Below, piece after piece: positions 1 through 32,223 of a DNA stretch of 32,223 bases; the stretch's first letter is position 1; each line of letters begins with the position of its first letter. The stretch lies in contig JAGBBQ010000077.1 in the NCBI GenBank assembly GCA_017938425.1, positions 1 to 32,223 on the forward strand. Direction: 5' to 3'. This DNA is from Clostridia bacterium (GTDB lineage: Bacteria > Bacillota > Clostridia > Oscillospirales > CAG-272). Under the pieces are notes generated by a model. That model saw only the letters and a program-made list of their open reading frames with translations, searched no databases and was not told the DNA's origin. The translations under genes were made by a program, and so were the position numbers.

Positions 1-570
1 GCCACCGCGGCACGCGTCGCGTACGCCGCGTGGGGCGGTCGGCTCTCCGATTACTCCCCCGAGGCGCTGGTGCTGCGGCATCTTCTCTCCTATGAATATC
101 TCTGGAGCGAGGTGCGCGTGAAAAACGGCGCGTACGGTGCAGGACTCGTGCACAGAAAGAACGGTGACACCGGCTTCTATTCCTACCGCGATCCCGCCCC
201 CGAGGCGGCGCTTCGCATCTACGAGGGCTGCGAGGATTTCGTCACGCGCTTTACAGAGGAAAACGAGGATCTTACCGACATTATCATCGGTACGCTCGGC
301 GCATCCGACCCATTGCTTTCCGCGCATACGCAGGGAGACCTTGCAACCACCGATTACCTGCGCGGTCGAAAAAGAGAGGACGCGATCGCCTTCCGCAAAG
401 CCCTTCTCTCGGTGAATGGCGAAGCCCTTCGCTCCGAGGCAAAGCGCATCCGCGCTCTGCTTTTGCAAGGCGCGATCTCGGTCATCGGCGCAAAGGAAAA
501 GCTCGAGGCCGCCAAGGCAAAGGGCTATATCGACGCGATCACCGACTTCGGCTCTGCCAAGGCGGATTAA
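1..570 (+). CDS. M16 family metallopeptidase (PreP/insulinase-like), C-terminal part, 5' end outside window
   Basis: The frame is open from base 1, so only about the last 189 residues are present. The sequence reads into a conserved stretch around LRHLLSYEYLWSEVRVKNGAYG (residues 24-45 of the visible part), which matches the C-terminal half of M16C/presequence-protease-like zinc peptidases: the R-x-K-x-G-A-Y-G element is the substrate-binding RG/GAYG signature of the second M16 domain. The HxxEH zinc site lies in the N-terminal half and is not visible. These enzymes are usually close to 1,000 residues and degrade peptides in the cytoplasm. It ends with TAA and a sialidase-like gene follows 38 bases later on the same strand, so the two may share a transcript. 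Family assignment is confident; substrate is unknown. Confidence 0.85.
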   Translation, partial: ATAARVAYAAWGGRLSDYSPEALVLRHLLSYEYLWSEVRVKNGAYGAGLVHRKNGDTGFYSYRDPAPEAALRIYEGCEDFVTRFTEENEDLTDIIIGTLGASDPLLSAHTQGDLATTDYLRGRKREDAIAFRKALLSVNGEALRSEAKRIRALLLQGAISVIGAKEKLEAAKAKGYIDAITDFGSAKAD

Positions 571-608
571 GCCGCAAGGAACGAAGCTTTCATTAAGAGG
601 AAGGACAA

Positions 609-2351
609 ATGAACCGTCAAAGTTTTCTCGAAAAGAACCTGACTTCGGACGTTATGGATATGCTCGAGCATATCTATGAGCCAACCGTGGTGGCAACGCC
701 GCTTTCGGATGCGGGCCGATCGCTGATGCTCCTGCCGAGCGGCGAGATCCGCGAATACGGCACGCTTTATAAAGCGCATTGGCGCGATCCCAACGGACAA
801 AGGGCGTATATCGCCTCGCACGACTGTGGCGTTTCCTGGACGCTGCATTACGATCACGGAGCGCTCGGCGCCTGCCTTTACCTGCCCGATCTCGGGATTT
901 ATTTAAAATCAACCTCCGATGAAAGCGGCACTTATATTCTCCGCTCCGCCATCGGCCCCGACGATGGCGCGCCCGAAAGGATCAAGATCTCCGATCTTCA
1001 CTATTTTTGTCAGCTGCTTCCGCAGCAATGCAAGGACAGCGGACGCATTTTCTTCACCGCGCAAAGAAAGCGAGAGGACGGCATCAATCTCCCCGCCTTT
1101 CTATACAGCGACGATGGCGGCAAAAGCTTTCGCATCACGGAGCTGCCCCCGCCGCCGCGCCACGAGGTAGCCTTTCCGCATAAGGGCATCCGCTGGAGCA
1201 TCTGCAATGGCAGCGAGCCTTGTGCCGTTGATCTCGGCGGCGGAAAAATAATGATGCTGATCCGCACCTCGACCGATTTCTTTTATCAGGCCTTTTCCGA
1301 AGACGGCGGCGAGCATTTTGGCGAAATGATGCCCGCGCCCTTCCATGGAACGAACACCACGGCCTTTCTTTTAAAGCTCTCGGACGGGCGCATCCTCGCT
1401 TTATGGAACAACACCCAGCCCCTGCCCGAGGAGGATCACGAGGCGCAAAAACCGCCGTTGCCGCAAAGCATCAAAATCGGCTATTGGGAGGACGTATTCA
1501 CAAACCGCGATGCGGCACACGCCGCCATCAGCGAGGACGGAGGAAAGAGCTGGATCGGCTACCGCGAGATCCTGCTGAACCCGATCCGAAACGCCGAGGA
1601 CTTCCGCTATGCGGGCAGCCGCGCCTCCAATGACAAAAGCGTGCATCAATTTGAGGCAATGGAGCTGCCGATGGGCAAGGTGCTCGTCAGCGCGGGGCAA
1701 AACGCGGCCAGCCGCCGTCTTCTCATCTTCGACCTTCGCTGGCTCTATGAAGCCGAACGCAAGGAGGATTTCATCGAGGGGCTGAAAAACGTTTCCACTC
1801 AAACCTATTTAAAAAGCATTGCCGGCTCCACGATGGAGGACGTTGGCAACGGGCATTGCTCGTATAACCGCATTTCATCCGCCGTGATGCTGCCCGATCC
1901 GGAGGGCAGATACCGCGACTATCCCTTTATCGGCGGCAAGACGGACGAGCGGCTGATGCATCAAACGCGCGGCCTTGTTTGGAACTTCCCCGCAGCGAGG
2001 GCGGGCGAGGTCAGCATAGCTTTGCGTCTCGACTGCGCATCTATGCACGTCACGCTCTCCGACCGATGGTTTAACCCCACCGACGTATACGCGCCTATGC
2101 TCTCTCCTCTCTATTTTGAAATAAAAAAAGAGGAAGTAAAGGACGGCTTTTTTACGCTGACCGTGCGGTTCGACACGCAAAGCGGTTGGGCGCTTCTCCT
2201 GCTTGACGATCAACAGATCAAGAAGGAAAAAATGAAGGATTGCCTGAAAGCAGGGCTTTCGTATCTTATCCTGCAATGCGAGCCAAGCGAGGCTACGAGC
2301 GGCATATATCTTAAGGAGCTTATGAAAAAACAAGGTACCGTCACGGAATAA
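609..2351 (+). CDS. Sialidase-like glycoside hydrolase (BNR/Asp-box beta-propeller)
   Basis: The 580-residue product has several Asp-box elements (S-x-D-x-G-x-x-F/W): SHDCGVSW near residue 78, SDDGGKSF near 167, SEDGGEHF near 230 and SEDGGKSW near 303. This is the pattern of six-bladed sialidase/neuraminidase propellers. A stretch beginning EPCAVDLGGGKIMMLIRTS (about residues 203-221) resembles the conserved central part of bacterial exo-sialidase-type proteins. The last 110 residues look like a beta-rich concanavalin-like domain. There is no signal peptide, so it would act in the cytoplasm on imported glycans. A purine-rich Shine-Dalgarno (AGAGGAAGG) precedes the ATG. True sialidase activity needs an arginine triad and a Tyr/Glu pair that I cannot place with certainty; related propellers cleave other sugars, so the substrate is open. 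Confidence 0.75.
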   Translation: MNRQSFLEKNLTSDVMDMLEHIYEPTVVATPLSDAGRSLMLLPSGEIREYGTLYKAHWRDPNGQRAYIASHDCGVSWTLHYDHGALGACLYLPDLGIYLKSTSDESGTYILRSAIGPDDGAPERIKISDLHYFCQLLPQQCKDSGRIFFTAQRKREDGINLPAFLYSDDGGKSFRITELPPPPRHEVAFPHKGIRWSICNGSEPCAVDLGGGKIMMLIRTSTDFFYQAFSEDGGEHFGEMMPAPFHGTNTTAFLLKLSDGRILALWNNTQPLPEEDHEAQKPPLPQSIKIGYWEDVFTNRDAAHAAISEDGGKSWIGYREILLNPIRNAEDFRYAGSRASNDKSVHQFEAMELPMGKVLVSAGQNAASRRLLIFDLRWLYEAERKEDFIEGLKNVSTQTYLKSIAGSTMEDVGNGHCSYNRISSAVMLPDPEGRYRDYPFIGGKTDERLMHQTRGLVWNFPAARAGEVSIALRLDCASMHVTLSDRWFNPTDVYAPMLSPLYFEIKKEEVKDGFFTLTVRFDTQSGWALLLLDDQQIKKEKMKDCLKAGLSYLILQCEPSEATSGIYLKELMKKQGTVTE

Positions 2352-2422
2352 ACAAAGATGAGATATCGTTTTTCTGCTTATTTTTGGTAGTTTTTAAAAA
2401 TCCGAGAAAGGAAAACAGTTTT

Positions 2423-3859
2423 ATGCTGCAAGCATTGGAAAGCGCCGTCGGCGCCGTGAGTGACGCGCTGTACAGCTATCTGCTCATCATCCTGCTCGTC
2501 GGCGCGGGCATCTATTTCACGGTCGCTACGCGCTTCGCCCCCTTCCGGCTTATAAGGGAGCAGCTGCGTGCCGTGACCGAAAAGCCGAAGGACGGCAAGG
2601 GGGTCTCCTCCTTTCAGGCGCTGATGGTCTCCACGGCCTCGCGCGTCGGTACGGGAAACATCATCGGCGTTTCCACCGCGCTCTGCCTCGGCGGATTCGG
2701 CTCGGTCTTCTGGATGTGGCTGATCGCGCTGATCGGCAGCGCCTCTGCCCTCATCGAGAGCACGCTCGCACAGATCTATAAGAAAAAGGATAAGGACGGC
2801 TGCTACGGCGGTCCGGCCTACTACATCGAGGCGACTCTGCGTTCAAGACCGCTCGCCATCGTATTCTCGGTGTTTCTGATACTCACCTACGGCGTGGGCT
2901 TCAATATGCTCGCATCCTACAATCTGCAGTCCACCTTTTCTCCCTACGCCTTCTACGATGCGGGCGTGACGCCCTGGATCATCGGCGGCACCGTCGCTCT
3001 GCTTGTCGGCTACTGCCTGATCGGCGGCGGCAAGCGCATCATTAGCATCAGCTCCCTGCTCGTGCCCATGATGGGTGTTGCATACATTCTCGTTGCGCTT
3101 CTCATCGTTATAATAAACATAAGAGCACTCCCCTCGGTCTTTGCCGAGATCTTCCGCGGCGCCTTCGATCTTCGCGCCATCTTCGGCGGCTTTGGCGGCT
3201 CCTGCGTGATGTACGGCATCAAGCGCGGCCTCTTCTCCAACGAGGCGGGCGTCGGCTCTGCGCCGAACGCCTCTGCATCCGCGGCGGTGGACCATCCCGT
3301 CCGCCAGGGGCTCGTGCAGGTGCTCTCGGTCTTTCTCGACACGATCCTCGTCTGCTCCGCCACGGCGTTTATGTGTATGTGCTCGGGCGTTGCGCCGAGT
3401 CCCACGCTTTCGGGCGCCGCCTACGTGCAGGCTTCCCTGTCTGCCACGCTCGGAAAATTCGGCCCGATCTTTATCACGGTTGCCATGGCACTCTTCGCCT
3501 TTACCACCCTGCTCGGCAATCTCTACTACGTGGACCGCGCGCTGATCTATATCCTGAAGCGCAAGCCCTCAAGGGGCTTTATGCTTGGCTATCATATCAC
3601 GGCATCCCTTCTGATCCTTCTCGGCGCGGTGCTGAGCGCGGATCTTCTCTGGGGCATCGCGGATATCACGATGGGGGCAATGGCGTTGATCAACATTCCC
3701 GTGATCCTCATTCTTTCCAAGTACGCGATCCGTGCGATCAAGGATTACGACAGGCAGAGAAAAGAGGGAAAGACGCCCACCTTCTACGCAGATTCCATCG
3801 GGCTGCCGCACAAGGTGGATTGCTGGCAAAGAGAGGATTCCTCCGGAAAAACCGACTGA
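2423..3859 (+). CDS. Alanine/glycine:cation (Na+) symporter, AGCS family
   Basis: A polytopic membrane protein of 478 residues with the AGCS hallmarks: a GTGNIIGVSTALCLGG segment (about residues 77-92), an FWMW segment right after it, and LFSNEAGVGSAPNASASA (about residues 270-287). The family imports alanine or glycine with Na+ across the cytoplasmic membrane. The ATG at 2423 is chosen because GAGAAAGG lies about 11 bases upstream; a TTG 39 bases earlier would add an unlikely polar extension and has no ribosome site. It follows the sialidase-like gene by 71 bases and is closed by a strong hairpin. Its link to the glycan genes is only positional. Confidence 0.93.
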   Translation: MLQALESAVGAVSDALYSYLLIILLVGAGIYFTVATRFAPFRLIREQLRAVTEKPKDGKGVSSFQALMVSTASRVGTGNIIGVSTALCLGGFGSVFWMWLIALIGSASALIESTLAQIYKKKDKDGCYGGPAYYIEATLRSRPLAIVFSVFLILTYGVGFNMLASYNLQSTFSPYAFYDAGVTPWIIGGTVALLVGYCLIGGGKRIISISSLLVPMMGVAYILVALLIVIINIRALPSVFAEIFRGAFDLRAIFGGFGGSCVMYGIKRGLFSNEAGVGSAPNASASAAVDHPVRQGLVQVLSVFLDTILVCSATAFMCMCSGVAPSPTLSGAAYVQASLSATLGKFGPIFITVAMALFAFTTLLGNLYYVDRALIYILKRKPSRGFMLGYHITASLLILLGAVLSADLLWGIADITMGAMALINIPVILILSKYAIRAIKDYDRQRKEGKTPTFYADSIGLPHKVDCWQREDSSGKTD

Positions 3860-3892
3860 TTTTGTAAATAATTATTGTCATTTATATTGTGT

Positions 3893-3944
3893 AAATAAAA
3901 AAGATCTCCTTTTCCTCACTCGAAAAAGGAGATCTTTTTTATTT
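3893..3944. terminator. Bidirectional intrinsic terminator between convergent genes
   Basis: A long, nearly perfect inverted repeat (arms about 3893-3913 and 3923-3944, core AAAAAGGAGATCTTTTTT, 9-base loop) has an A-run on one side and a T-run on the other. It can therefore stop transcription from the symporter gene on the + strand and from the unknown membrane-protein gene on the - strand, which converge here. Confidence 0.9.
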
Positions 3945-3953
3945 ACAGTCTTT

Positions 3954-4718
3954 TTATTCCTGCGCGGCAATTGCCGATGAGAATATGTTTTTCAGCACCT
4001 TTTGTGCGGCGGAAAATTTCTTCTCCCAGCCCCTTCTGTCCGCGCGCTTTGCCACCTCGCTGACCGAGCGCAGGCAGATCAGCGTGCTCCCGTCAAGATC
4101 CTCGAAGCCGGGCAGAGAGGCAAGAGCGGTGGAGGAGAGGTAGACGGCGTTATCCGCGCCCTCGTAATAGGTGACTGCCGCTGTGCCGACGTAGGGCGCG
4201 AGAGGCACGAAAAACCCCTCTGCACGGTCGCGGTAGGTGAGGTAATTCGCCTCGGAGAGAAAGCACAGATAATAGTCGGATATAAGCATCATCGCATCGA
4301 GCTGCTCCGCGTTTTCGATCACGACGTTCATCTGCACCTCAAGGCCGTTTTTCTCTTCTCTGTTCTGCTGATTGATCGCTTCTATCTCTGCCTCGGAGGG
4401 CAAAAACAGGGTCTGAAAATTCGGGACGATCTCGCCGTTTTCATCAAAATCCTCCACGCAGAGCTTCAAGGAGGAATACAGCACGCGGTATTCGGAGAGC
4501 CCCTCGCTCGCCGTCATTCTTATGTCGTCGGGGCCGGCGTACACGATATGCAGGTCATATTCCTCGCGCGTACATAGCTGCACCGAGCATATCACGAGCG
4601 CAAACACGACGAAAAGCGCGATCAGGGAATGCCACTTGTAGTGATACCAGAAGTTTTCCAGCTTTTTCATAAAGGGGGAGCGGATCACGATGTCGCCGCC
4701 CTCGTATTTTTCTTCCAT
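3954..4718 (-). CDS. Uncharacterised membrane-anchored protein, single N-terminal TM segment
   Basis: I do not recognise the family. The 254-residue product begins with a short charged cytoplasmic part, then one hydrophobic helix (about residues 30-47: LIALFVVFALVICSVQL), then about 200 residues without further membrane segments, so the bulk probably lies outside the membrane. The ATG at 4718 is chosen because GGAG sits 6 bases upstream; an ATG at 4730 in the same frame has no ribosome site. A consensus promoter (4747-4775) supports expression as a single gene, and it ends at a shared bidirectional terminator. It diverges from the glycoside operon on the other strand. Its length and layout recall small lipid-anchored or TM-anchored proteins common in gut Clostridia, but no function can be given. 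Confidence 0.75.
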   Translation of the reverse strand: MEEKYEGGDIVIRSPFMKKLENFWYHYKWHSLIALFVVFALVICSVQLCTREEYDLHIVYAGPDDIRMTASEGLSEYRVLYSSLKLCVEDFDENGEIVPNFQTLFLPSEAEIEAINQQNREEKNGLEVQMNVVIENAEQLDAMMLISDYYLCFLSEANYLTYRDRAEGFFVPLAPYVGTAAVTYYEGADNAVYLSSTALASLPGFEDLDGSTLICLRSVSEVAKRADRRGWEKKFSAAQKVLKNIFSSAIAAQE

Positions 4719-4746
4719 AACGTACTCCATTCGTTTTTTTACTATG

Positions 4747-4775
4747 AGTGTAGCACACCCTTCCTCTTCTGTCAA
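4747..4775 (-). promoter_or_regulatory. Sigma-A-type promoter for the membrane-anchored protein
   Basis: On the - strand a TTGACA (4770-4775) is followed after 17 bases by TACACT (4747-4752). The start codon at 4718 lies a short distance downstream. Confidence 0.75.
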
Positions 4776-4829
4776 CGCATCGGCGCGAAGGTTTACGCAT
4801 TTTTTACTTTTATTATTTTTCATAGAGCA

Positions 4830-4858
4830 TTGACATGTGTTGTTTTTTTCTGTATAAT
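4830..4858 (+). promoter_or_regulatory. Consensus sigma-A-type promoter of the glycoside/isomerase operon
   Basis: TTGACA (4830-4835), 17-base spacer, TATAAT (4853-4858): a full consensus match. The first gene starts at 4905, giving a leader of about 40 bases with no room for a riboswitch. Such a strong core suggests that control, if any, is by a repressor or by catabolite repression; I see no clear operator. Confidence 0.88.
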
Positions 4859-4904
4859 GAGGAAGAAGCAATGATTTACGGCACAGGCCGCACGGAGAAT
4901 GACA

Positions 4905-6941
4905 ATGGAAAAATGGTATAAGCACTCCTTCTTTCGCAATCTCGTGGATATGCATATCCCGGACAGCGATCCCTCCTACCTTTCAAAATTCGATTCCGAG
5001 GAATACGCACGCACCGTTGCCTCCTCCGGGGTGGATACCGCCATCATTTATACCTCGAACTGCCTCGGCAAGACCTTCTTCGATACCGAGGAGGGGAAGC
5101 ACCGATCGATCGGCGATCGCGATCTCGTGAAGGAGCGCATCGATGCCTTTCATAAATACGGCGTGCGCGTGATCCCCTACTACAATATCTGGAGCAGAGA
5201 GGTCGCGCTCGCGCATCCCGATTGGCAGCAGAAAAACGCCATCGAGCGCGCCCCCGAGCGCTTTATCAAGAATTGCCTGTGCAGCGAGGGCTACCGCGCG
5301 TATGTAAGAGGGCAGCTGGAAACACTCGCGAGCCGCTATGACTTCGACGGCATCTGGATCGATATGATCGACTGGTATGATGCGCTCTGCGTTTGCCCCA
5401 CCTGCCGCGCGCGCCTGCTCGCCGAAGAGGGCGTGGATATCCCCGAGACGGTGAACTACGCCGATCCCGCATTTGCAAAATACCGCAAGGCAAGAGAAAG
5501 ATGGCTCTGCGAATTTCTCGATATCGTGAAGGCTGCCATTCATAAGCATCGTCCGAATGCCACCGTGATCTTCCAGAATGCCGCCTGGGTGCGCGGCCTC
5601 GAATGCGGCATTTCGGAGGACTCGGTGCGAAGAAGCGAATTTTTGGCAGGCGACTTCTACGGCCTGCCGCTCGCCTACAGCGTGATCTGCAAGCTGCTGA
5701 ACAACGCGAGCGAGAACCGCCCCGTGGAGTTCATGACCTCGCTTTGCGCGGACCTTACCTCACATACCGCATCCAAGACCGAGGGGGAGCTTCTGCGCTC
5801 TCTGCAGGGCTCGCTCGCGCACAACACCGCCTTTACCTTTATCGATGCGATCGATCCCGTGGGGACGATCAATCCCCGCCGCTATGAAAGAATGCGCCGC
5901 CTCGGCGAGGCGACGAGGCGCGAAAGAGAGCACCTCTGCCCCGATGCGCGCCTTCTCTCCGACGTGACCTATTACGTGAACTATAACTCTCTTTTTGAGC
6001 CGGTGACCGTGCCGATGGCGAAGCATACCTGCAGCCTCAGCATTACAAAGAAGATGGAAAACTTCGCCGAGACGATGATCGAGAGGCATATCGCCTACGA
6101 CATGAACGTGCGCAAAAACCTCGCGGATATCCGAAGCGGCGTGATCCTCCTATCCGATCAGCGCATCCTCGAAGCGGACGAGGTCGCGGCGCTCACCGCC
6201 TTCGTGAAAAACGGCGGCACACTCATCGCAACGCAGAAGACCGGCACGCTGACCAAGGACGGATGCGCGCTTTCGGATTTTGCGCTCTGTGCGCTCCTCG
6301 GCGTGCATTACGAGGGAGAGAGCCATTTTGATACCTCATATTTTCGCAGAAAAGATGCCTCCGTAAAGGAGTTTATCGAGTACGACGAGGGCTATCCCAT
6401 CGCCGTTTCGGGCGCCGCCACCCTTGTGCGCGCCGATGCGGACACCGAGGTGCTCGCATATCTCACCCTGCCGATCTCCTCATCCACGGATGCGGACCGC
6501 TTTTCCTCCGCGATCAGCGACCCTCCGATGACCGATACGGCATTCCCCGCGATCACACGAAGACGGCTTGGCAAGGGCATGGCGATCTACGTTGCCGCAC
6601 CGCTCGAGGAGGGGCAGCACTTTGAGGGCAGAAGGCTGCTTTGCGAGCTGATCCTCTCGAACAAAAAAAGGACCGTCTATGCCGATGCGCCCGCGTGGCT
6701 TGAGGTTCTCGTTTACCACGATGAAGAGAATCACCGCTACCTGGTCAATGCGCTGAACACGATGCCCGGCTACGATGCAACCGCGCAAGATGTAAATATT
6801 TATTTGCAAACAGACAAAATTATTACCACCGCATACAACGTCACCGCGGATGCGCCCGTTTCGTTTGAAGAAACGAACGGAGCTGTAAGGATCACGCTCG
6901 CGCGTGTGGACGGCTTCGCTATGGCGGAGCTGAAATACTGA
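4905..6941 (+). CDS. Putative glycoside hydrolase, GHL6/alpha-L-fucosidase-like barrel with beta-galactosidase-trimerisation-like domain
   Basis: The 678-residue product starts with a TIM-barrel region: DMHIPDSDPSYLSKFD (residues 13-28), a YTSNCLGKTFF strand, and FDGIWIDMIDW (about residues 147-157), which holds the acidic residues expected at the end of barrel strand 4. A C-x-C-x-x-C motif (CVCPTC) follows, as in GHL6 relatives. Residues about 395-460 (LLSDQRILEADEVAALTAFVKNGGTL) match the Rossmann-like trimerisation domain found in GH42 and related proteins. No signal peptide is visible. ATG 4905 is preferred over 4899 because GGAG lies 7 bases before it. It leads an operon with three sugar phosphate isomerases, so it likely releases the sugar they process. 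The exact glycoside is unknown. Confidence 0.75.
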   Translation: MEKWYKHSFFRNLVDMHIPDSDPSYLSKFDSEEYARTVASSGVDTAIIYTSNCLGKTFFDTEEGKHRSIGDRDLVKERIDAFHKYGVRVIPYYNIWSREVALAHPDWQQKNAIERAPERFIKNCLCSEGYRAYVRGQLETLASRYDFDGIWIDMIDWYDALCVCPTCRARLLAEEGVDIPETVNYADPAFAKYRKARERWLCEFLDIVKAAIHKHRPNATVIFQNAAWVRGLECGISEDSVRRSEFLAGDFYGLPLAYSVICKLLNNASENRPVEFMTSLCADLTSHTASKTEGELLRSLQGSLAHNTAFTFIDAIDPVGTINPRRYERMRRLGEATRREREHLCPDARLLSDVTYYVNYNSLFEPVTVPMAKHTCSLSITKKMENFAETMIERHIAYDMNVRKNLADIRSGVILLSDQRILEADEVAALTAFVKNGGTLIATQKTGTLTKDGCALSDFALCALLGVHYEGESHFDTSYFRRKDASVKEFIEYDEGYPIAVSGAATLVRADADTEVLAYLTLPISSSTDADRFSSAISDPPMTDTAFPAITRRRLGKGMAIYVAAPLEEGQHFEGRRLLCELILSNKKRTVYADAPAWLEVLVYHDEENHRYLVNALNTMPGYDATAQDVNIYLQTDKIITTAYNVTADAPVSFEETNGAVRITLARVDGFAMAELKY

Positions 6942-6954
6942 TTCGGAGGCAAAA

Positions 6955-7785
6955 ATGAAATTATCGATCGATCTTGAATATCACGTGCATTCCTTCGAGC
7001 TTCCCTTCTTAAAAAGGCTGAAGGCGCTTGGCTACGACGGCGTGGACTTTTGCTTCCACCCCGCGCTCTTTGCCGACGGAAAGGAAGAATGGAGAATCGC
7101 CGAAATCCGCGACAACCTTGAAAAAGCCGGGCTCGTTTGCTCACAGGTGCATCTCCCCTTTTACGATCTTCTCCCCAGTACCTATAGCGATGAATTTACG
7201 GAGAGGCAAATACGCTTTGCTCTGAAAGCAATGCCCATCCTCGGTGCAAAATGGGGCGCGTGGCACGCCGTTTGCGCCCCCGAATGCGATCACGATCGCA
7301 GAGTGGCTCTGGCAGCAAGCCAAAAAATGCTCCGCCGCCATCTCGAAACCGCCGAAAAATACGGCTCGGGAATCGCCGTGGAAAACACCTTCGCGCCCTG
7401 CTTCCCTTGGTACGTAGAGGATCATATCGAGTTGATCGAAAGCATGAATTCTCCTCTCGTCGGTGCGTGCTGGGATTTCGGCCACGCCAATCTCCAGGAA
7501 AGCGAACGCGGCAGGGTGGAGGATTTCAAAATGATCGTAGACAAGATCAAGGTCCTACACGTGGACGATAACCACGCCTGCGAGGACCGCCACCTCGCCC
7601 CCGGCTTCGGCAACGTGCAGTTCAACGAGCTTTTGCCCATCCTCTTCGCCGCGGGCTTTGACGGCTATTTCAATATGGAATGTAACATTCCTCTGCGCAA
7701 CCCCGCAATCACGGATCTGTACTGCAAGGCAATGGTGGATTGCGCGAAGATCCTGATTGAGGAATCGGGCGGCACCGTTGGTTAA
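6955..7785 (+). CDS. Sugar phosphate isomerase/epimerase (xylose isomerase-like TIM barrel), copy 1 of 3
   Basis: A 276-residue AP-endonuclease-2/xylose isomerase-like barrel. Visible metal-site elements are AVEN (Glu, about residue 141), CWDFGH (Asp and His, about 173-178), LHVDDNH (His, about 200) and NMECN (Glu, about 242). The family isomerises or epimerises free or phosphorylated sugars in the cytoplasm. A GGAGG lies 5 bases before the ATG, and the gene starts 13 bases after the hydrolase stop, so the two are cotranscribed. Compared with copies 2 and 3 it differs most in the middle (CFPWYVEDH instead of FFSSVVEDH; WHAVCAPECDHD instead of WHPVSAxECGHD), which may reflect a different substrate. 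Confidence 0.9.
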   Translation: MKLSIDLEYHVHSFELPFLKRLKALGYDGVDFCFHPALFADGKEEWRIAEIRDNLEKAGLVCSQVHLPFYDLLPSTYSDEFTERQIRFALKAMPILGAKWGAWHAVCAPECDHDRRVALAASQKMLRRHLETAEKYGSGIAVENTFAPCFPWYVEDHIELIESMNSPLVGACWDFGHANLQESERGRVEDFKMIVDKIKVLHVDDNHACEDRHLAPGFGNVQFNELLPILFAAGFDGYFNMECNIPLRNPAITDLYCKAMVDCAKILIEESGGTVG

Positions 7786-7812
7786 AAATACGATAAAGCA
7801 CAGGTGAAAAAA

Positions 7813-8646
7813 ATGAAACTTTCAATTGATCTTGAATATCACGTGCATTCCTTCGAGCTCCCCTTCTTACGGCGGCTGAAGGAGCTTGGCTACGACGGCG
7901 TGGACTTTTGCTTTCATCCGCTGGTTTTCGTCGGCGGTAAGGAAGAAAAAATCATAGCACAGATCAAGGAAAACCTTGATAAGGCGGGCCTCGTCTGCTC
8001 GCAGGTGCATCTTCCCTTCTACGATCTGACGCTGCCGAGCAGCTGTCACGATGAATGGGTGGAGCACCAGATGCAGGGCGCCCTCAAAGCTATGACCGTG
8101 CTTGACTGCAAATGGGGTGCCTGGCATCCCGTGAGCGCCACCGAATGCGGCCACGACCGCAAGGTGGCAATGAAGGCAAATCAAGAGATGTTAAAAAGAC
8201 ATCTTGAAACGGCCGAAAAATACGGCGTTGGCATTGCCGTGGAAAACATTTTCGCCCCCTTCTTCTCCTCCGTAGTGGAGGACCATATCGAGCTGATCGA
8301 GAGCATGAATTCTCCGCTCGTTGCCGCCTGCTGGGACTTCGGGCACGCGAATCTCCAGGTCAGCGAGCGCGGCAGAGCGGAGGACTTCCGTATGATCGCC
8401 GACAAGGTGAAGATCCTGCACGTGGACGATAACCACGCCTGCGAGGACCGCCACCTCGCCCCCGGCTTCGGCAACGTGCAGTTCAACGAGCTGCTTCCCA
8501 TCCTCTTCGCCGCGGGCTTTGACGGCTATTTCAATATGGAATGCAACATCCCGTTGCGAAACCCCGAGATCACGGATCTGTACTGCGAGGCAATGGTGAA
8601 ATGCGCGAAGATCCTGATCGAGGAATCGGGCGGCAGAGTCGGATGA
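7813..8646 (+). CDS. Sugar phosphate isomerase/epimerase, copy 2 of 3 (mosaic paralogue)
   Basis: A 277-residue paralogue with the same metal-site motifs (AVEN, CWDFGH, HVDDNH, NMECN). The ATG at 7813 is chosen because AGGTG lies 6 bases before it; a GTG at 7804 is part of that ribosome site. Its two ends resemble copy 1 nearly base for base (for example an identical 74-base run, 7558-7631 against 8419-8492). Its centre, about residues 75-160, resembles copy 3 (identical 38-base run, 8272-8309 against 9125-9162). It lies 27 bases after copy 1. Function as for copy 1; retention of all key residues argues that it is active. Confidence 0.9.
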   Translation: MKLSIDLEYHVHSFELPFLRRLKELGYDGVDFCFHPLVFVGGKEEKIIAQIKENLDKAGLVCSQVHLPFYDLTLPSSCHDEWVEHQMQGALKAMTVLDCKWGAWHPVSATECGHDRKVAMKANQEMLKRHLETAEKYGVGIAVENIFAPFFSSVVEDHIELIESMNSPLVAACWDFGHANLQVSERGRAEDFRMIADKVKILHVDDNHACEDRHLAPGFGNVQFNELLPILFAAGFDGYFNMECNIPLRNPEITDLYCEAMVKCAKILIEESGGRVG

Positions 8647-8665
8647 TCCCGACGAGGAGAAAACT

Positions 8666-9496
8666 ATGAAGCTATCCACCTTTCTCGAATATTCGGTGCA
8701 TTCCTTTGAGGTCGATCACCTCAAAAGGCTGAAGGCGATCGGCTACGAGGGCATCGACTTTTGCTTTCATCCCTCCCTCTTTAAGGACGGCAAGGAGGAG
8801 AGCATCATCGCAAGGATCAGAGAAAACCTCGACGAGGCAGGGCTTGTCTGCGCGCAGGTGCATCTTCCCTTCTACGATCTTTCGCTCCCCAGCACCTGTC
8901 ACGATGACTTTGTGGAGTCGCAGATGCGCGGTGCCTTCAAGGCAATGACGGTGCTGGGCGCAAAATGGGGTGCTTGGCATCCCGTGAGTGCACCCGAATG
9001 CGGCCACGACCGAGGGGTCGCGATGGCAGCCAACAAAAAAATGCTCGCACGCCACCTCGGCTACGCCGAGAAATACGGCATTGGCATCGCCGTGGAAAAT
9101 ATCTTCGCACCCTTCTTCTCCTCTGTAGTGGAGGACCATATCGAGCTGATCGAGAGCATGAAGTCTCCCCTCGTCGGCGCATGCTGGGACTTCGGGCACG
9201 CAAATCTGCAGGAGAGCGAGAGAGGGCACGTCGAGGACTTTAGAATGATCGTGGACAAAATTAAAATCCTGCATGTGAACGATAACCACGCCCGCGAGGA
9301 CCGCCACCTCGCCCCCGGCTTCGGCACGGCGAAATTCGACGCGCTTCTGCCTATCCTTTTCGGCTCGGGCTTTGACGGCTTTTTCAATATGGAATGCTCC
9401 GTTCCCCGCCGCCGCCCCGACATTATGCTCTATTACTACGAGCTGATGGCAAGATCCGCCCGCATCCTTATCGATGAGGCAAAAGCAAAGATTTAA
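8666..9496 (+). CDS. Sugar phosphate isomerase/epimerase, copy 3 of 3
   Basis: A 276-residue member of the same barrel family, the most diverged of the three. The metal-site motifs remain (AVEN, CWDFGH, LHVNDNH, NMEC). HVNDNHAREDRH replaces the HVDDNHACEDRH of the other two, and NMECSVPRRRPDI replaces NMECNIPLRNP, so the substrate pocket near the last two strands differs. A GAGGAG lies just before the ATG, 19 bases after copy 2. It ends the operon, with a terminator 26 bases downstream. Three diverged but intact copies suggest related sugars or successive epimerisation steps. Confidence 0.9.
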   Translation: MKLSTFLEYSVHSFEVDHLKRLKAIGYEGIDFCFHPSLFKDGKEESIIARIRENLDEAGLVCAQVHLPFYDLSLPSTCHDDFVESQMRGAFKAMTVLGAKWGAWHPVSAPECGHDRGVAMAANKKMLARHLGYAEKYGIGIAVENIFAPFFSSVVEDHIELIESMKSPLVGACWDFGHANLQESERGHVEDFRMIVDKIKILHVNDNHAREDRHLAPGFGTAKFDALLPILFGSGFDGFFNMECSVPRRRPDIMLYYYELMARSARILIDEAKAKI

Positions 9497-9521
9497 AGCG
9501 CACATTGTAAAGAATTGTTAT

Positions 9522-9560
9522 AAAAATCGGCTGCGAAAACAAGTTTCACAGCCGATTTTT
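9522..9560. terminator. Bidirectional intrinsic terminator after the isomerase operon
   Basis: Stem AAAAATCGGCTG / CAGCCGATTTTT, extended inward by GAAA/TTTC after one mismatch, with a short loop. The flanking A- and T-runs allow it to serve the isomerase operon (+) and the convergent PL22 gene (-). Confidence 0.88.
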
Positions 9561-9596
9561 ACGCATCCTTTACAGAAATCTGTATGGGACATCCGA

Positions 9597-10751
9597 TCAT
9601 TTTTCAACACGCAGGATCTGCTCAACATTTGCAATGGCAAGATCGGCGCCGCCCTCGTTTGAGGTGGTGAAGATAATATATTTGCCGTTTTCGCTGAATC
9701 TCGGATGCGGATCGATATGGTAATCGCACGGATTTTCGGGCGTCCAATTGTTTTCGGACATACGGCTGACAATATCCGTCACCTTTCCGGTTTTGGCATT
9801 GAACAGCCGCACCGCGCAGGAGCAACCGCGATACCAAACGGGATATTTATCGTACAAAACGTCATCATAGACGTAAAGCGTTTCGTCCTTAGTCGTATGC
9901 GCGTGCCAAGGATCGCAGGGGTGAACGGTTTTGTGCTCGCCCGTCTCTATGTTTTTATAGTTGATGCCCGATTGGCTTACGTAGTAGATCTTCGTGCCGT
10001 CGCTGCTCCACCATTCGTGCGAGGGCATCTTGCCGATGGGCGCGTGAAGCGTGGCCTTGCCCGATTTTTCCACCGTCCAGAGCCTTTCGTATATCCCCTG
10101 CGCATTGGTAGGGATCCAATGCGATATGCCCGTTTCAATATCGGTATAACCGTCATAGGCGCAGAGCGCAAGGTCGGGATTTTTCGGATTGATCTGGGCG
10201 TGATTCATAAAAAACGGAGAACGGTACCACGGCTCATATTCACCGCTTGAAATGTCGGCAACGCCCACCGAAAAATCCGAATTTCCTTCCCTGATATCCA
10301 GGAAAAATTTGTTGCAGGAATCGTCTAAGGGTGTTAAATGTGTAGCGATACCCTTGGTCAAACGGTTGCTTTTCAGCTTGAAAATCATTTCCGAGCGTGC
10401 ATCCTTATGGGGCTTACGCTTAAAAATCATATTTTCCCACGTGAAATACACCTCACCCGTCACGGGATGCACCCATGGGGACGCAGCATTGAAAAGCGTA
10501 TCCGGGCAGAGACTTATGCTATCCTCGGCAAAATGAACAAAGCCAAGCATACGGCAATCCGCGTGATGCATCGGCGGAAAGCTTGCATAAAACCACAAAT
10601 ACCTACCATCTGCCGTCATAGAGTTATTTACGAAATAAAAGCCCTGTTGAAAAGAGGCGACCTTGGCGGTTAGAACATAATATATTGCGCCGTTTTGGGG
10701 ATTGACTCTTTTTTCAAAAAGAGAGGAGGTTTCCGGTGTATACATAGTCAT
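9597..10751 (-). CDS. Oligogalacturonate lyase-like protein (PL22-type seven-bladed propeller)
   Basis: The 384-residue product is rich in beta-propeller repeats (for example SSDGTKIYYVS, SENGKYIIFTTS). Histidines in FFMNHAQI, MPSHEWWSSDG, PWHAHTT and DYHIDPHPRF fit the metal-binding histidine cluster of PL22 oligogalacturonate lyases, which cleave short unsaturated pectin oligomers in the cytoplasm. There is no signal peptide. The neighbouring GH105 gene supports the pectin context. The start overlaps the GH105 stop as ATGA, so translation is coupled; an in-frame ATG at 10745 is better spaced (9 bases) from GAGAGG and may be the real start. It could be a related propeller with another substrate. 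The gene is more AT-rich than the core genes. Confidence 0.7.
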   Translation of the reverse strand: MTMYTPETSSLFEKRVNPQNGAIYYVLTAKVASFQQGFYFVNNSMTADGRYLWFYASFPPMHHADCRMLGFVHFAEDSISLCPDTLFNAASPWVHPVTGEVYFTWENMIFKRKPHKDARSEMIFKLKSNRLTKGIATHLTPLDDSCNKFFLDIREGNSDFSVGVADISSGEYEPWYRSPFFMNHAQINPKNPDLALCAYDGYTDIETGISHWIPTNAQGIYERLWTVEKSGKATLHAPIGKMPSHEWWSSDGTKIYYVSQSGINYKNIETGEHKTVHPCDPWHAHTTKDETLYVYDDVLYDKYPVWYRGCSCAVRLFNAKTGKVTDIVSRMSENNWTPENPCDYHIDPHPRFSENGKYIIFTTSNEGGADLAIANVEQILRVEK

Positions 10752-11845
10752 CTACCTCTCTCTTGATCTTCAAACGCAACGTAATATCCCGCGCACATAA
10801 GCAGAAACGCGCCGACGCCGTGCAGGTCGTTTGTGCTGACGGGGCGCTCAATGTAATCCTTATATTGGCCTAGGCCGGTTCCTATACACACCTTGTTGAT
10901 CTCTATACCGCCGTCATCACTGAAGGTGAGCGTATCAATAACACCCCGATACGCTTTTTTTGCAAAAGCCTTATACTTATCGTCCATCGGCTTCAGGGCG
11001 CACATTTTGGATATGGCATACACAAAAAGGCTGGAGCAAGACACCTCATCCCAGTTATCCTCACGGTCGGTTTTATCTATAACCTGCTTCCAAAGCCCCG
11101 TTTTTGGATCCGCATACGGAAGAAGGGCATCCACAAGTGCCTTTCCGGTTTCGAAAAATTCTTCTCGGTGCGCGTAGCACGCGGGCAAAAGCTCATATAT
11201 TTCAAACATTGCGACAACGAACCATCCAATCGCCCTGCCCCAGAAGCAGGAGGTCAGCCCTGTTTCCTTATCCACCTCACGCGTCTTTTTTGATGCATCC
11301 CAAGCATGATAATACAGTCCTGTTTCAGAGTCCAGGTTATGCTCCTTGAAAAGCTTCATCTGCCGATACACCGTATCGTAAAGTGAGGGATCCGAAAAAA
11401 GATTGCCGAGGCGGATCATCAGCGGCCCTGCCATATACATGCCGTCGAGCCACATTTGATTCGGGAACATATCCTTGTGCCAAAAACCGCCCGCATCGTT
11501 TGTCTTCCACTCCTTGAGAAGCTGCATGGCACAGCGCGGCATGGTAAGATATTTTTCATCCCCGTTGACGGCATAAAGCTCCGTCAAAAGCGAAGCGGGT
11601 TGCATATCATCCAGCTCATCCGCCTCATAGTATACGATGCTGCCGTCCGACTTCATATTAGACAAAAGCCAACGATCGATATATTCATAGTATTCCTTTT
11701 TTTGAGTAAGCTTGTAGACATCATACATACCAAGAAGAAACACGCCTTGATGATAATGAAATCTGCCCACGGGCGGAAGCTTTGGCGCCTCGAATTTTTT
11801 CATCAAGGTATCACACGCACACCTTGCGTAGTCCAATGCATTCAT
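10748..11845 (-). CDS. Unsaturated rhamnogalacturonyl/glucuronyl hydrolase, GH105 (YteR/YesR-like)
   Basis: A 365-residue (alpha/alpha)6-barrel protein. NQMWLDGMYMAGPLMIRLG (about residues 129-147) holds the catalytic Asp (about D134) in the pattern of GH105, and CFWGRAIGWFVVAMFEI matches the second conserved block. GH105 enzymes remove the unsaturated uronic acid left on oligomers by pectate or rhamnogalacturonan lyases. No signal peptide is seen, so it acts in the cytoplasm. The ATG at 11845 has GGAG 7 bases upstream, and the frame extends further back without support. It is the first gene of a two-gene operon with the PL22-like gene and diverges from an AraC regulator, the usual control arrangement. 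Confidence 0.88.
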   Translation of the reverse strand: MNALDYARCACDTLMKKFEAPKLPPVGRFHYHQGVFLLGMYDVYKLTQKKEYYEYIDRWLLSNMKSDGSIVYYEADELDDMQPASLLTELYAVNGDEKYLTMPRCAMQLLKEWKTNDAGGFWHKDMFPNQMWLDGMYMAGPLMIRLGNLFSDPSLYDTVYRQMKLFKEHNLDSETGLYYHAWDASKKTREVDKETGLTSCFWGRAIGWFVVAMFEIYELLPACYAHREEFFETGKALVDALLPYADPKTGLWKQVIDKTDREDNWDEVSCSSLFVYAISKMCALKPMDDKYKAFAKKAYRGVIDTLTFSDDGGIEINKVCIGTGLGQYKDYIERPVSTNDLHGVGAFLLMCAGYYVAFEDQERGR

Positions 11846-11882
11846 ACAAACGCTCCTTTTTAATTTTTGATTGTAAATCCGA

Positions 11883-11900
11883 AGATACAGTTTTGTATCT
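11883..11900. promoter_or_regulatory. Inverted repeat in the leader of the GH105 operon, possible operator
   Basis: AGATACA and TGTATCT form perfect 7-base arms around a 4-base centre. The element lies just downstream of the putative -10 box on the - strand, near the expected transcription start. It may be an operator for the adjacent AraC protein or a 5' mRNA hairpin. Confidence 0.45.
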
Positions 11901-11908
11901 GCATATAC

Positions 11909-11938
11909 ATTATAAAACAAATTTCAGAAAATAACTTG
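11909..11938 (-). promoter_or_regulatory. Likely promoter of the GH105-PL22 operon (good -10, weak -35)
   Basis: TATAAT on the - strand (11909-11914) is a perfect -10. No good -35 lies 17-18 bases upstream (best CAAGTT), which fits a promoter that needs an activator such as the divergent AraC protein. Confidence 0.5.
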
Positions 11939-11958
11939 CTTTATTTCGGGAAAAGTTG

Positions 11959-11987
11959 TTGTATTTTGCTCAATGAAACTGTATAAT
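11959..11987 (+). promoter_or_regulatory. Promoter of the AraC-type regulator gene
   Basis: TTGTAT (11959-11964), 17-base spacer, TATAAT (11982-11987), upstream of the gene starting at 12026. It lies back to back with the GH105 promoter, so one regulator site could control both. Confidence 0.65.
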
Positions 11988-12025
11988 ATTATTGTGGTCA
12001 ATAAAAGCGAGGGTATCTGCGTTAT

Positions 12026-12874
12026 ATGAAAAAATCAGAGAAAGAAACGATTCATCTTTATATAAAATCAATGGAAACAGAAATTTCCGTTGACCGCATC
12101 TACGAAAACAACATGAGCAGAAGTCACACGCACAACACGTACGAGCTCTATTATCTAATGGAGGGAAGCCGCGACCTTCTTATACAGAACAACTTTTACA
12201 AAATGGAAAAGGGCGATATGCTTCTGATTGCACCGGGAATTCTTCACAAAACGCTGGATGCATCCCCATCCGAATACAAGCGCATTGTGATCAATTTTCC
12301 CAAGCGGCATCTTGAAAGCATAATGGATGGCGAAAAGCTTTACGCGTCTTTGATAAAGCAAGAAGCCATTCTGATCCGAAACACCGAAACAACAAAATCA
12401 GCCACTGCCGTACTTTCGGAATTCGAAAATGCAGCATGCAAAGAAGAGGCATCCGGAGCCTTGGAGTGTTTTATCGCATCCATGATATACAAATTCATAT
12501 ATTTCCTTACGTCCGAAAAAAACATTTTACCCAAAACGGAGATACACGAAAAAAACAACAAGCAGATATGTGCCGTGCTGGAATACATAAACAAGAATTA
12601 TACACACGCGATCACACTCACAGAGCTTTCCTCGCGGTTTTACGTCAGCGAATTTCATCTGTGCCGAAATTTCAAAAGATCCACCGGAAGAACGGTTGTG
12701 GAATATATCAATTATCTTCGCATCAAGAAGGCCAAGCATATATTAACCGAGCAAAAAACAACCATCAAAGATGCCGCTAAAGCCTGCGGATTTAAAACAA
12801 CCGCTCACTTTAACCATACTTTTAAAGAATACGAGGGCATGAATCCGTCTCAGTTTTTGCATCTGAGAAAATAA
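12026..12874 (+). CDS. AraC-family transcriptional regulator with N-terminal cupin domain
   Basis: A 282-residue protein. Residues about 30-100 form a cupin-like sensor (SHTHNTYELYYLMEGSRDLLI, then MLLIAPGILHKT). Residues about 180-280 hold two helix-turn-helix units (TLTELSSRFYVSEFHLCRNFKRSTG and TIKDAAKACGFKTTAHFNHTFKEYEGMNPSQF). It probably binds a pectin-derived sugar and switches on the divergent GH105-PL22 operon. The only purine-rich stretch upstream (GAGGG) is 12 bases from the ATG, so the ribosome site is weak. The gene is clearly more AT-rich than the lysS region beside it, which suggests acquisition with the pectin genes. Confidence 0.9.
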   Translation: MKKSEKETIHLYIKSMETEISVDRIYENNMSRSHTHNTYELYYLMEGSRDLLIQNNFYKMEKGDMLLIAPGILHKTLDASPSEYKRIVINFPKRHLESIMDGEKLYASLIKQEAILIRNTETTKSATAVLSEFENAACKEEASGALECFIASMIYKFIYFLTSEKNILPKTEIHEKNNKQICAVLEYINKNYTHAITLTELSSRFYVSEFHLCRNFKRSTGRTVVEYINYLRIKKAKHILTEQKTTIKDAAKACGFKTTAHFNHTFKEYEGMNPSQFLHLRK

Positions 12875-12888
12875 GCCGCAAAGTAAAA

Positions 12889-12920
12889 AGCTGTGAAAAC
12901 AAATTTCACAGCTCTTTTTT
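12889..12920 (+). terminator. Intrinsic terminator of the AraC gene
   Basis: A perfect 10-base stem AGCTGTGAAA / TTTCACAGCT with a 5-base loop, followed by CTTTTTT. Its loop sequence closely resembles that of the terminator at 9522-9560. Confidence 0.88.
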
Positions 12921-12960
12921 CTATAAAGTTTTTGCTAAGCTTTTTACAAAAAGCGTCCTT

Positions 12961-12987
12961 TTATACTTCAGGCTTCATCGTCGGGTA
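12961..12987 (-). pseudogene. lysS: Remnant of a second lysS 3' end (last eight sense codons and stop)
   Basis: On the - strand these bases read Y-P-T-M-K-P-E-V-stop, against F-P-T-M-K-P-E-V-stop at the end of lysS. Over P-T-M-K-P-E-V five of seven codons differ and every difference is at the third position, so the amino acids are unchanged. That pattern points to common coding ancestry and not to chance. The frame is closed upstream by a stop, and no longer lysS match is clear. It may be the tail of a displaced lysS allele. Confidence 0.55.
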
Positions 12988-13124
12988 GCAAGATCAAAAA
13001 CTTCCGGTGGACGTTTTTGATAGCAGCGAAACCGTCCCAAGCAACGAGCTGAAGGAGAGGTTTACCCTCGACGCGCAGCGACTATGCGGCGGTGGAAGGG
13101 CTCGGTCCGAGGGTGATCAAAGCT
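12988..13124. other. Unexplained 137-base interval between lysS and its duplicated tail, rich in dyad symmetry
   Basis: No supported gene. It holds a 9-base inverted repeat ATCAAAAAC/GTTTTTGAT (about 12992-13020) whose arms are A- and T-rich and could act as a weak terminator for lysS. A second inverted repeat, ACCCTCG/CGAGGGT, lies at about 13064-13114. A short open stretch of 37 codons on the - strand (AWDGFAAIKNV... ending LLPDDEA) has no start codon. It may be a repeat element or a structured RNA. Confidence 0.4.
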
Positions 13125-14648
13125 TTAAACCTCGGGTTTCATAGTCGGGAACAACAAAACATCCCTGATCGAAGCGGAATCGGTAAGGAGCATTACGAGA
13201 CGGTCCACGCCGAAGCCGAGGCCGCCTGTGGGAGGCATACCGTACTCAAGCGCGGTAACGAAATCGTAATCCACCTCGGCACGGCAGTTCGGCTCCTCTG
13301 CACGCTTCTTCGCAACCTGCGCCTCGAAGCGGCCGCGCTGGTCGATGGGATCGTTCAGCTCGGAGAAGGCATTACCGAACTCGGTGCAGTTGATGAAATA
13401 CTCGAATCTCTCGGTGAAGAGAGGATTCTCGGGCTTTCTCTTTGCAAGGGGGCTGTTCTCTACGGGATAATCGTAGATGAAGGTGGGCTGAATGAGCTTA
13501 TCCTCAACGTATGCGTCGAAGAGCTCAACGAGAACGGTGCCCTTGGTGGCATCGGCAGGAACCTCTACGTGCATTGCCTTGGCAACCTCTCTTGCCTGCT
13601 CGTCGCTCTCCCAGGTATTGTAGTCCGCACCGCTGTACTTCTTGACGGCCTCGACCATCGTGAGTCTCTCCCAGTGCCCAAGATCGATCTCGGTGCCCTG
13701 GTAGGTGATTTTGGTCGATCCGCAAACCTCGGTGGCAAGCAGCTTATAAAGCTCCTCCACAAGGTCCATCATACCGTAGTAATCGGTGAAGGCCTGGTAA
13801 AGCTCGATGGTGGTGAACTCGGGGTTATGCTTCTGGTCCATACCCTCGTTACGGAAGATACGGCCAACCTCGTATACGCGGTCCATACCGCCGACGATCA
13901 GTCTCTTCAGGTACAGCTCGGTCTCGATACGCAGGTACATATCCATATCGAGCGTGTTGTGATGCGTGATGAAGGGGCGCGCGGATGCGCCGATCTCCAG
14001 GGGAACGAGAATGGGAGTGTCCACCTCCAAAAAGCCCTTACCGTCAAGATAACGGCGGATGAGGGTGAGGATCTTCGAGCGCTTCACGAAGGTATCCTTC
14101 ACGTCGGGATTCACGATGAGATCCACGTATCTCTGGCGGTATCTCTGCTCGAGATTGGTCAGACCGTGGAACTTCTCGGGAAGGGGCAGAAGCGACTTCG
14201 AAAGAAGGGTCGCCTTCTCTGCGTGAATGGAGATCTCGCCCGTACGGGTACGGAAGGCGAAGCCCTCCACGCCGATAATATCGCCGATATCCCACTTCTT
14301 GAAGGCGGCGTAATCCTCGTCACCGAGATCGTTGCGGGAGAGATAGAGCTGGATCTTCCCCTCGCCGTCCAGCAGATGGGCGAAGGATGCCTTACCCATA
14401 ATTCTGCGACCGGTCATACGGCCGGCAACACGCACGCGCAGCGGCTCTGCGCCTTCGGCACTGAGCGCCTCTTCGTTTTCTTCAAATTCCTTAATAACGG
14501 ACGCGCTCTTGGCAGTCACGTCATACTTCGTGATCTCAAAGGGGTTCTGCCCTGCCTCAACCAAAGCGGCAAGCTTCTCACGGCGCACGGCGAGCTCGCT
14601 CGTGCTGCTCAAGGCTTCCGTATTATTCTGCAAATTTTCCTGTGCCAT
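13125..14648 (-). CDS. lysS: Lysyl-tRNA synthetase, class II
   Basis: A 507-residue protein with an N-terminal OB-fold anticodon-binding domain (about residues 65-150, VRVAGRMTGRRIMGKASFAHL) and a class II catalytic core. Motif 2 is seen in YEVGRIFRNEGMDQKHNPEFTTIELY and motif 3 in GGLGFGVDRLVMLL near the C-terminus. It charges tRNA-Lys in the cytoplasm. The ATG has GGAG 6 bases upstream. It follows greA after 39 bases and is probably cotranscribed, a common arrangement in Firmicutes. The length is usual and the sequence intact. A diverged copy of its last codons lies 137 bases beyond the stop. Confidence 0.98.
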   Translation of the reverse strand: MAQENLQNNTEALSSTSELAVRREKLAALVEAGQNPFEITKYDVTAKSASVIKEFEENEEALSAEGAEPLRVRVAGRMTGRRIMGKASFAHLLDGEGKIQLYLSRNDLGDEDYAAFKKWDIGDIIGVEGFAFRTRTGEISIHAEKATLLSKSLLPLPEKFHGLTNLEQRYRQRYVDLIVNPDVKDTFVKRSKILTLIRRYLDGKGFLEVDTPILVPLEIGASARPFITHHNTLDMDMYLRIETELYLKRLIVGGMDRVYEVGRIFRNEGMDQKHNPEFTTIELYQAFTDYYGMMDLVEELYKLLATEVCGSTKITYQGTEIDLGHWERLTMVEAVKKYSGADYNTWESDEQAREVAKAMHVEVPADATKGTVLVELFDAYVEDKLIQPTFIYDYPVENSPLAKRKPENPLFTERFEYFINCTEFGNAFSELNDPIDQRGRFEAQVAKKRAEEPNCRAEVDYDFVTALEYGMPPTGGLGFGVDRLVMLLTDSASIRDVLLFPTMKPEV

Positions 14649-14668
14649 ATGCGGCTCCTTTCTTTTAT

Positions 14669-14688
14669 ATGCAAAGAATTCTTTGCAT
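14669..14688. other. Perfect 20-base palindrome between greA and lysS
   Basis: Ten-base arms (ATGCAAAGAA and its complement) meet without a loop and begin inside the greA stop codon. In mRNA it could fold only as a hairpin with a small loop and has no T-run, so it is not a standard terminator. It might be a protein site or an mRNA processing/stabilising hairpin. Confidence 0.6.
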
Positions 14689-15170
14689 TATTCCTCGGTT
14701 GCTCTCTTTACGGACAGAACCGTAAGGTGCTGAACGCGGGCGCCGGCAACCACGACCTCCTCGCCCTCCTTCGCGCCGAGAAGCGCCATACCGATGGGAG
14801 AGGAATCCGAGATCTTGCCCTGCGTGGGGTCGGTCTCGTAAGAGCCGACGATGTGATAGGTAAACTCTCTGTCTCTTTCCTTGTTGAAGAGAGTAACGAT
14901 CGAACCAACGCTGATGCGCGAGCGGTCGATCTCCGACTCATCCACAACCTTTGCGTTCGCGATCAGCTCCTTGAGCTCCGCGATCCTTGCGTGGATCTTA
15001 CCCTGCTCCGCCTTTGCCTCATCGTACTCACTGTTCTCGGAAAGGTCACCGAATGCACGCGCGGTGGAAATATCCTTCTTGTTCTCCTCCACCTTTACGC
15101 TGACGAGATAATCCAGCTCGTCCTGCAGTGCCTTGAAGCCCTCGTGGGTGTAAGTTTTTACTTCTGCCAT
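14688..15170 (-). CDS. greA: Transcription elongation factor GreA
   Basis: A 160-residue protein, the usual GreA length. The N-terminal coiled coil (about residues 10-75) includes ARAFGDLSENSEYDEAKAEQGKIHARI, which contains the acidic tip residues that enter the RNA polymerase secondary channel. The C-terminal FKBP-like domain ends with SDSSPIGMALLGAKEGEEVVV. It rescues backtracked polymerase by stimulating transcript cleavage. AGGAG lies 10 bases before the ATG. It is followed by lysS and preceded, 36 bases away, by an S41 protease gene on the same strand. Confidence 0.98.
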   Translation of the reverse strand: MAEVKTYTHEGFKALQDELDYLVSVKVEENKKDISTARAFGDLSENSEYDEAKAEQGKIHARIAELKELIANAKVVDESEIDRSRISVGSIVTLFNKERDREFTYHIVGSYETDPTQGKISDSSPIGMALLGAKEGEEVVVAGARVQHLTVLSVKRATEE

Positions 15171-15206
15171 GATAAGTTTACTCCTGTGTACCTTATTATA
15201 TATTTT

Positions 15207-16544
15207 TTATTTATTTACCAATTTGAGAAGCTCCTCGCACGCGACCGTAAGAAGCGCGTCCTCGGCGCAGATCACGTCGGGCACAACGCCCTTACCGTGA
15301 TAATTGACGCCCGAGGGAGGATTGTAAAGCGCCGTCGTCATCGTAACGACCGAGCCGTCCTTCAAATGGAAGGAGCCCTGCATAATGCCCTTGCCGAAGG
15401 TCGCCTCCGCGCTTCCGACCACCGTGGCCGAAAGAATGCCCATCTTGTTATAGTCCCGCAGCGCGGCGGTGAAAAGCTCGCCCGCCGAGGCAGTCCCCTC
15501 ATTGCAGAGCACCACCGAGGGGAGCGTGATAAAGTGCTCGTTCTCCGCAAGATACGCCGTGGGCGTCTCCTTCGCCGTGCCGACCGAAACGAGCTCGGTA
15601 TCCACGGGAACGAGGTAATCCAGCATATCCAGCACCGTTGTGAGGTAGCCGCCGGGATTGTCGGTCATATCGAAAATAAAGCCGACGGCACCCGCCGCGA
15701 TCGCCTTGTCAACGGCTTCTTTAAAGTATTTGTAGGTCGTCCGCTTGAAGGAGCTGACCGCGATATACGCGATATTTCCCTCCAGCGTCCGTGTGGAAAC
15801 GGTCATATTGTCGAGATTTTCGCGCGTGATCTCAAAGGGCAGGATCTCGCCGCCGCGCAGGATCTCGAAATGCACCGCCGTGCCGACCTCACCCTGCATC
15901 AGCGCAAACGCGGAATCGATGGTTTCCTTCGTGACGAGGACGCCCTCGACCGAATAGATCAGGTCTCCAAGCATGACGCCCGCACGCTCGGCAGGCGCAT
16001 CGCCGATCAGACGGATGACAGCCACCGTGCCCGCATCGTAATCCTTACGCACGGTCATACCGATGCCGCCGTAGGAGCCGCTCATCTCGCCCGCGTAATC
16101 CGCATATTCCTCCACCGTGCGGTAGATCGCGTAATCGTCGCCGAGCGCGTAGACCATACAGCGGATCAGCGCGTCGGTATAAGCCGTCTTATCCGAAAAG
16201 GAGATCCGATCGTAGAAGGCGCTCACAAAAGCATCTGCCGCGAGGCGCGCCATCTCGGGAATGCTGACCGTCTCATAATAGTTATACTTGACGGTCTGCT
16301 CGACCTCAAGAAGCTTCGCCTTATCGTACCCCGAGGGGAACTTCCAGCGGGAAAGGCAATCGACGAACGTGGCACAGTGCTCCACGCTCACCGCCTCGAT
16401 GCGGTTTTCGAGCATCTGCTTTTTTTCCTCGGGTGTGGTGCCGAGGCTTGCACAGCCCGTCAGAAAAAGAAGCGCCAGCACCAAAAGCAGGGAAAGCGCA
16501 CGCACGCCGACCCTCACACGGGTATTTCTTTTATACTCTGCCAT
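15207..16544 (-). CDS. S41 family (CtpA-like) C-terminal processing peptidase, lipoprotein
   Basis: A 445-residue exported protease. The N-terminus has basic residues, a hydrophobic stretch and a lipobox LTGC (Cys about 31), so it is lipid-anchored outside the cell. A PDZ domain (about residues 135-225, GGIGMTV... GDAPAERAGVMLGDLI) is followed by the S41 domain: GNIAYIAVSSF, DMTDNPGGYL, the nucleophile Ser in TASAGELF, and the general-base Lys in TFGKG. The family trims C-termini of exported proteins. ATG 16544 has AAAGGA 5 bases upstream; the frame runs on upstream through an unrelated terminator. It may be cotranscribed with greA-lysS. Confidence 0.92.
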   Translation of the reverse strand: MAEYKRNTRVRVGVRALSLLLVLALLFLTGCASLGTTPEEKKQMLENRIEAVSVEHCATFVDCLSRWKFPSGYDKAKLLEVEQTVKYNYYETVSIPEMARLAADAFVSAFYDRISFSDKTAYTDALIRCMVYALGDDYAIYRTVEEYADYAGEMSGSYGGIGMTVRKDYDAGTVAVIRLIGDAPAERAGVMLGDLIYSVEGVLVTKETIDSAFALMQGEVGTAVHFEILRGGEILPFEITRENLDNMTVSTRTLEGNIAYIAVSSFKRTTYKYFKEAVDKAIAAGAVGFIFDMTDNPGGYLTTVLDMLDYLVPVDTELVSVGTAKETPTAYLAENEHFITLPSVVLCNEGTASAGELFTAALRDYNKMGILSATVVGSAEATFGKGIMQGSFHLKDGSVVTMTTALYNPPSGVNYHGKGVVPDVICAEDALLTVACEELLKLVNK

Positions 16545-16641
16545 TTTTATCCTTTCGTATACCTTCTCCGTCAAAAAACGATGCGCCGATACGGGATGCT
16601 TTTCGCGGCCGCACCGCAGACGAAGGCGGCATACCCATATG

Positions 16642-16684
16642 AAAAAAACAGTTTTTGGTAGCCGAGCGATGCCGACTACCAAAA
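16642..16684 (-). terminator. Intrinsic terminator of the CdaR-like gene
   Basis: Perfect 9-base stem TTTTGGTAG / CTACCAAAA (16676-16684 and 16653-16661) followed on the - strand by a run of seven T. It separates the CdaR-like gene from the S41 gene. Confidence 0.85.
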
Positions 16685-16707
16685 GCTATTCTATGTATAC
16701 GGGATGA

Positions 16708-17799
16708 TCAGAACTTAGCGGGTCTGGAGGTGAGATACTTCTTCACCATCAGGGCGACCTTGAAGGTCACCGCATGATCGAACTCACGAAGGTCAAGCCC
16801 CGTCAGCTTACGGATCTTCTCGAGGCGGTACACCAGCGTATTGCGGTGCACGAAAAGCTTGCGGGAGGTCTCGGAAACGTTCAGATTGTTCTCAAAGAAG
16901 CTCTGCACGGTCATCAGCGTCTCACGGTCGAGCGACTCGAGCGAGCCCTTCTTGAATACCTCCTGCAGGAAGATCTCGCACAGCGTGGTGGGCAGCTGAT
17001 AGATCAGGCGGCCGATGCCGAGATTCTCGTACGACATCACGGGGCGCTCGATATCAAACACCTTACCGACCTCAAGCGCGATGCGCGCTTCCTTATATGC
17101 GTTTGCGAGATTCTTGAGATTCTCGACCACGGAGGAGATACCGATCAGCACCTTTGCGGAATACTCCTTGGCAAGCGCGTTCAGCATAGAAAGCGCCATC
17201 TGCTCCAGCTCATCCGCCGTGGTAGCCTCGCCGACCTCACGGACGACGACGATGTCCTGCTCCGAGATGTTGATCACGTAATTATGATTCTCCTCGCCGC
17301 TGTAGAGCCCCTGCACCATCTCAAAGGGACTCGCACCGGAGAACTGCCCCTGGAACTTCAGAACGAATACCGCTCTGTATTCCTCGTTATTGAAATGCAG
17401 CTCGTTGGACTTGATGTAAATATCACTCGGGAGGATATTGTCAAGAATGATGTTCTTGATGAAGGAGCCCTTATCGTACTTCTCATCGTACAGGCGCTTG
17501 ATATTGCCGAAGGAGATGGAGAGCAGCTGCGCCATCTTATCGGCGTGCTCATCCTCGCCCTCCACAAAAACCACACAGTCGGTCTTAGAGCCCGCGGAGA
17601 TGGAACGGTAGGTATATCCGTCGATCAGAACCTTATCCGGTGAAAAGGAAAGCTCCTGCTGAATACGCTGTCTTGCCTCACCGATCTTGCCGAGCTCGGA
17701 GCAAGCGACGACGATGCTGTTCTCATCGATCACGCCGATCGTGCGCCCCACAACCTCGCGCATTTGGTGTATTACGGTTTGATATAAGCGGTTAGACAT
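16708..17799 (-). CDS. CdaR/PucR-family transcriptional regulator
   Basis: A 363-residue protein. The N-terminal third (RLYQTVIHQMREVVGRTIGVIDENSIVVACSE) resembles the sugar-diacid/PucR-type sensor domain. The middle holds a GGDEF-like fold of the PucR type (KVLIGISSVVENLKNLANAYKEARIALEVG). The last 60 residues form the HTH_30 domain (FFENNLNVSETSRKLFVHRNTLVYRLEKIRKLTGLDL). Family members respond to sugar acids, purines or other metabolites. A GGGAGAGG lies before the ATG and a TTGAAA/TAAAAT promoter upstream. It stands alone between terminators, so its target is not shown by context. Codon use matches the core genes. Confidence 0.9.
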   Translation of the reverse strand: MSNRLYQTVIHQMREVVGRTIGVIDENSIVVACSELGKIGEARQRIQQELSFSPDKVLIDGYTYRSISAGSKTDCVVFVEGEDEHADKMAQLLSISFGNIKRLYDEKYDKGSFIKNIILDNILPSDIYIKSNELHFNNEEYRAVFVLKFQGQFSGASPFEMVQGLYSGEENHNYVINISEQDIVVVREVGEATTADELEQMALSMLNALAKEYSAKVLIGISSVVENLKNLANAYKEARIALEVGKVFDIERPVMSYENLGIGRLIYQLPTTLCEIFLQEVFKKGSLESLDRETLMTVQSFFENNLNVSETSRKLFVHRNTLVYRLEKIRKLTGLDLREFDHAVTFKVALMVKKYLTSRPAKF

Positions 17800-17846
17800 A
17801 AACCTCTCCCTTCGCCGGAAAATACTTTTTGTTTATACTGTACTAT

Positions 17847-17875
17847 ATTTTACACTATTTTTCGTCTTTTTTCAA
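17847..17875 (-). promoter_or_regulatory. Promoter of the CdaR-like gene
   Basis: TTGAAA (17870-17875), 17-base spacer, TAAAAT (17847-17852) on the - strand in an AT-rich interval. The rest of 17800-17950 holds no gene and no clear hairpin for rsmE termination. Confidence 0.7.
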
Positions 17876-17950
17876 TAGTTTTTTGAAAAAATTTTTCTTT
17901 TTACACAAAAAACTTCTTTCCTGTTTGTATATTATGTAAAAATCGGCATA

Positions 17951-18685
17951 TCAGAGCTCAAATTCATAGGAAATCGCGCTCAGAACGCATAGCGGCGCCG
18001 TCTCACAGCGAAGGATCCGCTTACCGAGACCGACAAGGCGGCAGCCCGCCGCTCTCGCCGCCTCCGCCTCCGCGAGGGAGAAGCCGCCCTCCGAGCCGAT
18101 GACCACGGCGAGCCTTTTCGCGCCGCGATGCTCTCCGAGCACCTCCTTCAGCGATTGCGTGCCGTCTCCCTCATAGCAAAACAGGACCGCATCGTACTCT
18201 GCCACGGCCGAAAGAAGCGCAGAAAAGGAGATCGGCATCGAAACGGTGGGGATGCGGCCTCTGCCGCACTGCTTGGCCGCCTCCTCTGCGATGCGGGCGT
18301 GGCGCGTGTTCTGCTTCTCCTCGCGCTCGGCACGCGGCTTCACCACGCAGCGCTCCGAAAGAAACGGAACGATCGCCGAGGCACCCAGCTCCACCGCCTT
18401 CTGGATCACAAGCTCCAGCTTATCCCCCTTCGGGTATCCCATATAAAGCGTAATATCCACGGGTGGCTCGGTCTCGGACGGCTTGGACGAAAGCACCGTG
18501 AGATGGCAGATCTCGTCTCGCAGACTGTCCAGGCGGCAAAGATGCTCTCTGCCCTGCATATCGCAGACCGTTACCGTATCGCCGACCGCCATCCGCAGCG
18601 AGCGCGCAAGATGGAAGGCATCGTCACCCTGGATCGTGACGTGATCTGCATCAAACCCCGAGGAGGGGACGAAAAATCTCGGCAT
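17951..18685 (-). CDS. rsmE: 16S rRNA (uracil(1498)-N(3))-methyltransferase RsmE
   Basis: A 244-residue SPOUT methyltransferase. It starts MPRFFV with a PUA-like N-terminal part. The knot region shows LVIQKAVELGASAIVPFLSERCV, then VIGSEGGFSLAEAEAA and LGKRILRCETAPLCVLSAI, the signature of the SAM-binding trefoil knot. It methylates U1498 of 16S rRNA. AAAGGAAG lies before the ATG. It follows prmA after 54 bases on the same strand; prmA-rsmE is a common Firmicutes pair. Confidence 0.96.
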   Translation of the reverse strand: MPRFFVPSSGFDADHVTIQGDDAFHLARSLRMAVGDTVTVCDMQGREHLCRLDSLRDEICHLTVLSSKPSETEPPVDITLYMGYPKGDKLELVIQKAVELGASAIVPFLSERCVVKPRAEREEKQNTRHARIAEEAAKQCGRGRIPTVSMPISFSALLSAVAEYDAVLFCYEGDGTQSLKEVLGEHRGAKRLAVVIGSEGGFSLAEAEAARAAGCRLVGLGKRILRCETAPLCVLSAISYEFEL

Positions 18686-18739
18686 AAAGACTTCCTTTCT
18701 AATATATAAGTCACGCGTGCGCGCGTTATGACAATAGGA

Positions 18740-19657
18740 TCATGCCCTGCGGCGCACGAGAAGCGCGACCCAATCGTTTTCATTCTCCTCGCGCTCCACG
18801 GAGAAGCCCTGCGCCGCCGCGGCCTCGATCACGTCCTCCTTGCGGGGCGCGATGATGCCCGAAAGGATCAGAGGCGCGCCGGGCGCGAGCAGAGCGCCGA
18901 TATCGGGCAGCATACGCAAAATGATGTCCGCCACGATATTCGCAACGCAGATATCGTAGGGCGCGGTACGATCCACGTCCCATAGTAGATCCGAAACACC
19001 GACGGTAATATTATCGCAGCCGTCTGCCAGCGCGTTCTCCTTTGCGACACGCACGGCAACGGGGTCAATATCGTAGGCGTAGATCTCCTTCGCGCCGAGC
19101 TTGGAGGCACAGATGGAGAGAATGCCCGAGCCGGTGCCGACGTCCAGCACACACTCGCCGCCCCTCACAACGTCCTGCAGAATGCGCATCACGAGGCGCG
19201 TGGTCTCGTGCGTGCCGGTGCCGAAGGCCATACCCGGATCCATACGCACGACGATCTCGCCCTCCCTCGCGGTATATTTCTCCCACGCGGGCACGACCGT
19301 CACCCTGCCGAGTGAGATCGGCTTATAATACTTCTTCCAGTTCTCTGCCCAGTCATCCTCGCAGATGCCCTCCGCCGTGATGCAGACCTCCAGAGAAAGC
19401 GTGCGGAAGCGGTCCTGCAAAAAGGCACGGAATTCGGCGATCGGCTTCTCCTCGGGAACAAAGATCGAGACCGCCACGCATTCCTTATCCGCGTTCAGAA
19501 TGGTCTCATCCACCAGCTCGCCGTACATTCCGTTAAAGGAGAAATCGCTGTAGTCCTCGATCATCAGCCCGTTATCGAGCATGCTCATCACCGCAGAGAT
19601 CTCGTCGAGGTCCTTGACATTTCCCTTCACGGTCAGCTTCGTCCAGCTTCCTGCCAT
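18740..19657 (-). CDS. prmA: Ribosomal protein L11 methyltransferase PrmA
   Basis: A 305-residue class I SAM methyltransferase. DPGMAFGTGTHETTRLVM (about residues 150-167) is the PrmA signature, followed by motif I DVGTGSGILSICASKLG and the NIVADIILRM stretch that matches the N-[IP]-[VL] catalytic region of this family. It trimethylates ribosomal protein L11. Its start overlaps the ribF end by 25 bases, so the two are translationally linked. GGAGG lies 10 bases before the ATG. Confidence 0.97.
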   Translation of the reverse strand: MAGSWTKLTVKGNVKDLDEISAVMSMLDNGLMIEDYSDFSFNGMYGELVDETILNADKECVAVSIFVPEEKPIAEFRAFLQDRFRTLSLEVCITAEGICEDDWAENWKKYYKPISLGRVTVVPAWEKYTAREGEIVVRMDPGMAFGTGTHETTRLVMRILQDVVRGGECVLDVGTGSGILSICASKLGAKEIYAYDIDPVAVRVAKENALADGCDNITVGVSDLLWDVDRTAPYDICVANIVADIILRMLPDIGALLAPGAPLILSGIIAPRKEDVIEAAAAQGFSVEREENENDWVALLVRRRA

Positions 19658-20568
19658 ACCTTATATACCTCCATAGCCTTTGTTTTGTCAACATTTATTT
19701 GCTTTATAAGCTCTTCTCCCGAAGAAAACTCTCTCTCGTCGCGCAAGCGCGAGAGAAATCCGATCTCAATACTCTTGCCGTAAAGATCGCCCGAGAAGCC
19801 GCACAGATGCGTCTCCGCGTGCAGCTCCCTTGCGCCGAAGGTCGGGCAGGTGCCGACGTTGGTCACCGACGGGAAATCCCCCATCTCCGTATGCACCGCG
19901 GTGGCGTAAACGCCCGAGGGCAGGCAGAGGCGGTTCTCCTCGAGCGGGATATTCACCGTCGGGAAGCCGAGCGTACGGCCGCGGCGGTCTCCGCTCTCCA
20001 CCCTGCCCGCGAGCGCGTAGGGCGCGCCGAGCAGAGCGCAAGCGCGCTCCACCTCTCCCTTTTCGAGGTGGGTACGCACGGCACGCGAGGAATACAGCTC
20101 CTCGTCAAGATACAGGGGCGGCAGCGTCAGGCTCTCGCGCCCAAGCTCCCGCATATAACGGCCGAGCATCTCGGCATCGCCCGACGCGCCGTGCCCGAAG
20201 CGGAAATTGAAGCCGCAGGCAGATACGGCGGCACGCAGCTCCCGTGCGAGGCATTGCTTCACAAAATCCTCCGCCGAGATATGCGCGACCGCAGAAAAAT
20301 CACACACGTAAGCATAATCCACACCGAGGGAGGCGAGCAGGGCAAGCTTCTTCTCCGTGCCGTAAAGGCGCTTCGCGCTTCGCTTCATATCGGCATCCTC
20401 GGCGGGAAAGGTGAATACGGAAAGAGGAAGGCCGAGCGCATCCGCCCTTTCTCTTGCGGCAAAAATGAGCGCGCGATGCCCAAGATGCACGCCGTCAAAA
20501 AAACCGAGCGCGACCACCGACGCGCACGGCGCGACCGCTCTGCCGGGAATATAATCGATCCGTTCCAC
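19633..20568 (-). CDS. ribF: Bifunctional riboflavin kinase/FAD synthetase RibF
   Basis: A 311-residue protein from the GTG start. The FAD synthetase domain has the GFFDGVHLGHR nucleotidyl-transferase motif near the N-terminus. The C-terminal riboflavin kinase domain shows GRVESGDRRGRTLGFPTVNI and the YATAV...SVTNVGTCPTF strand pair. It makes FMN and then FAD in the cytoplasm. The GTG at 20568 is preferred because AAGGAGGT ends 6 bases before it. The in-frame ATG at 20574 touches that site, and a TTG at 20586 lies upstream of it. No FMN riboswitch is visible in the short leader. It heads the ribF-prmA-rsmE operon. Confidence 0.94.
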   Translation of the reverse strand: MERIDYIPGRAVAPCASVVALGFFDGVHLGHRALIFAARERADALGLPLSVFTFPAEDADMKRSAKRLYGTEKKLALLASLGVDYAYVCDFSAVAHISAEDFVKQCLARELRAAVSACGFNFRFGHGASGDAEMLGRYMRELGRESLTLPPLYLDEELYSSRAVRTHLEKGEVERACALLGAPYALAGRVESGDRRGRTLGFPTVNIPLEENRLCLPSGVYATAVHTEMGDFPSVTNVGTCPTFGARELHAETHLCGFSGDLYGKSIEIGFLSRLRDEREFSSGEELIKQINVDKTKAMEVYKVWQEAGRS

Positions 20569-20574
20569 AGCCAT

Positions 20575-20582
20575 ACCTCCTT
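20575..20582 (-). promoter_or_regulatory. Shine-Dalgarno site that decides the ribF start
   Basis: AAGGAGGT on the - strand, a full match to the anti-Shine-Dalgarno. It is directly adjacent to ATG 20574 and 6 bases from GTG 20568, so the GTG is the likelier start. Confidence 0.65.
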
Positions 20583-20599
20583 CCAAAGACTTGCCATTT

Positions 20600-20628
20600 A
20601 TTTTAACATATTATAATAAAAATGTCAA
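20600..20628 (-). promoter_or_regulatory. Promoter of the ribF-prmA-rsmE operon
   Basis: TTGACA (20623-20628), 17-base spacer, TAAAAT (20600-20605) on the - strand. Confidence 0.8.
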
Positions 20629-20720
20629 TGCCGTGCGACACGGTTTGACAAAATGAAAGCAAAAGCCCCCGATTCGGCTCGGATACGGCAGAGGCGCGCC
20701 CCGCTTAAATTTAAAAATAT

Positions 20721-20749
20721 TTGACAAAACGGCGCGCGTATGCTACAAT
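20721..20749 (+). promoter_or_regulatory. Promoter of the MFS transporter operon
   Basis: TTGACA (20721-20726), 17-base spacer, TACAAT (20744-20749). It overlaps an upstream in-frame ATG at 20740 and so excludes that start. Confidence 0.82.
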
Positions 20750-20781
20750 GGTATGTAATGAAAAGATTGGAGCTTTTTTCT

Positions 20782-22113
20782 ATGACCGGAAAACTCAACG
20801 TAAAACGGACCATACTCGTAGGCTTTGCCTTCTTCCTCATCTCCGCCTTCTGGCAGTCCTACGACAAGATCGTTCCCCTGATCCTCACGCAGCGCTTCGG
20901 TATGAAGCAGACGGTCTCGGGTATCATTATGTCGCTCGATAACGTATTCGCCGTCTTTATGCTCCCCATCTTCGGCGCGCTCTCGGACAAGGTCTCGACG
21001 AAATTCGGCAGGCGCACGCCGTTTATCCTTCTCGGCACGGTGGTTGCCGTCGTATTCTATATTTTCCTGAGCCTTGCGCCCTCGCTGTGGATGTTTATCC
21101 TGCTTCTGCTCGCCACGCTGATCGCGATGGCGACCTTCCGCTCCCCCGCCGTGGCTCTGATGCCCGACGTGACCGAGAAGCCCCTTCGCTCGAAGGGCAA
21201 CGCCGTGATCAACCTGATGGGCACGGCGGGCGGTATCTCGGTGCTTGCCGTCGGTCTTTTCATCAAGACGGGCGAGGCACACGCACAGAACTACCCCATC
21301 TACGTGGCAACCGTCTGCATCATTATGATCGCAGCACTGACCGTATTCCTTCTCACCGTAAAGGAGGTGCCGTGGGCACAGGAGGCCGAGGCACGCAACC
21401 GCGCGCTCGAGGCAAGCACCGCCGCAAAGGACGAGGCACCTGCCACAGAGAAGCACAGGCTCTCGAAGCCCGAGCTTATCTCGCTCTGCCTGATCCTTGC
21501 CTCGGTGGCTCTCTGGTTCACGGGCTACAACGCCGTGACCTCGAAGTTCTCGGTCTACGTAGAGGCCGTTCTTCCTCCCCGCGATCCGGTCACCGGTGCG
21601 ATCCTCGGCGACCCCGTGGTCTCTTACGACCTCGCGCTGATCATCGCGCAGATCGCCGCCATTATCGCTTATATCCCCGTCGGTATGATCGCCTCCCGCG
21701 TCGGCCGTAAGAAGAGCATTCTCGCCGGCATCGTGATGCTGAGCTGTGCCTTTGGCTTCGCGGGTCTGATCAACGCCAATACCCCGCCCATTCCCATGTA
21801 CATCCTCTTTGCGCTGGCTGGCATCGGCTGGGCGACCATCAACGTCAACTCCTTCCCCATGGTCGTTGAGCTCGCCACGGGCAGCGACGTCGGCAAATAC
21901 ACCGGCTATTACTACACCGCATCGATGTCGGCACAGATCATCACGCCCATCCTCTCGGGCTTCCTTGTTGACAAACTCGGCTGGGGCGTATTCTTCCCCT
22001 ACGCTGCGATCTTCGCCGCGCTCTCCTTCGTCACAATGTTCTTCGTCAAGCACGGTGACGCGAAGCCCGAGCAGAAGGGCTCGCTCCTTGAGCATCTGGA
22101 TACGGACGACTAA
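20782..22113 (+). CDS. MFS transporter (sugar or glycoside type, GPH/SUC-like)
   Basis: A 443-residue protein with 12 likely membrane segments. The loop between helices 2 and 3 reads GALSDKVSTKFGRRTPFILLG, the D-x-x-x-x-x-G-R-R-x-P element of the MFS, here with the GRRTPFIL form found in sucrose and glycoside-type carriers. The matching loop in the second half is GMIASRVGRKKSILAG. A long cytoplasmic loop (about residues 205-240, rich in Ala and Glu) joins the halves. The ATG at 20782 has GGAG 9 bases upstream. A phosphodiesterase gene follows after 48 bases, so the two may be cotranscribed; the substrate is not shown. Confidence 0.88.
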   Translation: MTGKLNVKRTILVGFAFFLISAFWQSYDKIVPLILTQRFGMKQTVSGIIMSLDNVFAVFMLPIFGALSDKVSTKFGRRTPFILLGTVVAVVFYIFLSLAPSLWMFILLLLATLIAMATFRSPAVALMPDVTEKPLRSKGNAVINLMGTAGGISVLAVGLFIKTGEAHAQNYPIYVATVCIIMIAALTVFLLTVKEVPWAQEAEARNRALEASTAAKDEAPATEKHRLSKPELISLCLILASVALWFTGYNAVTSKFSVYVEAVLPPRDPVTGAILGDPVVSYDLALIIAQIAAIIAYIPVGMIASRVGRKKSILAGIVMLSCAFGFAGLINANTPPIPMYILFALAGIGWATINVNSFPMVVELATGSDVGKYTGYYYTASMSAQIITPILSGFLVDKLGWGVFFPYAAIFAALSFVTMFFVKHGDAKPEQKGSLLEHLDTDD

Positions 22114-22161
22114 TTCAAAGAAAAAAACACGGTCGCAACCCGCGACACATCGGAGACAGTT

Positions 22162-22998
22162 ATGTTTTGGTATACACTGATCGCAGTTTTCGTTTTCGTC
22201 ATTCTCGCATTGCTCATCGCATATGCGTATCTCACCTTCCCCGGCAAGCGCCGTCCGATCTCGCCCGAGCTGCTCGGCACGAAGTTTGCCCACCGCGGCC
22301 TGCACGATGCGGCGCACGCGGAGAACTCGCTTTCCGCCTTCCGCCTCGCCGTGGAGAACGGCTTCGGCATTGAGCTGGACGTCCGTCTTTCCAAGGACGG
22401 CACGCTGGTGGTCTTTCACGACGATACCCTCGAGCGCGTTTGCGGCGTGGAGGGCAACGTGATCGACTACACCGCCGAGGAGCTTGCCGCTATGCGCCTT
22501 TCGGGCACGGAGGAGGGCATCCCCACCTTCCGCGAGGTGCTGGATCTCGTGGACGGACGCGTACCGCTGCTCGTGGAGATCAAGGAGGCGGCAGCGGACA
22601 GCGCCGTCAGCCTTGCCACCGCCGAAATGCTGCGGACCTACGGCGGCCCCCTGCTCGTCGAGTCCTTCAATCCGCTCTCGCTCGGCCGCATCAAGGAGCA
22701 GCTTCCCGCCGTGGCGCGCGGTCTTCTCTGCGACCACTATACGAAAAAGCCCGAGATGAGAAAGCCGACCTATCACATCCTGCAATGGTTCCTTCTGAAC
22801 TTCAAGGCGAAGCCCGACTTCTACGCCTACAATTTTGAGAGCCGCCGCTTCCTTCCCTTCCGTCTCGTCCGAAAGCTGCACAAGCGCCCCACCCTTGCGT
22901 GGACGGTACGCACCCAGCTTGACAACGCGATCAGCCGCGAGAGCGGCTTCACCTCGATCATCTTCGAGGACTTTATTCCGAAGGAAGAGAACGTATGA
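22162..22998 (+). CDS. Glycerophosphodiester phosphodiesterase, membrane-anchored
   Basis: A 278-residue GDPD protein. An N-terminal helix (about residues 3-25) anchors it in the membrane. The catalytic barrel shows the HRG motif (AHRGLHD), the metal Glu and Asp in ELDVRLSKDG, and the second His in VVFHDD. It hydrolyses glycerophosphodiesters from lipid turnover to glycerol-3-phosphate and an alcohol. CGGAG precedes the ATG. Its stop overlaps the start of the methyltransferase gene as ATGA, indicating translational coupling. Confidence 0.93.
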   Translation: MFWYTLIAVFVFVILALLIAYAYLTFPGKRRPISPELLGTKFAHRGLHDAAHAENSLSAFRLAVENGFGIELDVRLSKDGTLVVFHDDTLERVCGVEGNVIDYTAEELAAMRLSGTEEGIPTFREVLDLVDGRVPLLVEIKEAAADSAVSLATAEMLRTYGGPLLVESFNPLSLGRIKEQLPAVARGLLCDHYTKKPEMRKPTYHILQWFLLNFKAKPDFYAYNFESRRFLPFRLVRKLHKRPTLAWTVRTQLDNAISRESGFTSIIFEDFIPKEENV

Positions 22999-24140
22999 AG
23001 CTGCAGCTCGTTGCCACCTGCCTTTTCGGCCTCGAGCATATGCTCGGCGAGGAGATCGACGCGCTCGGATACGAGCGTATCTCTACCATCGACGGCCGCG
23101 TTACCTTCCTCGCAGACGAGGAGGGACTTGCTCTTTCCAACGTATTCTTGCGCTTTGCCGAGCGCGTTTATATCAAGCTCGGCTCCTTCGAGGTGCATAG
23201 CTTCGACGATCTCTTTGAGGGCACGAAGGCACTCTCTTGGTCAACCTTTATTGGCAAAAACGATGCTTTCCCCGTCAAGGGGCACTCGATCAAGTCCTGT
23301 CTGACCTCGATCCCCGACTGTCAGGCCATCGTCAAGAAGGCGGTGGTGGACTCGCTCTCCGCCGTCTACGGCATTACGCGCTTTCCCGAGGAGGGCGCAA
23401 AGCACCAGATCGAATTTTTCATCCTCAACAACGAAGCAACGCTGATGATCGACACCTCGGGCACGCCGCTGCACAAGCGCGGCTACCGCTACGAATCCAA
23501 CGATGCGCCCATCCGCGAAACGCTTGCCGCCGCGATCGCCAAAACCGCGCGCCCGCGCGAGGACGTGCTCTTCTGGGATCCGATGTGCGGCAGCGGCACG
23601 ATTGCCATCGAGGCCGCGATGATCATGAACAATATCGCCCCCGGCAAGCGTCGCCGTTTCGCCGCCGAGCAATTCCCCTGGCTTGATAAAAGATTCTTTG
23701 CCGACGCGAGAGAGGAAGCGATCTCAGGTGAGATCCGCTCCCCCTTCGAGGTCTACGCCTCGGATATCGACGAGCGCGCCGTCGCGCTCACCATACAGAA
23801 CGCAAAGCTTGCCGGTGTCAATCACGCCATCCGCGTGATGCGCGAGGATTGCCGCCGTATCGGCGCGCCCGGCCGCCGCGGCACGATCGTCACCAATCCG
23901 CCCTACGGCGAGCGTCTCGGCACGCGCGAGGAGGTCGAGCGCCTCTACCGCGATATGGGAAGGCATTTCCGTTCTCTCGCGCCCTGGCAGGTCTACGTGA
24001 TCACCTCGCACGAGGGCTTCGAGCGCTTCTACGGCAAAAAGGCCGATAAGGTGCGCAAGCTCTACAACGGTATGATCCCCTGCTATCTGTATCAGTATTT
24101 CAAGAACGATAAGGCACCGTTTGATAAGAAAAAATCATAA
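22995..24140 (+). CDS. THUMP-domain class I SAM RNA methyltransferase (RlmL/YpsC-like, 23S rRNA guanine-N2)
   Basis: A 381-residue protein. Residues about 1-160 form the N-terminal ferredoxin-like/THUMP RNA-binding region (LVATCLFGLEHMLGEEIDALG...). The catalytic domain has DPMCGSGTIAIEAAMI (motif I) and TNPPYGERLG (motif IV, N-P-P-Y), the signature of N2-guanine methyltransferases acting on 23S rRNA. The start overlaps the preceding gene by four bases. It ends LYQYFKNDKAPFDKKKS, and a diverged copy of this end (LYRFFKNDKAFDSKKK) lies 2.6 kb downstream after the GH51 gene. Confidence 0.93.
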   Translation: MKLQLVATCLFGLEHMLGEEIDALGYERISTIDGRVTFLADEEGLALSNVFLRFAERVYIKLGSFEVHSFDDLFEGTKALSWSTFIGKNDAFPVKGHSIKSCLTSIPDCQAIVKKAVVDSLSAVYGITRFPEEGAKHQIEFFILNNEATLMIDTSGTPLHKRGYRYESNDAPIRETLAAAIAKTARPREDVLFWDPMCGSGTIAIEAAMIMNNIAPGKRRRFAAEQFPWLDKRFFADAREEAISGEIRSPFEVYASDIDERAVALTIQNAKLAGVNHAIRVMREDCRRIGAPGRRGTIVTNPPYGERLGTREEVERLYRDMGRHFRSLAPWQVYVITSHEGFERFYGKKADKVRKLYNGMIPCYLYQYFKNDKAPFDKKKS

Positions 24141-24193
24141 AAAAGCCTGCATCCAACCCCGTCCTAAGGAGTGCGCGGATGCAGGCATTTTTT
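24139..24193. terminator. Terminator between the methyltransferase and the convergent AraC gene
   Basis: Perfect 10-base stem GCCTGCATCC (24145-24154) / GGATGCAGGC (24177-24186) with an A-run before and a run of six T after it, so it can work in both directions. Confidence 0.88.
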
Positions 24194-24261
24194 ATATCAT
24201 CGGTAAACTATCGGATTTTTTATGCGACCTCAGACGCCTTTTTCTTCGGCATTCACAGGCT

Positions 24262-25092
24262 TCATATGGAAAACGGCGGGCGGCTTTTCGATTGCTCGAT
24301 CTCGCGCCCGGATATGCAAAACCGACCTCTGAACTGCGAGGGTGTCATATCCGTTTCCTTTTTGAAGGTGCGCATAAAATGCTCTTCGCTATCATATCCG
24401 CAAGCGCGAGAAACGGCGGTCACGGTCATATCGGTGGCAGATAAAAGATATTTGGCATGCTCCATACGGTAGCCGCGGATATCCAAAACGAGGCTCACGC
24501 CAAAAAACCGCTTATACAAATGCTGAACGTACGAGCGACTCAAATTTAATTTTCGGCTGATCTCGTCCACCGTCCATCGGCCTTGCGGCGCAAGCCGAAG
24601 CTCTCCGCGCAGGCGGTTGAAGGACTCGTAGAGCGGATGCTCACGCGCAGCGCCCGGGCAACGGATCATCTCGCCGATCTTGATCAGGAGCAATTCAAAA
24701 TACCGTTTCACCGTTTCTGTTTTATAGAGATTTTGCGAATAAAGCTCGAAGAACATATTTTTGATAAAGCTCAAAAGCTCAGTTACATCGCCCAGCGGCA
24801 GCACCGTATCCAACCGGATTCCAAGCGCCGAAAGAAATCGCTGTCCTTCTTCATCCATATCAAAATGCACCCAATCGTTCACGTATTCACCGTCCAAGGC
24901 GCCGTAGATCTGCGGCGTTCCTTTTTTATAGATAATCACGCTGTTTGGCGGCACACTGATTCTTTCGCCCTGCAAGCAAGCAAAAGCATCGGTTTTGATG
25001 ATCAGGAGAATACAATCGCCCGAGCCGTTCGGCCGGTTGATAGAAAAGCCCGCGGGGTGGCGGTAGTTATATCCCACGTTTGTTATTTTCAT
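24262..25092 (-). CDS. AraC-family transcriptional regulator, probable activator of GH51
   Basis: A 276-residue protein with an N-terminal AraC-ligand-binding (cupin-like) part (about residues 10-90) and a C-terminal pair of helix-turn-helix units: WTVDEISRKLNLSRSYVQHLYKRFFG and MTVTAVSRACGYDSEEHFMRTFKKETDMTPSQF. The N-terminal domain differs from that of the regulator at 12026. The ATG at 25092 has GGAGG 4 bases upstream. It diverges from the arabinofuranosidase gene with overlapping promoters, so it very likely controls that gene in response to arabinose or an arabino-oligomer. Confidence 0.9.
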   Translation of the reverse strand: MKITNVGYNYRHPAGFSINRPNGSGDCILLIIKTDAFACLQGERISVPPNSVIIYKKGTPQIYGALDGEYVNDWVHFDMDEEGQRFLSALGIRLDTVLPLGDVTELLSFIKNMFFELYSQNLYKTETVKRYFELLLIKIGEMIRCPGAAREHPLYESFNRLRGELRLAPQGRWTVDEISRKLNLSRSYVQHLYKRFFGVSLVLDIRGYRMEHAKYLLSATDMTVTAVSRACGYDSEEHFMRTFKKETDMTPSQFRGRFCISGREIEQSKSRPPFSI

Positions 25093-25129
25093 AGGCCCTC
25101 CACAAAGCACAAAACATCAGTATATTTAC

Positions 25130-25158
25130 ATTATAATCCATTGTGTCCTCTCTGTCAA
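25130..25158 (-). promoter_or_regulatory. Consensus promoter of the AraC-type gene at 24262-25092
   Basis: TTGACA (25153-25158), 17-base spacer, TATAAT (25130-25135), a perfect match on the - strand. Confidence 0.85.
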
Positions 25159-25169
25159 GGATGTATAAT
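25141..25169 (+). promoter_or_regulatory. Promoter of the GH51 gene, overlapping the divergent AraC promoter
   Basis: TTGTGT (25141-25146), 17-base spacer, TATAAT (25164-25169). Its -35 lies inside the spacer of the - strand promoter, so polymerase cannot occupy both at once. Confidence 0.75.
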
Positions 25170-25201
25170 AAACACAAAGCCTCACGAAAGGAGAGTTTTG
25201 T

Positions 25202-26689
25202 ATGAAAGCCAGCATCACGGCTAACAAGAAGTTTATTATTGGAGAGATCGACAGGCGGATTTACGGATCTTTTATTGAGCACCTCGGACGCGCCGTGTAC
25301 GGCGGTATATATGAGCCTTCACACCCTAACGCAGATGCAGACGGATTCCGCACAGACGTGATCGAGCTTGTGAAGAAGCTAAATGTTCCCATCGTTCGCT
25401 ATCCCGGCGGAAATTTCGTTTCGGGCTACCATTGGGAGGACGGCACGGGCGATCGCCAAAAAAGGCCGAAGCGCATGGAGCTTGCATGGTCTGCCGTTGA
25501 AACGAACGAGGTTGGGATCGACGAATTTCAGGCATGGGCGAAAAAGGCCGATACCGAGATTATGATGGCGGTGAATCTTGGTACGCGCGGCATTGGAGAT
25601 GCGCTAAACTGCCTCGAATACTGCAACGGAACGGCCGATACACACTATGCGAATATGCGCCGAAAAAACGGCTTTGAAGAGCCCTTCGGCATCAAGGTCT
25701 GGTGCCTTGGAAACGAGATGGATGCCGATTGGCAGATCGGGCACAAAACGGCGGAGGAATACGGCCGCCTCGCGGCAGAAACCGCAAGAGCGATGAAAAA
25801 GCTGGATCCCTCCATCAAGCTGGTGGCCTGCGGAAGCTCGGGGCGTTGGATGAAGTCCTTCGGTGAATGGGAGCTGACCGTATTGGATCACGCCTACGAC
25901 GCCATCGATTACGTGTCGCTGCACACCTATTACGATAATTTTGGGGACGATACACCGCTCTTTTTAAGCCGCTGTGAGGAAATGGATGCATTTATAAAGG
26001 AAACAGCGGCTTTATGCGATGCCGCCAAGGTGAAGAAAAAATCACAAAAAACGGTCGATCTTTCCTTTGATGAATGGAACGTGTGGTATCATAGCAGGAT
26101 GCAGGACAAAAAGATCGAAAAATGGACGGTTGCGCCCGCGCAGCTGGAGGATATCTACACCTTTGAGGATGCCCTCGTCGTCGGTTGCATGCTGATCACC
26201 CTGCAAAACAACTGCGACCGCGTGAAAATGGCGTGCCTTGCGCAGCTCGTCAACGTGATCGCTCCGATCATGACCGAAAACGGAGGTAAGGCCTGGGCAC
26301 AGACCATCTTCTACCCCTTTATGTACGCCTCTGCCTACGGCAACGGCAGCACCCTGCGTACGGTCATTGAAAGCGAAAGCTATTGCGTAAACAATCGCAC
26401 CGTTCCCTATCTTGCATCCAGCGTTATCTATAACACCGCAGAAAATGAGATCGTTGTGTACGCCATCAACCGATCGCTCGACGAAGATATGGAGCTTTCG
26501 GTGGCGCTGGAGAATTTTGAGGGCTTTTGCCTTACCGAGCATATCGAGCTCTACTCGGATGATCTGAAGGCGGAGAACAGTGGGGATGAAGAGCGCGTTT
26601 CTCCGCGCCGCGTTAACGTGGCAAGCGGCGAAGCGATCACTCTCAAAAAGCATTCTTGGAATATGCTGAAATTCAAGCCACTCGCGTAA
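25202..26689 (+). CDS. abfA: Alpha-L-arabinofuranosidase, GH51, intracellular
   Basis: A 495-residue protein of the usual length for intracellular GH51. The N-terminus shows IYGSFIEHLGRAVYGGIYEP, typical of the family. The catalytic acid/base is Glu 172 in LGNEMD and the nucleophile is Glu 291 in SFDEWNVW. A C-terminal beta-sandwich follows from about residue 385. No signal peptide is present, so it removes arabinose from imported arabino-oligosaccharides. AAAGGAG lies 8 bases before the ATG. It has no terminator of its own before a remnant of the rRNA methyltransferase tail, whose following hairpin probably ends the transcript. Confidence 0.96.
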   Translation: MKASITANKKFIIGEIDRRIYGSFIEHLGRAVYGGIYEPSHPNADADGFRTDVIELVKKLNVPIVRYPGGNFVSGYHWEDGTGDRQKRPKRMELAWSAVETNEVGIDEFQAWAKKADTEIMMAVNLGTRGIGDALNCLEYCNGTADTHYANMRRKNGFEEPFGIKVWCLGNEMDADWQIGHKTAEEYGRLAAETARAMKKLDPSIKLVACGSSGRWMKSFGEWELTVLDHAYDAIDYVSLHTYYDNFGDDTPLFLSRCEEMDAFIKETAALCDAAKVKKKSQKTVDLSFDEWNVWYHSRMQDKKIEKWTVAPAQLEDIYTFEDALVVGCMLITLQNNCDRVKMACLAQLVNVIAPIMTENGGKAWAQTIFYPFMYASAYGNGSTLRTVIESESYCVNNRTVPYLASSVIYNTAENEIVVYAINRSLDEDMELSVALENFEGFCLTEHIELYSDDLKAENSGDEERVSPRRVNVASGEAITLKKHSWNMLKFKPLA

Positions 26690-26691
26690 GT

Positions 26692-26754
26692 CTGTGCGCA
26701 GACCTGTATCGGTTCTTTAAGAACGATAAGGCCTTTGATAGCAAAAAGAAATAA
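26692..26754 (+). pseudogene. Remnant of the 3' end of an rRNA methyltransferase gene (second copy of the tail at 24087-24140)
   Basis: In one frame these bases read LCADLYRFFKNDKAFDSKKK-stop. The intact methyltransferase ends LYQYFKNDKAPFDKKKS-stop. From the CTG codon at 26704 about 41 of 51 bases match, with an exact 14-base run AAGAACGATAAGGC, one missing codon, and mismatches both synonymous and not. There is no start codon or further open homologous frame: the preceding codons are interrupted by the GH51 stop two bases upstream. It lies in the same orientation as the intact gene and keeps a terminator directly behind it, as an original gene end would. Confidence 0.8.
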
Positions 26755-26788
26755 AGAAAAAAGCCCGAAAACGGGCTTTTTTCTTTAT
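26751..26788. terminator. Bidirectional terminator after GH51/remnant and after hepT
   Basis: A 17-base perfect stem (ATAAAGAAAAAAGCCCG and its complement) around AAAA. It begins at the stop codon of the methyltransferase remnant and overlaps the stop codon of the convergent hepT gene. Confidence 0.92.
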
Positions 26789-27123
26789 CCTTCAACTATA
26801 TTCAGCTTCTTATATATCTCGGGAATGCTTTTTGTAACCGTTTCATATACGATCGTGAGATCCACCTCGCCGTAGTCATGAACGATGCGGTTGCGCATAC
26901 CCTTGATCGCCTGCCACGGAATGTCCTTATGTGCATCCTTAAAGCCTTGCGTGAGCTTTACGGAATTTTCCGAAATCTGAATTAAGCGAAAAAGCGCCGA
27001 GTCGCAAAGCAGCTCGTTTTCCGCCAGCTGCTCATACGATACGCCCCGCGTTTTCTCCATCACGAAGCGGATATCCTTTAACATCTTTTGCACGTAATAC
27101 GCATCGTCCTTTACGTTATCCAT
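26785..27123 (-). CDS. hepT: HepT-like toxin (HEPN-domain RNase) of a type VII toxin-antitoxin pair
   Basis: A 112-residue all-alpha DUF86/HEPN protein. The R-x4-H-x-Y motif is seen as RNRIVHDY (Arg 77, His 82, Tyr 84); Arg and His form the RNase site and the Tyr is the residue that the MntA antitoxin adenylylates in studied systems. The gene overlaps the nucleotidyltransferase gene by 8 bases and follows it, so the pair is translationally coupled with the antitoxin first. The known HepT cleaves the 3' end of tRNAs. All key residues are present, so it is probably active. Its stop codon lies within a bidirectional terminator hairpin. Confidence 0.88.
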   Translation of the reverse strand: MDNVKDDAYYVQKMLKDIRFVMEKTRGVSYEQLAENELLCDSALFRLIQISENSVKLTQGFKDAHKDIPWQAIKGMRNRIVHDYGEVDLTIVYETVTKSIPEIYKKLNIVEG

Positions 27124-27586
27124 AGATCTTTATACCGTCCTTTAAAATTTCGCTTGTAAGTGCAAGGTTGTTTTCCAGCTGCTTCTGATCCAGCACGTCA
27201 ACCCTTTTCTTCAGCTTCTCGCGAAGCGATTCCACCAAGCCAAAAAAATCGATTCCAAACAACGAAGTGTGTACCAACAGATCCACGTCACTTTTTTCGG
27301 TTGCTTTTCCCTTTGCGTAAGATCCGAAAAGATAGCAGAATTCAACGGGATAGGTCTCAAAAACGCTGATGCAAGCCTCCCGGATCTGCTCCAAGGTTAG
27401 AATGCCGTTTTCCTCGTCCACGCGGCCGAAGGAGCGCAGCGCATCCATCAGATATTTGTATTTCATGCTTCCCTGCTTTTTCGGATCGTTTTCGTATTCA
27501 ACGTACGTTCTTAGCGGCATTCCCACAAAATTCGCCGCCGCCTTTTGCGTGATCCCTGTGTTTTTTCTCAATTCGCGAAGCGTCAT
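27116..27586 (-). CDS. mntA: MntA-like nucleotidyltransferase antitoxin with N-terminal XRE-type HTH
   Basis: A 156-residue protein. Residues about 1-55 look like an XRE-type helix-turn-helix (MTLRELRKNTGITQKAAANF, then PLRTYVEYEN). Residues about 65-150 form a minimal nucleotidyltransferase with the G-S-x10-D-x-D motif (Gly 88, Ser 89, Asp 100, Asp 102). MntA neutralises HepT by adding AMP units to its active-site tyrosine. The HTH is extra to the minimal MntA and probably gives autoregulation. The ATG at 27586 has a strong GGAGG-type site; the frame runs on upstream into AT-rich DNA. An extended -10 promoter and repeated TGCAA motifs lie upstream. Confidence 0.87.
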   Translation of the reverse strand: MTLRELRKNTGITQKAAANFVGMPLRTYVEYENDPKKQGSMKYKYLMDALRSFGRVDEENGILTLEQIREACISVFETYPVEFCYLFGSYAKGKATEKSDVDLLVHTSLFGIDFFGLVESLREKLKKRVDVLDQKQLENNLALTSEILKDGIKIYG

Positions 27587-27616
27587 ATCCTCCCCTCCTC
27601 TTTGCCCTTTTTTTAT

Positions 27617-27645
27617 ATTATACCACGCTTTTTTGAAATATGCAA
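27617..27645 (-). promoter_or_regulatory. Promoter of the mntA-hepT operon (extended -10)
   Basis: On the - strand TTGCAT (27640-27645) is followed after 17 bases by TATAAT (27617-27622), preceded by TG one base away (extended -10). The -35 itself lies within one of the repeated TGCAA motifs, so binding there would block transcription. Confidence 0.78.
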
Positions 27646-27724
27646 TAGATTTATGCAATTTCTGCATTTTTTGTTTTCTTGAAATATGCAAAAATTGCAC
27701 TTTTATATCTTGAAAAATATGCAG
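27633..27724. repeat. Iterated TGCAA/TTGCA motifs upstream of mntA, probable operator array
   Basis: TTGAAATATGCAA occurs exactly at 27633-27645 and 27679-27691, and a near copy (TTGAAAAATATGCA) at about 27710-27723. Further ATGCAA (27653-27658) and TGCAT (about 27663-27667) units lie between them. TGCAA and TTGCA also form an inverted repeat at 27687-27699. The array covers and precedes the promoter of the HTH-MntA gene. Confidence 0.6.
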
Positions 27725-27799
27725 AATTTCCTTATTTTGGAATTTATCAAACGCCTCTTTTTTTCTTTCGCAAGCACCAACCGAATGAAAATATTGAAT

Positions 27800-27885
27800 G
27801 GCGTTAATAACGCCGGAGCCACGATATAACGAAATTTCGCGATAGCGGATTTATATCGACGCGTAGTGCCTTTCGGGCACTATGC
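27800..27885. repeat. Cluster of three dyads, possible palindromic repeat element
   Basis: Three inverted repeats follow each other: GGCGTTA/TAACGCC (27800-27814), CGATATAA/TTATATCG (27822-27858) enclosing the palindrome CGAAATTTCG, and a 10-pair hairpin at 27861-27885 with loop TTTCG that overlaps the stop codon of the phosphodiesterase gene. None has a T-run. The rest of 27587-27880 holds the mntA promoter and no gene. Confidence 0.5.
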
Positions 27886-28803
27886 AAGTTCCGAGGTATG
27901 CGCCTCTCTTGATATGCGCGGTGCAGCCCCCGTCAGATGCGAGATGTCCTTATAGGCAGGCAGAGCGGAATCGTCAAAGATCCCCTCAGGCACCTGTGAG
28001 GTCCATCCCCGCTCGTCAAAGGCGGGCGCCTCGATGCCAAGCGCATACAAAACGATCGCCGCAAGATCGCGCACGTTCATTTCCCCGATCTCGGTGTGCC
28101 GTACGCCTCTGCCGACAGCGGCAAAGGTCGTATATTTTTCCTCGTCGCTCCAGCCGCCGTGCACACCGCCTTGGCCGCCGCCGGGATTCGTCCCGCCGTG
28201 ATCCGAGATCACCATAAAGAGCGTATCCGAAAGGATGCCCGCATCCTCCGCCGCCGCATATATATCACCGATCATAGCATCCTGCTTATGAATATACGCA
28301 AGGTGCGGCGCAGAGCCGTATCCGTTCTGATGGCCGTGAAAATCCGCGCTATCCAGCTGAACGAAGAGGAAGGTGGGCTTCTTTTCCTTGATATAATCGC
28401 AGATCACAGGCGTCAGATCGTAGTCCTGCAAATGCTCGGGATTCGAGCAAACGCCAAGCCCGCGCTCCACGATACCGAGTGTGATGGGATCCCATTCGGT
28501 AAAGGAGCCAAGCTCGGCCTCGGGCATCACCGCGCGGATGCGGCGGAACAGAGTGCCAAAGGGCGCGTCCGTCGGATACGGCCCCTTCGTCACGGTTGCG
28601 TTGGAAAGCCCATGCACCTCCGGGCCAACGCCGAGCAGCATCGAGCCCCAGCACTCCGCGCTCGCGGATGGATTCGAGGCAAGAGCGCGGTAGGTCACGG
28701 CACCGCCTTCAAAAATACGGTCAAAATTCGGTGTATCGGCATTTCTGATAAAAGAACCTGCCCCATCTATCCCCACAACGATCACGTGTTCATACCTTTT
28801 CAT
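27880..28803 (-). CDS. Alkaline phosphatase superfamily protein (type I phosphodiesterase/nucleotide pyrophosphatase-like)
   Basis: A 307-residue protein. It starts with the metal-binding strand VIVVGIDGAG (Asp about residue 13). NPSASAECWGSML holds the position of the nucleophile (a Ser or Thr a few residues before the Trp). DSADFHGHQNGYG and ISDHGG carry the remaining Asp/His metal ligands. The family hydrolyses phosphodiesters, phosphonates or sulfates. No signal peptide is visible, so it is probably cytoplasmic. The ATG at 28803 has GGGAGG 8 bases upstream and a consensus promoter further up. The substrate is unknown; placement beside GH20 allows a role with modified sugars, but that is only a guess. 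Confidence 0.85.
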   Translation of the reverse strand: MKRYEHVIVVGIDGAGSFIRNADTPNFDRIFEGGAVTYRALASNPSASAECWGSMLLGVGPEVHGLSNATVTKGPYPTDAPFGTLFRRIRAVMPEAELGSFTEWDPITLGIVERGLGVCSNPEHLQDYDLTPVICDYIKEKKPTFLFVQLDSADFHGHQNGYGSAPHLAYIHKQDAMIGDIYAAAEDAGILSDTLFMVISDHGGTNPGGGQGGVHGGWSDEEKYTTFAAVGRGVRHTEIGEMNVRDLAAIVLYALGIEAPAFDERGWTSQVPEGIFDDSALPAYKDISHLTGAAPRISREAHTSELA

Positions 28804-28831
28804 AGCACTTTCCTCCCGAAGTTTATATCTT

Positions 28832-28860
28832 ATTATAAGAAAAAAACTCCACACTGTCAA
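28832..28860 (-). promoter_or_regulatory. Consensus promoter of the phosphodiesterase gene
   Basis: TTGACA (28855-28860), 17-base spacer, TATAAT (28832-28837) on the - strand. Confidence 0.87.
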
Positions 28861-28970
28861 TGCGAAAAATCTACTAAAATCTTAACAAAACTTAGATTGC
28901 CGCTTTATATCCTAACGGCAAGCGGCCTTATTCTTTGGAAAAGGGGTAAGGCGAAAATGGTCACAAATTA
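28861..28970. other. Intergenic interval with two mutually exclusive inverted repeats
   Basis: GCCGCTT/AAGCGGC (28899-28926) and GCCTTA/TAAGGC (28925-28952) share bases, so only one can form at a time. No gene or start codon with a ribosome site is convincing here. It lies upstream of the phosphodiesterase promoter and beyond the GH20 terminator. Confidence 0.35.
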
Positions 28971-29012
28971 AAAACAAGTGAAGGCAAATTTTACAGTGCC
29001 TTCACTTGTTTT
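28971..29012 (-). terminator. Terminator of the GH20 gene
   Basis: Perfect 15-base stem AAAACAAGTGAAGGC / GCCTTCACTTGTTTT with a 12-base loop, followed on the - strand by TTAATTT after the stem's own TTTT. Confidence 0.88.
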
Positions 29013-29042
29013 CTATTCTCCTGCATATGACAGCTTTTCCTT

Positions 29043-30500
29043 TTATCTGTCCTGTATCAGCCGTGCCGCCAAATTGTGGATCACGCGGAACTGCCCTTCA
29101 AAATCCGCAAAGCTGCGCGTGCACTTCACGCCCCAAACGCGCTCCGAAAGCACGGGCAGATGCGCCATGATCATACCGATCTCCTGCTCAAAGGTCATCT
29201 CCCAGGCGCAAAGCATCGCGCCGATCACCTGCTCGGTGGGCTCGATCGTGATGGGATTGAGCGTTGCCACGGATTTCGGCCACCAATGCTGCCAATTGTA
29301 GACGTTCCATTCGTAAATATCCTTCGCATTCCAATTCACGTCCCCGGCGGGCATGCAAAGACTCGGCACGATATACAGCGGCTTCCAGGATGCGTTGATC
29401 AGGCGGAAGCCCTCGGCAAGAAGCTGGTGCGTTGTCTGATAGTGGTTTTCCCAGGAGATAACGATGGTTTCGGGCGGGATCTTCTCACTTCCCTTCTCGG
29501 GAAAGCCCTCCCAAACGATGGGCGTTTTGCCGAGCGAAAGCACGTACGAAGCAATGCGGCCCACGTAGTCGCTATAAAGCCCCAAAACGTCCTCGATTCC
29601 GTTTGCCTGCATATAGGCACGGCAGTCCTCACACTGATTCCAAAGCCAAATGCTTGCCTCGTCACCACCGATATGGATATAAGGTGCTTCGGGGAAAAGC
29701 TCTGCGATCTCACGCAGGAGCGTTTTTACGCCATTCACGGCACGGTCGCTTCCCGCGCAAAGCAATGCCTTGTTATCGATCACGTCACCGCTCTCATTGT
29801 AGAAAACGCCGCCCTCGGCTTTGCTACGGTCACCGAACACCTCGGGGTAATATGTATTGAGCACGGGCGCATGCCCCGGGCATTCAAACTCGGGCACAAG
29901 AATCACACCGCGCGCGGCGGCGTATGCACGCAGGGTGCAAAGCTGCTCCTCGGTATAATAGCACCCCTCCACGCAAAGCTTCGGGAACGCCTTCGAGGGC
30001 AATGTATAGAGTTTGTTGTCCGCAAAATGAAGGTTCAGATAGCGGATCTTATAGTAAAAGCAGAGATCGACGAATTTCAAAAGCTTGTCGAAGGGATGCC
30101 ACTCGCGCCCGATATCCACCATAATGGAGCGATAATCCTTGTCGGGATAGTCCTCCACCGTCAAGCGCGGCAAAAGCAGACTCTCCGCCGTTGCGCTGCT
30201 GATCTGCAAAACCGACGCAAGACCGTAGCAAAGTCCCTCTACATCACTCGCGTAAAGATAGATCGGCCCCTCCTCGGAGCAAAGGCGGTACGCATTTTTT
30301 GCCATCGCGGCATCATAGATCAGCTCAATGCCGCCCTTCTTTCCAACGGAAAGCGCGTATTTATGCCCCTTTTTGAAGCTATCGCAGAAGGCCGCCACCT
30401 GCGCGCTCCATTCCTCGCGCTCGTTATAGATCGCAAGCGCGGCGGTATGCGGCGCATACTCGGTCACCTGAAAGGATTTGGGATGCGGAATAATATTCAT
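29043..30500 (-). CDS. Beta-N-acetylhexosaminidase, GH20
   Basis: A 485-residue protein. Residues about 1-115 form the GH20b-type N-terminal domain, ending in the DYPDKDYRSIMVDIGREWHP stretch that opens the catalytic barrel. The catalytic Asp-Glu pair is D280-E281 in HIGGDEASIW; HFADN and EFECPGH are further family motifs. GH20 enzymes release terminal GlcNAc or GalNAc by substrate-assisted catalysis. There is no signal peptide, so it acts on imported mucin- or chitin-type oligosaccharides. The ATG at 30500 has AAAGGAG 7 bases upstream; the frame extends further upstream across the promoter without support. It has its own promoter and terminator. Confidence 0.93.
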   Translation of the reverse strand: MNIIPHPKSFQVTEYAPHTAALAIYNEREEWSAQVAAFCDSFKKGHKYALSVGKKGGIELIYDAAMAKNAYRLCSEEGPIYLYASDVEGLCYGLASVLQISSATAESLLLPRLTVEDYPDKDYRSIMVDIGREWHPFDKLLKFVDLCFYYKIRYLNLHFADNKLYTLPSKAFPKLCVEGCYYTEEQLCTLRAYAAARGVILVPEFECPGHAPVLNTYYPEVFGDRSKAEGGVFYNESGDVIDNKALLCAGSDRAVNGVKTLLREIAELFPEAPYIHIGGDEASIWLWNQCEDCRAYMQANGIEDVLGLYSDYVGRIASYVLSLGKTPIVWEGFPEKGSEKIPPETIVISWENHYQTTHQLLAEGFRLINASWKPLYIVPSLCMPAGDVNWNAKDIYEWNVYNWQHWWPKSVATLNPITIEPTEQVIGAMLCAWEMTFEQEIGMIMAHLPVLSERVWGVKCTRSFADFEGQFRVIHNLAARLIQDR

Positions 30501-30533
30501 AGCAATTCTCCTTTTGGCGTAAGCTTTTTTCAT

Positions 30534-30562
30534 AGTATAACATATCCCTTTTAAAAAAACAA
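30534..30562 (-). promoter_or_regulatory. Promoter of the GH20 gene
   Basis: TTGTTT (30557-30562), 17-base spacer, TATACT (30534-30539) on the - strand. Confidence 0.7.
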
Positions 30563-30601
30563 CCCATTTCGTGAAAAAACAATGCGCGAAAACGGTGCCC
30601 T

Positions 30602-30631
30602 GCATATTTTTTCTTCCTTCGGGCATTCTAA
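30602..30631 (+). promoter_or_regulatory. Sigma-G/F-like forespore promoter of the spoVAF-like gene
   Basis: GCATATT (30602-30608) and CATTCTAA (30624-30631), with 17 bases between GCATA and CATTCTA, match the forespore sigma factor pattern (GnATA and CATnnTA) better than sigma-A. The gene starts about 28 bases downstream. Confidence 0.65.
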
Positions 30632-30658
30632 CCGTAAACACGGAAAGGCAGAGTGGAT

Positions 30659-32065
30659 ATGCAAATTTTTTACGAAAGCTATGCGGCAAACGTGCAGGCG
30701 ATGGAGAAGGCGCTGCGGCCGAAGGAAAACTTCGATATTCTCACGCGCACGCTCACTGTGGGAGACGAGGAGCTGACCTTCTTCTTTATCGACGGCTTTG
30801 CCAAGGATGCCCAGCTCGGCAAGCTGATGATGCATTTTTTGTCCCTTCCGCACGCAGGCAGTGCCGAAAATCTTGTGCGCAATCTTCCGCAGATCGAGGT
30901 GGATATCTGTGAGGATATGGACGTAGCGCTCACCGCCGTCCTTTCGGGGCAGACAGCGATCCTCGGCACAAATTTTTCACACAAATGCATCCTCGTTGAC
31001 CTTCGCACCTATCCTACGCGCGGTGTATCCGAGCCCGAGGGTGACAAGGTGATGCAAGGGGCGAGAGACGGATTTACGGAAACTTTAGTTGTCAATACGG
31101 CACTTTTACGCCGCCGCATACGTGATACACGCTTGACGATGGAGTATCATAATCTCGGCGGGGTCTCAAAGACCGACGTTGTGATCTGCTACCTGAAGGG
31201 TGTGGCGGACGAGAGCTTCGTTATGACGCTTTCACAGCGCATTTCCGCCCTGCGCCCAAAGTCGCTGACGATGGGCTTTCAGAGCCTTGCCGAGAGCCTC
31301 ATCCGCACGCGCTGGTACAATCCCTTTCCCAAGATCCGCACCACCGAGCGCCCCGACACCGCCGCCGCCCAGATCGCAGAGGGGAGCGTGCTCGTCTTTT
31401 GCGACACCTCGCCGCAGGTGATGATCCTGCCAACCTCGCTTTTCGATTACCTGCAGCAGACCGACGATTATTACTATCCGCCCCTCACGGGCACCTATCT
31501 GCGCGTGGTGCGCACGCTGATTCTTTTGCTCTCGGTGGTAGCAACGCCGCTCTGGTATCTCTCGCTCAAATACGCGGCGATCCTGCCGCCCTGGCTCGGC
31601 TTTCTGATCCCCAAGGAGCCGGGCGCGCTTCCCATTATATTACAGCTGTTTCTCGCCGAGCTCGCGATCGACGGCTTAAAGATCGCCTCGATGAACACGC
31701 CCGATATGCTCTCCAATTCCCTCTCCGTCGTCGGTGCGCTGATCCTCAGCGATTTCGCCATCACGGTCGGCTGGTTCTGCGTGGACGTCATCCTCTATAT
31801 GGCGTTCGTCGCGATCGCAAACTTCGCCCAGCAAAACCACGAGCTCGGCTACGCCTTCAAATTTATGCGTATGCTGATCCTCGCGCTCTCTGCCCTCCTC
31901 GGCATCTGGGGCTTTGGCCTCGGTCTTGTGCTCTTTTGTATTTTCGCCGCCACCGCCGGCGGCATCGGCCACGGTCGCGGCTACCTCTACCCTCTTATTC
32001 CCTGGAACGGCACGGCGATGCGCCGCCTGCTCTTCCGCACCCGCAAAAAGGATTTTGATAACTGA
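30659..32065 (+). CDS. spoVAF: Spore germination protein, GerA/SpoVAF family
   Basis: A 468-residue membrane protein. The N-terminal 275 residues are soluble and include EPEGDKVMQGARDGFTETLVVNTALLRRRI, the conserved core of GerAA/SpoVAF proteins (G-x-R-D-G-F-x-E). The C-terminal part has five or so membrane helices, with LAELAIDGLKIASMNTPDMLSNSLSVVGALILSDFA as family signature. It sits in the spore inner membrane and takes part in germination. The ATG at 30659 or a GTG at 30653 may start it; AAAGG lies 10 and 4 bases upstream respectively. It stands alone; spoVAF usually follows spoVA genes, so this separated copy could also be a GerA-type receptor subunit. Confidence 0.88.
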   Translation: MQIFYESYAANVQAMEKALRPKENFDILTRTLTVGDEELTFFFIDGFAKDAQLGKLMMHFLSLPHAGSAENLVRNLPQIEVDICEDMDVALTAVLSGQTAILGTNFSHKCILVDLRTYPTRGVSEPEGDKVMQGARDGFTETLVVNTALLRRRIRDTRLTMEYHNLGGVSKTDVVICYLKGVADESFVMTLSQRISALRPKSLTMGFQSLAESLIRTRWYNPFPKIRTTERPDTAAAQIAEGSVLVFCDTSPQVMILPTSLFDYLQQTDDYYYPPLTGTYLRVVRTLILLLSVVATPLWYLSLKYAAILPPWLGFLIPKEPGALPIILQLFLAELAIDGLKIASMNTPDMLSNSLSVVGALILSDFAITVGWFCVDVILYMAFVAIANFAQQNHELGYAFKFMRMLILALSALLGIWGFGLGLVLFCIFAATAGGIGHGRGYLYPLIPWNGTAMRRLLFRTRKKDFDN

Positions 32066-32113
32066 TATAAAAAAGGAAAGCGCCCGAAGCTTAAAAAGCG
32101 GAACAATGGTCAT

Positions 32114-32147
32114 AAAAAGCAAAACCACCCGCCGAAACGGGTGGTTT
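32114..32147 (-). terminator. Terminator of the gene entering from the right edge
   Basis: Stem AAACCACCCG / CGGGTGGTTT (32122-32131, 32138-32147), followed on the - strand by TTTTGCTTTTT. On the + strand no T-run follows, so it serves the - strand gene ending at 32158. Confidence 0.75.
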
Positions 32148-32157
32148 GCAAGATACT

Positions 32158-32223
32158 TTACATTGGAAGCCCAAGCTCTTCCCAACGGATCTTTTTGATG
32201 CGCGCGGAGGCAAGCTCCTTGCC
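32158..32223 (-). CDS. C-terminal end of an unidentified protein, 5' part outside window
   Basis: The - strand is open from the window edge and reads 21 codons, ending GLPM-stop. The terminator directly behind the stop supports a real gene end. The visible residues (KELASARIKKIRWEELGLPM) are too few to name a family. Confidence 0.55.
   Translation of the reverse strand, partial: GKELASARIKKIRWEELGLPM

Follow-up and report, generated by a model that had tools for sequence, protein, structure and literature searches.

How does a pair of carbohydrate-use genes come to lie between two copies of the end of a housekeeping gene? We address this question for an uncultured gut Clostridia bacterium in which an AraC/GH51 pair appears to be inserted in the very end of an RlmL-type methyltransferase gene. 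The window, by which we mean the whole stretch of DNA analysed, is 32,223 nucleotides long. The locus offers a near base-level example of a carbohydrate-use pair entering a gut Clostridia chromosome with no integrase in view, and one in which the end of the housekeeping gene was replaced rather than broken. Its features are as follows.

22995-24140, + strand: RlmL-type 23S rRNA methyltransferase gene, the target; intact reading frame with the end ...KNDKAPFDKKKS
24102-24115, + strand: left copy of the 14-base shared core, AAGAACGATAAGGC; putative crossover zone
24116-24140, + strand: replacement 3′ end of the methyltransferase gene, homologous to the original tail and diverged
24139-24192, + strand: terminator-like inverted repeat adjoining the replacement tail (16-nt arms, 94%)
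24262-25110, − strand: AraC-family regulator (Pfam and NCBIfam searches)
25202-26689, + strand: GH51 arabinosylfuranosidase (NCBIfam ArfA, 722 bits; cut-off 625)
26690-26703, + strand: inverted repeat GTCTG-TGCG-CAGAC, immediately after the stop codon of GH51
26704-26754, + strand: displaced copy of the tail, LYRFFKNDKAFDSKKK-stop (second copy of the core at 26719-26732; no difference from the relative G050 over 26733-26754)
26707-26728, + strand: dyad TATC(g)GTTCTT-T-AAGAACGATA, to which both the core and the altered bases of tail 2 contribute
26751-26788, + strand: original terminator of the methyltransferase gene, a 17-bp perfect stem that stands directly behind the gene in G050 with one end base different
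26785-27123, − strand: HepT-like gene, older right flank (Pfam; below the HepT equivalog cut-off)
27116-27700, − strand: MntA-like nucleotidyltransferase gene (Pfam; below the MntA equivalog cut-off); scraps of the region survive in G050

Two tails of the methyltransferase gene

The 3′ end of the methyltransferase gene (24087-24140) is repeated in the same orientation at 26704-26754, 2.6 kb downstream and behind GH51, as an earlier note on this DNA had claimed. Without gaps, 24087-24115 and 26704-26732 agree in 25 of 29 bases (86%), and the exact 14-base run that the note had reported is AAGAACGATAAGGC, present at 24102 and 26719. The two tails align locally with a gapped score of 46. Shuffling the mononucleotides of the second region 1000 times gave no score above 24, and the same strand of the window, once this region was masked, reached 28. 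The second tail had been placed at 26692-26754; its end stands, but homology is detectable only from 26704, and 26690-26703 is an inverted repeat.

The methyltransferase gene is intact, with its last codons replaced. Its product matches UPF0020, THUMP and RlmL_1st in Pfam and scores 254 bits against NCBIfam RlmKL, below the cut-off of 466. RlmL tails at 101 loci extend for 0 to 56 residues after an (F/Y)FK-like motif, which suggests a C-terminal tail variable and tolerant enough for the gene to stay intact. The Arg in LYRFF of tail 2 occurs in none of the 101 (98 have Gln and 3 Glu), so the start of tail 2 is not clearly the working tail of another species.

The empty counterpart of the site in G050

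The relative G050 (94% protein identity) has no AraC/GH51 pair at its RlmL site. Its gene ends LYQYFKNEKAFDSKKK-stop and runs directly into a terminator of the 26751-26788 type, followed by remnants of the mntA region that are collinear with 27478-27505 and 27637-27775 of the window (in and just upstream of mntA). The earlier note had foreseen relatives without the pair in which a LYRFFKNDKAFDSKKK-like ending would be followed by this terminator and hepT; G050 bears out the ending and the terminator, but the hepT gene itself is absent from its methyltransferase site. For the window's own genes, PADLOC gave candidate-system matches for the MntA-like protein and no match for the HepT-like protein.

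When the flanks of the window are joined at the 14-base core, 208 of 219 positions are identical to G050. Of the two existing junctions, one gives 183 identities with G050 in 200 aligned columns and the other 75 in 84. The 60 bases upstream of the core are identical to G050, so the divergent part of the gene spans fewer than 10 codons; within the body of the gene, no segment looks imported. At the core itself the resemblance passes from one tail to the other. Before it, tail 1 matches G050 at 15 of 15 bases and tail 2 at 11 of 15 (differences of tail 2 at 4 of 15; one-sided Fisher p 0.02), and in the 45 bases that precede tail 2 only 12 of 45 agree, ungapped. After it, tail 2 matches at 22 of 22, and tail 1, the KAPFDKKKS ending, is a diverged homologous tail (as good an alignment with the G050 tail in 11 of 2000 shuffles globally and 134 of 5000 by local score). 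The gene is intact, but the note's picture of one intact and one diverged tail is too simple: the first tail is G050-like up to the 14-mer and the second after it. Such a reciprocal switch at the core is the pattern predicted by a single crossover with a circle.

The same switch bears on a different history, in which a tandem duplication of tail and terminator came first and AraC/GH51 arrived later between the copies by an unrelated route, the copies then drifting. Terminator-like repeats stand behind both tails and the post-core parts are still alignable, as this history would have it, but drift does not predict that resemblance to G050 should be confined to the pre-core part in tail 1 and to the post-core part in tail 2. 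A tandem tail without a cassette was also seen at none of 98 other loci, and we consider prior duplication unlikely. An artefact of assembly or binning, with two contigs or strains joined, seems very improbable: the genome, 68.6% complete, is split into 132 contigs, but G050 and G036 have contigs that match both the left flank (16904 or 16916 to ~24113) and, in the same order, the gerA end (from ~30600), and the two tails are different sequences with only 14 exact bases in common. The contig is no obvious chimera.

Duplicated tails and tail 1 in other genomes

No duplicate of a gene's own tail was found at the 98 other RlmL loci, searched on the same strand up to 15 kb downstream as the fetched contig allowed (986.5 kb in total); the best score was 32 and the antisense control also reached 32, against 46 in the window. 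Of the 65 other genus genomes with a match, 58 contributed a locus; the remaining 40 loci belong to the family but not the genus and were selected from a family search (172 of 185 genomes with a match). G010, G041, G042, G047 and G051 (including partial genes and short contigs) were left out, G053 and G063 were dropped for having fewer than 500 bases downstream, and second gene copies in G007, G017 and G033 were not included. These loci, with no duplicated tail above control, give no support to a hotspot at the RlmL 3′ end across the genus or the family.

The earlier note had named two findings that would speak against an insertion. A duplicated tail without any cassette was not seen at the 98 loci. 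As for a widespread repeat unrelated to the gene, tail 1 with its terminator, searched in 69 genus genomes, met nothing outside G000 (the genome of the window) but RlmL 3′ ends, in 5 genomes, and one short terminator-side match in G018. Of the 24139-24192 terminator, other genomes matched no more than short pieces. In a search of 395 family genomes, of limited sensitivity because only two first-look candidates per genome were scored among the matches listed, the joined site was recovered in G000 and otherwise met three short stretches of 21-34 bases.

Because G050 retains the empty site, the joined flanks agree with it so closely and none of the 98 loci has a duplicated tail, we regard as well supported by sequence comparison an insertion at the 14-mer that brought in a replacement tail and terminator and displaced the old tail. 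The note's proposal that AraC/GH51 entered at the 3′ end of the gene, with a foreign tail replacing the original and a remnant left beyond, is to this extent upheld.

The AraC/GH51 cargo

The pair looks foreign. Its GC3 (0.597 for AraC and 0.643 for GH51) lies below the 0.695-0.810 calculated for eight genes upstream, from lysS to rlmL; a close GH51 occurs in only one of 68 other genus genomes (G043, 66%), and homologs of 69-70% are found in other genera of the family. The divergent pair recurs as a unit, in the same orientation in 10 of 17 family regions. To judge by the protein families, AraC and ArfA probably form a self-contained sugar-responsive module for the use of arabinose-containing polysaccharide. 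AraC and GH51 fill 24262-26689, together with five overlapping ORFs of 97-213 aa without a Pfam match.

The absence of an integrase, on which the earlier note had remarked, is confirmed between the tails, where the genes are AraC and GH51 and the overlapping ORFs lack Pfam matches. A site-specific ICE, IME or prophage with its own integrase next to the att site is therefore not what is found here. Nor is a transposon or IS insertion: no transposase family occurs between the tails, the repeat is imperfect and the tail differs beyond it. Among the matches listed for 66 RlmL-bearing genus genomes, with coordinates compared by eye, no tyrosine or serine integrase lies closer to RlmL than 12 kb. 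Those that come nearest while sharing its contig are the serine recombinase of G010, 15 kb upstream, and, at a distance of ~53 kb, tyrosine integrases of G006 and G016. G000 has a single PF00589 match, on contig C13, where a tyrosine integrase lies at 20390-21328 on the minus strand, and no PF07508 match.

How the pair may have entered

On the comparative evidence, the methyltransferase gene of the ancestor ended KAFDSKKK, with the 26751-26788 terminator and hepT/mntA behind it. The foreign arabinosylfuranosidase and its divergent AraC regulator entered at AAGAACGATAAGGC, no further than 13 codons from the end of the gene, on DNA carrying its own version of the gene 3′ end and a terminator, which now complete the methyltransferase, and the resident tail and terminator were pushed downstream behind GH51. 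We suggest that the chromosome underwent a single reciprocal crossover with a circular molecule, the attachment site of which imitates the gene 3′ end, and that the catalyst was probably an integrase acting in trans or one that has since disappeared. The block would then behave as an integrase-less, att-flanked cis-mobilizable element (CIME). This full account, event and CIME-like circle together, we hold to be about evenly balanced between right and wrong.

Streptococcus salivarius is reported to have small CIMEs, 1.2-13 kb long and lacking an integrase; in the available part of that report, 10 of 14 elements with carbohydrate enzymes were CIMEs (PMC7563491). As described there, they share with our block a small cargo including carbohydrate enzymes, att-like repeats at a gene 3′ end and a lack of recombination and transfer genes (PMC7563491). 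Here too, direct repeats flank the block and one completes the target 3′ end, their role as recombination sites being presumed; no recombination, conjugation or mobilization genes lie inside, and G050 supplies the unoccupied site. Unlike those elements, however, the present one has an RlmL-type target and repeats matching at 25 of 29 bases with only a 14-base exact core, and no parent ICE/IME, cognate integrase or tandem partner was found. Serine-integrase ICEs in rumA, a different methyltransferase gene, carry their integrase and, in the text available, shift the reading frame on exchange (PMC4701971), whereas here the new tail is in frame and alignable to the old.

The main competitor, a serious though less probable one, is displacement by linear donor DNA from a related strain, carrying the RlmL 3′ end, terminator 1, AraC and GH51, joined by homology on the left and illegitimately on the right, with the resident tail orphaned. 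Homology-facilitated illegitimate recombination has been proposed for orphan 3′ ends at Rhs/CDI and type VI effector loci, and the available accounts of such polymorphic toxin genes show the same architecture of a constant 5′ body, a new 3′ end and the old one downstream behind the inserted module (PMC5361080, PMC3150448). No integrase is required, tail 2 is fully resident after the core (22/22), and 26733-26754 with its terminator matches the G050 gene end as an orphan should. The four pre-core changes of tail 2 may even be one template-switch event. But the cargo is AraC and ArfA at an rRNA methyltransferase gene rather than a toxin/immunity pair at a polymorphic-toxin gene, with one orphan only and two homologous tails, in contrast to those accounts. 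Against a linear donor, moreover, RlmL was found in the fetched stretch of none of the 17 family GH51 regions, which otherwise resemble ours in pair and orientation; the KAPFDKKKS tail with terminator 1 was not found elsewhere, either in the 69 genus genomes or as a joined site in the 395 family genomes; and tail 2 differs from the resident sequence just before the core. The right junction also appears to lie upstream of the point at which tail 1 leaves the resident sequence, so resident bases would have been duplicated, whereas simple displacement would replace them. The earlier note had left both an integrative element and donor recombination in play; of the two, we favour the circular-element crossover as the more probable machinery of insertion.

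The collections searched yielded neither a donor nor a free circle, nor a second insertion. Exact patterns for a donor or free element gave no match in viral_contigs, and three pattern matches to GH51 there include no relative. GH51-type matches, among those listed, cover at most 41% of the block in plasmid records and 25% in phage records, none reaching 80%; by protein, GH51 occurs in 347 plasmid records, all below 60% identity, and in 12 phage records, two of them at 60-80%. If such blocks recur, and this is a single case, carbohydrate-use genes could spread via gene 3′ ends and be missed by element finders keyed to integrases.

Structure at the junctions

A bolder and unlikely reading is that of a minimal mobile metabolic cassette, in which the regulator-enzyme pair would circularise and integrate at RlmL 3′ ends via a structured attachment site and a trans integrase, giving each host a fresh gene ending. 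Its right end would be GTCTG-TGCG-CAGAC followed by the dyad TATC(g)GTTCTT-T-AAGAACGATA with its 10-bp arms. If true, sugar-use genes would pass between gut Clostridia without a visible mobile element. The inverted arms are weak at the right junction (38 of 300 shuffles as good) and not beyond shuffles at the left (277 of 300), and an Rfam gathering search of the window gave no matches. By a second measure, devised post hoc after the first result, 96 of 20,000 variants with four bases changed at random matched the right dyad, as did 104 of 20,000 once a transition bias was applied, but 128 of the window's 32,194 29-mers score as well. Against the crossover account, the differences of tail 2 are few and could be drift or a single template-switch event, the latter considered because the changes raise self-complementarity. 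Folded as single-stranded DNA, the left junction gives -2.2 kcal/mol (103 of 200 shuffles as good) and the right junction -7.6 kcal/mol (5 of 200).

Results

The 3' end of the RlmL-type gene in the window is present a second time in the same orientation two genes downstream, and between the two copies, tails 1 and 2, lie genes for an AraC regulator and a GH51 enzyme.

Features at the duplicated gene end
22995-24140, + strand: RlmL-type 23S rRNA methyltransferase gene (Pfam UPF0020, THUMP, RlmL_1st), ending in tail 1 (24087-24140)
26690-26703: inverted repeat directly behind the GH51 stop
26704-26754: tail 2

The tails are identical at 25 of 29 ungapped bases, with a local alignment score of 46 (highest of 1000 shuffles: 24), and share the exact 14-mer AAGAACGATAAGGC (the core) at 24102 and 26719. 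This bears out the duplicated methyltransferase end described in the earlier note, but tail 2 begins about twelve bases beyond 26692, the start given there: the sequence 5' of 26704 matches the gene at 12 of 45 bases, with no clear homology, and 26690-26703 is the inverted repeat.

An RlmL-type gene was found in 66 of 69 genomes of the genus, counting the window's own, and the closest are those of the relatives G036 (95%) and G050 (94%). The G050 gene ends LYQYFKNEKAFDSKKK-stop and runs straight into the terminator stem of window 26751-26788, differing in one end base and the loop. When the window flanks are joined at the 14-mer they match G050 at 208 of 219 positions, and the differences in the last 119 columns are one base and the four loop bases. 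Tail 1 is identical to G050 for 60 bases up to the core and then departs, whereas tail 2 has 4 mismatches to G050 in the 15 bases preceding the core and none in the 22 that follow (one-sided Fisher 0.02). The earlier account of an insertion at the 3' end of the methyltransferase gene holds and is well supported by these alignments, with the exchange point probably within or next to the 14-mer. Beyond the core, tail 1 has a diverged form of the original tail (11 of 2000 shuffles reached its global score and 134 of 5000 its local score), and so the incoming DNA probably carried a related gene ending.

Beyond the terminator, G050 retains two collinear matches, to window 27478-27505 and 27637-27775, which in the window fall within the mntA-like gene and across its upstream end. 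The most economical interpretation is an ancestor with RlmL, the terminator (26751-26788) and hepT/mntA in a row, most of hepT/mntA having later been deleted in G050. A relative with the gene end, terminator and hepT in succession had been anticipated; in G050 the gene end does meet the terminator directly, but only the mntA-region stretches follow and most of hepT/mntA is gone. In G036, where the RlmL-type protein ends KNEKK, nothing detectable of window 26755-27900 lies before gerA (score 27, with 20 shuffles scoring as high as 30). In both relatives the match to the window resumes at gerA (GerA), near 30600, and the interval before it varies between genomes.

Contents of the rlmL-gerA interval
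Window, 24141-30600: AraC, GH51, HepT, MntA, phosphodiesterase, GH20
G050, record L034 7144-11857: MATE transporter, HTH protein, LRR protein
G036, record L035 7126-8481: HTH protein that by eye resembles that of G050, plus a small ORF with no Pfam hit

The HepT/MntA-like toxin-antitoxin pair occupies window 26785-27700, with an MntA-like protein of 194 aa that has a weak N-terminal HTH match (below the Pfam cut-off); its region in G050 (L034 7178-7344) holds two collinear scraps only. The four-base terminator loop is AAAA versus TTTT between the window's genome and G050 (window 26768-26771; L034 7157-7160) on a common stem, a pattern resembling inversion of the hairpin between its arms.

The GH51 enzyme is an arabinosylfuranosidase, ArfA, by NCBIfam (722 bits; cut-off 625), and five further ORFs (97-213 aa) overlapping the two genes gave no Pfam match. 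GC3 is 0.597 for AraC and 0.643 for GH51, against 0.695-0.810 in the eight genes computed upstream, from lysS to rlmL, and 0.741 in gerA; the insert is not alone in its low GC3, because the remaining right-flank genes (HepT, MntA, phosphodiesterase, GH20) lie at 0.52-0.65. Close GH51 homologs are scarce in the genus (any match in 5 of 69 genomes, the only close one besides the window's own being that of G043, at 66%) and more frequent in the family, where 52 of 295 genomes have one at E 1e-80 or better and the best reach 69-70%. Of 17 family regions, 10 pair GH51 with a neighbouring AraC gene in this divergent layout, at 42-58% identity, and from this recurrence we take the pair to be a ready-made regulated module. 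RlmL was absent from the fetched stretch in all 17.

Across 101 RlmL loci, a conserved Y(Q/E)(F/Y)(F/Y)-like motif (98 Gln, 3 Glu) is followed by a C-terminal tail of anything from no residue after K (G018) to 56 residues (G225), and this variability suggests that the gene end tolerates replacement.

Discussion

How the block entered is less clear-cut. We favour integration of a circle, at roughly even odds: if the circle bore a mimic of the gene 3' end, one crossover with the chromosome would account for both junctions in a single step. The block would then resemble a cis-mobilizable element (CIME), being likewise small, att-flanked and composed of cargo only; in Streptococcus salivarius, CIMEs measuring 1.2 to 13 kb have been described and account for 10 of the 14 elements that carry carbohydrate enzymes (PMC7563491). 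A second precedent comes from serine-integrase elements that swap the C-terminal end of RumA, an rRNA methyltransferase (PMC4701971). Counting against a circle, the block contains no integrase; among the matches listed, none in the genus comes closer to RlmL than 12 kb (coordinates compared by eye); and neither a donor nor a second case of insertion was found in genus and family genomes, viral contigs or 98 other RlmL loci.

Linear donor DNA, anchored in the RlmL-type gene and displacing its tail, would require no integrase and is the main, though less likely, alternative. Such displacement has been proposed for effector loci (PMC5361080), where orphan 3' fragments lie downstream (PMC3150448), much as tail 2 lies downstream of the insert. 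It does not predict that tail 2 should differ from the resident sequence just before the core. The four changes there encode an Arg seen in 0 of 101 RlmL tails, and they increase self-complementarity with the core to a degree matched by 96 of 20,000 random four-base variants in a post hoc test. The right junction folds as single-stranded DNA at -7.6 kcal/mol, versus -2.2 for the left site, and 5 of 200 shuffles were as good. This self-pairing could have arisen by a single template-switch event in the resident sequence or could be a genuine attachment-site dyad, and the data fit both alike. Two successive dyads stand directly behind the GH51 stop (window 26690-26728): GTCTG-TGCG-CAGAC, then TATC(g)GTTCTT-T-AAGAACGATA.

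Whether by a circle or by linear DNA, the event is one instance of a familiar class, set apart by its uncommon target and by the lack of a visible recombinase. Among the papers listed by a limited literature search for rlmL as a published integration site, none mentions rlmL. The window's genome encodes a single tyrosine integrase, whose gene on contig C13 lies next to that of a Rep_trans/MobT-like protein (MobT below cut-off); that this integrase acted in trans on the block is only a possibility. These two genes form an integrative-element-like set (record L164 3561-6329) with an SSB-like ORF, recognised by eye only, between them. Elsewhere in the window, three tandem ORFs of 276-280 aa (6955-9496) look like paralogs by eye, their translations being very similar.
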